A stretch of 64,000 bases of DNA from the NCBI GenBank assembly GCA_021018995.1, contig CM037585.1:72542646-72606645 (forward strand), in the 5' to 3' direction. This document shows positions 1 to 64,000 of the stretch, piece by piece; positions within the stretch are counted from its first letter, which is position 1; each line of letters opens with the position of its first letter. The translations under genes and the position numbers were made by a program. Origin of the DNA: Chloranthus sessilifolius (Eukaryota > Streptophyta > Magnoliopsida > Chloranthales > Chloranthaceae). A model generated the notes under the pieces. The model did not search any database, was not told where the DNA came from, and saw only the letters and a list, made by a program, of their open reading frames with translations.

Positions 1-639
1 GCGGAATTCATTTCGACATGCTCATTAGCTAAAGCGTCGTTGTTTATACCATAAGTGTAGCAGCTTCTGTCTCTAAAACCCCTTTATCATCGGATTTTCT
101 TCTCTTTCTTATATAGTGATGTTCTGTAATTAGTCTCAGTTTATATGAATATAAATACTTTCATTTAGTTTTATGAAGAGGGATAATTCCAGCTTCTAAG
201 GATAATACCAAGAAATTTAGAGGCAATGATGCTTCTAATTAAAGGCAATGGCACTTACAATTAGAGGTGATGGCGCTTCCAATTAGAAGTGATGACGCTT
301 CCATTTAGAAGCAATGGTGACTTCTATTTAGGGCTAGAGCTTTGACTTAGCGGCATTATTATTAGCGGCGTGATTATTAATGTATTCATATATTAAAGCT
401 AGCAGCACTTCAAAACGTGAAAGGAGAGACATCAGTAGAGCACTAGTAATACAAAAACAGAGATTGTATTAATGTATTCATATTTTTACAAAAAGAATAA
501 TAAACTATACAAGAAACGTCCGATTGAATCTTTTGGCTTGGGAGACTAATTTGGGCTAGCGCTTCACACCAATTTTACCATTCATATCAATACAATCTCT
601 GCCTCGGCTACCACTAATATTCAAAGGCCTCAAGGCGCA

Positions 640-1560
640 AGTCGCTTCTTATTAATTGCGCTAGTGCTTCCGTAGGACTACTTTTGACATCATTGAATAA
701 AAGAAGATGAAATAAATAAAAATTTACAAATCATGCATTCGAAGGTTTCATTCATAACTGAAAACTATTTCTTTACACTGTCTATCTTTATCATAAATTG
801 GTCTAATTCAGCCCTTGATGAGGTGACCGCAAGCATCCGTATGAGCAAGGTCTTTCTGAAGATTCAATACTTTTCCTATGAAAATTTTGAAAGTAGGCTT
901 TAGTACTAGTGCATCTACCTTCTTTTTTCATATAGACATTTTAAAGAATTGGAATGAAGGGAAAGAAGGAGAAGTGAAAGTGAAGATGAGTTGGCTGAGG
1001 AGGAGGATGGGTTGAGGAAAGAGAATGAATGGAGGAGCAAGGAAGGGGTTTTACAATTTTGGCTCCATTAAGAGAGATGGCTCCCTCTTGTTATAAATTT
1101 TCAACCCATCATCTTGGTAGAGGAAGTCGCACAGACGATGCAACGTTCGATGGTGAGGTTGGTGACATCGTGAAGAAATGAGGAGAGGTGAGAAGTTCGA
1201 AAAAAGGGTCAGTTTGGGACGAGGTTTACGGCAACGGGGGGTCTCGATAGAGGATTCAGCAACTGGAATGGGTCACTGGCGCTTCAACTTTTCTAATCTC
1301 TTTATTACAGTCAGAAGTTCGGCTCTTTGCTTTTCAAGGATTTAATCAAGACTACTACTTAGTTCGTCATGATCTAGTTTTTCCGCCATGGGGTTAAGGC
1401 TAGGAGACGGAAAAAGACGATGGGTTTGGAATGAGAAGAGTTTGTGACGGGATGTGGCTTTAAAGGAAAAAATAGATAGGGTTTGAAACGTCACTTCAAA
1501 ATAAATTTCGATGGTCAGTGGAGGAACTTTCCTTGAATAATGGGCCACTATTTGATGTTA
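640..1560 (+). repeat. Duplicated module, copy 1
   Basis: This segment is a diverged direct copy of about 3,545-4,560. Shared landmarks in the same order are a stretch reading tcgcttcttattaat, then gatgaaataaa, then atcatgcattcgaa followed by tttcattcataact, then gaaaattttgaaagtaggct, then a G-rich tract. Copy 1 is shorter and more decayed. The antisense strand of both copies encodes related short coiled-coil peptides. Confidence 0.65.
1150..1389 (-). pseudogene. Broken copy of the small coiled-coil protein gene
   Basis: Reading minus from an ATG at 1,389 gives a peptide parallel to the one at 4,115-4,393. After MAEKLDHDELSSSLD there is a stop, then ILEKQRAELL, a basic helical stretch, another stop and an AESSIET motif. 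The other copy reads ILEEHRAELL and AESSTET at the equivalent positions. Two in-frame stops make this a remnant. Function is unknown. The parallel shows the minus frame was once coding rather than chance. Confidence 0.4.
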
Positions 1561-3560
1561 CCCATGGCGCTTCTTAATAGCAACGTCATCACTTCTAATT
1601 CAAAGCATCATTGCTTAAATCACGAGTGGTGACGCTTCTTGACCTAAGCGGGGTTTAGTTTATTAGGAATTTCAAGGACTTGGAAATTGTAGACTGTGTT
1701 ATCTTTTCATGCAGTATTTTCTAACATAATTTATTGCAGTGACTATTCGTATCCTACCCAGTAAAAATGATTCTCGAGGATCTTCAAATGGTAGATTTTA
1801 TTATATTTTTGTCCGATCTTATTCAACATTAATTATTCCAGCGATTATTCATATCCCAATAAAAATACCTTATTTCTCAGAAAAATATAAAAATGCCTTA
1901 ATCATGCCGCTTCTTATGCAAGTATCCTAATAACCATGCCAGTAATAATAATACCTCTAGCTTGAAGCGCTGACGCCCCATTACCATAGCGCTGACGCCT
2001 CATTACAAAAGAACTAACGCCTCAATGGAAGCATTACTTAATAAATCCCATATATTAAAAATTCTCGCGGACTTCAGTTTGGCACGTCATCTCCCTGTGT
2101 TGTTCGTATTTCAATACAAAGTGTAGTTTAAACTTTCGTCTCAGGCGCTCAACTATCTAATAAAAACTGACTCATAACGAAGTGAAGCACTGACGTGGCC
2201 ACAAAGAGCGACTACGCTTCAAGTTACAAGCGTCAGCGTTCAAATAAGTCGATCCGTATCGAATTTAAATTAATACAACGTTTCTTAATTGTATGGTTTG
2301 TTGTTCATTTTTTTAATATATGAATACATTAATACAATCTCTGCTTTTCGATGTGCTAGTAGTCCTAATAATCATGTCACTAATAATAATGCCCTAATAA
2401 TTAGAAGCATCATCTTTTCTAAATGGAAGCATCATCACTTTTGATCAAGCATTGGCGCTTCGGTTGATGGCGAGGTCTCTTCTTGACGCAAGTGGCGCTT
2501 CATTTATTACTAATCCCGGGCAATATCGCTAATAAAAAAGCAAGCCTTAATATTCAACTCGCTTCATTTTGATGCATCATCACTTCTAACTCGAAGCGTT
2601 ATCGCTTTTAACTAAAGCATTATAGTTTATTTACAAATCTGTAACTTTTGGGATAAGAGAGACAAAAAGAAATTCTCAATTAACTGGCTCCCTCTTGCTG
2701 TAGATGTAGATTGATACAAACTCTGATTAAATTGTCATTTAAATTAATACAATCTATGCTTCTAAGCCGCGTGTCATCGATTCTAAGCAGCGTGTCAGTG
2801 GCATTACGATTTTTGAGGGGTGTGCTATTTTTTCGCGGACTTCGGCTCGACACGTCATCTCCCTGTCATTTATTACCATCGTCAGAGTATTAACACGTAG
2901 TAACAATTTTGTGTGATATGACACGTAGCACCTTTCTGTGTGAAGCGGCGGCTCGTATCCCAATAAAAAATGTCTTTTATGTCTATCTTCATATTTGAGT
3001 ACCTTTAAATCCACCCATCAAATCTTTGCATTCACCCATGATGAAACACATTGACTTGGTAGAATTAAATGATGGAGATTGTTTATCCTCCCAATCTTTC
3101 ATATGATGGATCTTGAGATCATGGGCCAACCATCAGACGGTTAGAATTTTTCCTAGGTTTTATTTTTGTTGGAGATTTCGTGTCGACTGCAACAAATCCT
3201 CATGTAAGACATGTTGTTGCTTCCAAATTGAAGTGTTATCGATACGAAATCGCTTCTAAATCAAGGATTGTGTTGTAATTTTGCTCGGGGTTATCCAACA
3301 TTAATTATTTCAGCAGATGTTCGTATCCTAATAAACGTACAAGTGTAAGTTGACACTTACACATCATTACGAAGCGCTGACAAGGCTACAAAGAGCGACT
3401 GCGCTTCAAGTTATAAGCGTCAGCGGTCAAATTAGACGTTTATTAAAGCATCATCACTTCTAAATTGAAGCGTTAACGCTCCTGAGTTAAACCATCAAGG
3501 GCCTAAAGTGCAGGTCGAAGCTCTACCCTTAATATTCAGGGTGCAGTCGCTTCTTATTAA
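1560..3560. repeat. Non-coding mosaic rich in A-type motifs
   Basis: No gene is supported here. Clear 22-bp units occur near 1,965-2,040 (gcgctgacgcc followed by an AT-rich spacer), and many degenerate copies of aagcgtcatcgcttc lie at 1,560-1,640, 2,395-2,620 and 3,190-3,560. Other local repeats are a cggacttc...cacgtcatctccct block near 2,065, 2,835 and 4,605, and an atgaatacattaatacaa block near 470, 2,320, 4,765 and 5,215. About 3,095-3,160 contains a fragment related to the MITE at 19.4 kb (gatcttgagatcatgg). Confidence 0.6.
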
Positions 3561-4560
3561 TATTGCTAGCGTTTGCATTAGCCTACCTGTACCATCACTG
3601 AATAAAATAAGATGAAATAAAAAAAAATTATAAATCATGCATTCGAAAGTTTCATTCATAACTCAAAACTGTTTCTTTATATTGTCTTTCTTTGCACTGT
3701 CTCTATTTATTGTAAATGGGTCTGATGAAATTCATGATGGTTCTGATGCATTGGACGATCTAGCAGACCCTTATTCAGCCCTTGATGAGGTCACCGCAAG
3801 CATCCGTAGGAGCAAGGACAGTATTTTTCTTATGAAAATTTTGAAAGTAGGCTTTAGTACTAGTGCATCTACTTTCTTTTTTTTCCATGTAGGCATTTAA
3901 AAGAATAGGAAATCATGTATCATCTAAATCCAAAGTGGGTCGAGACAGTGGAGATGAGGAGGTTGAGGCCGAGGTGGAAGAAGGAGATGGGAATAAAGGG
4001 AGGAGCATCTTCGGAGAAAGGATCGCTCCTCCAAGAGTTGTCGAACACTCCTTTGTGCCCTTCTTTCTCTTGTATTCTCACTACTACCCTTGGGATGGAG
4101 GATGACCTTGCAAATTACAACCCATCCTCACTGTATAGGAAGTCGCATTCTGGCTGGGTTGCGAAGGGTGATATGTTAGGAAATGGGGGAAGATGGGTTC
4201 TTGGTATATGGTTCGGTTTTGGGATAGGCTTAGGGTGAAGGCTAGTTTCGGTGGATGATTCAGCATCAGGTATAAGTCGTTGGCGCTTAAGATCTTCTAC
4301 TTTCTGGATTGCAGCCAGGAGTTCAGCTCTATGTTCTTCTAGGATTCTATCAAGTCTCTTGCTGAAATCACTTGGGTGATGCTCTTCGGTCATAGAGTTT
4401 ATGGTTATGGATCTTAGGAAGAAGAATGAGATTGGTTCTTGGAATGGTGAAGGTCTGGTTTTATAGGGAGGGGAACGGTTCTGAACAGTCACTTCGAATT
4501 GAATATCGAGGTGTAGGTATTAAGGCTTGGGTAGTTGGCAAGTGGAAAATTTTGAATGTG
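3545..4560 (+). repeat. Duplicated module, copy 2
   Basis: This is the better preserved partner of the segment at 640-1,560. On plus it contains an open frame at 3,637-3,900 starting MHSKVSFITQN. Copy 1 does not preserve that frame, so I do not call it a gene. The antisense peptide at 4,115-4,393 is better supported. Confidence 0.6.
4115..4393 (-). CDS. Small charged coiled-coil protein of element A (hypothetical)
   Basis: About 92 residues from the ATG at 4,393. The first 50 residues are helical and charged (SDFSKRLDRILEEHRAELL, then a KVEDLKRQR stretch), followed by a Ser/Glu patch and a Pro-rich tail ending before a stop at 4,115. I chose this start over an upstream in-frame ATG at 4,492 because homology to the copy at 1,150-1,389 begins here (MTEE versus MAEK). 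It lies about 2 kb downstream of the element A gene and on the same strand. No known family is recognised. Element B has an unrelated-looking but also short, lysine-rich gene next to its main gene. Confidence 0.35.
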   Translation of the reverse strand: MTEEHHPSDFSKRLDRILEEHRAELLAAIQKVEDLKRQRLIPDAESSTETSLHPKPIPKPNHIPRTHLPPFPNISPFATQPECDFLYSEDGL

Positions 4561-4599
4561 TTTCTTGTCTTCTTCCGCCATGGACGAGTGTGTTGTCTT

Positions 4600-6331
4600 T
4601 TCTCACGGACTTCGTTTCGACACGTCATCTCCCTCTCTCAAAAATGATTCCCGAGGAGCTTTAAATTATAAATTTTATTCTATTTTCACCCGATCTTATC
4701 CAACATTGTTTATTCCAGCGGCTCATCATATCCCAATAGATTTTGTTGTACTTTTTTTTTTATATATGAATACATTAATACAAACTCTGCTGTTGTGGTT
4801 TAATTTCATACAATCTGTGCTTTCAAAGCGTCATCGCTTATGTTTGAAGCGTCATCATTATAAATTCGACGAGTCATCGCTTCTAAATTTGAGGCGGATT
4901 GTTTTATATTTTCGCGTCGTCTTATAACATTAATTATTGCTCGTATCATAATAGAAAAATATTTTTTCTCAAAAAATTTGAAAATGCCTTTTAGCATTCC
5001 GTCAATTTATTATTTTGATCATATCCTTTCGCTTCTCATTTGGAGCATCATCGCTTATGTTGGAAGTGTCATAGTTGTAAATACGATGCGTCATCACTTC
5101 TTTGTGACGAGCAGTGAATTTATAAGGAAAAAGGCTAGGGTTTAAAACATCACTTTGAAATCCACATAATAACTGGCATCCCAATTCTCTTCGTTGTTGT
5201 ACTTTTTTTTCTTAATATATGAATACATTAATATAAACTCTACTTTTGTCGTTTAAATTAATACAATCTATATTTTTCGATGTGCTAGTAGCCCTAATAA
5301 TCATGAAGGTAATAATAATGTCTTTAGGCTGAAGAGCTAGCTCTAATAACAAGCGTCATCACTTCTTATAGGAAGCGTCTTCGCCTCTAATGTGGAGCGT
5401 CATCACTTATGTTCGAACCTCATCGTTGCAAATTCGACGCGTCATTGGTGAAAATTCAAAGCATCATCGTTTATAGTACGAAGCGTCATCGCTTCTAATT
5501 ATTGCTCATATCACAATAAAAAATCCCTACCTACTAAAAAAGCAGGCCTTAATACTTATAAATCTGTTACCTTTTGGATAATATACACACAAAAAAATTT
5601 GCTATCTTCTCTAATTGAAGCGTAGGCACTTCGATTGATGGGGAGGTCACTTCTTGACGTAAGCTAATAAAAAATGCAGGCCTTAATATTCAGCGCGCCT
5701 CATGTTGATGCGTCATCGCTTAAATGTAATTGTGGATTGTGTTGTATTTTCAATCATTTCGCTAGTTGTTAGAAGCAGCAGCGCCTCAGACAGTCGTAGC
5801 CATCATAGTGCACGCACTGCCGCCAAAGGCATTTAAGCATCAACGCTCGAATAAGACATTTATTATTACAAGCGTCAGTGCTCGAATAAGACATTAATTA
5901 TAACAAGCGTCAACGTCTCCTAAATTGAAGCGTTAACCCTTTCCCATGATGCTTCAAGTTTTAAAATACTTTCATTTAATTTCACCAATAGGATAATACG
6001 TATTTTGAAAAATACGTGAAATGTAAGTTATAAATGCATTTAGAAAATGGAGGCTGTGACGCCCTAGTAGTGAGAGCACTGACGCCCATTATCAAAGCGC
6101 TAACGCCCCATTACCAAAGCGTTGACGCTTCAATTGAAGCGTAACTTTTGAGATATTAATAATATATCTTATAAATAAATCTCGAATATTAAAAAATTCT
6201 CATGTAATATGATCAATATACATTGTATATCTATCCTACATAAAATAAAAAATATGAATGTACATATAATCTTCAGTACAATGTTATTTATGTCAACAAA
6301 TGTGAATGTACATTTATGTAAAATAAAAATT
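4600..6331. repeat. Non-coding mosaic with dense A-type motifs
   Basis: No coding sequence supported. Degenerate aagcgtcatcgcttc-type dyads cluster at about 4,815-4,900, 5,330-5,520, 5,620-5,730 and 5,770-6,150. Parts repeat earlier sequence: the segment gatgtgctagtag..taatcatg at 2,348 recurs near 5,280, and gcaggccttaatattcag recurs near 5,675. Confidence 0.6.
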
Positions 6332-6664
6332 TTATAAAAGAAAATTGACATCGTCACTGTCATCCCAATTATCTTCCTTGTGAGTACCAATGGCATGCCC
6401 AATCTCCGCCTTGAAAGTTTCAATGTCTTCATATTTGAAATCTGGCTGGAGTTCCCTGCTTAAATAATCTACATATTTCATCACGAAAATCTCGCAGTCA
6501 GAATCATTTTATTGGATCGGCGCGTCAACAGCCTTACTGTCCCAAGGCCATTTATCAAAAACAAAAGTCGGGCACCGTGCATATGTAACAGAGCTAGGAG
6601 GTAATGCGTCTGTTAATAAAAAAAAGTACAAAATATCAATTACATATTTGTTGACATACAATGA

Positions 6665-6841
6665 GCACTGACGCCTCATTGTGAAAGCGTTGACAGCAAA
6701 ATGTCAAAGCACTAAGGACTCATTTTGGAAGCGCTGACGCTCCATTTTAAAAGCGTTGGCGCCCCATTATCAAAGTGGTGGCGCTTAATTATCAAAGTGA
6801 TTATGCCCCATATTAAATGCGCCAATGCTTTCGCTAAGAGC
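6665..6841. repeat. 22-bp phased dyad array, A type (intron)
   Basis: Eight consecutive units of 22 bp each begin gcactgacgcc, gcgttgacagc, gcactaaggac, gcgctgacgct, gcgttggcgcc, gtggtggcgct, gtgattatgcc and gcgccaatgct, each followed by an AT-rich spacer. The consensus core is GCG-N4-CGC. It sits in the intron that splits the Ulp1 catalytic region of the element A gene. Confidence 0.85.
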
Positions 6842-7489
6842 GATAAGCGATTTCGGCATTACTTTTGAGAGTATTATAGTGTAGCTTACTAGTACTTTAT
6901 CACCTTGGTAAATTTGGTTTTCACAGAAAGATCTTGGATGGAGTCAAGGACTTCGATTTTATGAGCTGAGAGGGTCACCACACCAAGCACCCAGTGTGAT
7001 GGGTCCAGGATGTGAATCGGAATAAAAAAAATTTTACACTCAATCACATTCATGGCATGATTTTTATTTGTGAAGAAGCCCAGCAACGGAAGCGTGCCTT
7101 GTTGTGCGAGAAAACTTTCGCCGTAGTATGTGCTCCATTTCGCCATGCAGGGGGGCGCGTGTGGATCACTCATTTTAATGTTTTTCTGAAAATCTCTAAA
7201 ATTCGTGCTCATGCAATTGAGTCCAACGACAGCCATCCAGAAAGTCTTTCTCTTCTTCTCAATGTCTTTCTACTTGTCCATGACCCTAAAGTACGCAGTC
7301 ATTATCTACATATGAAAGTGTAAATACTAATATAGAATCAGGGAAGCGACAGGGTTGAATAGGGACTAATTCTTACTAGGTCTCCTATTTTCTGTTTGGA
7401 TCACAGGCAGCGCATCAACTAGACGGTAATATGTTGGGACCCAATGGTCGAGATGAGAGTCTTAGGTTCAAATTAAAATATAACTGGAT

Positions 7490-7610
7490 CAGTCTCTAGC
7501 GCTTCGATGTAGACGCGTTAGCACTCATTTTATAAAGCACTAACGCTCTCACGTAAAGGTGACGATGCTTCAACAATGGCGCGTTGATACTTCGAAAGGC
7601 TTGTAACTAT
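7490..7610. repeat. A-type dyad cluster (intron)
   Basis: Degenerate units such as gcgcttcgatgtagacgcg and gcactaacgct, then gtgacgatgct, at roughly 22-bp spacing between the coding blocks of the element A gene. Confidence 0.6.
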
Positions 7611-8104
7611 TGTATGGAGGGAATATACTTACTCGTTTCATCTATTGGGCAATGCCTAAATTACATTCATATAGGCCTGAGGTGGTGCATCAGCAGCCGA
7701 TAGTAAAGCCACCGCTTTCGTTTTGGCCTTCTTTTTGTGGGTTTGGAAGACCAACTCTCCCTTTCTTTTAGAGTGAGTTTGCGAGGGAGGAATCATGAGG
7801 TCTTTAGTCTGGGCCCTCTGACTTCTCCTGAAAGATAATGAGACTTGGTCCTCCACTTCTCCTTCTTCTCCCACAGAAGAACCCTCCTCGGTGTATGATT
7901 ACATAAGGGGCTTCTCAGGCTGTTCATCATGAGACGCAGTAGACGATGGTGGTGGTGGTGGAGGCAAAGATGGTGGTTGTCATTGGTGTTTCTCTTTTCT
8001 AGGGGGTTGGGTGGACCGCGGTGGTGGTGGAGGTAGGACTTTTAATTGGGTAAGGGGTTTAGTTTGGGAGAGAGTATGGGATTTGAGTGAGGCGTAGAGT
8101 CTGA

Positions 8105-8560
8105 ATGTGGTTAGGGCTAGGGCTTCGGCTTTGGCTCGGGCTTGGATTGAGTCTTGGGCTAGGGCTATGGGTGGGTCTTGGGCTGGGGCTTTGGCTTTGG
8201 CTTGGGTTGGGGCTTGGGTTGAGTCTAGGGCTAGGGCTTTGGGTGGGTCTTGGGCTGGGGTTTTGGCTTCGGCTTTGGATTTAGCTTGGGCTGGGGCTTC
8301 AGCTTATGATGAGGCTTGGGTTGGGACTTTGGGTGGGTCTTGGGTTGGGGCTTCAATTTCGGCTTCAGCTTGTGCTGAGAATTGGGCTAGGTCATGGGCT
8401 AGGGTTTGGGCAAGGTCATACGCTAGGGTTTGGGATGGGGCTTGGACTTCGACTTGTGCTGAGGCTGGGGCAGGGGTTTGGCCTTGGGCTAGGTCATGGG
8501 CTAGGGTTTGGGCAAGGTCATACGCTAGGGTTTGGCCTTGAGATCGGACTGTGGCTGGGG
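8105..8560 (-). repeat. Minisatellite encoding an Ala/Gln/Pro repeat inside the element A gene
   Basis: Degenerate 6-bp-based tandem repeat (GGGCTT/GGGCTA-like on plus). In the minus-strand reading frame of the element A gene it reads as alternating Ala/Gln/Lys/Pro peptides such as AQTLAHDLAQ and APAQDPPKALAL. A block reading TLAYDLAQTLAHDLAQ occurs twice. The frame has one TAA in this stretch and continues into the conserved basic tail downstream. The long open plus-strand frames here are a by-product of the repeat. Confidence 0.7.
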
Positions 8561-8696
8561 TTCGTGCGGAGGCAGACCTGTGGCATTGGGGGACAAATGT
8601 CTAATTATCCCCAATCAGGCCCAACAGACTTCCTAACACACTGCAAGCCTGTAATATGATAAGAATATTAGGTCATATTTAAAAAAGAGTTAACAT

Positions 8697-8790
8697 GTAG
8701 AAGCATTCACGCTTCATAGACGAAGTGTCGACGAGTCATAGAAAAGCGTCGACGCTTCATATGAAAGCGTCATCACCGTTGGATTTCTCC
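8697..8790. repeat. A-type dyad cluster (intron)
   Basis: Four units including gaagtgtcgacgagtc, aagcgtcgacgcttc and aagcgtcatcacc, lying between the exons ending at 8,828 and starting at 8,648 of the minus-strand gene. Confidence 0.65.
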
Positions 8791-9234
8791 AAGCTCAGCA
8801 TTTATCCAGCATAGTTTAAAAGCATACCTTCAGTTGTTGGTTCTCCTTTTCCAACTAAACAACCTTTACACGGAGGTCGTCGATGGACCTCTCACAGCCT
8901 GTAATTCTTGAATCGGCAGACTGCTTCCATTTTTCATCAATCCACAGTTTTACAGACTTATGAAGAATGAGTTCTTCTTCCTCCACTGCCTCTTCTTCAT
9001 TCTCCTCTGCCTTGTCCGAGGAGATAATCACATCAATGTCCATTCTTTTCCTGTACACAGTAATGGGAGGGACCGATTGTCCTTCACCCAATTTCAGAAG
9101 TCTCTACCCTGCTTTCACTGCACCTACTACCACAAGGACGACCCTTTCATCATGTGTGGCCTCCAGTTATCGGATGCGGGCGGCCTACAAGATGATAGAT
9201 ATGCTATATTATTTTTACTGATTAAGAATTCGGG

Positions 9235-9425
9235 AATGCGGGACCGCTTCTTTAAGAAGCGATTGTGCTCATTATAGAGGCTGCATCGCTTCATATAGTA
9301 GCGATTGCACTCATATTAAAGGGGCCATCGCTTCATTTCGTAGTAATTGCGCTCCTGTTAGAGACACCCTCGCTTCATTTGGAAGCGGTTACACTTCTAC
9401 ATTATAGTGATATTGCCTATATTTG
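9235..9425. repeat. A-type dyad array (intron)
   Basis: About eight units at 20-22-bp spacing with cores such as aagcgattgtgct, gctgcatcgcttc, tagcgattgcact, ggccatcgcttc and gaagcggttacact. The array fills most of the intron between the exons ending at 9,455 and starting at 9,184. Confidence 0.7.
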
Positions 9426-10429
9426 GACGTGATATTGCCTCATTTTGAATTTACCTTATGCTCGAATTCTATAATATAGGAAAGCCTTGTTTGGTCGTTT
9501 GCTTCCCATTTCAGCAGTCTTAGAAAGCTGATGGCACCAGCAACCTTGTGTGGGGAGCACTTGTTGTTAATCTCGTACGCCTAGATCTCAGAAAAATAAA
9601 ATAAATATTAGATGACTTTCATAATCATCAGCGCTTCGTAGGAAATAAAATGGGACATTCTCTGAGAGACGGCATTTACCTGTAGGACAATAGTGCAACC
9701 ATAAATATTATAGTCCTACAGTGCCTTTGCTTTCTCAGCTCTACCCCTCATCGTCTTCGCTTTCTCCACACCCTAGAAGTTGAGTGTACGTGTGACGGCC
9801 CCGTGGATATAAAGTTGAAATTGGGGAGATCATCAACGAGGTAGAGGTGAGAGTTGCCGAGGTTGTAATGTGAGTTTGGAAAGAGGACGATGGTGAGGAT
9901 GAACAACAGACAGAGTTTCAGAAAATCATCGTTAGCATCCTGGTCGACTCTCATAATCGTTGCTTCGATGTGTGACCCTTTAACCACTTGGAGGCCCCTG
10001 AAAAACCTATATCTAATGGTTCATTCTTTAGGAATCTCTAACCTCGCAGGGTAAACGGCAGGGTTGATCATTCGAAGAGCAGTTATCAAGGCAAAATTAA
10101 GGGTCCAAAATCTGATAATGCCAGACTTGAAAGTCCCAAAATTTCAGGCATTGTCATGGTCTCAGAACTTGATGATTGCGTCCAGAAGGTTATTGATGAT
10201 TTTCACGCCCTTTGGAGTCACAAAGAATACACGAAAGACCAAATCATTGAGCAAATTTTTTCTCCCCTCAGATGTCGCGTCATAAATGTCCCGACACTTT
10301 GCGATGGTGCACTTAGTCGTTGGGGTTTTGAGAACTATCTTCAAAATATGTGACACAGAAAAAGAAGAAGTTTAGAGAAGAAGGTACTAATAATAAGAGA
10401 GGTGTTGCTTCCATTTACAAGTGCAACTG

Positions 10430-11540
10430 CCTCAAATGTTGGAGCATCAACGCTCCAAAAGTCACAGCGGGGAGGCGCCCCACCCATAAATGTTGGAGCG
10501 TCGACGCTTCATTTATGGAAGGGATGGAGCTTCTATTTGGTATTTTTATAGCAGAATAAAAATAAAAGTATACTCACCTTATTACTAGATGCAGGAAAAG
10601 GGTTTCGCTGCTTTGATGTTTCTTACTGCGCTCCGAAAGATGAAAATGTGGAGGGCAAAGGTGAAAAGTAATTTGTGAATTTGTAATTCACAAAATTGCC
10701 ACCTTAAATATTTTTCTCGAATGAGAATGATGGTCATTGTACACCACAATGTCACACGTCGTAATCCCGTCCGCCTCACCCTGCTCTTTATTTAATATTC
10801 TGACAATGGTAATAAATAAAATGCGTTCGGGGGTTGCTTCGCACATAATGGTGCAACATATCAAATTTTGGAGCACTTCGTATCATGTACAAAGCATTAA
10901 TGCTTCCTTGTCATAGTGGATTCGCTAACAGGAGATAGCGTCAGTGCTTCTTACCTGAGCGCTAGCACTCCTCATGAGGAGCGAAGCTTCTTTTGATAGA
11001 AGGGCCATTAATGTTCAATATTCGACTAATAAATGTTAAACATTTCGCCAATTAATGGACTCCCCTAAGGGATGCTCGAAGGGGTCTCTTAGACATTTAA
11101 TTAAAATGGTAATGATTACCATTGAGAACTAGGAGGTCGTTCCCCACTTCTCATTTAATGTTCTGACAACAGTAATAAATGAAGTAAGGCCGGACACGCT
11201 ACATGTCAAAAGGAAGTCGTCTTTCATCTCACATAGGGAGCGCAAACACCTTGGTTACTAGCGTAAATGCTTCGGTTAGTAGAGTTAAACACTTCGTTCA
11301 GAAGCGTTTTCGCTTCATACCGAAGCATAATTTCGAATTGTAATGTCCACCATTGAAAACTACGATATCATGCGCCGCTTTTTATTAATGATATTACATC
11401 AGACAAAATCAAGATGTCAGGCACAGACTCTCAGTGCCTCGCCATATTTTTGTTATTCTGATTTTGCCTTTTTGATTTTGTCAATGGTAACCATGGTTAA
11501 AGCACGGTAAAATTAGGAAAATGAGGGACTGTCGCATCAG
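10430..11540. promoter_or_regulatory. Upstream region of the element A gene with A-type dyads
   Basis: No gene seen. This lies 5' of the minus-strand gene. Dyad clusters lie at 10,435-10,525 (gagcatcaacgctcc, gagcgtcgacgcttc), 10,865-11,000 and 11,190-11,335 (gcgcaaacacc, gcgtaaatgct, aagcgttttcgcttc). A phrase reading ttctgacaa...gtaataaat occurs twice, near 10,797 and 11,160. Confidence 0.55.
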
Positions 11541-11617
11541 AGACAGAGGTGCTATGTGTCGAGCTCCTATCAATATGCGCAAAGATATATCCACGCCCAA
11601 GCGCATATCCTCGGGCC
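11541..11617 (-). repeat. Putative right terminal inverted repeat of element A
   Basis: Read on minus, this 75-80-bp stretch (gaggatatgcgc, then ggatatatcttt, then catattgatagg, then gacacatagcacc) aligns with both terminal repeats of element C. It abuts a TA dinucleotide tract that separates it from C. I infer A and C belong to one terminal-repeat family. Confidence 0.6.
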
Positions 11618-11618
11618 T

Positions 11619-11645
11619 CATATATATATATATATATATATATAT
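11619..11645. repeat. TA dinucleotide tract
   Basis: About thirteen TA repeats at the junction of the element A terminus and element C. Confidence 0.9.
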
Positions 11646-11936
11646 GGCAAAGGGGAAAATGCACCCGGGAGTAGAGATATCTCTACGCCAATTGATATGC
11701 GCGCGACACGTAGCGCCTTTTTTTGTGAAGTGATGGGTAGCATGGGGCCCACTTTACTAACTATGGTTAAACTTTTAAAATATTTTAAAAGTTATATTCC
11801 TTTTCAACCGTCATTCTTGACTTTTTTAGAAGTCTTTTTAAAGTTTTTTCTTTTCTCTCTCTTCTCTCTTTTTCTACAAAAGTGTCAGACTTACTTTTTT
11901 AAGTATATTTTACTAAAAAAATGTGAGCGCCCCTTA

Positions 11937-12170
11937 GTGAAGCGCAATCACCTTGGCAGCGAAGCGTTGAAACCTCGATAGCGAGGCGCTTGCACCCCGG
12001 CGGCGCAGCATTGACACCCCGACACCATGGTGCCAATGCCTCTATATCGAGGTGTCGGCATCGGCATCCCAACGCTTCGCTAAAAAAAATAATTGGGGCA
12101 TCGGCGCCTCATTTCAGCGGCGCAGGCGCCTCTATATCAAGGTGTCGGCACTTCGATAAAAAAATAAAAA
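11937..12170. repeat. 22-bp dyad array, C type, left half
   Basis: Consecutive 22-bp units begin gtgaagcgcaatcacc, gcgaagcgttgaaacc, gcgaggcgcttgcacc and gcgcagcattgacacc. The array then becomes gaggtgtcggc-type and less regular up to about 12,170. Confidence 0.8.
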
Positions 12171-12209
12171 ATAAATAAATTTTTAGCGAGGTACCAACAT
12201 CTAGACATA

Positions 12210-12363
12210 GAGGCGCCAACGCCCCTAAAACGAGGCGTCGGCACTCTTGCGTCAGGGTGTCAGCGCTTCACCATCGAGGTATCAGCGGCTCACTATCGGG
12301 GTGTCGGCGCCTCATTTTTGGGACTTTGGCGCCTCAGTTTCGGGGTGTCAGCGCTTTGCTATT
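12210..12363. repeat. 22-bp dyad array, C type, right half
   Basis: Seven consecutive units of exactly 22 bp begin gaggcgccaacgcccc, gaggcgtcggcactc, agggtgtcagcgcttc, gaggtatcagcggctc, ggggtgtcggcgcctc, gggactttggcgcctc and ggggtgtcagcgctt. The consensus is GAGGYG-TCGG-CGCCTC, a G/C-flanked version of the element A dyad. Confidence 0.85.
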
Positions 12364-12633
12364 GGGCGGCCACATTTTTTGAGTAAATAATACCTAAAAA
12401 AGTAAGTCTGACACTTTATTGGAAAAATGGAGTGAAGAAAGAGACTTTAAAAAAGTCAATAATGGCGGCTGGAAGGATATTTAACTTTTAAAATATTTTA
12501 AAAATTTAACCCTAATTAGTAAAGTGTGCCCCATGCCACCCATCACTTCACAAAAAGGGCGCTACGTTTCATGCCCATATCAATTGGCACAGAGATATCT
12601 CTATGCCCGGGCACATATCCCCGACCCTCTATA

Positions 12634-12897
12634 TATATATAATCTGAATAATGGACTCCTAAAGTCACTGATGCGTGCACTTAATTCCTCTCATCAATCA
12701 CTCTATCTCTTTGATTGGTAAGAGATTATTTATACAAATTAGACCTACTGACTCACTTCTCTTTCATTTTTACGCAGTAGCTAGAGCTGTTAAAGGACCG
12801 GGCCAGGTGGGTAAACTGATTGAAGGATGGATCGACTGATGAAGGCTATGCCTTAACTATTTGTGCTTGGCTTTTTATAAGATTGGCGCTGGCTACC
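12634..12897. other. Unassigned stretch
   Basis: No coding or structural feature I can support. It begins with AT-rich sequence at the right edge of element C and leads into the duplicated target of the next transposon. Confidence 0.4.
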
Positions 12898-12941
12898 TAT
12901 AAAGATCTCTCATTGGACACTTTCTTTGCATGGCCCTACCT
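12896..12941 (+). repeat. 46-bp target unit, copy 1
   Basis: A unit starting cctataaagatctctcattg and ending ttgcatggcccta occurs here and again at about 14,300-14,344, with one transversion visible in the core. The transposon at 12,945-14,301 lies exactly between the two copies. Confidence 0.75.
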
Positions 12942-12944
12942 ATA

Positions 12945-14301
12945 GGGCATGTTTGATTGCATGTAATAGGAAACATGTTTTATGTACCAGCACATAATGG
13001 ATACGCACGTTTGGCCTGTACTAGTACTAAACATAATTGATGCTCGTTTGATTGCGCGGACTATGAAATGCGTATTGCCCTGATACGTTTCAGTTGTTTG
13101 ATTGCACATGCTCGTAATACCAACTTATGTATCATTAAGCACCACAAAACCTCCACCCTCAACTCGTTTACATTTGACCATGTATCAACCAAAGATAGAA
13201 TTTAGTGAGCATTTAATCCGTATCGCTTTGGACGCTTCGCAAAACGCAATCGACCTATCAAACGGTCAAATATTGATTCCACAGGAAACACATACCGACA
13301 TGAGAACTCCTCATAGTATGTCATAATCCCGCTCACTTTGGGATGTGTGCCACGTGGAGTCAACATATAACTGATTTAAGGGTTCATGGTCTCAAGATAT
13401 GCTGTGTGATTGGGACAAAATGATCTTCATTGTTTGATTCAAGTCAATCAACAATTTTAACGGTGGAATCATTACATGCAAAGACCTAATCTTCATTGCA
13501 AAAACTTATGTTAGTTTTTTTGGTTTTTTTAAATGATACTTATGTGATAGTTTAACAAGCAAACATTCCACCCAAATACACAATTATCCAAGATAGGTCA
13601 TCCCCTCCCCACCACCATCCCTCAAAGACACCACAAACCAGATCGTGGAGCCCTTTTAACATGCAATTAAACCGATCTCTCATAGCAAATCAAATCCATC
13701 TCCTCTCAAGTAGAAATTTGGTAGGGACGATTTAGTTACTAAACTATTAAATTGCATTCAAACAACTTTCATCAAAGCAATTAGTTCATCTACATTCCGA
13801 TTACTGCGAGCAGATGACGACCTGAACTGCCAAATCAACCCCAATTGTTCTTATTATCCATAAAAACACAAACCCCAATTGTTAAAAATCAAAACCCTAT
13901 AATTAAGAAGAGAAACTCAAATTTCGATGACCATTAGCGATCACAAAATAAACCTAGAGTTTCTGCAGTGTGATTTCTTCATAAGCGCCTTTGATGCTCA
14001 TGAATCACATCCTGATGGTCTCTCACCACTACAGAGAAGGGAGAGAGAGAGACGCCAGTAGTGTTAGATAAGTTTTAGGGTCTTTATTTTAGAGAAGTTA
14101 ACGCCCCGACGCTTGACTAAATGCATAGCCTTTGGAGTATACGATCGTATGCCCTCGTATCCAGTTTTGATGGCGCGTAGTGTTGTCCGTACAAAATGCA
14201 TAGGGTCAAACGTGCAACCAAACAACAAAAACGTGTTTGACTTGCAGAAAAGACACTTGGAACGCATCTTCAAGTCCCCTTACGAGCAATCAAATGTCCC
14301 C
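12945..14301. mobile_element. PIF/Harbinger-like non-autonomous DNA transposon
   Basis: Left end GGGCATGTTTGATTGC and right end, read on minus, GGGGACATTTGATTGC form imperfect terminal inverted repeats. ATA flanks both sides (12,942-12,944 and 14,302-14,304). Ends of the type GGSCYTGTTTGRTTGC with 3-bp duplications are characteristic of PIF/Harbinger. No transposase frame is seen in the 1.36 kb interior. A hAT assignment is less likely because the flanking duplication is short. Confidence 0.65.
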
Positions 14302-14344
14302 ATAAAGATCTCTCATTGCACACTTTCTTTGCATGGCCCTAACC
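14302..14344 (+). repeat. 46-bp target unit, copy 2
   Basis: Second copy of the unit at 12,896-12,941, directly following the ATA on the right of the transposon. Confidence 0.75.
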
Positions 14345-14456
14345 CTAGCTCTAGGCGGGCCTTAATATAGCCGGCCCTAGCCCTACCCTTAGTGAATTAG
14401 GGCTGGACTTTGGGATTTAGAACATTGTCATTTTTTAATTCTTATGTTATGTAATG

Positions 14457-14606
14457 ACTACAAAAAATAAAAGTATTAGCGGCACCAAAAATTGTCACTA
14501 TTAATAAAAAAAGCTTGTTCTTTCAATAGCGACAGGATTAGTAGCGACAGTTTTTTTTGTAATAGCGACAATTTTTAGTGCTGCTAATAGTCTTATTTTT
14601 TTAAAT
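14457..14606. mobile_element. Short MITE with CACTA-like ends
   Basis: The left arm actacaaaaaataaaagt, then attagcggcaccaaaaattgtc, is repeated inverted at the right end (gacaatttttagtgctgct...tagtcttattttttt). The central part repeats agcgacag. The outer GACTACAAAAAA resembles the CACTACAAAAA end of CACTA elements. No coding sequence. Confidence 0.6.
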
Positions 14607-14900
14607 GAATAATTTTAAATAAATAATTTTAAATAAAATTTTCTACATATAACCCAAAGTTTTGAATTTATAAAGAATTACTTAAACTTTACATTTTTAT
14701 AAAATACATCCAAATTTATAATTCTTATTTAAAAAAACCTCTATCATCATGCCATGTTACCTCCATGCATGGTTAGAGGTAACTTTCAAGGTTTATTCTG
14801 CAAAAAGACAATAATACCCCTCAATATTAAAGTATTGCTAATTCACATACGTCTCCTCTCATATACGTTTCAACCCATTATGTTGAGGATTTTATTTTTT
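14607..14900. other. AT-rich spacer
   Basis: No gene or repeat structure supported. It probably contains the 3' tail of the adjoining LINE. Confidence 0.4.
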
Positions 14901-14922
14901 TTGAGAAAAGGGAATTAATTTA

Positions 14923-16420
14923 TCATATATAAATGGTTTCAAGATCAGATATGGAAGGAGGGTAGTCCTCCATCCAGACAAAGACATTAGTAGAATTAAT
15001 TCCTAATTTCGCAAGGCCATGTGCCACTTTGTTAGAATCTCGGTAGACGTGAGAATAAGCAGCCAAATAAAACTGGTTCATCAGCGCCCTGATATCCTCA
15101 ATCAACATACTGAGGAAAGAACGATCCTCTTGGCGTGAGTTTATCAATTGGATAGCCTCAAGTGAATCACTTTCAATATGTATGTTCCGCAGTCCTAGAT
15201 CGAGATCAAGCTGCCCTTCAGAAATTGCTTGTATCTCGCCCTGAAGAGGGTTTGGAATGTTTACGTAGCCCTTTGCCATCGATGCTTGAACCAGACCCCC
15301 GGAATCCCGAATAACAGCTCCTATCCCTGGTCCTGGTTTACACCACATTCTACTTCAATTAGGTTGTTCTACAAACGTGGCTTTGAACCTAGAATTTTCC
15401 GCTTTGAACTTATAGAGCATAATTTCCTCCCAAAGAATGTATTGCACAGCATCCCCTTTACCTCCATTCATAATCACTTTGTTTCTAAGGTTCCAGATGA
15501 CCCAAGCAATAACCAAGAAACGGCCCAAGTTATCCTCCTTTTTGGATATGATTTACTTCACCCATAAATAGAAGTTTTCCATGTGTTCAACACTTCTAAG
15601 ATCTAAGGATGACATGAACTAGAGGGGAGTCGAGTGGGGATAGTCCTTTAAAACATGTATAATGGTTTCGGCCTCTAGACCACACAGCCCACAGGTTGTG
15701 TCATTTGTGTTCATCCTCTTCCACAAATTATATCGCACTAGTAATATGTTCTTGCACGCTTGTCAAGTGAAGTGTTTAATTTTGTTTGGGATATTGTAAT
15801 TCCATATCTTTTTTCAAACCGAATCGGATGGGGCATAACTGCAGGAGCCTTCACATGACCCGTTCTTATTATAGTAGTTCCTAGCCACAAAATAAGCACT
15901 TTTAACACTAAATTTACCTTTTCTATTGGGAGCCCATGCTACTTTACATCACATGGATGGATCGGGAGCGGGATTTTTAGAATAATTTCAGCATCATTCG
16001 ACCAAAGAGCATTTTTTATGATATTTGAGTTCCAATGTTGTGGCTGACCTATAATGATGGCCTCCATCTTTTGGATTTGTTGGGTCATGTGAGGATTAAT
16101 CACCTTGTAAGAGCTCACACGAGGGATCCACCTATACCCCCAAATGCCAATCGATCGCCCATTACCAACCCTTTTGATAATTCCTTCTTCCAAGATGTTC
16201 TTGATTCCCCAGATGCTCCGCCAAGTGAAAGAAGGACTGTAACCCAGACTTGATTCCATGAATGAGGAATTACGGAAATATCTTGCTTTTAAAATCTGAG
16301 TCACGAGTGAAGAGGGGTTGGTTTGCAGTCGTCATCCCTGTTTCATTAGCATAGCTTTGTTGAAAGCCCGTAGAACCTTGAAGCCCAGTCCACCACAAGC
16401 CCTAGAAGTGGATGATCGGC
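14923..16420 (-). pseudogene. LINE 3' half: zinc-finger region and RNase H
   Basis: Minus-strand non-LTR retrotransposon remnant. From 5' to 3' on minus: GGLGFKVLRAFNKAM near 16,370, QILKARYF and SFTWRSIWG at 15,939-16,304 (the region linking reverse transcriptase to the zinc finger), a decayed zf-RVT region around 15,450-15,850, then an RNase H domain at 14,923-15,348 (GIGAVIRDSGG, ESDSLEAIQLI, SNKVAHGLAKLG). Frameshifts and stops separate the blocks. The RNase H block itself is open for 141 codons. The 5' remainder of the same LINE continues at 17.9-18.5 kb beyond an insertion. Confidence 0.8.
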
Positions 16421-16429
16421 CTTAAAAGT

Positions 16430-17895
16430 TACATAATTTAGATCTAAATCTCGGTATTGTTAGACCTTATTTAATTACTAATATTTGCTTTTAGTGCAAG
16501 ATTGAATATAACATATTTTGAAGGCTTAAAAGTGCAAATGTGGTTAAAAGAGCAAAGTTAAAGGAGTTTTGAGGCTACGACAAGAATTTACCAGAACAGC
16601 GGAGAGAAATAAGAGTATCGAAGTTTATATATACCTGTTAGAGCTAAGGCCTATACAATTGGAAAGAAGACTTTCTCAGCTTTCCAATGAGCCAAGAATC
16701 TCTGGATTCCGAGCCGTATATCAAAAGTAATGGCTGAATGAAATTCGCACAACAACACAGAGAAAGTGCAGAATTTGCAGTTTCGGTCGGTCGGAAATGG
16801 ATTGTGACTAGTCGTCTGGGATTTCCAGAACGCAAATTGGGACCGCCCCAGCTCAAAACAGCTTCATAAATTCAGATTTTGACCGATCCAAATGCAAATC
16901 TGGACCGGTCAAAACCCAACAGCAGTCCGAGCTTTCTTATATATATATTTTTGACCGATCGATCTCCATTCTCGATCGGTCGAAGACGAGGTTTCTATGA
17001 ATTTTCATGCACGAGGATGTGCTTTCTTGCTGATTTTTAGGCGCGATTCTTCCTAAAATTAAGACTCCAAGATCTTCTACCTTCCTAGTTTAGATTAGAT
17101 TCGTTCTAGGGTTTGTTTCCTAGTAGAATCAATGTTCTAGGGCCTTATACATCCATAAATAAGGACCCTAGGTTAAGAATAAAAGAGCTTTCAGCTATAG
17201 GGATTTTTGCTCGTAGGTTTTAGGTCTAGATTTCATATCTGCGAGAGTTTGTGAGATTGAAGATTTTATAATCATCGTTTTATGATCGATTCAGCGACGA
17301 TGAAGATTATAGCAACGATGCGCGGCTAAATCGTCCTAAAGCTTAGGATCTCTTGTACGATTGAAAATAAGTAAATAACTTTATTTGTGTTTCTCTTTTA
17401 TTTTAGATTTCATTAATAGTATAATTGCATGTTCGAGGCTCTGACTAAATCGAGAATGCGATGGTAATGTTGTAATCTTATTTAGAATAATCTCAGTGGC
17501 CTTATAAGGATTGAGGTTACCCTAGATAGGATATTCACCGACACACTAGGCCTTGTAGGGTAGTCTTTGTTGGTTCATGTAATGGGTCTTTGACGATTAG
17601 ATTTATCTAACTCGCGATTAGATTTCTCTAAGTCATAAACAATGCAACTTAGCTTGTAGCGTAGAGCGGGGGTACCTGGAATTGGGAATAGATTAGGAAT
17701 AGGATGCAAGTTGTTTACAAATCTGAAATCCAAGAGAGATCCCAAGCTTGTCTCTCAGTATTTTTCAAATCTATTTTTTTTGCTAGAATAATTAGAATAT
17801 TACTTTTATAAAACCCCCATTCTAATAAGGCTTTAGTTTAAAATAAACGACTAGTCCCTATAATTCGACACCCCTGTACTTGCCCTAGTACATTC
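16430..17895 (+). mobile_element. LTR-like insertion inside the LINE (class uncertain)
   Basis: The LINE protein homology stops near 17,900 and resumes near 16,420, so about 1.4 kb is inserted. The best boundaries are TGTTAGACC at 16,458 and CCTAGTACA ending at 17,892, a TG..CA pair as in LTRs, but I cannot find a matching 5-bp duplication. The interior has a TATA-like catccataaataagg near 17,150, no coding frame, and several dyads of GACCGGTC/GACCGATC type between 16,785 and 16,985. A solo LTR of a Ty3 (Athila/Tat-like) element is my preferred reading. Confidence 0.5.
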
Positions 17896-18500
17896 GAACT
17901 TGTGCACTTGTAAGGTTTTGAAATAAAACGATCAGTGCACAACTTTTTCCATGCAATCCAAGGTATCCCCTTACTGTTTTGTTTTGGCTCCACCAAAACC
18001 ACACAATTAAGGTCGAGATGTCTTGTAATAAAGTTGCCGGCAATTGAAAACAACTCATCGCATAAGTAGGAATAGCTTGAGTGACAGCCTTAATGAGTGT
18101 CACTTTTCCCGCTTTGGATAATAATTTCTCCTTTCACCTTTGAAGTTTCACCCAAACTCTCTCCTTTAGGTACCCGAATTTGAGATTCTTAGTCCTTCCA
18201 AGAAAAATAGGGAGACCAAGATACTTTTCATGAGATTTTGCCCCTTTTATTGCGAATTGTTGTAGTAGGTCCAATCTGTCGGTGTGTGATACATTGGAGC
18301 ACAATGTCATAGAAGATTTTTCCAAGTTGATCATTTGTCTGGAAGCATATTCATAGGAGTGCAACATGTGAATGATGGCTTTCCTCCTTTTTTGCTTTGA
18401 AGTATAATAAGCTATCATCGGCAAATAGGAGGTGGGAGACCTTTGAGGCATTCCTACAAATTTGGATTCTTGAAATTCTTCTTTCATACAAAGCATTAGT
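17895..18500 (-). pseudogene. LINE reverse transcriptase, C-terminal part
   Basis: The minus strand carries, in two frames, SHLLFADDSLLYFKA near 18,395-18,440 (the FADD catalytic motif), then YASRQMINLEKSS, KYLGLPIFLGR, LKERVWVKLQR, then LIKAVTQAIPTYAMSCFQLP and GIPWIAWKKLC. This order is diagnostic of plant L1-type LINEs. A frameshift lies just after the FADD motif. Upstream homology ends near 18,500, a typical 5' truncation. Confidence 0.8.
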
Positions 18501-19325
18501 ACACATAGAAGAAAAAGTCAAAATTGACACATATCACCCCATTATGTTCAGACTTGAGATAACTATTTCGAATTAAGGTCAAAATTGTCTCAATCACTGA
18601 TAAATAAGCAAGGGCAAAATTGTCTTGAAAAGTTTGAAGAGACGTCATTTGAAGTGATTTCTCGCTGCAATTAACTGCAAGGGGTGTTTAGAGTAAATGA
18701 AAGTACTAACTAGGGTTTTTTTTTTTTGAATATAGAACTTTTGAGGGGGTATTTGCAAAAAAACCCTTTTAATTATAAACAGGAATATGCACAATGTGGA
18801 ATGGCCCAGTCTAATTGGGTTGAATCGGGTTTCGAGTTAAACCACTTTTGCAGTTAAGATTTTCCTAATTCCAAGGGCTGTAGATGTGGTTGAGCTTGAA
18901 ATCTGGTTCAACTTGTTGGACTTAACTACTCCCCTATGCCCAACACTAAATATATAGTATATCTCGGAGCAAGGTGTCAAACTCGGTTTTGGTATCGGGT
19001 ATCAGTCCATGGAGGACCGATACGAATTGATACCAGACCGATGCGAATCGGCCAGTATCGATAAGTATCAGTCCATGGTGTAGACTATGTAGTATTGTAC
19101 CCCATATATAGGGTCTACTTCCAATACTTGTTCATTTGAAACCTATAAAAGATGTATATAGCTGTCAACATTTGATTGCGTAATATATAAAATGACAAAT
19201 GACTTGACAACTTTTGATTACATAATATAAAATTATTTTAATTGGAGACAAATTACGTGACAACTGACAACATAGAAGAAGACTATAAGAAAATCATACA
19301 CAACTTCCTAACCCGGGTAACTAAG
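18500..19325. other. Unassigned AT-rich stretch
   Basis: No gene supported. A short inverted repeat around a catgg core (gtatcagtccatgg...gaccgatac) occurs at 18,990-19,080. Confidence 0.4.
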
Positions 19326-19329
19326 TTTG

Positions 19330-19742
19330 TGCCCACTTATTTACTGCAAGTGCCCACGTCCCAAATCCCTTGAAAGACATTGATTGCATAGAATCAGATG
19401 ATAGAAGTCTCATTTCACCTAGATCATCCACACAATAGATCTTGAGATCATGGTGCACCTATCAAACGGTAAGTTTTATACTCCACATAACACAAATCCC
19501 CAAAAATGACCTTAAAATCACGTTTGAGGGTGATGCGTGTTATATGATTCAAGGAAATTTTTTAGGGATCTATGACAAATTTAATCTAACACTGACCGTT
19601 TGATAGGTGCACCATGATCTCAAGATCTATTTTGTAAAAGATATATGTGAAATATGACCTCTATCATCTGATCTAACGCAATCAATGGTGTTTTAGGGGT
19701 CAAATATGTAGCGCTTTCAGTAATTAAATAGGTGGGTGCGAT
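19330..19742. mobile_element. Palindromic MITE / fold-back element
   Basis: The two halves are inverted copies of each other over at least 150 bp. Left arm phrases gtgcccacttattta, cattgattgca, cagatgatagaagtc, tagatcttgagatcatgg and tgcacctatcaaacggt all recur inverted in the right arm (accgtttgataggtgca, ccatgatctcaagatcta, ctatcatctg, caatcaatg, taggtgggtgc). The inner 35-bp block is identical in both arms. No coding sequence. Relatives occur near 3,100, 54,710 and 61,600. Confidence 0.8.
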
Positions 19743-19954
19743 CAGAGAAACCTTTTTCCCTAACTCTGCAGACTGCAATAACGTATTCACTGGCAGGATT
19801 AACAAGGGAAATTTACCTGACAGGCCCTGTCAGATACACCTTTTACGTCAGAAGCCCTATAGTTTCACTTTTACCCAGACAAACCCGCTGAGCGCCGAGC
19901 TGAGGCACGCCTGTAGGAAATACCCAAAGTACCCTCACAGTAATAAATAGCCGT

Positions 19955-20100
19955 CCTCTTTTCAAATCATTTACTGTTTTCATTTTACTTTTTCGTTCGA
20001 AGTCGGTGGAGAGTCGTTGTCGCTTCGTGGACGATCGCGTTCAAATCTACAACCTTCAAGCTACCAAATCTGTAAGTTAGAATTTAAATAGTTTCCATCG
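19955..20100 (+). promoter_or_regulatory. Probable transcription start and 5' leader of element B
   Basis: A TATA-like ataaatag at 19,942-19,949 precedes a non-coding leader that ends in a good splice donor (aaatct|gtaagt, GT at 20,072). The dyad array begins 100 bp further on, inside this putative leader intron. No acceptor is assigned with confidence. Confidence 0.35.
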
Positions 20101-20167
20101 TTATAGATTTTTTTTTTTCTCCTCTCTTTGGTGCACATTTTGACATAATTTTTTTAGGTTTTCCCAT

Positions 20168-20365
20168 ATGTAATCGATATCGATCTTACATGTAATCGAT
20201 ATCGATCCTATATGTAATCGTTATCGATTACATATTGAGTCACTATCGATTATATGTAGAGTCGCTATCGATTACATTTACAGTCGATAACGATTATATA
20301 TGTAGTCGTAATCGACTATATAAATTGTGGATGACGACTTTATAACAAATCGATATCGACTCTCT
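20168..20365. repeat. 22-bp dyad array, B type, block 1
   Basis: Nine consecutive 22-bp units start tcgatatcga, tcgatatcga, tcgttatcga, tcactatcga, tcgctatcga, tcgataacga, tcgtaatcga, tggatgacga and tcgatatcga, each followed by a 12-bp AT-rich spacer. Confidence 0.9.
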
Positions 20366-20637
20366 ATGAATATAATTAATACCCATCATATGAATTAATT
20401 TCCCTATAGTTATTACCCTCGATGCCATAATAAATCATACGAGGTTTTATATTTATCTCAGCCGACGTTCAATTTATTGCCAACTACCCTTTTGTAAAAC
20501 CATTATGGCAAGTTAGGTTGGAAGAATGAGAAAATTTAATACAACGATTTGTATTCCACAATCTAGGAGCTTTAAATACAGGTTTAGTTCGTCCTTAGCA
20601 AACCACCTATCATCCCTACCTGCCCATATTTTTCCCA

Positions 20638-20922
20638 ATGTCTGACGACGAAGAAAAAACCTTCTATAACCCAATCAAGTTCGAGCCTGTATGGGAGGAC
20701 CCACCACCACCACCAGAACCAGATCCTCTGCAGTTCCTGTGGGACGAGTACGATGAAGTAATGGAGATTTTGGCGAAGGAAGAAAAGAAGAAGAGGAAGG
20801 AAGAAAATAAGAAGAGGAAGGAAGAAAAGAAAAAGAAGAAGGAAGAAAAGAAAAAGAAACTTAAGACGGAACCACCCGCCTCTCCACCCCATCCACCACC
20901 TGCTCTTCATCCATCTTCCTAA
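20638..20922 (+). CDS. Small acidic-then-lysine-rich protein of element B (hypothetical)
   Basis: 94 codons. The N-terminus is acidic (MSDDEEKTFYNP), followed by PPPPPEPDP, a helical stretch LWDEYDEVMEILAKEE, then about 35 residues of almost pure Lys/Glu/Arg made by tandem repeats of gaagaaaagaa-like DNA, and a Pro-rich tail. It lies 0.7 kb upstream of the Ulp1-type gene and on the same strand, separated by dyad arrays. No family recognised. It could be a separate gene or an upstream exon, as no obvious donor follows. A degenerate Lys-rich echo of the repeat lies at 21,220-21,270. Confidence 0.4.
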   Translation: MSDDEEKTFYNPIKFEPVWEDPPPPPEPDPLQFLWDEYDEVMEILAKEEKKKRKEENKKRKEEKKKKKEEKKKKLKTEPPASPPHPPPALHPSS

Positions 20923-21139
20923 ATTTTCTTTTCATTTTTAATTATAAGTGAAAAATTTTGAATGTAATTGAAAAATTTTGCAAGTAAATGAAACTTTTTG
21001 ATGCAATGGCGACTTCATGAAATCTTTTGAGTCAGTAAATTAAATATTTTCTATATAAATAAGGGAAATTTACCTGACAGGTAAATTAAACATTTTGAGA
21101 TCATTGTAGTCTTATATTGAATTGATGGCGATTTCATAA

Positions 21140-21215
21140 GTAATCGATATCGATTACATTTAGAGTCGGTATCGATTACATATAGGGTCGATATCGATTA
21201 TATATGTAATCGATG
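21140..21215. repeat. 22-bp dyad array, B type, block 2
   Basis: Four units (tcgatatcga, tcggtatcga, tcgatatcga, tcgatgtagg) at exact 22-bp steps. Confidence 0.85.
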
Positions 21216-21358
21216 TAGGTAAAGAAGAAGGAAGAAAAGAAAAAGAACAAAAGAAAGAAAAAGAAACTTAAGAGTCAGTAAATTAAGTAATTTCTATATA
21301 AATAAACATTTTGAGGTCATTGCGAATTTATATTGAGTTGTTGGCGATTTCATAGGTA

Positions 21359-21510
21359 ATCGATATCGATTACATCTAGATTCGATATCGATTACATATA
21401 GAATCGGTATCGATTATATATAGACTCGATATCGATTATATATAGAGTCGGTATCGATTACATATGTAATCGATAACGACTCTATATGTAATCGATACAG
21501 GTTTTATATA
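21359..21510. repeat. 22-bp dyad array, B type, block 3 (upstream of the Ulp1-type gene)
   Basis: Seven units at exact 22-bp steps: tcgatatcga, tcgatatcga, tcggtatcga, tcgatatcga, tcggtatcga, tcgataacga, tcgatacagg. It ends about 90 bp before the start codon of the gene at 21,600, a position suited to a promoter-proximal control region. Confidence 0.9.
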
Positions 21511-21599
21511 TACATTTCATCAACATTTTTAACTATCCTTGTTAGTATGGGGCTCAGTCCTTTCTTTTTTATTACAGTTCATTTCAAAAGGCTGTCAAG

Positions 21600-24500
21600 A
21601 TGGTTGTACACCGAGCTGTTGCCAAGTGTTCGCCCAGTGCCATTTCGAATCTCTACGAAAATGCTACCCCAGCTCGGAAGAAGTTACTGAGAGATTCAGT
21701 TTTTGGTGGAATATTTCAAATGCCCAAGGGTGTGGGATTTCTTTCCGATGTGGTGGATGCGATGTTGACATTTTGGGTTGAAAAAAACCACTTCCGAATT
21801 GGGAAGACTGATGTCTATCTTCGGAAGATAGACATTGCATTGATACTGGGCCTTGCCGTAGTTGGCCCAGAAAAGTATACCCCATCCGTTAAACCATCGG
21901 AAGAACAAACCATTCGATACAAATACTTTCGTGGAACGCCTCCTGGAAAAATTCTCCGGTCTCATATAGATGCTGCAATTTGGAGAGCGGAAAGTGATGA
22001 GGACTTCTTAAAGTTGTCCCTTCTGTTTGTGCTGTGCATATTTCTCTTCCCCGGGTCCCACCATCAGATTTCGAAAGACCACATCGACCTCATCGATGAT
22101 GTGGAGACCTTTAACCGAACTCCGTGGGGTCTGCACATCTACCAAGACTTGATCGAGTATATAATTAAGGGCGCGGTGAATAGAAAAACCGCCGAGATGG
22201 ATAAAGCCCTGAAGACGTACAACACATATGGATGCATATGTGTACTTCAATGGTGGGCTTATGAGATCCTGCCCGATATATCGCCATCCCAGCTAGGCCT
22301 CAAGGACCCTTTCCCACGGCTGCTGAAATGGTCGGACAGGGCGCAGTCAAGGATCAAAGGTTACACTCGCGGGCAGATGTTAGACAGCAAGGTATGAGGT
22401 CTATTGCCTATTCAAAAAAAAGCAACTTACCGATTCATTCTAGAATCGATAACGATTCATTACAGAATCGATACCGATTCATTTACGAATCGATAACGAT
22501 TCCTTAACAATCGATAGCGATTCCGTACAGAGTCGATAACGACTTACTAAGTAGTCGATAACGATTCATTAAATAATCGTTATAGCGATTTTTTAACGAA
22601 TCGATAACGATTTATTAAATAGTCGGTACCGATTCTTTACATAATCGAGAGTGATTTATTATATATAACGATCATTTTATTCTGTTGTTTACATGTTTCA
22701 TTTTCTTTCAAAAGGTTCGCGCTCCCCTCGTGCCTCAGGGCTTTGAATTAGAGATACCCGTGTTAAGAGAATATCTACGGGTTCAAAAGGAGGTTGGGGG
22801 GAAGAGGAAAGAACCGGTCAAGAAAGCTGTGGAAGAGATGCGGCCGAAGAAAAAAAGAAATTATATTCCGGTCGAGAATATTGGAGAGGAAGAATGGGAT
22901 GACGCATCGACGTCTGAAGAAGAACCCCTCTCGAAAAAGGGCCCCGTCCATGTGGGAGAGGGTCGGCCAAGAACTAGGGGGGCCACCAAGGAGAGCCTGG
23001 CAGCGAAAGATAGCCCAGCTGAACCGTCCACCTCCAATGATTCTTTGTTGAGGAGGGTCGATCATTTGACACTGGATAACTTGAAGCTCACCCAAAGAAT
23101 GAGCGATTTGAAGGGAGAGAATAAGGCCCTGGCTAAACGTTGCGCTTCTTTAGAGAAACTATGCAACTCCTTCAATGAGAGGCTGAATTCAAGGGATGCG
23201 GAGTGGCAGAAGTTAAATCACTACAACTATTTGGTCAGAAAGGGCCAGACGGATATAAAAGAACTCCTTGAAAATTTATTGGAGACGAGACCTAAGGTAT
23301 GTGTTGAAATCTGGTTTTAGATGTTCAATTTTGTTAACATAAATCGATATCGATTATATATACAGTCGATATCGATTATATATGCAATCGTTATCGACTC
23401 TATATACAGTCGATATCGATTATATATATAGTCGCTATCGATTGTAAAATCTATAGCGACTATATATATAACCGATAACGATCATATATAAAATCGAGAG
23501 CGACTATAAGTACAATCGATAATGATTATATTTAAAATCGATTTGGACTTTTTAAAATGTGGACCAAAAATTAATTCTTATTTTGCATCATTATTACGAT
23601 GTACAGGATGTGGCTATGGAGGAGCTGATATCGAAGGTGTGCGACACAGCCTTCGATAAGGAACCATCAGCTCCTGTGCATCAGGTTCCTCCTCCTCCTC
23701 CCGTTGATGAAGTGAAGGCAGCTGCTGACAAGCAGCCTGAGACCCAAACTGATAAGGGTCCTGCTGGTGAAGAGGAAACCTCTTTTCAATTGCCTCACCA
23801 ACAAGCTGAGCTTCGCTTAAGACCTAGGCAAGCGAAAGTCAGCAAAGTAATTGCCGTCAAACCTAAGGCACAGCGAAGGGTAGCGGCTGAAAAGAAGCCT
23901 ATTACCGGTCACCGGTCTATTTGTCAAGATGCTCCTCGTGACAATGAGCAAAATATATGCTAGACATATGGAACAAGCCTCTGAAGGAGGACGAGTAAGT
24001 TATTCTACCCTGAATACTTAACTTTATTATTATATATTTATCGTGAAGAATAGTTAAATTGGCCATTTTTTATGCAGAGAATATGTTAACACTGTCGGCA
24101 AGTATAAGTTGGTGGTGCAATCCTTCAGATGTCTGGCGGGAACTCAGTACCTGGATAACTTTGTAAGTTTAACATACTGTAGGCAAAATCAAGAATGGTT
24201 AAAGTTGTCGACAACTCGAAAAAGAGTCGATATCGATTCCTTATAGAGTCGATAACGATGACTTACATAATCGTTATCGACTCTCAAATTAATCGAGTTC
24301 GATGGCTTTTAGAGTCGCTAACGATGGCTTATGTAATCGTTAGCGACTCTGTACATCATCGATATCGATTCATTAGAGAGTCGATAACGATTTCGATGAC
24401 TTAAATAATCGTTATCGACTCTCAAATTAATCGATATCGATGACTTATAGAGTCGATAACGATTATGTATTTAACTCTAACTGCATATTTTAATCTAACT

Positions 24501-25456
24501 GCATTGGTTTCAGGTTATGGGCGCCTACCTGAGACATTTGAAAGTAATTAATGATAAAATTCATCCTGATAAAGAGGTCAAAAACTTCCTTATGGACCCT
24601 GCCGCGCTGACGTACATGGGCTATGAACTGAGAGATTTCAACAAATTCCTGCTTGTTGAAAAATTATACGACCAGTCGATCGAGGTTCAAGTTCAAAGGT
24701 GGGCTGCCTATAGACAAAGAGAGACCAGAGGAAAGAAGCTGATAGAAACTTTCTTCTTCAATGAGCTTCAGAATCTGTGGGCTCACGAATGCAACATAGT
24801 ATGCTTTTATCCTCTTTATAATTATTCTTTTTAATTTTTCTATCATACCCTTTGAGATTATATTACTTTTTTGTAGATATTTATGCCAATATATTCAGAA
24901 CAAGCACTACACTGGGCGCTTGCGATCGTAAAGGTAGTCAAACGATCGATAATGATCGTCGACCCTATATTTAATAGGCCCTCTAAGAAAAGATATGTGT
25001 CCCAATTGCAGGTGCTGGTAAGATATTTTGCTTAGTATATCTTTTATCATTGTTAGCTTAACATATCTGACACTCCTCTCTATTATTTCGAAACAGACCC
25101 AATACCTTCCCGTGATTTTATATTCGTACGGTGACTCCGCTACACTAATCAAGAAGAGATATCCTTGGTCATCTAGTGACTGCCGGATCAAAGCCGTCCC
25201 CCGACAGACCAACTCCTGTGGTTGTGGAGTGTTTGTTGTGAAGTATGTCGAATACTTTATGATGGGGAAGAAATTTAACTTCGCGCCATCAGATATAGAT
25301 AGGATCAGGGCAGAAATTGGCCATATACTGGCTATATACAACGGCGATGATGAGTCTGAAGCACGACAAAAAGGAGGGGGAGCAGCAGCAGTGTGGTTGT
25401 ATTTGAATATTTTTGTAATTGTAAATGAAATATTTTTTCTTAATGAATTATTTTGA
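21600..25456 (+). CDS. DUF1985-like / Ulp1 (C48) cysteine protease, seven exons, element B
   Basis: Exons: 21,600-22,391; 22,715-23,296; 23,607-23,994; 24,078-24,162; 24,514-24,798; 24,877-25,017; 25,097-25,456, all with GT..AG junctions and matching phases. The product is about 876 residues. Residues 1-264 form a helical domain like DUF1985 of plant transposon proteins (VYLRKIDIALILGL; LLFVLCIFLFPGSHH; LIDDVETFNRTPWG). Residues 265-458 have a KKKR basic patch, an acidic Ser/Glu patch and a coiled coil (LTLDNLKLTQRMSDL). Residues 459-587 are Pro-rich and basic. The C-terminal ~160 residues are a Ulp1-type protease with His (ALHWALAIV, ~722), Asp (IMIVDP, ~739), Gln and Cys (PRQTNSCGCGVFVVKY, ~794 and ~798). 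One problem: exon 3 reads into TAG at 23,961-23,963, and the LDIWNKPLKEDE reading that joins exon 4 is in another frame. Either there is a one-base frameshift near 23,950, or the protein ends there and the protease part is made separately. Family knowledge: Ulp1 proteases cut SUMO conjugates, and related transposon proteins can act in anti-silencing. Function here is inferred. Confidence 0.75.
22444..22665. repeat. 22-bp dyad array, B type, block 4 (intron 1)
   Basis: Ten units, mostly at 22-bp steps: tcgataacga, tcgataccga, tcgataacga, tcgatagcga, tcgataacga, tcgataacga, tcgttatagcga, tcgataacga, tcggtaccga, tcgagagtga. The array fills most of intron 1 (22,392-22,714). Confidence 0.9.
23343..23545. 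repeat. 22-bp dyad array, B type, block 5 (intron 2)
   Basis: About ten units: tcgatatcga, tcgatatcga, tcgttatcga, tcgatatcga, tcgctatcga, then tagcga, gataacga, tcgagagcga, tcgataatga and tcgatttgg forms, with 22-bp steps apart from one short unit. It occupies intron 2 (23,297-23,606). Confidence 0.9.
24226..24470. repeat. 22-bp dyad array, B type, block 6 (intron 4)
   Basis: About eleven units with cores tcgatatcga, tcgataacga, tcgttatcga, tcgagttcga, tcgctaacga, tcgttagcga, tcgatatcga, tcgataacga, tcgttatcga, tcgatatcga and tcgataacga. A 22-bp step holds except for one 28-bp unit. It occupies intron 4 (24,163-24,513). Confidence 0.9.
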
Positions 25457-25529
25457 ATATAATTGCACTATTTTTATGTAGTTGTAGTTAAAAAGTAGAA
25501 ATAGCAACCATTAGTGACTACATATATAG

Positions 25530-25835
25530 TCGTCATCGACTATATAAATAATCGGTGACGACTCTGTATGTAATCGCTACCGACTATATAACTAATCGTT
25601 ACGACTCTTTATGTAATCGCTAACGACTATATAACTAATCGTTAACGACTCTTTAGGTAATCGATATCGACTCTATATAGAGTCGTCATCGACGGTATCC
25701 ATAATCGATACCGATTCTTAAATGAATCGATATCGACTTTATAAATAGTCGATGGCGACTCTATATAGAGTCGATATCGATTATGGATACAGTCGATGAC
25801 GACTCTATGATACATCGGTAAAGACTATATTACAG
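25530..25835. repeat. 22-bp dyad array, B type, block 7 (between convergent genes)
   Basis: Thirteen or more units, nearly all at 22-bp steps: tcgtcatcga, tcggtgacga, tcgctaccga, tcgttacga, tcgctaacga, tcgttaacga, tcgatatcga, tcgtcatcga, tcgataccga, tcgatatcga, tcgatggcga, tcgatatcga, tcgatgacga. It lies between the end of the Ulp1-type gene and the end of the transposase pseudogene. Confidence 0.9.
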
Positions 25836-25900
25836 TAAAAAAACATGGATTCTGAATTTCTCATTTACATTCAATCTATCATTATTAAAAATATACACTG

Positions 25901-28471
25901 TCAGCCCATCGGTCCCACTGCCGTGCAGCTCCTGCGGTTGTGACCATATTCACTGCACCTGCTACACTGTAGTGCCCTAACCTCACCCTTAGACCTTATC
26001 CTTCTCTTCCTCGGACGGCCGGCTTGCTTTCGGCAATAATAGGGTGGTCTCACTTTCATATTTTCAGGGAGTTGCTCTGCTTGGAACTCCCATTGACTTT
26101 TATCGAGGGTGGGAACCCATTGCTCGTCATATGTATGGTAGTTGTAACTTCTTCGATTGATGGCCGCCACGGCATGGGAGCAAGGCAAGCCATGAATGTG
26201 CCAATGGCGGCAACTACAGGTCTTATGTTCCAAGTCGACGTGATGAATAAAATTTTCGAAATTGACTTGGAATTGATCGCGCCCGTATGGTTGAGCTCTC
26301 TTTCTACCAGCCCATTGCAACACCTTCTTCATGTGAGCGTCTGCTTTCGGGCAGAGAAGGGTGGTCCATTTCTCAGATAACTCTCTGCATTTTTGAAAAT
26401 AATCGGCGACTTTCTCTCTAGTAGTTCTGATTAAGTCGATAATTGGTCTCTCTCGAGCTATCTTTAGCATGCTGTTTAAACTTTCAGCAATATTCGTAGT
26501 CAGAGAATCGTACTGCCTTCCTTCCATATGTGCGCGTGCCCAATGCTTCGGATCTATTTTCAAAATATATTCTACGGCCTGAGAATCAGCAGGATCTTTC
26601 TTCATTTCGTTAATAAAATAATCAAATTTCTCTTTCGAATATGCACGCGCGGCGCACCACCATAGACCCTTCACATTGTTCCTGGGATACTTGTGCTGCA
26701 AATTTTGTTTCATATGCCGCATGCAGTAGTTGTGATATGCATTAGGGAAGATACGTTTCACCGCATTTATTAAACCCTTCGACCTGTTCGTGATAAATAC
26801 GAGATCTTCGTTAAACCCACCGATCACGAACGCACCTACCCGTTCAAGAAACCACATCCACGTATCCTCTTCTTCTAACTCGACCACGAAAAATGCTAAC
26901 GGTAATATATGACCATTACCATCTTGCGCAGAGGCGATAAGTAGGATCCCTTCGAAATGTCCTCATAGGTGTGTGCCGTCTACAAGCAATATGCGACGAA
27001 GTGTATTGCGGTAGCTTCCGATGCATGGGCCAAAACTCTAAAAAAATCTTTGAAACTTACCGTCAAGAGTAAGTTGAAAGGATGTTTGTACATTAGGATC
27101 TACCCTCTCCATCTCCTTCACGTAGGCCGGTAGATCAACAAATTGTCCTTCCCAACTTCCTCTAATATCATTAAGGGCAAGCTCTTTTCCCCTCCAAGCT
27201 TTTGCATATGAGATTTGCACATTATAAGCTTTTGCAATATCAAACATTATCGACGCCGGTGTGTAGTCGAATCCTTCCATAAGTTTATCCCGTACATAGT
27301 TCGCTACGAAGGAGATTGTTGCATTACGGTGACCGTGCGGTCCGATCTTAGCGGCTCCGCATGTGTGAGTACTATTGAATGTCTTGATTTGGAAAGAATC
27401 GAGCCCAGTCAATTTAGAAGCATGTATTCGCCACGAACAATCGGGTTCGTAGCATCCGGCTGTCACTCGATAACTAGCGGTCCTCAAAGGCCGAATTTGA
27501 AAGTTTTTCTCCACCGCGTGTTCTTTCAATGCTCTTTGAAATGTTTGTTTATCTCGGAAGTTCTCTCCAATTTTAAACGTCCAATTCTGATATTCAGTTT
27601 CCACCTCTTCATCGGAGGAGTCGCCCGATGTCTCTGACATTTCGTAATCTCCGTCTACTAGGGGATTGTCAATGTCTCTCACAAAAATTTTCGGATCCTC
27701 TTTGATAAACCCATCCGGTTTGCCTTTATATTCTTCTTCTAAGGTATCTTCATTCATGGCTTGAGGATGACTACGCCATTCACTAGCGGTGTTCTCGGGT
27801 GGTTGACTAGATCCTTCACCGAAGGGGTTCTGATGTGATTGACCGGATCCTTCACAGAATGGATAATGGCGTGGTTGGCTAGGCCCTTCACCGAAGGGGT
27901 GCTCATGTGTATGGACATGGGGTTGAGTTACTCCGATAATTCCCATCGATGGCATGGTAGAACATAAGTCTTGAGTAAACCAAGTTGTCCATCCACCGGG
28001 GAAGATATGACTGAAATCGTTGGTATCCACCACCCTTTCTGAACTATAGTCTAACCATTGACTACATTGTTGTGACCCATGCATGTATTTTACTGGGTCA
28101 TCTTACGATTCAATCGGAGCATCATTTAAATCAAATGTTGCTTTCCCTCTGCCATCGTTCACTGCAATATAACCGTCATCGCCTAACGGGACGGTATCGT
28201 ATACAATTTCATCCTCAAACTTACATGGCTGAAATGAATGAGTCACAAAATCAGTCCCGCCGAGATTTACTTGTTCAGCTTCAACTGGGAAGGATGACAG
28301 TTCCTTAATGATGAATACTTTTATGACGTCCACTCCGGATTTATAAAACGTAAATAATGTAGCCAAATCATCAGAGTCCAAAATGTCGGCAACCACAGGC
28401 ATATTCACTATCTTCATATGAAACTTTGTGGAAATTGTTTCATCCGCCTTCGCAAAACTGACAGCAGACAT
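25901..28471 (-). pseudogene. MURA-type Mutator-like transposase of element B, broken
   Basis: A single minus-strand frame runs from the ATG at 28,471 to 25,901, broken only by stops at 28,103-28,105 (TAA), 27,038-27,040 (TAG) and 26,963-26,965 (TGA). N-terminal domain: about 120 residues with FDLNDAP. Then a MuDR-type DNA-binding domain (FRDKQTFQRALKEHAVEKNF; CSWRIHASK; HTCGAAKIG). The catalytic MULE domain has the first Asp in LLVDGTHL (codon at 26,978-26,980) and the Glu in NIAESLNSML. The second Asp position reads FITNRSKGL, where the family has Ser-Asp-Arg, so Asp is replaced by Asn. Then a SWIM zinc finger (CSCRHWHIHGLPCSHAV) and a CCHC knuckle (CSRCSEYGHNRRSC). Stops plus the missing Asp argue it is inactive. 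It converges on the Ulp1-type gene. Confidence 0.85.
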
Positions 28472-28671
28472 TCACCTTATGAATTGTTCATAAGAAATTT
28501 CAATTAAAATGTTAATAAGCCTCCATCGGCCACCTTGATACAAGCCATCATCGTTTACAAGAAGGCCATCATAGCGACAAAGAAGAGGAATCCTCACGTC
28601 TGTCATCGTCTGTTTAAGAATGAGAAGGAAGGGTCATAACACGTGTCATCCATCACAAGGATCGGGTGTCA

Positions 28672-29005
28672 CGACAATTTAGGCAAGGTCGATTTGGTCT
28701 CATCCAAAAAACAATAATTATTTTTAGGACATTATGCTATTAAAAAAGTGGACAAAGTTGAGAAAATTCAATGCACCAGGTTGATTGGGCATTATCTTAT
28801 GTTTGACCCGTTTTGAAGCATAGCATTTGAATGCTACATTAGTGTGCATTTGAACGCTACATTAGTGTTGAGATCTAATGCCACGTGGCATGTGATCCCA
28901 AAAATAGGCATTTTGGGATTATTAATCATGTGATATGTGATCTAAAACATTAAATTTTCATTTTATATCTTTTATGCCCTTCAAAAATATGGTCAAAGTT
29001 TGACT
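28672..29005. other. Unassigned AT-rich stretch
   Basis: No gene seen. It contains two near-identical phrases gcatttgaa(t/c)gctacattagtg at 28,824 and 28,847. Confidence 0.4.
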
Positions 29006-29010
29006 TATAT
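29006..29010. repeat. Target-site duplication, left (TATAT)
   Basis: TATAT immediately before the left LTR, matching TATAT at 41,851-41,855 after the right LTR. Confidence 0.9.
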
Positions 29011-31521
29011 TGTGACAGCCCGAATTTCAGCACCTCGAAACCCGTGCCATCAACACGATCCTCTAGGCCGTGCCCCATGGATATGTACGGAACATTGGTA
29101 TAATCAAGCAATAATAAAGAGATAAGCAATTAACTGCATAAGCGAAAAAGAAATCAATATGCCCATCTGGCACATACAAAAGACGGTTCTACTTTCATGC
29201 CACTACATTAACAGAGAACCGATCCGAACCATCGGTGATACACAGATCACCCCAGATGGTTCGCCCAAAAGAATAAAGTCAATCTAATTACATTATTTAA
29301 CAAGAACAAAGGCTTGACATACCAAGCAGTACAATCTGCTCTCAAAAACCCTCTCTCAAAGTACTCAGCGGAGTCTCCTAGAAGAAGTCCTCGGGAGGAG
29401 GCTCCAACTCGTCCCTAGGCACGTAATCCGAATCATCCGAATCAACGTCTCCCGAAGTCTTGGCCGCTGCTAATAATGGACCTGCAACATATAGTCTAAA
29501 GGGGTGAGCTACATCCTAGCTCAATAGGGAACAACACAATAAACATATAAATTAAAATCTCACATATATTCTATGGTATTCTAAGCATAATGTATCTATA
29601 CACTTGCTAGAAAAACAGTTTAAAAGATGGCACTTTACATTCAGTTTACTGGTAGTTTGCATATTTTACTTTACTATTGATTTATCATGAATGACACTGA
29701 ACAGGCCTAAAGCAAAACTTAAATCTTCAACTTAAGTAATCCCCGAGCAATATAGCATCGAGCCCCGATGGAATACCACCATTGTCGCCTAAATAGACAG
29801 TTGTTATATGTATTCCCTAGGAATACTACCCAAGCCCCTTTCTCAATAGGCGGCAGGGTTAAATCTCATCTCAACATCCCTGGGATATGCTTACTGTGTA
29901 CGGATAGACCCCCGCACAGGTGTACGGATTGGCCGTCGTACCGATCACGGATATCCTACCGCGTCAGTCGTGGGTATCCCGCCACGTCGGTGGGGTATAC
30001 TCAACAAACCTCAAATAACAAAAATAACATGTGCTTTACATATAATTGGTCACCGTATAAAGTGCTATCTTATATCAGTTAGGCCTCAACAGTAGTTTTT
30101 CAATCTTGTTTACATCCCTAGGATGTCTAAATTACTCGCATCACCTTGATGCCCTTATCACTTTTTCATCCCCTGGGGATATCTCATTTTCATTAACTTA
30201 CTTGTCTCAATTATTCACATCACACTGATGCCTTTATCATTTTCTTGGTGTCACCCACACACCCATTTTTATAAAGCTTCTCACAATTAAAATATTTTCA
30301 AATTGATATCTATATCACTACATACATGCTCTTACAATTACAGTACATGTTCAAGGTGTTCCCTACCTCAAGTTTCTGAAGGTCCAAGCATCAAGGTCCC
30401 ACGCGGCTCTTTGTGCTCGCATTCACATGTACCACCTATGGTACATCACAATATATGCAACACATCACTAAAGATGTAATAAAGAAGGTCCTAGACCCTC
30501 CATGAACCTCGAAGTCCAATTAAGAAGTCAAGTGAATCTGCCAAAATCGATTAATCGATTCCCAAAATCGATTAATCAAAACCCAAATCGATTAATCGAT
30601 TCTCAAAATTGATTAATCGAAATCCAAAATCGATTAATCGATCCCAAATCGATTAATCGAAATCCCTAAAATGGTAAGGTCGATTCTCAAATTGAGCAGT
30701 CGAAAACCTAAAATCGATTAGTCGATTTCAAATCAATTAATCGAAATCCAAAATCGATTAATAGATTTCCCAACTCGATTAGTCGATTTCCCCAGGTCTT
30801 GTTTCTTCAGCCACTGGAGGTACCTAGTCGATTAGTCGATTTCCAAATCGATTAATTGAAATTGGGCATCCCTGGCTTTTCAACTTCTACACCAAAATCG
30901 ATTAATCGAATCTCAATTTCGATTAATCGATTTGGCCAAATTCAGCCCCCTTTCGGGCTGTTCTTTCCAATCTTTTCCTTTTCTATTTTCTTTTTTTTCT
31001 AAGTCTTTAGTCTAACATTTTAACCATACTTAACTGAATTTAACCATCATTCATCTATGCATTTAATTCTAATAAACTTACCTCCATAATCCCTTTTAAA
31101 TGATTGATTTGTTGGGTTTGATGGCTAGGGTTCTAGCTTTTGCTTCAACGATCCCAACGCGTTGAATCCGGCAATCAATGCTCAATCTTCCTCTTGATTT
31201 GTATTAACACCTAGATCCAATAATTCCTCTTGGTTTCTCTCTCTCGCACTTCTTAACTCTCTCTTCAACAACCAAATAAATGAAACCTAGGGTTATTAAA
31301 CCCTTATATCCTCTTTCTAGTTTCGGTATTAAGCACATACACCAGAGATAGGTGTACGTGACCACTAACTCACACTATACACTACACTTAGATCACATTT
31401 GTACCACGTCAGTTCATCACTCCATGAGTTCATTGTTTAACCATCACTTGGTCAAACCTACGACCAGTCAGGCACGAATCTCAAGGTCACTGCTTAACGC
31501 TCAAAATTTTGGGATATTGCA
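29011..31521 (-). repeat. 3' LTR (left copy) of the gypsy element
   Basis: On plus it begins tgtgacagcccg and ends gggatattgca. On minus it starts TGCAATATCCC and ends CTGTCACA, typical of Del/Tekay LTRs. A TATA-like GGATATAAGG (minus) lies at about 31,303-31,312. The palindrome array at 30,541-30,935 is downstream of that TATA in the direction of transcription. Confidence 0.95.
30541..30935. repeat. TCGATTAATCGA palindrome array in the left LTR
   Basis: More than a dozen copies and variants of aaTCGATTAATCGAtt, spaced mostly 19-21 bp by CCCAAA/TCCAAA-like linkers. Some copies show single changes such as TTGATTAATCGA or TCGATTAGTCGA. The 12-bp core is a perfect palindrome with two CG dinucleotides. 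Confidence 0.9.
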
Positions 31522-31533
31522 TTCTCCCCGCCT
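31522..31533 (-). promoter_or_regulatory. Polypurine tract of the gypsy element
   Basis: Read on minus, GGCGGGGAGAA directly precedes the 3' LTR start TGCAATATCCC, the expected position of the plus-strand primer. Confidence 0.8.
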
Positions 31534-31927
31534 TGGGAATTTTTGTCCTCAAAAATAACTCAAAGGTGCGTCGGTTGGGTACCCCACACACTGGGGTGTC
31601 GCGTTCCCACACACAAAAGACGACGTATACCTCACACAATGCAAGAAATAGAAAGTAATGCAATGAATTTCTCAAAATGAATTAGATTTCATTATCGATT
31701 TCTAAAATTTACAGAGCTTCATTTACTATTCTCGCTACTTACAATTGACAATTTAAATATAACAGTACAAAACATCCAAAAAGTGATTACAAAATAAAAC
31801 CATCGTCAGCGCCACGCCACCCCTCTCCCCGACCGATCTAATGCTAGGGCAGTGCTCATAAATCATGGCTCGTGGTGGCTAGCTCGTCTCCGTAGGGCGT
31901 GGGCTGAATCATCTCGAGGGTCGCTCG

Positions 31928-33339
31928 TCAGCTGGGCGTCGAGCCGGATGCATCGGCAGCAGAGGTACTGGCATGAAAGGCTACACCCGAGTGGAAGGCG
32001 GTCCGGCCCGTAGACCACTCCTCCTCCTGCCCGAGGCGCTGCCGATAGTCCAATGGATAGATGTACCGTAGGGTGTGGTACATCAAGAAGTCCATCCGCC
32101 GGTTCATCCTCTCATTGTTGGCTTCCATCCGAGCCAACACGTCCTCTATAGTGGGCGCCGGGCGAGCCGCTCGTCGACGATATGAAGAAGTGGGTGTGGC
32201 AATTGCTAACTGCGACGGCGATGTAGGTGAGGCGGTGGTATGGGAGGGCGCCCCCTCAGCTGGTGAATCGATGGGGTGTGCTCCCCCCACAGGTGGGTCC
32301 TGATGTGGTGGTGGGGGTGGTGGTGGTGCTACTGGTGCTGCTGCTGCTGGGCCCTGAGCTGGTAGGGTCCGCTTTAGCAAGTTGTAACTACGGCTCCATG
32401 AAGCAATGGAGAAATGCTTCACGCAGTCCATAGCCCTCTCCTCATGGGGCAAAACGGCGTACCCTGGAGCGTCTGAGTAACACTCGAGCATGCTCGAAAT
32501 GAGGCGAGCATATGGCATCTTTTTTTTGGGCCTCAAATTGCCCTTCATCAACTTCCCCTTTATGTAGACCATCCCCTCGAGGATGATCTTTGTAGCGTCA
32601 AACCAATGGCCACAGAAGGCTGCGTACAGTGCATGCTAAACTAACTCCACCCACTCGGTGTCATGGCGCATCGGGTAGAGGTTGCACTTGATTATGGAAT
32701 CAAGCATCCACATGTAATGGGAGAGATCGACCCTCCTAATGGATGATCCCAACCCCTTTTTCCCCTTGGTCATTCGGGTCATAATTTCTTCAAATTTCAC
32801 CTCTTCTGCAAAGGGTGGGAAGAGGGTGGTCTCGGGCACAAAGTCCAAATAACATTCTAGGACTTCGTGGATGTGGCGACGAGTGAAGGTATAGTCGCGA
32901 CCCTCAATGGTGGTCGTAACAATGTCGTCGGTAGGTCCCTCCTTCAACCCTTGGTAAAATAGGCGGACCAGTCTAGGGTAGTAAGACCTGCGGAGTGGTT
33001 TTAAAAGATTGCCAAGGCCGGCCTTTACCAAGTAGTTTGAGCCCATTGGGTCTCACCCGCCACGTCGGGGTTGGTAAACAACTCCACGTCGAAGATAAAC
33101 TCATCTTCAAAGGTCTTAGCCGCCCACCATTCATTTGGTTGGGGTACATTTTCGGGTGGTAGTGGAATTGGTGAAGACTCGCGCGAAGACGCGCTCGTCG
33201 AACTGGATGTGGTATCCGATTTCGTCAGTGATGGGGTTCTTACGGGCGATGGGGTAGGTGGTGGCGGTGCGGCGTTCTTATGCCGAATTGTGAGCTTAGA
33301 TGTTGCCTTCTTCGAAGACAACCAGATTTTAGGCGGCAT
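31928..33339 (-). pseudogene. Additional gene of the gypsy element (putative plant transposon protein family), broken
   Basis: About 470 residues on minus from the ATG at 33,339, with one frameshift near 33,030 and one in-frame TAG at 32,636-32,638. Residues 1-75 are basic then Ser/Pro-rich (SSKKATSKLTIRHK; PPPPTPSPVR). The middle domain (YYPRLVRLFYQGL; IEGRDYTFTRRHIHEVLECY; EGMVYIKGKLMKG) matches my recollection of the 'putative plant transposon protein' domain often found next to plant retroelements. The C-terminus is Pro-rich then a short helix (EANNERMNRRMDFLMYHTLR). It sits between pol and the 3' LTR in the same orientation, behind its own TATA box and a palindrome array. Function unknown. 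A DNA-binding or anti-silencing role is my inference. Confidence 0.7.
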
Positions 33340-33565
33340 CTTGGAAATAAAATAGCAAAACTAGGGTTTCTATAGCTTGAAATGGAAAGAAGAACGAAAT
33401 CTAGGGTTTTACCTTAGGTGTTTGATCCAATGTGAAGTGATTTTAATCCAATCTCGAACTCAAACCGCGAAAATCCTAGGTCTCCAAGTCGCTTGAAGAA
33501 GAAAATCGCAAGGCGCGCAAGAACCAAAACCCCAAAATTTTCAAATGGGGATAAATCCCCCTCGA

Positions 33566-33582
33566 GTTTATATATATAGGCC
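33566..33582 (-). promoter_or_regulatory. TATA box upstream of the additional gene
   Basis: Minus-strand CCTATATATATAAACTC lies about 230 bp before the start codon at 33,339 and directly downstream of the palindrome array. A splice donor-like AAG|GTAAAA lies at about 33,410 in the leader. Suggests transcription independent of the 5' LTR. Confidence 0.5.
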
Positions 33583-33586
33583 CCGA

Positions 33587-34055
33587 TTCGATTAATCAAT
33601 TTCTAAAATCGATTAATCGAGTTTCAAAACTTAGTTCAGCTGTGCGAAATCGATTAATCGATTTCCAAAATTGATTAATCGAAACTCAAAATCGATTAAT
33701 GGAAATCATTTCGATTAATCGAAATCGTGGTCACTTAAAATTTCAACTTTTCGAGCTCACTGGCGTGAGCCAGTCGACTAATCAAATCTCTAAGTCGATT
33801 AATCGAAATCCCAAAATCAATTAATCAAATTTCACTTCGATTAATCGAAATCGTAACATCCTGTAAATTTTTCTAAAATCCTCAAGTAACTCGATTAATC
33901 GAGTTTCTAGTATCGATTAATCAAAATCCAAAATTGATTAATCGAAACCCAAATCGATTAATCGAAATTTCACTTTGTTATTTTTCTGAATCCCCATTCG
34001 ATCTCCACTCACTGGCATATGCCAGTCGACTAATCGACCAAAATCGATTAATCGG
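33587..34055. repeat. TCGATTAATCGA palindrome array upstream of the additional gene
   Basis: About fifteen copies and variants of TCGATTAATCGA with linkers like those in the LTR arrays. They lie between the chromodomain end and the TATA box of the additional gene. This is the only internal occurrence; the coding region has none. Confidence 0.9.
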
Positions 34056-34322
34056 TTTTGATCAGATTTCCAAATTTTTGTTATTTTTCTGTCTGTTTTG
34101 GTTTCTTGGTAAAACATGACCAGTTGGTCACTGGTTTGTGAAGCATGTCATCACGGTCATGTCATGGCTATGATGAATTCTAAGTATACATTCGACATGG
34201 TATTAGGAACACTATGCGGATTAAAAATTATTTCTGTTGCACAAATTGATCAGCAGATCGACATTGGATTACAACATATGGTTTAAATCCGCAACATGCT
34301 TGCGGTGATACAATTTTGACTC

Positions 34323-34610
34323 TCAAGCTGTCGCAAACAAGTCCGAAAACTGTTCCTTCACGTCGGCCTCTCGTTCCCATGTAGCTTCCTCGGCCGGATG
34401 ATACTTCCATCGAACAAGTACTAATGGAATCACTTTTGTCCGCAACACTTGTTCCTTTCGATCCAAAATCTCTGCCGGTTCTTCGATCATGCTCATATCC
34501 TCATGCATCTCAAATGATTTGCCACTCAACACATGATCAGGGTCATTAAGATACTTCCTGAGCATAGATACATGGAACACATTGTGTACTTGATCAAATA
34601 ACGGTGGCAA
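34323..34610 (-). pseudogene. Integrase C-terminus and chromodomain
   Basis: NVFHVSMLRKYLNDPDHVL is the conserved end of Ty3 integrases. EEPAEILDRKEQVLRTKVIP, VLVRWKYHP and EEATWERE form a plant chromovirus chromodomain, which directs insertion to modified chromatin. The reading frame upstream contains a TGA where the family has a Gly (before PFEVLGRVG near 34,665), so this block is cut off from the integrase core. Confidence 0.85.
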
Positions 34611-34726
34611 TCCAATGCGGTAAGCAACTTCCCCTACTCGACCCAGAACCTCAAATGGTCAAAGATAGCGGGGACTTAGCTTCCCTCTCTTTCCGAACCT
34701 CATCACGCCCTTCATAGGCAATACCT

Positions 34727-35497
34727 TCATGGACACCTGTTCACCCACCTTAAGTCTACACTCGTCTGCTTGATATCAGCGTAGCTTTTCTGTCTGCTCT
34801 GAGCCGCTTTGAGTTTGGCCCTTATCATCCGAACATAGGTGGCATTATCCTCAAGTATCTCAGGTCCCAAAACAAATTTCTGTCCCGTTTCCTCCCAATT
34901 GATGGGCGATCTATATCGCCGTTCGTAAAGAGCTTCATATGGTGTCATCCCAATGCTCATCTGAAAACTCTTGTTGTATATAAACTCAATCAACGGTAGG
35001 TGCTGATCCCACGATCCTTGCAATTCTAACATACATGCCCTAAGCATGTCCTCAATGATCTGATTGACCCTCTCCGTCTGCCCGTCGGTTTGTGGATGGA
35101 ATGTCGTACTGAAATCTAATCGCGTTCCCATTCCTTCTTGAAATTCCTTCCAAAACTTTTATGTATATAATGGGTCACAGTCAGAAACAATGCTACTCGG
35201 AAGCCCATGCAAACGGATGATCTCCTTCATGTATAGTTCTGCAAGTCTTCCCGCCGTGTACATCGTATTGTAAGGCAAGAAGTGCGCTGACTTGGTCAAT
35301 CGATCGACCACTACCCAAATGGCATTGTACTTCTTTACAGTACGCGGGAGCCCAACAATGAAATCCATAGAGGTCGATTCCCACTTCCATTCCTGTTTAG
35401 GTAGAGGCTGCAGTAATCTCGCAGGGTGTCTATGATCGATCTTCACTTGTTGGCACATCAAACACCGCGACACGTACTCTGCCACATCTTGCTTCAA
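34727..35497 (-). pseudogene. Integrase zinc-binding and catalytic core
   Basis: Two open pieces. 35,159-35,497 has the CC of the HHCC finger (CLMCQQVK), the first catalytic Asp in MDFIVGLP and the second in IVSDCDPLYT (family SDRDP; Arg to Cys). It ends at a stop directly before KFWKEFQEGMGTRLDF. 34,727-35,131 continues with HPQTDGQTERVNQ, the catalytic Glu in IIEDMLRA, and NKSFQMSIGMTPYEALY, ending by frameshift at SVDLRWVNRCP. A further TAG at 35,507-35,509 replaces one of two Trp codons upstream. Confidence 0.85.
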
Positions 35498-35674
35498 ACC
35501 TCTCCACTAGTAATTCTTTTTCAAGTCCTGATACATCTTTGTGCTTCCCGGGTGGATAGCATAGCTTGACTTGTGTGCCTCATCAAGGATAGTTCGCCGT
35601 AAGTCGACATTGTCCGAAATGCAGAGACGGCCCTTGAACAATAAGGAACCATCCTTCTTGATCGAAAACTCAGA

Positions 35675-35914
35675 TCAAATGCCTTGAGTTACATCTTGAC
35701 GAATCTTGGTTAGCATCGGGTCTTTCGTCTGTAGTTCATGGATATACTCAAATATCACCGATCTCACTGAGATATTAGCCAAGAAGGCTCCTGTAGTTTT
35801 TGACTCAATATTTGCATCATACAGTGCCAGATCCTCAAACAACTTCCATCGGTGCATACCCAAAATCAAACTAGCCAATTGAGTTGAACCCTTCCGACTC
35901 AAGGCATCGGCCAC
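35675..35914 (-). pseudogene. RNase H end and integrase linker
   Basis: MADALSRKG marks the end of the Ty3 RNase H region, followed by the linker to the integrase finger. It ends at TGA before SEFSIKKDGSLLFKGRLC. Upstream, between 36,150 and 35,915, RNase H motifs FTDHKSL and NMR-RRWIEF are visible with a TAG at 35,985-35,987. Confidence 0.75.
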
Positions 35915-36151
35915 TACATTAGCCTTGCCTGGATGGTACTGTATAGAATAGTCATAGACCTTGAGAAACTCTATCCATCTGCGCTACCTCATATTTAGTT
36001 CCTTTTGTGTAAACAAATATCTGAGGCTCTTGTGGTCGGTGAAAATCTCAAAAGTCTCACCATACAAGTAATGTCTCCAAATCTTGAGCGTGAAAATGAC
36101 CGCTGCTAATTCCAGGTCATGTGTCGGATAATTCTTCTCATGCTCTTTCAA

Positions 36152-36916
36152 CTATCTTGATCCGTAAGCTATCACCTTTCTGTGTTGATTAAGCACGCAG
36201 CCCAAACCACTATACGAAGCATCGCTGTATACTACGAACCCTCCACTGCCTGAAGGAATCGCAAGTACTGAAGCTAAAGTGAGTCTCTTCTTGAGTTCTT
36301 GAAAACTATTCTCGCATGCCTCACTCCATTCGAACCTTGCATCTTTCTGTGTAAGTCTCGTGAGTGGTCCTGATATCTTTGAAAAACCCTCAATGAAACG
36401 TCGATAGTAACCCGCTAATCCAAGGAAACTACGGATGTCGGTCATGGTCTTTGGTTGCTCCCAATTCACCACTGCTTCGATCTTTGCTGGATCTACAGTG
36501 ACACCATGCTTTGAGACAACATGTCCCAAAAAGCTAACTTCTTCTAACCCAAACTCGCACTTGCTGAGCTTGGTGTATAATTGGTGTTCACGTAGAGTCT
36601 GTAGGGCTATTCTCAAATGCTTCTCATGCTCTTCCTCTGATTTTGAATAGATCAGGATGTCGTCAACAAATACTATGACACAAGAGTCTAGGTGTGGTTT
36701 AAACACCATATTCATTAGATCCATGAATGACGCCAGGACATTTGTCAACCCAAATGGCATCACTAGGAATTCATAGTGTCCATACCGAGTCCTAAATGCA
36801 GTCTTCTGAATATCCTCTGCCTTGACTCTCAACTGATGATATCCAGATCTCAGATCGATCTTGGAAAAATACCTTGCTCCTTGCAGTTGATCAAACAGGT
36901 CATCTATCATAGGCAA
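36152..36916 (-). pseudogene. Reverse transcriptase core and start of RNase H
   Basis: Contains [20 protein letters not shown], the catalytic [44 protein letters not shown] and the first RNase H Asp ([15 protein letters not shown]). The polymerase YxDD-type motif is FVDD and looks intact. The frame is lost upstream by a frameshift near 36,905 and ends at TAG (36,152-36,154), where the family has Gln before LKEHE. Confidence 0.9.
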
Positions 36917-37736
36917 AAGGGTATCGATTTTTAATGGTAAGTTTATTCAATTGTCGATAGTCAATGCACAAACGCATTGACCCATCCTTCTTCTTTACAA
37001 ACAAGACCGGTGCTCCCCATGGAGACACGCTCGGCCTAACAAACCCCTTGTCCATTAGCTCTTGTAACTGCTCTTTCAACTCCTTCAACTCAGCAGGAGC
37101 CATTCTGTATGGTGCTTTAGAAACAGGTTCCGTTCCTAGTGCTAAGTCGATGGCGAATTCTACTTCTCTCTCTGGAGGTAATCCGGGTAACTCCTCCGAA
37201 AATACATCTGCGAAGTCTCGCACAACTGCTATTTCAGATATAACATTCTTCTCCTCTTTATCTTCCTTTAAAAATGCAAAGTATCCACTACACCCTTTTC
37301 TGATCAATCGCTCGGCCCTGACTGCCGAGATAAGTGGCATGTGCGTCGACCTTTCTCCTCGAAATCGAAACGATCTCCTCGTATTTGGTTTGAAGATGAC
37401 GACCTTTTTCTTACAATCTACCGTCGCACAGTGGGTCGACAACCAATCCATGCCAAGGATCACGTCGAATCCTTGCATGTCTAACAGAATCAAGTTCACC
37501 GATAGTTCAAAGTCGTCTCCATCCATGACCCTCACGATCACGGAGTTGCAACCCTTCTCAGTATCAACCAATTTCCCAGTAGGAACAGTCACGGTTAAAA
37601 CGAAGTCTAACTCCTCTGGGTCGACTTTCATCCTCTTTGTGAAACGAGGGGTAACAAATGAGTGGGTAGACCCCAGGTCTATCAACACTCGAGCTTCGTA
37701 TGTCACGTCGCTTCCCTTCTTATAAATTTGTAACAT
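36900..37736 (-). pseudogene. Retropepsin-like protease and N-terminal reverse transcriptase
   Basis: The active-site loop reads [12 protein letters not shown]. The Asp is present, but the following Ser of the usual Asp-Ser/Thr-Gly is Leu. [11 protein letters not shown] is the second conserved protease motif. Then the start of reverse transcriptase: [54 protein letters not shown], after which the frame shifts into the next block. Confidence 0.9.
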
Positions 37737-37813
37737 ACCTAATCATGCATACACATATATATAATGTTTATTATCATACTAGAATTTATCACATGCAAGT
37801 TTTCTTATATTTT

Positions 37814-38110
37814 CTATATGGATGCACCTTCTCTATCTAAAATTTTCAAGAATTGAAATTCTTCATTTAAAAGAATCTCACCTTGGATCACATCATTTGT
37901 ATTTTGAGCCTCTTGAGTTGTGACTGCGTAGGCTCTTCCTTGGACGATCGGCTTCCTTGCTTGTATCGGTCGTGGCATAGGAGCTGAAGCCGTCTTCCCT
38001 TTGTTCACCTCGGGGCAATCCTTGATCAGGTAGCCCACCTTGCCACATCGAAAACAACCCCGAGTTTCCTACCTACAGTCAGCCATTCTATGAGACTTGC
38101 CACACTTGAC
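37814..38110 (-). pseudogene. Nucleocapsid zinc knuckles
   Basis: The minus strand carries two CCHC boxes: CVKCGKSHRMADC (intact) near 38,105-38,075 and CFRCGKVGYLIKDC, where the His is replaced by Tyr. A TAG at 38,069-38,071 separates them. Links gag to protease in Ty3 elements. Confidence 0.75.
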
Positions 38111-38242
38111 ACAAGTCTCACGAGGTGTGGAAGAAGCTGCTCGCAAGAACCCCAATGTAACTGTCGCTCCGGTAGTGATAGCAGGGCTCTCATATCTCAT
38201 CGGCCTCCTCGACGCAAGCAATGGAAATTTTTACTTGTTGGT

Positions 38243-39235
38243 CTACTGCGCCGGTCTCCCATAACTTCCTTGGAACGGTGGTTTCTGATTGTTTGCTACG
38301 AATCTTGGCTTTTTGTTCACCGGCTTGTAGTTCCCTGTTCTACTCTGGTCTGTATTCCACCTTCCTTGCTGCTCCCTCTGGCGGCACTTGTTATTATTTT
38401 CTTCCTCTACCACCAAGGCCTTGCTCATGACCTCTCCATAAGTCCTCAGCTGGAATGGTGCTACTCCTCCCCTCACGTCCGATTTCAATCCTTGTTGAAA
38501 CCTCTTCGCTTTCATCATCTCTGTGATGACGTAGTCAGGCGCGAAGCGAGCGAGTCGCATGAACTCCACTCCATACTCTCTAACAGTCATCTTCCCTTGC
38601 ACAAGCTGTAAAAATTGAATCTCCATTTGGTTCCTCACTACTTCTGAGAAGTACTGTTTGTTGAATTCCTCAACGAACTCATCCCACGTCCAGGGCATAT
38701 CTGGGGTCTCCTGAGCCCTAGTCCTAGAAACGGACTTCCACCAAGGCCCAGCCTCCCCGTCTAACATGTAGGCTACCCAACGGACGCTCTCGTCGTCTAT
38801 GCACGTGAGTACACTAAACACTTTCTCCATTTCACTTAACCAGTACTCAGATGCCATGGGCTCTGCCTGCCCCAAAAAGCTAGGAGGTCTCATCCTCTTA
38901 AACTCAGTAAAAGCAGAAGACACTAGCGGTGTCGAAGCTACTGGAGGTGTCGGTGGCTGATGCTGCTCATGAGCTGTATGAGCTGCCAAAGATGCTGCCT
39001 GTTGGGCCATAGCAGCCGCCATGGTCTCCATGGTGTACATCATCATCTGACGCTCTTCTCTATCCTTGTTTCTTTCTTTGACTCTCTCCTGCACTCTTTG
39101 ATCTTAATCCTGATGATCTCGATCCTGGTTCTCTCCCTGATCGTGGCCCTCTTGACTGCAACTACCTGAAGCACCTCGACTACGCAAGTTTCTATGATGA
39201 CCGCCCCTGGGTCGGCCTCTTCCTCTAGGAAACAT
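38243..39235 (-). pseudogene. gag of the gypsy element
   Basis: The natural start is likely the ATG at 39,235 (MFPRGRGRPRGGHHR). After about 43 residues a TAA at 39,104-39,106 interrupts the frame, which then stays open to 38,243. Core gag motifs: FKRMRPPSFLG, WLSEMEKVF, WWKSVSRTRA, WDEFVEEFNKQYFSE, MTVREYGVEF and LARFAPD. This matches the retrotransposon gag family of the capsid precursor. The frame is lost before the zinc knuckles. Confidence 0.9.
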
Positions 39236-39323
39236 AATGATCTGCACGTGAAACTAAGGTTTCGTTAGCAGAAGTCCCTATGCTCTAATGAAATAATGAT
39301 TGCCAAATTTTCTAAAAGAAATA

Positions 39324-39335
39324 GCTTTGATACCA
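39324..39335 (-). promoter_or_regulatory. Primer binding site, initiator tRNA-Met type
   Basis: Read on minus, TGGTATCAAAGC begins two bases inside the 5' LTR. The usual plant tRNA-iMet site is TGGTATCAGAGC, so there is one mismatch. Confidence 0.85.
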
Positions 39336-39337
39336 AC

Positions 39338-41850
39338 TGTGACAGCCCGGATTTTGGCACCCCGAAACCCATGCCATCAGCACGATCCTCCAGACCGTGC
39401 CCCATGGATATGTACGGAACATTGGTATAATCAAGCAATAATAAAGAGATAAGCAATTAACTGCATAAGCGGAAAAGAAATCAATATGCCCATCTGGCAC
39501 ATACAAAAGACGATTCTACTTTCATGCCACTACATGAATAGAGAACCGATCCGAACCATCAGTGATACACAGATCACCCCAGATGGTTCGCCCAAAAGAA
39601 TAAAGTCTATCTAATTACATTGTTTAACAAGAATAAAGGCTTGACATATCAAGCCGTACAATCTTCTCTCAAAAACTCTCTCAAATTACTCAGCGGAGTC
39701 TCCTAGAAGAAGTCCTCAGGAGGAGGCTCCAACTCGTCCCCAGGCACGTAATCCGAATCACCCGGATCAACGTCTCCCGAAGTCTCGGCCGCTGCTAATA
39801 ATGGACCTGCGACGTATAGTCTAAAGGGGTGAGCTACATCCTAGCTCAATAGGGAACAACACAATGAACATATAAATTAAAATCTCACATATATTTCATG
39901 ATATTCTAAGCATGATGTATCTATGCACTTGCTAGAAAAATAGTTTAAAAGATGGCACTTTGCATTCAGTTTACTGGTAGTTTGCATGTTTTACTTTACT
40001 GTTGATTTATCATGAATGACACTGAACAGGCCTAAAGCAAAACTTAAATCTTCAACTTCAGTAATCCCCGAGCAATATAGCATCGAGCCCAGATGGAATA
40101 CCCACCATCGTCGCCTAAATAGACAATTGTTATATGTATTCCCTGGGACTACTACCCAAGCCCCATTCTCAATAGGCGGCGGGGTTAAATCTCATCTCAA
40201 CATCCTTGGGATGTGCTTACTGTGTACGGATAGACCTCCGCACAGGTGTAGGGATTGGCCGTCGTACTAGTCACGGATATCCTGTCGCGTCAGTTGTGGG
40301 TATCCTGCCACGTCGGTGGGGTATTTTAAACAAGTCTCAAATAACAAAAATAACATGTGCTTTATATATATTTGTTCACCGTATAAAGTGCTATCTTATA
40401 TCAGTTACGCCTCAACAGTAGTTATTCAATCTTGTTTACATCCCTGGGATGTCTAAATTACTCGCATCACCTTGATGCCCTTATCACTTTCTCATCCCCT
40501 GGGGATGTCTCATTTTCATTAACTTGCTTGTCTCAGTTATTCGCATCACACTGATGCCTTTATCATTTTCTTGGTGTCACCGACACACCCATTTTTATAA
40601 AGTTTTTCACAATTAAAATATTTTCAAATTGATATCTATATCACTACATACATGCTCTTGCAATTAAAGTACATGCTCAAGGTGTTCCCTACCTCAAGTT
40701 TCTGAAGGTCCAAGCATCAAGGTCCCACGCAGCTCCTTGTGCTCGCTTTCACACGTACCACCTATGGTACATCACTAAAGATGTAATAAAGAAGGTCCTA
40801 GACCCTCCATGAACCTCGAAGTCCAATTAAGAAGTCAAGTGAATCTGCCAAAATCGATTAATCGATTAATCGAAACCCAAATTGATTAATCGATTCTCAA
40901 AATCGATTAATCGAAATCCAAAATCGAATAATCGATCCCAAATCGATTAATCGAAATCCCTAAAATGGTAGGTCGATTCTCAAATCGAGCAGTCGAAAAC
41001 CTGAAATCGATTAGTCGATTCCAAATTGATTAATCGAAATCCAAAATCGATTAATTGATTTCCCAACTCGATTAGTCAATTTCCCCAGGTCTTGTTTCTC
41101 CAGCCACTGGAGGTACCCATCGATTTCCAAATCAATTAATCAAACTTCCAAATCGATTAATCAATTTCCAAATCGATTAATCGAAATCGGGTATCCCTGA
41201 CTTTTCAACTTCTACACCAAAATTGATTAATCGAACCTCAATTTCGATTAATCAATTTGGCCAAATTCAGCCCCCTTTCGGGCTGTTCTTCCCAATCTTT
41301 TCCTTTTCTATTTTCTTTCTTTTCTAAGTCTTTAATCTAACATTTTAACCATACTTAACTAAATTTAACCATCATGCATCTATGCATTTAATTCTAATAA
41401 AACTTACCTCAATAATCCCTTTTAAAAGGATTGATTTGTTGGGTTTGATGGCTAAGGTTCCAGCTTTTGCTTCAATGATCCCAACGTGCTGAATCCGGTA
41501 ATCAATGCTCAATCTTGCTCTTGATTTGCATTAACACCTAGCTCCAATAACTCCTCTTGGTTCCTCTCTCTCTCTCTCTTCTTAACTCTCTCTTCAACAA
41601 CCAAATAAATGAAACCTAGGGTTATTAAACCCTTATATCCTCTTTCTAGTCTCGGTGTTAAGCACATACACCAGAGATAGGCGTACATGACCACTAACTC
41701 ACACTATACACTATACTTAGGTCACATTTGCACCACGTCAGTTCATCACTCCATGAGTTCATTGTTTGACCATCACTTGGTCAAACCTACGACCAGTCGG
41801 GCACGGATCCCGAGGTCACTGCTTAACGCTCAAAATTTTGGGATATTACA
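39338..41850 (-). repeat. 5' LTR (right copy) of the gypsy element
   Basis: On plus it begins tgtgacagcccgg and ends gggatattaca. Colinear with the left LTR. It contains the second palindrome array at 40,851-41,255. Confidence 0.95.
40851..41255. repeat. TCGATTAATCGA palindrome array in the right LTR
   Basis: Same block as 30,541-30,935 with independent point changes and a few units gained or lost, for example a shortened first pair at 40,852-40,867. Confidence 0.9.
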
Positions 41851-41855
41851 TATAT
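41851..41855. repeat. Target-site duplication, right (TATAT)
   Basis: Pairs with 29,006-29,010. Confidence 0.9.
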
Positions 41856-42299
41856 ATTCGGGCCCTAAATTTTTAGTGCTTTTATTAAAAGCATGACTAC
41901 CCTAGGGGCGCCTTAGCCATAATATTTAGGGCCAAGCCAGATAGGGCTTTTAGGGCGGGGCCAACCCTTTGACAGGCCTAGTACTCCCTTCTCTCTCTCT
42001 TACAATTAGCAACATATTATATTTAGGATTTTTTAGTGAGTAAGAGTCCTCCATCAAACTAATTAGTAATGGAGGGCTATCCTGAAAATAATTAGCGATG
42101 AATAGTTATTTTTAAAAAATGATTGTTAGATAGGTGCCACTACGTCAAAATGAGGAAAAAACCACTATAGTATCATAAAATAAATCACTGCTTGAAACAG
42201 TGGTGTGATATTCTAATGCCTAAAACAGTGGTTTTTCAAAGCCATCGGGCTGACCCAAGCCTCCCTTTTCTCTCTTTCTTTTAACTAACTAAAAATGCC

Positions 42300-42960
42300 T
42301 CGTACTTTTTTCTCTGAGAATTCCTTTGGAGAAGAAGCAGCGCGCGATTTTTAGGGTTCTAGATCTGTAGATCTCAGATCTGGCTCAAATCAATCCGCTC
42401 AGTTCAACTCGATCTGCATTCTCTCAGGTCAGTTTCTTCCCCATTTCTTTCTACTTTATTCTACCTTTTTTTCCTATTTTTTAGGGGTTTCTAGGGTTCA
42501 TAGGAAGGAGAGAACGAAATCGACAGCTTCGAGGGATTTTTTGAGGAAAAGCTTGAGATTGATGCGGTTTAGGATATCGAATATATCGGATTTCGATAGA
42601 TCGTATCGGGTTAAGAGAGAGATCTTCGATTGGAGAGATACGAGGATTTCGGGGTTTGAAACAAAGTGAATCCAACTTATTTTTTTACGATCTATAACGG
42701 GGATGTCCGAAACAGTTGATGAGCAGCTATTGGAGATCAGGTTGAGGATGAAGAGGAAGGGATGCTTCTTGACCAAACGGACCAAACGCTCTCCCTGATT
42801 TCTAGGGCTTCGAAAGCTGTTACAGATGCTGAAAACGAAGAGGTAGAGAGATCGACAAAGTGAGGGTTAGAGCGTATGAGTAGCTTGGCAGATCTCTCGC
42901 TCCATCCAATGGATTACAAGGCTTCAATGATCTCTGGTAAATACAAAATCAGAGCAACAT
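42300..42960 (+). pseudogene. Captured 5' gene region (unidentified)
   Basis: A GA-rich leader with tttttagggttctag, a splice donor at tctctcag|gtcagt near 42,427, and later short open stretches (SETVDEQLLEIRLRMKRK near 42,705; MSSLADLSLHPMDYKAS near 42,878). It looks like the promoter, leader and first exons of a host gene. No family recognised. Confidence 0.35.
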
Positions 42961-43867
42961 ATGTGGATGCTCTGTTTGATTAGTTTCAAAGTCAAGTTCT
43001 TATTACTGTGCATTGTATTAATATCGAAACCAAATTTATTACGGAAAATAACTCCCATTGTTATCCTCATTCCTCTGATAAAATCCGTGCCTAGTATTTA
43101 GCAAGTAAATTTTTTCATGTGGCTAAATTTCTATTCAATTTCCTAGTAAAAGGGCCTAGGTCACATCTGATCTTGTATCATGCCTAAGAGCAACACAATA
43201 CAGTTTGATAGTTTCTTTTCTTTCAATTATTGTCATCTTGTTCTCTTTATTAAAAGAAAATCAGACTGAATTGATAGCGCCCCCATTCATGGAAAGTACT
43301 CACAACCTGAGACACAAAAGATGCCTTTTGACTAATAGCTACATAAACCCATTTTACATTTTACATTTTCCCCTTTTCAATTGAGAATAGTCACTGTGGT
43401 CACTACTATCTTACCAATCTATCTGTCCTGAATGTCCAACTAGATGTCGCCTCAAATGTGTCATTTTTACCAAACACCTGAGCGGGTTGTAATGCCCAAG
43501 ACCACGTGTCATCAAAGTCAAAGTCCTAACTAATGTAGTAAGTCTTCCCACGATCGTCGATGCTAATTTGTTTTCATCATACTTAATTAGTTCTCAATAA
43601 CATTTCAAAAAAACCAAGACAAACTTAGATATTGAGATGAAATAGTTGCTTAGAATATTATTTTTAAATTTTAATTGTAATATTTAATATTTAGTGTTAT
43701 ATTTAATAAGCTTTATATTTTAATTTTTGAAAAACAGAACTTTATGCAAAACATTTAGAGTTTATGAATAGCCTTTTATCAACCAAATCATGTCCTATCA
43801 ATACTTATTTTTTCATATTTTCTAGGACCTTGACATTTGGGAATGTCAGCTTTAAATGAGATTGATC

Positions 43868-44100
43868 ACTACAAAAAAAGTGAGTTCTAGTGACGCTGAT
43901 TTAGCGGCGTTTTAAAAAAAGTGTCACTAAAAATAGATATTCATGGCATTTTTCAGTAAAGCGCCTCCAATTTTCAATGACATCATTTTGCATTGTTTAC
44001 TTAAAAACACCGCACAAATAAAGCATTCACGGCGCTCTATAGACTAAACGCTGCGAGTTAGACAATTTATTACGACGCTTTTGAGTGAATGCATGATTTG
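43868..44100. mobile_element. Fragment of a small CACTA-like element
   Basis: Starts CACTACAAAAAAAGTG and continues with repeated gcggcg/acgctg motifs (tagcggcgtttt, aagcgcctcc, ggcgctctat, acgacgctttt). No inverted partner end is found downstream, so only one terminus is supported. Confidence 0.5.
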
Positions 44101-44783
44101 GCACCCATCTCTCTGAGACAATCGGCACATGCCCATCAATTTGAGCAATTAATTGATGTGGTACAACTCAGAAAAAATCAGTTGCTTCATTTTAATTGTG
44201 CCATCATAATATTAAGCCTCGTTGACTCTTTTTTTCTCAATTAAGTAGCCTAAAACAAGGCAGGTCTGACCATGAATGTGATTGAGTTTTTTTTTATCTC
44301 CTTGATACACCACTCATTTTCATTTCTTTTGTGAATCTGAAAACAATTTATGATGGCATAACTGAGTTGTGAAGAGTTTTTTGATGGGTCATTTTACGAA
44401 GGTGAGATTTCTATCTTCATGTTTGGTTGGTGCTTGAATTCAGTTTTGATTGTGATCAGCCCATCATTTCTATTTGAGCAGCTCATCATTGCTATTGTGA
44501 TCACTGGAATATCATCATAATTTCACCACGATTAGGCACTATGATCACATTAGAAACTATTATGACCAAGAGGTGATGTACATGTGCTACGGTAAGGTAT
44601 ATGAGTGCTGCTATCTACCATCACCTACACCTTGCCTTTGAAGAGCACTAGGAACTTAATAAGTTAAATTGCTAATGATTACTAATATCTTCGAGACTAA
44701 TGATTATTTTAATGATAATAACTACATCTTGAATGGCCACTATTGGAGTAGTAACTTAACTGATGCCATCTTATTTTTTTATT

Positions 44784-45016
44784 TAGTCCATGATCAGACC
44801 TAATAACATAGTCACTATGATCTCATTAGAAATTATTTTAATGAGAACTACAAATGCCTTTGCAGACTAATTGTTCTTTTATATTCAGGTCATATGATAA
44901 CACAGTCCATGGTCATATCTGATAACACAGTCACTATGATCTCATTAGAAATTATTTTAATGATAGTTACAAATGCCTTTGGAGACTAATTGTTCTTTTA
45001 CTAGTATTCCTACTTA
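44784..45016 (+). repeat. Tandem duplication of about 120 bp
   Basis: Two successive copies share gtcactatgatctcattaga, attattttaatga and gactaattgttcttttat with a few substitutions. Confidence 0.8.
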
Positions 45017-45587
45017 GGTCATATGATGACAGGACATGTCAGATCTGAGGAACTCCCAGTCCTAGCATTAGATGCAATATCCAATTAGTATGCTGCTAGT
45101 CTTTAGCTTTCCAAAAACTTCAGATGCCATAGCTGGTTAGTTTGATTCTTACATATGATAAATTGTAGGTAAAATGGACCAAGTGAGTCCAATGGATTTA
45201 CATCTTGGGTGTCCCAACCGGCTTGACTGGGACAACATCTCAGGCTACTACTATCACAGACAATCACTAAGTTGTATTTTAACTATGGGCAATAAGAATG
45301 ACAATCATAATAATAACAGGAAAATTTATAATTATATACTATTATATTTTTATTTGGGCTGAGGGGAGCTTGTAGGACTTAATGCATACAGACTTGCTTG
45401 GCTCTTTAGCCCCTTCTATTGATTGGATTTCTTTTCCTCTGTATGTGTTATGTTGCATTCAGTCTGCATCATTTTCTTCTTCCCTTTATAATTTCTGTAC
45501 ATTAGGTCCCATCTTATTGGATGAATTGACTCTTTATAACTCCTAATCAACATGGTAATGTCAGTTTGTCTGTATAAATCATTATGG

Positions 45588-45722
45588 TCTTCATCGTTTT
45601 GTGTCAAAATTGTGTTTTCTGTGTCAGAGAAATCTTCATCATTGTGTGTCAAAATTGTGTTTTCTGTGTCAAAGAAATCTTCATCGTTTTGTGTCAAAAT
45701 TGTGTTTTCTGTGTCAGAGAAA
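45588..45722. repeat. Three tandem 45-bp units
   Basis: Three copies of a 45-bp unit beginning atcttcatcg and ending tgtgtcagagaa. Being a multiple of three, it leaves open frames on both strands; I do not call either a gene. Confidence 0.85.
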
Positions 45723-45787
45723 TCTTGTAACTTTTCATGGCTACTCTACTTCTCTACTAACTACTTAAAGAAAATCTTTGCCTCCAG

Positions 45788-46210
45788 GTTTTAGCTGCTC
45801 TTGGTAAGGAATATTTTGAATACATCCTTCCTGATGTCATTCGAAATTGTTCTCATCAAAGGGCATCTGTCTGTGCTGGGTACCTGACACTTTTCAAGGT
45901 GAAGATTGTGGCATACAATACTTTACAAAGTTAAATTATGGGAATTATTTTGTGGGTTACACTATTTTTATTATAATGTACAAATCAAATTTCCATGTAT
46001 AGTATTTACCACGGTCTTTAGGTGTCACCTTTCAGAATTACTTGCAGCAGGTGTTGCCTGCTATTTTAGATGGTAAATGCAATTACCTCCTCATTGGTTG
46101 TTGTGTTTATTGCCAATGTCCTCAACTAATTTAATTTTTCTTTATAGGACTTGCTGACAAAAATGAATCTGTACGTGATGCGGCACTCAGTGCTGGCCAT
46201 GTTTTTTTCT
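45788..46210 (+). pseudogene. GCN1: Captured GCN1 fragment, three exons
   Basis: Exons 45,788-45,898, 46,003-46,072 and from 46,148 encode AALGKEYFEYILPDVIRN, YLPRSLGVTFQNYLQQVLPA and GLADKNESVRDAALSAGH. These match consecutive HEAT-repeat exons of plant GCN1, the activator of the eIF2-alpha kinase GCN2. Splice sites are preserved. Only about 80 of some 2,600 residues are present. After SAGHVF the sequence switches directly to another gene. Confidence 0.85.
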
Positions 46211-46214
46211 TTAT

Positions 46215-46461
46215 AGCTCAACTAATTCTGGACTTTATTCGCTGTTACATCAGGTTAGATGTTTTTAACTCCTTAGTTATGATCTTCTGATGATTTTTTT
46301 TAATCTTCATTTGTCAAATATGCTTAGCTCTGAGATGGTTCTATTTCAGTGAAGGTCGTACCATTATCTTTACTGAGACAAAGAGTTCTGTTTCTGAACT
46401 TGCTGAGCGGCTTCCTGGAGCACGGGCTTTGCATGGTGACATACAGCAGTCCCAACGTGAA
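46215..46461 (+). pseudogene. Captured DEAD-box RNA helicase 7-like fragment
   Basis: A short exon ending LDFIRCYI with a donor at 46,254, and an exon at 46,350-46,461 encoding EGRTIIFTETKSSVSELAER and GARALHGDIQQSQRE. Matches the helicase C-terminal (motif IV-V) region of plant nucleolar RH7. It is fused to the GCN1 fragment upstream without an intron, so one transcript could contain both. Confidence 0.8.
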
Positions 46462-47142
46462 GTAAATTTCCTGGATTCAGAATGAAAGTGGTCCATCCCT
46501 GTAAAATGTGTTGGCACCTATTGCATCTAGATATGGACACAAATATTGGACACGGATAGGAAATGGAACAAATAGTTTACTTTTTTATTAATCTTGCTGA
46601 TGGACATGGATATGGCTATACATATTATAGGACATGCTAGTTTTTATTTAAAAGACAATGTATCACTTTTTAGAAAATTTTGAAGAATGTAACTTAATGC
46701 TGGCAGTCCAACCTATTGCTGGACTGTTCACTATGGAGTTATTTATTGACATATCGCGAGATAGTCCAGCATTAATTTATTCTCCTCTAGACGGTGGGCA
46801 AGGATATTTAGATGATGAGTAAAAGTTCTACTCAACGGAATGCTTGGACAATCATGTTTTAATGTTGGGCCATCAAACATTAAGTTTGTTTTCAGAATTT
46901 TGCAAAAAATGGTGTGATTTTGGTCTTTTGTCACCTGTCATCAGGTGATTGGGCAGGCTATCTCCCCATCCCAACACCACCCAATGCGAATTAATCTATT
47001 TTACTTAATTTCATATCCATGAATTAGTCTATTTTACCTAATTTCAAAAGAACAAAAAAAAACTCATTGAATATCTTAAGAAGTGCTTGAAGAATACTGC
47101 TTGAAGATTACTAAAGCTGAATTCTGTTTTCCTGTTTTCTAA

Positions 47143-47267
47143 GGTGGAGATGAGAGATCCATCACTCCAAGCTACTTGGTTGTTCTTGGTGATGACCCAA
47201 AGCCGAAGCAGGAAGGAAGGGCACAATGGTGTATAAACAAGAAGCCGAAACCTCTCTTTAATCAATG
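47143..47267 (+). pseudogene. Captured exon, unidentified
   Basis: A 125-bp open stretch (DERSITPSYLVVLGDDPKPK; QWCINKKPKPLFNQ) ends in a donor-like AATCAAT|GTAAGC. The clean coding character and strand fit the neighbouring captured exons. No family recognised. Confidence 0.4.
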
Positions 47268-47487
47268 TAAGCTCTCCTATTGGGAATTTTTTTCTTTTCC
47301 ATGGAACATTTGCGACATTTCAACATCGCATAAAACTTATGGGTTAATGATGGCAAACCTTACGTGAAAAGCCAAGCCAACCCTAACCCTAACCCAGTGT
47401 TTTAAGTTTTTCAGAAACAAAGATTGTTCCAATGTTTCCAGTTTAAGCTTATCTACGTTCTTACTATAAGAAGTTGTAGCATTCTAA

Positions 47488-47724
<237 letters not shown>

Positions 47725-47949
47725 TAACAACATTTTCTTCACTCGGTTTTGTTTATGGCTAAACTCTTTGTTAATACACAATCTTTCATGTCACTTCACA
47801 ATACTTCTCGCCAATTCTTTATTTGTCTTCCTCTTCTCCTTCTTCCTTATTCTTCCATCGTTCAATCCTTCGTATAGTGTATTTTTCAGGTCCCCATTGG
47901 ACATGCCCAATTCATCTCAATCATTTTTTAGTTTTCTCATTTATTGGAC

Positions 47950-48500
47950 CACTCTTAAAGTTTCTTATCTACTTATTCCTAATTTTACTCTTAGTACTCC
48001 ATGCATCCACCTTAATATACGAATCTCAAGCACATGAACCTTGTCTTCTAGTTGTTTCTTTGTAGGCCAACACTCTGCACCATACAATTATCAGGTCAAA
48101 TTCCAATTTCATAAAATGCCCCTTCACTTTGCTTACTCCGGATTGGCCCTGTTTGAGATGTCGTCATCGAACCCACCATCAGGTTGTATCGTAGAGCTCA
48201 AGTAATGACATCTGACATTGTGGCCATAAACGGATTTCTATTTCTACCAAATCATCCTTCAAGCTATTATATTCACTAAACTTGCACTCCATTTATTTCG
48301 TCTTTCTTCTGCTAAATTTTTGACCATCTCAATTCTAAGGTCTTTCTAAAAAAATTATCATTTACTTGTTTCCTTGTCCGGTCAATCAACACCAATCATG
48401 GACATAAAACATACACCATGGGGCTTAATTAGACCCTTGATGAGACCAACTCTAACAGTGAACTCAGTTGTCTCTGTATTTTTATTGCTCCTTCATGTCT
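47950..48500 (-). pseudogene. RTE-type LINE reverse transcriptase remnant
   Basis: The minus strand shows RRKTK-MECKFSEYNSL (family SKTEYMECKFS) near 48,300 and GHFMKLELDLIIVWCRVLAYKE near 48,090 (family GKFYKTAIRPAMLYGTECW). Highly decayed with stops. Confidence 0.55.
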
Positions 48501-49870
48501 TAAATAATTTTCATATATTCATTTCAAATGCATTTCCTACTTAGCGTCAACCAGATTATCTATCTTGATACCCTATCATAGAGCTTTTTTATATCGCTAA
48601 ACCATATTTAAACTTTTCTTCTTCTTTCTAAATTTGTCCATGAGTTGCTTAACAAGAAAATGGTGTCAATTGTTGATTTTCCTGGCATAAAATGGTTTCA
48701 ATTGTCCACAAGAGCCGGCCTATGTGATATAGTAATGCAGGATGTCCCCATCGCTCGAACTTTGGCACAGGAATGTTCCTCCATGTCAGTTATAACCACA
48801 ATATAAGTTATAATTGTGGTTCACTTCGAGTTATGGTGAATTGCATCCAATTGACTAAAAAAGTCATTTTTTCAAAAATTTCATTAACTAGTTTTAGTAT
48901 TAGTAAACTCAACTCCAATGGCTTGGACATTGTGCACATGTTTTAGCTTGAGAACTAAAAAGGTTTTTGTGTTCTTATCTCATGCTTTGATCATTTAGAT
49001 GCATCAGACCAGGCCATGACTTTCTTGTGGGAAGTGCATACCACACCAGGCCATGGTTTAACATCCAAGGGGATGCAAAACCATTTGGTTTTACATTCAA
49101 AAGCTTCTTATTTGACTTACAATCTATAATGGTGACTCCTCTTGCTTTAAGACTATTTCTATGGTGAATAAACATGTGTTTTGTGTTGGTTGGATAGGAA
49201 GAAAATGACCATTTATTTTTCGAGTGCTCATACGCAAAATGGGTATGAAAATCTATTCTTGTGAGGTGTGGAATTCGGAATCCTAGATTGAGTAATATTT
49301 TTTAGGACATTGTTATATTGTAGGCAGTTTTTGATAGACAATTTTGTAGGCAGCTTATGTGGTGCGACGTGATTGGCTGCACGCACAGTGGGGTCCAAGC
49401 AATGCAGCAAGTCATGTTGTCCAACATAAGCTGCCTGCAAAATTATCAATAAAAAACTGCCTACCGTTTATAATTTTCCTATTTTCGAAAAGGCAAATAG
49501 AGTTTAAGCGGTTAGTAAAAACAAGTCTTTTGTGGCCACAATTCTAAACCTCGCGGTTAAGCCCACTATTTATCATCTGTGACGAGAAAGAAACTCTAAA
49601 ATTTTCAAAGGAAATAAGAATCACAAAAAATTCATCCTATATAAGAGATTTCTCAAGATGTTAGTGTCATGATTGATAAAATCACTCTTGCAAATCCGAA
49701 TTTAAACGGTAATAAGATGGCAGGGGATTGGGAGATCAAGCTGCTTATTAATGAATTGTCACATGATATGCCTCACTGTGCCATGCAACAATGAGTGATA
49801 TTATGGTCTTTTTGTCTCATGATATGCTCCATTGTGCCATGCAACATCAAATCAGAATAAGGTGCCTACA
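48500..49870. other. Unassigned stretch inside the CACTA-type element
   Basis: No gene supported. An inverted repeat around 49,318-49,456 (gtaggcagtttttgatagac...aattatcaataaaaaactgcctac) suggests a small MITE. Two copies of a phrase with catgatatgc and gtgccatgcaaca lie at 49,762 and 49,815. Confidence 0.45.
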
Positions 49871-50139
49871 AGTTTGATTATTAAGGCTGCTTCAGACTTT
49901 ATGCTCAGTTGGGTTCATATTGCTATGGATGAAGGTGAGAGGGACGGCCGCAATTACCGGGAGGCATGGGAAAGCCTGCACAATAACTAATCTTACCTTC
50001 CATTGATGGAGAGTGTTTCCAGGTATGTTTTGGTTAACAATAAACTGCAAATTCCAAGATTAAAACTTTGATATATGTTCACCATTTGAGCATCTGTTTG
50101 ATACTTTATTGGTTGCTATGTGCCCATACATGTATGAGA

Positions 50140-50690
50140 AGATGGGTTTTGCAATTTCGCCGCTTGGGCGGCCGAGCACGGTGAGATCGACTTGGCCGAG
50201 GACTAAATTTAGTGTTTCTATTACAATTCAATAATTCTTCTTCATAGATTTTTTATGTATTTGCAACTCATTTGATATGCTTTTGTGGGCAGTTTGATTG
50301 GTAAAGTTGCAGTAGATCATGGTCATAAATGGGTGTTCAAGGAACCCAATGATCATGAAATCAATTTCTTGTCTGCATGGCATAATCCAGTAGATTCAGT
50401 AAGCAAGCTCTAGCTATTTCTTCACTACGTGAATTTTTTTGGGTTCAATTTTCATTTGGGTCTAAAAAACTATACTTGTTAATTGAAATTTCAGCATCCA
50501 AGGATGTGGGAGGCTCAGTTCCAGTCTGCTTTAGAGGTTGGTAGTTGGTACCCACGAAACCATTCCAAAGTGCCTTGGATTCAATAAATTATAAAACTCA
50601 TCTTATTTTGTTATAAATATACTGCAGACCAATGCTTTGATTGTTGTTAGAAAAGGTGTACTCCAATTAGGAGCTTATTAACAAGGTCAT
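50140..50690 (+). pseudogene. Captured RSS3-like (bHLH-MYC N-terminal domain) fragment
   Basis: Blocks EDGFCNFAAWAAEHGEID (about 50,140-50,205), LIGKVAVDHGHKWVFKEPND and EINFLSAWHNPVDS (50,292-50,399), HPRMWEAQFQSALE (50,495-50,536) and TNALIVVRKGVLQLGAY (from 50,628). The order and text match the N-terminal domain of plant RICE SALT SENSITIVE 3-type regulators. Splice signals are present. Stops after LAED and GAY show it is not a full gene. An upstream open stretch (DEGERDGRNYREAWESLH near 49,930) may belong to it or to another gene. Confidence 0.8.
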
Positions 50691-50791
50691 CCTTCTATCT
50701 CTCATATCTATTGTAGATTTCTTTTCTTTGCTTAATTTTGGTGTATATGTTTTCAAATCACTGGTTAATGCCATTTATTGGATATGTATAC

Positions 50792-53751
50792 TGTAACAAC
50801 CCAGATTTTTTTGACATTATTTAACGGTATTAGATGATGTACCACACAGTGGGTGGTGCTAACGCTCCACACTGGAATCTACCCACTTTAGAAATAGTCT
50901 GATTTTTTTATATATCAATATTAGACTCATTGCGAAGTACTCATCGATACGATTCCAACAATATATAATTTGTCGATTTTCGACAAGAATATAAAAAGTT
51001 ATACCCGTTTGAAGAATGAAGCAGGTTAAAGGGAATAATTATAATTTCGGGAGAGAATCACCATTTGCTTTGGTGCTTACACAAAGCGCTGGAACAAAAC
51101 CTCTTCTCAAGCTATTCAAGTCACGTATGAATTCTACTTACATGGAAAAATTACTATTTTATTAAATCTTATACGGAAAGTCTTAATTAGAGTTAACCTA
51201 GAAAAAGAACTAGAAATATATTTACTTCTTCTCTCAGTTGTCTCTCTCTATTCTCTCTTCTCTGTAAAAGCTCTGACAGTGCTATCTTTCACAATTCCTC
51301 GTCGCATCTCCATCGATTTTCGATATTATCAGAGAATCTTACACCATCAAAGTTTCTCATCACCGCGACCGATCTATCGTAAGAAAGGAATTCTCACGAA
51401 AAGACTCAGGTATATTGTCTCTCAAATTCGATCTCCATCAACCCAAATCATCATAGGATTCGAATCACGCTTCAACAAGTGGGTGCCTCTAAATCCATCT
51501 TAAATTATTCAGTTATTTCTTAAAAAGAAAACCCTAAATTTTTTTCCAAATTTTGATAAATTTCGGATCTTAAAAACATAAAAATTCGGCCTAAAATTGA
51601 TAGGATCGTTTTCCCCAAATTTTCGTGAAATTCAGCCAAACTCTTTAACAGATACAGCCTCGATATTTTGGCCATAACTTTTTACTCTGAACTCGAATTG
51701 ACATGATTCTTGAGGTATTGGAAAGAAGACAACGATATCTACAACTTTATCTGAAATAGCAATTTCACGAATTTAATATTTTTAAAGTCAAAATTGAGCT
51801 GCAAGTCGGGATACGTTTTAGATGATCCAAGGTGCACAGGTTTGGTATTAAATTTTTAAACTCTTGGGCTACCTTATGCTCAACATATCTCCAGACTTAT
51901 AAATTGCTAAAATTATATAAAATATATTAAATAGCTTACATCGAATAACAATCTATAAGTTTAAGTGATCAAATATTAACGTTTTTTAATACTTACCATT
52001 CTATTACTTCTTTTAAGCCTCATACAATTCTTGAATGGACACATGGGCTCCTTTAAAATTTTAAAATATGTCGGATCGCTATACCAGTCAATCACCAAAT
52101 TTCATGGATACAATTAACCCTAATGAAGTATATTTTCAACTCTATTACAAAATAAATGTAGTTGAATATTTCTTATTTTCTGTTTTACTTCAATATTTCG
52201 TGTGTTATGCTCTTTATTAATATGAAATGCTTAAGGTTTATGTTATAGTTCATTCTTATATATGTTCACCATTATCATATGACATTCATCATATAGAAAA
52301 TCACGATAGGGCATACGCATATAAGTTAAGAATAAGATATGACACAAGACATAAGCCTTCGTCACGGTGGGATTTCTTTCACGGTCACGTGGAACTTGAA
52401 ATGGAGGCATCCATGTACGGATGCAAACCCTCAATGGTAGTATGGGATACCACACGAAGTACATCCAAGTTACTACGAAATCCGTCCCTTGGAAAACGTG
52501 GTTTAGTGAAACCTATTGCTCCGTGGCCCATTCTAACTAAGAAAAAAATAAGAAAAGAATATGTTAAGACACATGTATGTTAAGAAAGTGGGGACTTAAG
52601 CCCACGCAAATATGAAATCGGGGCGGGGACCTAAGCTCAGAACCGACTAATGTTATGATATGTTAAGATACGCTGTGAAGGCCAGCTAAATATGAATTAA
52701 GTTTCTACACGTGCCATATCTTACGAGCCACCGTAAGGGCCTAACGTCTGCAGCCAAGACGGGTCTCAAGGACAATATAGCCTTGTCTCGAACTAAGGGG
52801 ACATCGTGGTTACTATGCCGGTAACCTCATCTGGCTGGATGGTGGTTTATGTTATGATATGGAGGTTAGGTGGTTATCTACAAGTGAACCTCGCGTGCTA
52901 GGCTCGAGCAGCGATCCTGGCACAGATCGTTTAAATAAGATAAGATGCGAAGTACGTTGTGTAGACGTATGAAGTAATTAATAAGACTTACAATATGTCA
53001 CATATGCTAAGTGATGAGACAAATAGAAAAAAAAAAAAAAGATAAGAAAATTAGAAGCATCATGTACCCTTCATGTTATAATATGTTTTTCAGTTGGATT
53101 ATGATATGTTATGAGTTATAGATAATTTAGTCATTTTATTTAAATGCTAATTTTAGTTTCAAAATACACTACAACTCAAGCGATTGCACACACGATCACC
53201 TGGGTAAGTTATGGTGGATCGATTGTGCAACCCACTGAGTTTACGCGACTGAGTAAACTCACCCCCCTCCCAAATCAAACAGTTTCAGGTGAAGATTCTA
53301 TTTATCCTGTTCATGATGACGCGAGAGCTACAATTTCGAAGGCGGCTTACGTAGATGGAGACGTTGGCTATCATCCGGAGGGGAGCGTAGATCCGACAGA
53401 TTCCTACGAGCCCTGAGAGTCCTTTTGCTTTAGATTCTTTGAGAGACATATTCTAGTTATTTTAATATTTTTGTGAGTTCATGTTTAGAACCATTTTATC
53501 CTACGTAAAACTTGTTTTATTTTCTATCCTAGATGCATGGTTAGGATTAAGTATTTCATTATTATTGTCTACGTTTTCTCGTTATTAATTTTTGAGTCAA
53601 TTATTTTTAATGCTATCTTAAATGCCTCAATCCATATGCTAAGTCAATTTATAGATTATGTGTATGTCCGCTTATTGTCTTAACCAGCATGCGGTGTCAT
53701 AACACGGAATTCTAGGCCCTCGATATCGGGTAAGAATTCTGGGTCGTGACA
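50792..53751 (+). mobile_element. Solo LTR of a gypsy element
   Basis: Begins TGTAACAACCCAGA and ends GGGTCGTGACA, the classic Del/Tekay LTR ends. TATAC is duplicated on both sides (50,787-50,791 and 53,752-53,756). At 2,960 bp without coding domains it is a solo LTR left by recombination between two LTRs. It lies inside the CACTA-type element and within an apparent intron of a captured gene. Confidence 0.9.
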
Positions 53752-53762
53752 TATACACAGCA

Positions 53763-53880
53763 GGAAGAAGAAGAGCCATCTGAGGATTTCTTGAACGATG
53801 AGAATGAGCCTGAAAATGGAGAAACCGGGTCACAAGATGAATGGCGAGAAGCCGGTGAGTTAGATTTGAACAGCAGGTGA
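53763..53880 (+). pseudogene. Captured terminal exon, acidic, unidentified
   Basis: After an acceptor-like tacacag, an open stretch encodes EEEEPSEDFLNDENEPENG and DEWREAGELDLNSR before a stop. It was probably the exon following those at 50.1-50.7 kb or of another captured gene, now separated by the solo LTR. Confidence 0.4.
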
Positions 53881-53999
53881 AGGCTGTCACCTATCTCATG
53901 CTTGGATGAGGTAATTTGAGGGGTCTTTCTATTACCCTTTGTCTTCTATTCTCAGAGTCACCATTTAAAGCATTGGTCATGTTCGAAAAGTTTTTATTA

Positions 54000-55990
54000 C
54001 ATATTATAGTAGTTTGGTATCTTTAGGTTGTTGATGGCCTTGCTCTCAGCTGCAATTTTAATTCTCTGTTGCGATTCCATTGATACGTGGTTGAATGATG
54101 TGCCCATTTCGGAAGAGAAACATGTCTGGCGATGCTGGTTTTATCCGATACAAGCATCAAACCGTTTTGTTTCTTACATGCCTTAATTCACCTCCAATCG
54201 GTTTGTTTCTTACATGCCTGAAATCCGAACTTCATTTCTTCACGAATTTAGAATCATGATCGAATATGACTAGAGAATTTGAAAGATAGTATCAGTAGTT
54301 CCACATTATTTCGTTGTAGATGTGATTAGGTCACATTAGTGTTTCGAATCCCAAAAAAAAACATTATACAGCCAAGTAATATAGTCATTTATCGGAATTA
54401 TGATCCTATGAATAAACGGTTTAAATAAGAGTTGGTAGGTGTTGTAGGTATGGATTCGTGTTTCTTTTTAGCTGTACCCATATTCAAACAGCCATTACAT
54501 GAGGATCCAATGGTGATGGGTCATTTTATAATAGTTTCATACTGCCAGTGGGTGGATTTGTATGGAAAAAAGGGGGAAATTATTAGTAGAGTACGGGCGC
54601 CAACCGAAGGTTCAATCTCCACAACTGATGATTCCACAGTTAACACCGTTGACTGCCATGAATCAGACGATGGAGATCGTCTTTTGTCTCAATCTGTCAC
54701 ATCATATCTTGAGATCATGGCCCACATGTCAGCTTTTATTTTTGATTTTTTTATTTAAAACATTAACTATTTGGATATATTGAGCTTTTATATTTCTTAT
54801 TGAGATTATTTATCCAATAAAATTATTTAACAAAAATAAATTAGTATATAGAATTAGATCAAGTTCAACTTCGATGGTTGTAGCAGAGATAATCCTAGAC
54901 TGGCTGCGATTATCAAAGTTTACGATAAGAATAGAGGAGAAATGTTATTATTTGATGGTCCAATTTCGTGCAAAATCTTAGATTTTTTTCTACACATCAT
55001 ATAAATGTTTCTAGGTTTTTTTTTCAGGACTTTCTCGAAGTTAATCGAAAAAGCTGCAGTGTCTATTGTATCTAGAATCGGTGACCCTAATTTTTGCAAG
55101 TCAAAATCGATGTGTGGTATGTGGAATCTCTAATCTACAGCAAGTTTTAAATCGATGTGTGTCATGTAGAATCGATGAACCTAGTTTTAAATCTCTGATC
55201 TGTCATTCACGCCCTAGAGAAGGTATGCATGGAGTTTTTTTTTTTGTCTAAATTGCACTCTGTTTTTTTTTCAATACTTCCTGATTTTTAATATTGTTAG
55301 ATTTTTTTACTTTTTAATCTTATTAATTTTTTTGTCTCCGATTTTTTCTCAGAATTTTTCCCTGAACTTGCTGATTTTTTCGGATTTTTCTGAATTTTAA
55401 CATTGCCAACTTATTACCGAAGCCCAGCTATGGGTCTCCTAGACAACTCACTTGGTTGACACTACATCTTTTATATTTTCCTTATTTATTTAATATAATA
55501 TATATGTGTGATCCTTAGTCAAGGTAGCAATCCTTTGAGTTACTGTGTAGTGAAGGTAATTAGCATATTCAATTTAGATTATGTGAAAAAATTCAACTAT
55601 ATCATATTATCATGCTACCCATGATATTGACCTGATTTTTGTTTGGTTTGTTAGTGTACAAGGTTTGATTTCATTATATTTGTTGTGAAATTAAGAGAAG
55701 CAAAGCATAAATTAGTCAATAAGTTGTTCTGATAATAGATATTGGAGAATCACCAATTTTTTTTAAAAAAATTTCTATTCTCACGATTTGTTTTCACAAT
55801 TTTTTGCAATTTCAAAATTATAGAGATGATGGAAGTAGTTTCTGTACTTAAGGTGATTAGGTTATTCAATTTAGATCATGTTCAAAAATTCAGCTATACC
55901 ATTCTTTATATTGATATTTATTTTATGTATATAGTGAAATTAAGAGAAACAAAGCATAAATTAATTTTTAGGAGATTCAATGATACTACT
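54000..55990. other. Unassigned AT-rich stretch
   Basis: No gene supported. Short T-rich repeats around 55,240-55,400, and a fragment near 54,705 (catatcttgagatcatgg) resembling the MITE at 19.4 kb. Confidence 0.4.
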
Positions 55991-55993
55991 CTG

Positions 55994-56470
55994 TTATGGT
56001 ACAAACCCTCCGAGGAGAACCACCGATAGACACATGCTCTGGTACTGTGGTAACAATGTTCCCATCATACATCCAATCCTAAGAGCCAGTCCCACACTAT
56101 TTATAAAATGAAAATTGTACAACAAAATGTGGCATGCTTCATAAAGGGATAATCTCATTGCCTCCTGAATGAGGATTGCCACGTCTCCCAAAATCATAAC
56201 ACATTACAGCTATCATAGGTTCGAGTCATCCAATGAGCACTTTCTTGTTTCGGTATCTTGACATCATTTTACCTATTGAAGAAATCTTGAGAATGAAAAG
56301 ATAATATCAAATATAACTGAATAACAAAGCTCAAATCTGAAATTTATTTGCCACATCTGGTCAGTAAAGCATCTGCTACAAATATCTCTCCCAATTGCAG
56401 CGTCCCTTTCTAGAGATCCACCAAGCTTATCCAGCAGTACTTGACGCCCCAACAAATGAACAAATTTCAG
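55994..56470 (-). pseudogene. Captured gene fragment, minus strand, unidentified
   Basis: Two open blocks on minus: DLKFVHLLGRQVLLDKLGG, SLERDAAIGRDICSRCFTDQ (56,470-56,320) and ILGDVAILIQEAMRLSLYEA, LLYNFHFINSVGLALRIG (56,197-55,994). They have coding-like composition and are separated by an intron-like AT-rich gap. I do not recognise the family. Opposite strand to the other captured exons. Confidence 0.4.
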
Positions 56471-56599
56471 GTCATCCTAAATAGAAGGGAAGCCAGTCAA
56501 GTCATCAGTTTGGAATTAGTGGGTAAAGAATATTGACTCTACAATAATACTTAACTTGAATATGTATCTTTTTCTAAATTGATCCTCCAAGTCTTAGGA

Positions 56600-57990
56600 A
56601 ACTCTCTTTTTCAATCTCATAGGGCCTTATGGGGGCTTCATTGATCTTACCTTTCCCCCAAAAGTACCTGATACATTTTCTTTAACTATCCAAAAATTCG
56701 TCTCCCTCCAAATATGCAAAACAGTAGCAGCTACTATGCTCTTAGCAATGGTGTAAGTGGGTCCTAAACTCTGAAATTTTTTTGTCAATTAGTGTACAAT
56801 TTCAAGGAGACTTCTAAAAATTGTTCTGTTGATGTGTAGCATGCACATAATCAATCTCAATATACATGATACATATCCACATTAATTGAAGATCTAAGTT
56901 AGAGTTTCATCTTGTTCCCAACAACCTACACATCCAGGACTAATAATTATTTTCTGCTTAACTTATCAATTGTTATTAACTTAGTCTTGGATTGCCAATG
57001 AAACACATAGATAGTGTTTGGGGATTGTGTTTTCGTATTTGCCCAAGCCAACTCAAAGAGGAGTCATTTGTAGATGCAATCCAGACAATAATGGCCATCA
57101 TTAAGTTTCTTCGACGGATGTTGTCCATAGATGGTTTTGGTAAATTCTGTTTCCCTATTGTATAGTATTAGTTATTACAATCAGAATTTTGTTAAAACTG
57201 ATTGTAAAAAGAGCCCTCATAGAGCTAAGGTTCTCACTATAGTATAGTGTTCCTCTCATCACCAATGATGAATCGATTATTTTCCTTTGCTATTTCTCTG
57301 CAACGAATAAGGCATTCTTTCATTCTTTGAGATGTGACCTTCAATCCATCACAACCAAATTGATTCTCACCTGGTAGTGATGTCCCAAAAAGTTATGTTC
57401 AGCTTTGTTCCAATCATTTAGTTTGATTATCCCAAGGCTTTCTTCTTACAAATAGATTTATAGTTGATAGGGTAAAGCATTCTCTTAAGGGAGAGGCCTG
57501 CCCAAAGAGAGCTGTTGAAACTACCTTCAATTTTCTTAAGAACCTTTGGTAAAGAAAATGCAGCCGACCAAAAGACTTGCTAAGTAGAATAATATGGGAT
57601 ATATAAGTTCTAATCTACCTACAAAGGAGAGGAACGGTGATTACCAGCCCGTGAGTCTTTTTTGCATCTTTTCACTAAGTGACTAAGAAAGCGAGAAAGA
57701 TATTCATGTCATGAAGGAAGGTAGACCCAGTTATGTCACGAGCAGCGCTCTCTTTGAATAACCCAATATGGCACATATTCTGCTTATACCGGTTTGCTCT
57801 TCACTAAAATGGAAAAAAGAAAAAGTGACGCTCTTTGAATTGTTTGCCATATGGCTTCACATAATACTGATTTCATCCATGAACTTTTTATGGCCACGAT
57901 TGATTTTTCTTTAATGTGGAGAATAATAGCAAATCATTGACAAACATTAAATGAGATGCCCTTATTTATTACATGAATGCCTCCATCCTA
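56600..57990 (-). pseudogene. LINE remnant (reverse transcriptase to zinc-finger region)
   Basis: The minus strand shows SHLMFVNDLLLFSTLKKN near 57,950-57,900, a decayed reverse transcriptase motif (family FADD, here FVND), and YTIAKSIVAATVLHIW near 56,755-56,700, matching the zf-RVT end of plant LINEs. Many stops. Confidence 0.6.
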
Positions 57991-59174
57991 ATACTTTTAT
58001 CTGTATCAAGGTTAAAAAATGAAACTGAGTTGGAATTGATAAGGGCTTGAATCCAAGTAAATGGGAACTCAGTTTAGTACTCGACTGTATCATTGAAGAT
58101 TTCTGAGTAAGAGAACTTGATAGGTTTCTTGAACAGCAAGTTAATATTTTATTGGGAGTTGGGATCTAAAAACAAATGAAACTGAGTTGGAATTGGCCCT
58201 TTGAAGATCAAAAGATACACATTGGTTAATTAGGTTTGTTGTACACCCTCTATTTTTGTTAAATTACTCTTTTAATCAGTTGGAATCAGTTGAGTTACAC
58301 ACATGATTAATGCTTGCATTTATAATTTTGTGTCACTAGTGTGATTCCTCCTACTGGGCTATTTCAATTATATTGTCACTTGGATTCAATTGTCGTCGGT
58401 CTTCTGTGTACAACACTTAATGGATTTACTGGTAGATGAGACTTTCTAGGGGTTTCAATGAAGCACTTAATGGATTTACTTGTGAGGGATGGACCATGAT
58501 GGGAAACGATGGCATGGATGATGTTACAATTCTCATAAACTCAACACCAAGCAAGGTTATGGGATAAATCTTGCTTTTGCAAATGGGTTTCCAGCTACGA
58601 GCAATTCTGTCATGTGTGCCAAGGCGTCCATGCTTTTGCAGGTTGGTATATTGAAATGGTGTCATAAATTTGTTGAATTGTGTCATAAATTCTGTCCTGT
58701 GTGCCAAAGTTTAAATCTTGTGTTGGGACTGGAAAATACCACCTGGTATATATGGGACCAAGGCGGTATTAACCCTACCTAAAGAGTTAATACTGCCGAG
58801 TATTAACGCTTCATACAGGACGGTATAACCTTACCTCATCTGTTTCTCCGTGGTCTCTTTTTTCGGTCGAAAGTAAAGGCGAAAAAAAGGAATAAACTAA
58901 ATGCTTATCATGTTCTTACCAAATTTGTAATAACTTATTAGATTTGGTGCTTTTCTAAATTTCTAGGTGATAGAGTCGCATCAAGCAAGAAAACTGGACA
59001 CATCCGGAACAGCCAAAGCGGTCATCTCGTGCTTCCAAAAGTTGGGTGTCTCATTTGAATTGGATCGGGTGTGTTGGATATACTACAGATTAATTAATTA
59101 TTTTTGGTATTAAATTTCATTGTACTTTTGCTATGGCGCCGGTGGGTTCCTTTAACCATGCCACTGCCTATGAA

Positions 59175-59250
59175 GAGAGCTGAAATTTGGGTAATTCTCA
59201 AAAGTAGGAGTTACCTTTGGGCAATTCTCAAAAGTAGGAGTTACCCTTGT
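59175..59250 (+). repeat. Two tandem 31-bp units
   Basis: The phrase aattctcaaaagtaggagtta occurs twice, followed by cc. A similar short tandem (aacttgtatagtcgtattat) lies at 59,927-59,995. Confidence 0.75.
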
Positions 59251-59299
59251 ATCTGTTTTGCATGGTGTAATGACTGCATCAGAGGCTGAAGCTTTAATG

Positions 59300-61380
59300 C
59301 TGATATGATTCCAATGTGATTCATATCCAAGCATTTTGGTAGATATGATGTAGACCTATTTTAAAGAGTTCGGTAGAAGTTAGAATAGATATAATTACAT
59401 AGTTTGTGTTGTATCACTAACATTTTAAAGATCATATTATTCTTATTGAATATTTGTATTCGTTACTGATTAGAGCAGTGATTTCCAGTTTCTCTAGGCT
59501 GATCCAAACAAGACTTAAGTGGTGTGCATAAGGTCTCCATACATGTAGATACCTTCACCAAATATTTCCACTACTTAAAATAAAAGAAAGTGAAAATCCA
59601 TCCCCTGCATTATCATCTCACATCATAGAGATCTCCTAGCAGGTTGCAATTGGAAGCTGGTTAGTTGTAGATTTTTAATGGCATAATTGTATTTTAATCC
59701 TTTTAAATTTTATAACAGTAGTTAAAATTGTTCTCTTTTGACTTATAGTGTTAATTGATTAAAAAACTTTGATGCAAAAAAAAAGGTGTGCTTTTTATTT
59801 TATATAATATGATATGTGTTTCATTTTAGAAATGGACTTATAAATTGGTCTAGACTTGCAGAACTGGACTTTTATAGCTAATTTAAGTCTGTGATCTGAT
59901 TCCGTGAACTAAACTTGTATAACTTGGTTAACTTGTATAGTCGTATTATTGTATAACTGAACTTGTATAGTCGTATTATTGTATAATTGAACTTGTATGT
60001 CTGTGATTTGATTCAGTTAATTGAACTTATTTAATTGGGTTATTCTATAACTAAGCTAGATAGAGGGCTGAAAAAACAGAAGTTTCTTTCAATTTGGTTT
60101 CATTTGATTGAGGTGGCCGTCGCTATCCATTTGAGAAGTCAAGTTGGATGCTTTTTTTGGTAAGACTGGGCATAGTGTCATGCTGTCGCAGAAGATTTAC
60201 AACAATAGAAATCTTCTGCAATTTATAATGGTTTAAAGGCACGGAAGGCACTAAAGGACAAACCCAATAGCATAGACCTTATTTTGTCAGAAGTAGAATT
60301 GCCCTCGATCTCTGACTTCAACCTTCTTGCCATGATAATGGGGCATGAGACCTGCAAAAAAATTCATGTTAAAAGTATGATATATTAATAATCTTTTGTA
60401 ATGTATCAATTATAGTAGAACTTTGATTTGGACACATTTTTCACTCCTTTTGGAACTTGTGCAGTGAAGTCCTCACATGATTTTATTAGTGTGGTATTCA
60501 AGTGCATGTTGAAAGGCGCTACAAATTTTCTTGTTAAGCCGATCAAGAAAAACGAACTTAGGAATTTGTGGTAGCATGTTTGGAGAAGACATGCTGTAAG
60601 CTCATCCTTACACTCTTTTTTATTTTGAATCAGTTGAGCCGATCAAATTTTTATAAAATTAAATTTTTTTATCAGTGGAGACCACACAAAAAAATGAGTG
60701 ATATCGGTTGAGTTCCAAGTTGTCTATAGGCAAGTGTTTGGAACAACTTAAACCGAAAATGATAAACCTATATATTGTGTAGCAAACAGGATCAGGTTGG
60801 GTTCAGGTCGGGTTTGGGCTAACTTGAATACAACTTATTTATATAACAGGTTAATATTTTCAACCCAGCCTATTAGATGAGGATTCCTTATATGGAAGTC
60901 ATCAATATCTCAGTTTAATGATGTTCTCTTTTTTATTTCAGGCGAAGCTTTCCGATTTGAAGTTCACCTCAAACGGATCACTAGGTGATGGGGACACTTG
61001 GCAGGAGAGGCGAAGCAAATTAAATTTTTTTATTCTTTTATTTTGAAAATGGGCCATGGGGCCCTTAGATTGTTAACTCTATTTCTTTTCTTCTTTTTGG
61101 TTGAATAAAAGGATTGGGCATATAGAGATTAAAATGTTTGGCTGATTTGAAAGGTTGGATCATAGGTTGAGATGCAACATTTTGTGTGAATAAAATAATT
61201 GAGCATCTATTTTTTTTATTAATGGCATTGAATGATTTGCATTTGAGTTAAATGTATGTGCTGAAATATGAGATTAATAGCTTTTTTTCTTTATATAATT
61301 TTTTTAAAAATATTTAAAAAATTGCATAAAAAATCGTCGGCGTAATTTTTTTTTTTTTTAAATTACATAAAAAAATCATT
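59300..61380. other. Unassigned stretch near the right end of the CACTA-type element
   Basis: No gene supported. A short open stretch near 60,945-61,018 (KLSDLKFTSNGSLGDGD) follows an acceptor-like ttcag and could be the end of a transposon gene. It is too short to assign. Confidence 0.35.
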
Positions 61381-61594
61381 GTCAAAAACAGTGTTTTTTT
61401 TATGACTATTAAGAGCAGTTGTTGTTGAAGTTCATAAACCACTGTCTTGTATAGTGGTAAAAAAAAATCACTCCTTTTTTTACAATTGTTTAGGCAGTGA
61501 TTTTTTGAAAAAAAATCATTATCAAAGACAGTAATTTTTTGAAAAAATCACTGTTTAAGGCAGTGATTTTTTTGGCTTTTTTACATAGTGTGCG

Positions 61595-61700
61595 TCATGA
61601 TCTTAAGATCCATGTGTGGAATATCGGGGTAAAAGATCTCTATCATCTGATCCAAAGAAATCAATCATTTTTAAGGAGTTTGGGCAATAGGTGCAAGCAT
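61595..61700. mobile_element. Half of a MITE related to the palindrome at 19.4 kb
   Basis: Reads gtcatgatcttaagatcc, ctctatcatctgatcc and aatcaatc in the same order as the right arm at 19,610-19,687. Confidence 0.5.
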
Positions 61701-62076
61701 GGAGCGTGTGAGCGCAAACAGAGGTACCCTTTATTTATTTTTTGAATGAGATCAGATAGTCCTTGCGTTAGTTGCGGTTGCACCCAATCATCGTGATGGA
61801 CAACCACATGATGGCCGCCGACTGGTGGGGGGCCAGAGATTGGAAACAAGCTTTCTATCATTTGACACTTAATTATTAACAATGAATGGTTGGAGCCTTA
61901 AAGGATGTTTGAATTTAAGAAAAAACTTTTAGACCTTTTTTTGTGTTTTTTTTTATTTTTAGGGAGCCATTACTTGTACACACTTTTCAAGTAATTGCAA
62001 CGAGCTTAAAGAAAGACTTTATATTTTAGGGACATGTGACATATGAAAACGCAATTTAAGCCATCTGATTTAAAGT

Positions 62077-62274
62077 TCATGATCTATAGATCCTTAGTCG
62101 ATAAGATTGGAGCAAAACACAATATTTGTAATATGATCTATTGTTGTCAATCGTTAAATCAAATAATAGCCTTTGACTATATTTAATCATATGATAAATA
62201 TTATATTTATTGCCAATCTTATCCACATCTAGAGTCATTTTGGATAATACATCATTAACCTTGTTGGCTTCAAG
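62077..62274 (-). pseudogene. LINE RNase H, C-terminal piece
   Basis: The minus strand reads EANKVNDVLSKMTLDVD, matching the REANKVAD.LAK signature at the end of LINE RNase H domains. Cut off from the rest of the LINE by the hAT MITE at 62,275-62,627. Confidence 0.55.
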
Positions 62275-62627
62275 TAGGGCTATCAACGGGCCAGGTTTGG
62301 GCCGGATTTTTCATCCAGCCCTTTTTTTTTTAAGAAAAATTTTGGGCTCAGGCTCGGGCCGATAGCTAGTCGAGCCTGACCCAATTTTGAAATGTTGTGA
62401 CCCAAACCCGGCCCGATTAGCTATCCGGGCCAAATTTCTAATAAGTTTTTAAGTCTTTTTAAGATTTATTTTTTTGAAGGCCTAATTTTTTGGGCCGGGC
62501 CGAGCCCGACCCAATTTCTTATTCGGGCTAGGCCTAGCCCGTTTATTAAATTTATAAAAAAAAAATGGGCCCAAAACCGGCCCATCCGAGCCGGGCCGGG
62601 CTGAAGCCCAATCCGTTGACAACCCTA
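62275..62627. mobile_element. hAT-type MITE
   Basis: Ends TAGGGCTATCAACGGGCC on the left and, on minus, TAGGGTTGTCAACGGATTGG on the right. Flanked by GCTTCAAG and GCTTCACG, an 8-bp duplication with one change. The interior is rich in gggcc/ggccc repeats and has no gene. Confidence 0.85.
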
Positions 62628-62639
62628 GCTTCACGTTTA

Positions 62640-63600
62640 ATATGTCGAATAGTAAGTGCTTTGCCATTCTTTGGACTATTTACATCCAGTTCTATCACAG
62701 CATCATTCTAGTCCATATAGTCATTAGTCTTTCGTGCAATGATACGTAGTTCCTTCAGTTTTTCTCCATGCATATTGCATAATTCAGTTTCTGTTGTACC
62801 ATATCGATCAGGCCAAAGTAAAGAATCTCCTCAACAGGTCTAAGCCCCCCATTTTGTAGATTCTCATTACCCAATTAACAAAAGATGTATGGTGAACAAA
62901 CTGCGTACGAATTCCAAGATAGCTACTGAACCAAATTCTGAATCGTATGTCAGTCACGTAACATATGGATCACAAATTCCGATTCTTTCTTACATAGCTG
63001 ACAGATTGTGTCGTCAATGATTTTCTTCTCCACTAGTTTCTTTTGCACCAGGAGGATCTCCATGCATGCACACCATGCGAAATTTTTAATTTTGTTCAGC
63101 ATGCCGCAATTCCAGATTTGCCCCAAATAAGATTTGGTGTACCCGAGCTGCACCCAACCTGATGACGAAGATCCTGAGAGGAATTACGAGCAACATAGTA
63201 AGCCGATTTAACTGAAAATTTACTGTTTGCTGTGTGTGCCCATGCTTGAGAGTCTGGATGATCGCTCCATGGTAACGGAATGTAAATGATGACTGCCACA
63301 TCTTTAGGCTGATCAACTCCTCCATTGATGGGTATCCGTATTGATGAGTTTTTCTACCTTTTCCAACCTATTGTTATCCTTTGGAGTGAAGATTTTGAAG
63401 GTAGATGCCATTAGTATCCACCAGTCTCACCATATATTTATGCTCTTTTCATTACTCACTCGCCAAATATTCCCTTTTTCAAAGACATGTTTCGCTCCGC
63501 AAATGCTTTGCCAAGTGTAAGAGGAATTTCAACCTTGGGTGGTGTTTAAGAAATCCCCACAAGGGAAATATTTAGTCTTAAGTAATTTGTAGGCCGTCGA
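62640..63600 (-). pseudogene. LINE remnant: linker, zinc-finger and start of RNase H
   Basis: The minus strand, in shifting frames, gives NSSYTWQSICGAKHVFEKGN, NSKFSVKSAYYVARN, then KIKNFAWCACMEILLVQKKL and ICQLCKKESEFVIHML (zf-RVT cysteines). This is the same domain order as the LINE at 14.9-18.5 kb. Frameshifts and stops throughout. Confidence 0.75.
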
Positions 63601-63613
63601 ATTAGGGTGGTTG

Positions 63614-64000
63614 CACTACAAAAAAAAAGGGACCCTACGCCGACGGCTGCCAGCCGTCGGCGTATGGTTCCCCAACTGTCACCATAGCTTACACCGACAG
63701 CTGGAAAACTTTTCACCAACGGCTGGACGCCGTCGGTGATAAAGTCGTCGACTAATTAATAACTACGCCGACGGCTACAGCCGTTGGCATAGGTTGGAGA
63801 CCCAATGCCAACGGCTGTGGCTGTCGGAGGTTTTTTTTTTTTTTTAATCTACGCCAACGGCTGTGGCCGTCGGAGGTTTTTTTTTTTTTTTAATCTACGC
63901 CAACGGCTGATGTTTCAATCGTCAGCGTAGGTTTTTTTTTTTTTTTTTTTTTTAAATCCCCAATTCAACCAACCGGTATGGTATTGCATCTACCTACTAA
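63614..64000 (+). mobile_element. Left end of a CACTA element, continuing beyond the window
   Basis: Starts CACTACAAAAAAAAA after ttg. The next 300 bp contain repeated subterminal motifs of the form tacgccgacggctg, often as head-to-head pairs (gccgacggctgccagccgtc). Such repeats are the transposase-binding sites of En/Spm-type elements. It abuts LINE sequence, suggesting insertion into it. Confidence 0.85.

Follow-up and report, generated by a model that had tools for sequence, protein, structure and literature searches.

Element B, a MULE within the 64-kb window (the whole stretch of DNA that was analysed), carries arrays of a CpG-bearing palindrome in its non-coding DNA. We consider it likely that element B is a VANDAL/Kaonashi-like MULE and that these arrays are the binding platform of its own VANC-type protein. 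A preliminary description of this DNA had read the arrays as the landing platform of a DNA-binding protein that acts as a dimer, and this remains the best-supported reading: the protein predicted from the sequence appears to be related to VANC21, it carries a leucine zipper pattern, and the half-site of the arrays goes with the protein clade.

Dyad arrays in the non-coding DNA of element B

A direct scan of the window found 61 TCGNNNNCGA, 54 of them between 20,025 and 25,793, and all 39 dyad pairs at exactly 22 bp lie inside 20,100-25,900; the 22-bp peak that had been anticipated is present. The seven blocks (20,168-25,830) hold 53 strict TCG-N4-CGA dyads, or 63 units in register (9, 4, 7, 9, 10, 11 and 13 per block) when one of the six half-site letters is left free and units are added only at steps of 21-23 bp, consistent with the earlier count of about sixty dyads in the non-coding DNA of element B, in seven blocks of 4 to 13 units. 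The runs of nine and seven units described as keeping exactly 22 bp are those of blocks 1 and 3, and block 2 is equally regular throughout. The 22-bp period described earlier is confirmed by the 39 exact pairs; the later blocks also contain steps of 18, 21, 28, 43 and 46 bp.

With the non-coding DNA modelled as a first-order Markov chain, a mean of 1.5 dyads (maximum 8 in 500 runs) and no 22-bp pairs are expected, and nine other half-sites gave 0-5 dyads and 0-1 pairs each in the same interval. As anticipated, the exons are depleted: none of the 53 strict dyads falls in exons (2,858 bp) and all 53 fall in non-coding DNA (2,942 bp), the split following our own gene model, with exon borders set by eye on GT-AG. 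Each plus-strand ORF has arrays upstream of it; introns 1, 2 and 4 hold others, and the last array separates the two genes (Table 1).

The preliminary description held that TCG and CGA stay constant while the four central bases vary. The first part stands; the second needs correction, as the central TA is mostly kept (T in 57 and A in 55 of the 63 units). The flanks are kept too, with A at -2 in 59/63, T at +11 in 55/63, and R at -1 and Y at +10 in most dyad units. Because the central TA and the flanking A/T are kept, we describe the unit as approximately ARTCGNTANCGAYT, a 14-bp palindrome that is written out as A-R-TCG-N-TA-N-CGA-Y-T.

Table 1 Features of elements A and B in the window
Feature	Position	Strand	Details
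Element A, decayed MULE-like	1..11500, approximate	-	DUF1985-type piece, Ulp1 piece, dyads
Element A, DUF1985-type piece	10,020-9,751	-	
Element A, Ulp1 piece (Peptidase_C48)	7,269-6,892	-	9e-9
Element B, left end	19805	.	First base common to nearest copy and distant relative p3
Dyad array 1	20168..20365	.	9 units, every step exactly 22 bp, 5' of small ORF
Small ORF, K/E-rich	20641..20922	+	No Pfam match at 0.01
Dyad array 2	21116..21203	.	4 units
Dyad array 3	21332..21485	.	7 units at 22 bp, just 5' of VANC-like gene
VANC-like gene, seven exons	21600..25456	+	Borders by eye, GT-AG
Exon 1, PMD / DUF1985-type domain	21600..22391	+	Domain matches, family profile
Dyad array 4	22440..22660	.	9 units, intron 1
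Exon 2, leucine zipper	22715..23296	+	6 Leu heptads from exon residue 111
Dyad array 5	23338..23553	.	10 units, intron 2
Exon 3	23607..23994	+	3' end uncertain
Exon 4	24078..24162	+	
Dyad array 6	24221..24468	.	11 units, intron 4
Exon 5	24514..24798	+	
Exon 6, Ulp1 (Peptidase_C48) part 1	24877..25017	+	1.2e-5
Exon 7 to stop codon, Ulp1 (Peptidase_C48) part 2	25097..25456	+	2.7e-8 on 25,097-25,399
Dyad array 7	25524..25830	.	13 units, between 3' ends of both genes
MULE transposase region	25904..28471	-	Three reading-frame pieces (MULE, SWIM, DBD_Tnp_Mut)

A predicted VANC21-related protein with a leucine zipper pattern

Pfam domain matches place a MULE transposase, Ulp1 and a VANC-like gene together in element B. 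On the right side, homology with the distant relative p3 reaches 28,591, and the stretch fetched from the right side of the nearest copy has no match to element B. No significant terminal inverted repeat was found for the element, whose left end is at 19,805, and no target-site duplication was found around it. Near 23,908-23,963, exon 3 either has a stop codon in frame or is interrupted by a very short intron, and it may be broken in the window's copy.

Against Pfam, exon 1 matches PMD at 3.3e-10, above the cut-off, and DUF1985 at 6.9e-5, below the cut-off. Among 12 aligned family members, DUF1985 is found in 11 (best 6.1e-15) and PMD in 8. When the family exon-1 profile was compared with the PDB, VANC21 (9lnj, 9lnk) was the sole molecule below 0.01, with an E value of 8.5e-5 and a match that covers profile positions 72-257 (186 positions). 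As a single sequence, exon 1 of element B gave no match in the PDB search; its fold model is poor (pLDDT 54), and the fold search with that model returned nothing below E 0.001. We conclude from the domain and profile matches that the predicted protein of element B qualifies as VANC21-related and DUF1985-type.

The zipper in exon 2 is strict, and only 4 of 20,000 exon shuffles reach the same six heptads; exon 2 also has a weak bZIP_1 match, below the cut-off. All six heptads are present in 24 of the 30 copies of element B described below, one of these with an internal stop, and four of five fetched loci resembling element A have 5-6 heptads (one with an internal stop), the fifth having three; the runs that hold a stop are those of L054 and L034. 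Element A in the window has no open zipper, its best run of four heptads holding stop codons. Such a heptad pattern, if the zipper is functional, would suit a dimer bound to a site with two-fold symmetry.

Copies and relatives of element B

We searched the genome with exon 1. Of 6,895 first-look candidates 145 were scored; every one of these matches, at 89-99% identity apart from the window's own copy, which is at 100%. The best 30 of those scored (L024-L053, L024 being the window's own) were read; these copies were thus picked by protein rather than by array. They hold 838 dyads in total, and none of the 30 has a dyad in exon 1. Neighbour spacings of up to 100 bp (n = 688) fall at 22 bp in 519 cases, at 44 bp in 83 and at 66 bp in 14, so that 616 of the 688 spacings in these protein-picked copies are one of the three.

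Seven further places were fetched by the array pattern alone, as the first pattern matches on contig C1. A VANC-like exon is present in three of them (p1, p3 and p7), 48-69% identical to B by piece; in none of the three were exons 2-4 located. Besides this exon, p3 and p7 have Ulp1 and transposase, and their arrays are placed as in B: downstream of exon 1, ahead of exon 5 and in the interval that separates both genes. An additional array lies between the two Ulp1 exons of p3 (12,149-12,237 of p3), where B has none, and the exon 1 stretch of p3, as first read, contains four stops.

A second half-site in element A

Element A carries dyads of its own. AAGCG-N4-CGCTT, with up to two mismatches, occurs 59 times in the first 13 kb of the window, twice in the next 7 kb and twice in the last 22 kb, and the spacings peak at 22 bp (11 pairs) and then at 21 bp (4). 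The half-sites of B (ARTCG) and A (AAGCG) differ in the third letter. A search with the DUF1985-type piece of element A gave 3,933 candidates, of which 150 were scored, and those other than the A piece itself are 53-82% identical to it; five of these A-like loci were chosen for identity spread and long open frames, and read.

Paired GCG dyads (21-23 bp, with at most one mismatch) occur 5-8 times in each of six A-like sequences, in which paired TCG is never found; exact GCG pairs, with no mismatch, occur in one of the six. Eleven B-like sequences, comprising element B of the window, p1, p3, p7 (represented by two pieces) and six members of the set of 30 copies, have 10-39 TCG pairs and 0-1 GCG pairs. 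We do not count p1, p3 and p7 toward an association of clade and motif, as they were picked by the TCG pattern; window B and the six protein-picked copies all have paired TCG and no paired GCG. Protein identity between the A and B clades is mostly 33-40% (31-46% by piece), compared with 48-97% within B and, relative to L055, 61-70% within A; the protein of the window's element A is a distant relative of that of B, at about 35% identity. We conclude that, among protein-picked loci, the half-site goes with the protein clade while the geometry is constant. The array motif thus differs between related families, GCG in 6/6 A-like sequences and TCG in B; since the association spans two clades only, it represents at most one independent motif switch.

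Other explanations for the arrays

The reading that survives best beside our own, although we regard it as improbable, is that the element's transposase binds the arrays, much as transposase binds the subterminal repeats of En/Spm-type elements. A MULE transposase is encoded beside the arrays, and four of the seven pattern-picked places gave no coding match at E 1e-4 within 9-16 kb, as expected of non-autonomous elements; these four may be non-autonomous elements or remnants. The match between clade and motif does not separate the transposase from the VANC-like protein, because both genes travel together. However, most of the arrays lie inside the element, where they occupy three introns and the space between the genes, and we know of no precedent for intronic transposase-binding arrays. 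VANC21, in contrast, localizes to introns as well as to intergenic and terminal non-coding DNA (PMC5735166).

It is very unlikely that slippage or unequal exchange produced the arrays as plain tandem repeats to which no protein binds. Intron 1 holds 4-10 dyads among the 30 copies, and unit numbers therefore change even between close copies; hence, slippage or unequal exchange is also at work. The arrays also have higher-order periods of 44, 66 and 106 bp. Nevertheless, a single motif occurs in seven separate blocks and is absent from the exons, a relative with 58% identity to B in exon 1 carries this motif next to the corresponding exons, and a second family combines another half-site with the same geometry. 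We also compared neighbouring units in 389 triples, pooled over the 30 related copies and selected by requiring dyads in the two outer positions alone. Between the middle unit and its neighbour, each half-site letter agrees in 95-97% of triples, compared with 89-94% at the central TA and 46-86% at the remaining positions, strands being mixed in this comparison so that positions -6 to 15 blend with their mirror. Judged from these sequence comparisons, slippage alone is an unlikely source of the arrays.

The preliminary description had gone further, favouring selection on the half-sites over slippage. The triples speak against slippage alone. Among the 30 recent copies, the pairwise difference is 8.7% in half-sites, 5.5% in other non-coding DNA, 13.1% in linkers and 3.6% in exon 1. 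As the half-sites are no more conserved than other non-coding DNA, a point that also suits plain repeats, purifying selection is not visible among recent copies. CpG letters differ among the copies in 10.5% of cases in half-sites and in 7.6% in exon 1, and CpG decay together with array misalignment probably dominates the half-site differences.

Equally hard to credit is binding of the dyads by a silencing, centromere or transcription factor of the host instead of an element protein: CpG palindromes could suit host regulators, and the neighbouring Ty3/Gypsy element has TCGATTAATCGA repeats of its own, but the half-site tracks the element's protein clade, whereas a single motif would be expected in all families if a host factor were bound. 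One tested piece of the extra ORF of the Gypsy element showed no similarity to the VANC-like profile (probability 0.3%).

Comparison with known VANC systems

The Arabidopsis proteins VANC21 and VANC6 target short tandem-repeat motifs in the non-coding DNA of their own elements, with loss of methylation as the outcome, and VANC21 binds YAGTATTAY in vitro (PMC5735166). Element B resembles VANDAL21 (Hiun), the element of VANC21, in being MULE-type and in its DUF1985-type protein (PMC5735166), and it may resemble it in its ends, VANDAL TIRs being described as degenerate (PMC10398659). The two are also alike in that a short motif is arrayed in tandem in introns and in intergenic and terminal non-coding DNA (PMC5735166), in the variation of that motif between related families, and in the rapid change of unit numbers. 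The motifs differ: that of VANC21, as published, is 9 bp long, one-directional and free of CpG, whereas that of element B is a 14-bp palindrome with a CpG per half and a 22-bp step. Arraying in one orientation, a trait described for VANC21 rather than shown to define the family, is not found in B, where the unit has no orientation because it is a palindrome. The leucine zipper in the predicted protein of element B may be a further difference.

VANC6 and VANDAL6, with motifs AGTTGTCC and AGTTGTAC, likewise combine a related protein with its own tandem-repeat target, although these motifs are non-palindromic, unlike the B dyad (PMC5735166). Kaonashi is comparable in another respect, as Ulp1-bearing VANC-type genes (KIU) occur in non-TIR MULEs (PMC13317346); Ulp1 is found both in B (exons 6 and 7) and in element A. 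Reports from meetings refer to unpublished structures of VANC proteins and to coevolution with the target DNA (PMC8756742, PMC12859917). The main text of PMC5735166 makes no mention of palindromes, dimers or periodicity, and that of PMC10398659 no mention of palindromes, dimers, helical phase or periodicity. A literature search on VANC, leucine zippers and palindromic targets yielded no title on a VANC protein among the matches listed. Relative to the published one-directional 9-mer of VANC21, the CpG-bearing palindromic target would, judged from the literature consulted, be a new variant, and the palindromic, paired-protein version looks distinct from the Arabidopsis system.

The abstract of Sasaki 2022 (EMBO J) reportedly names motif sequence, density and helical periodicity as determinants, and the 22-bp phase in itself is therefore probably not new.

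Possible mechanism and significance

If the arrays are the platform of the element's own VANC-type protein, the leucine zipper would hold a dimer, in which each DUF1985-type domain would read one half-site (ARTCG). The 22-bp step corresponds to about two turns of B-DNA and would set successive dimers on one face of the helix, which could allow dense or cooperative binding. Bound protein would then keep the non-coding DNA clear of silencing methylation; the methylation-free state could spread over the element and free its genes, and anti-silencing would be restricted to copies with the same array.

A broader reading, which we put forward tentatively and think more doubtful than probable, is that zipper-dimerising VANC proteins form a class that reads a CpG dyad code (xCG-N4-CGx' at 22 bp). 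The T/G letter would separate the co-resident families, and CpG methylation would gate binding, giving a self-locking switch.

One genome holds a natural pair of related candidate anti-silencing proteins that share a site geometry, with sites about one letter apart per half-site and, for the B type, present in the tens of thousands. Such a pair makes the target choice of VANC-type proteins testable, as well as the role of helical phase and of CpG in the site. There is a practical interest as well, since the removal of DNA methylation at targets specified by sequence could help to maintain transgene activity.

Genome-wide pair counts

We scanned the genome (2,168,743,587 bases, 32 contigs) for TCG-N4-CGA pairs at spacings of 22, 21 and 17 bp. 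There are 39,345 pairs at 22 bp (144 for the control, in which the pattern is reversed), 702 at 21 bp (control 212) and 154 at 17 bp (control 278). For GCG-N4-CGC, 2,395 exact pairs at 22 bp are found in the whole genome, and this count by itself does not support the motif of element A, since it is lower than that of the reversed control, CGC-N4-GCG, at 18,225 pairs. Some CGC-N4-GCG neighbours are off the 22-bp step, for example at 37 and 50 bp. Others are 22 or 66 bp apart, as at C1:9,913,344/9,913,366 and at 9,920,148/9,920,170/9,920,236 on the same contig. CGC-N4-GCG arrays are possibly a third array type, and under the broader reading given above this 22-bp pattern might add another code to those of elements A and B.

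Palindromes in a chromovirus adjoining element B

Next to element B, the MULE transposon that carries the TCG-N4-CGA arrays, lies a Ty3/Gypsy chromovirus whose LTR pair is 92% identical. Both LTRs contain TCGATTAATCGA palindromes (~30,541-30,862 and ~40,860-41,184), set at irregular steps near 20-21 bp, and the same palindromes recur at 33,588-33,968, adjoining an extra coding region that resembles PF20167 with a score under the cut-off. We consider that the palindromes and the extra coding region possibly form a system parallel to that of element B, in this case within a retrotransposon.

Features in the window outside element B
Feature	Position	Strand	Remarks
1-kb inverted repeat	11,631-12,641		67% identity
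310-bp near-palindrome	19,378-19,687		74%; a short way outside element B left end
Ty3/Gypsy chromovirus	29,011-41,851		gag, RT, chromodomain
Extra coding region of chromovirus	33,360-31,928	minus	three frame pieces

A candidate third array type

A count over the plant's own genome gave 18,225 CGC-N4-GCG pairs with 22-bp spacing. Among the matches listed, some are separated by steps of 22 or 66 bp, for example at 9,913,344 and 9,920,148-9,920,267 of contig C1 of this genome. Such pairs are perhaps a third array type, besides TCG-N4-CGA and the AAGCG-N4-CGCTT of element A.

Repeats at and beyond the left end of element B

The 19-base stretch at the left end of element B (19,806), GGGAAATTTACCTGACAGG, has an exact second copy within the element at 21,063. 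The near-palindrome just outside this end looks like a MITE. Within the 1-kb inverted repeat is a GC-rich 22-bp repeat (12,255-12,354).
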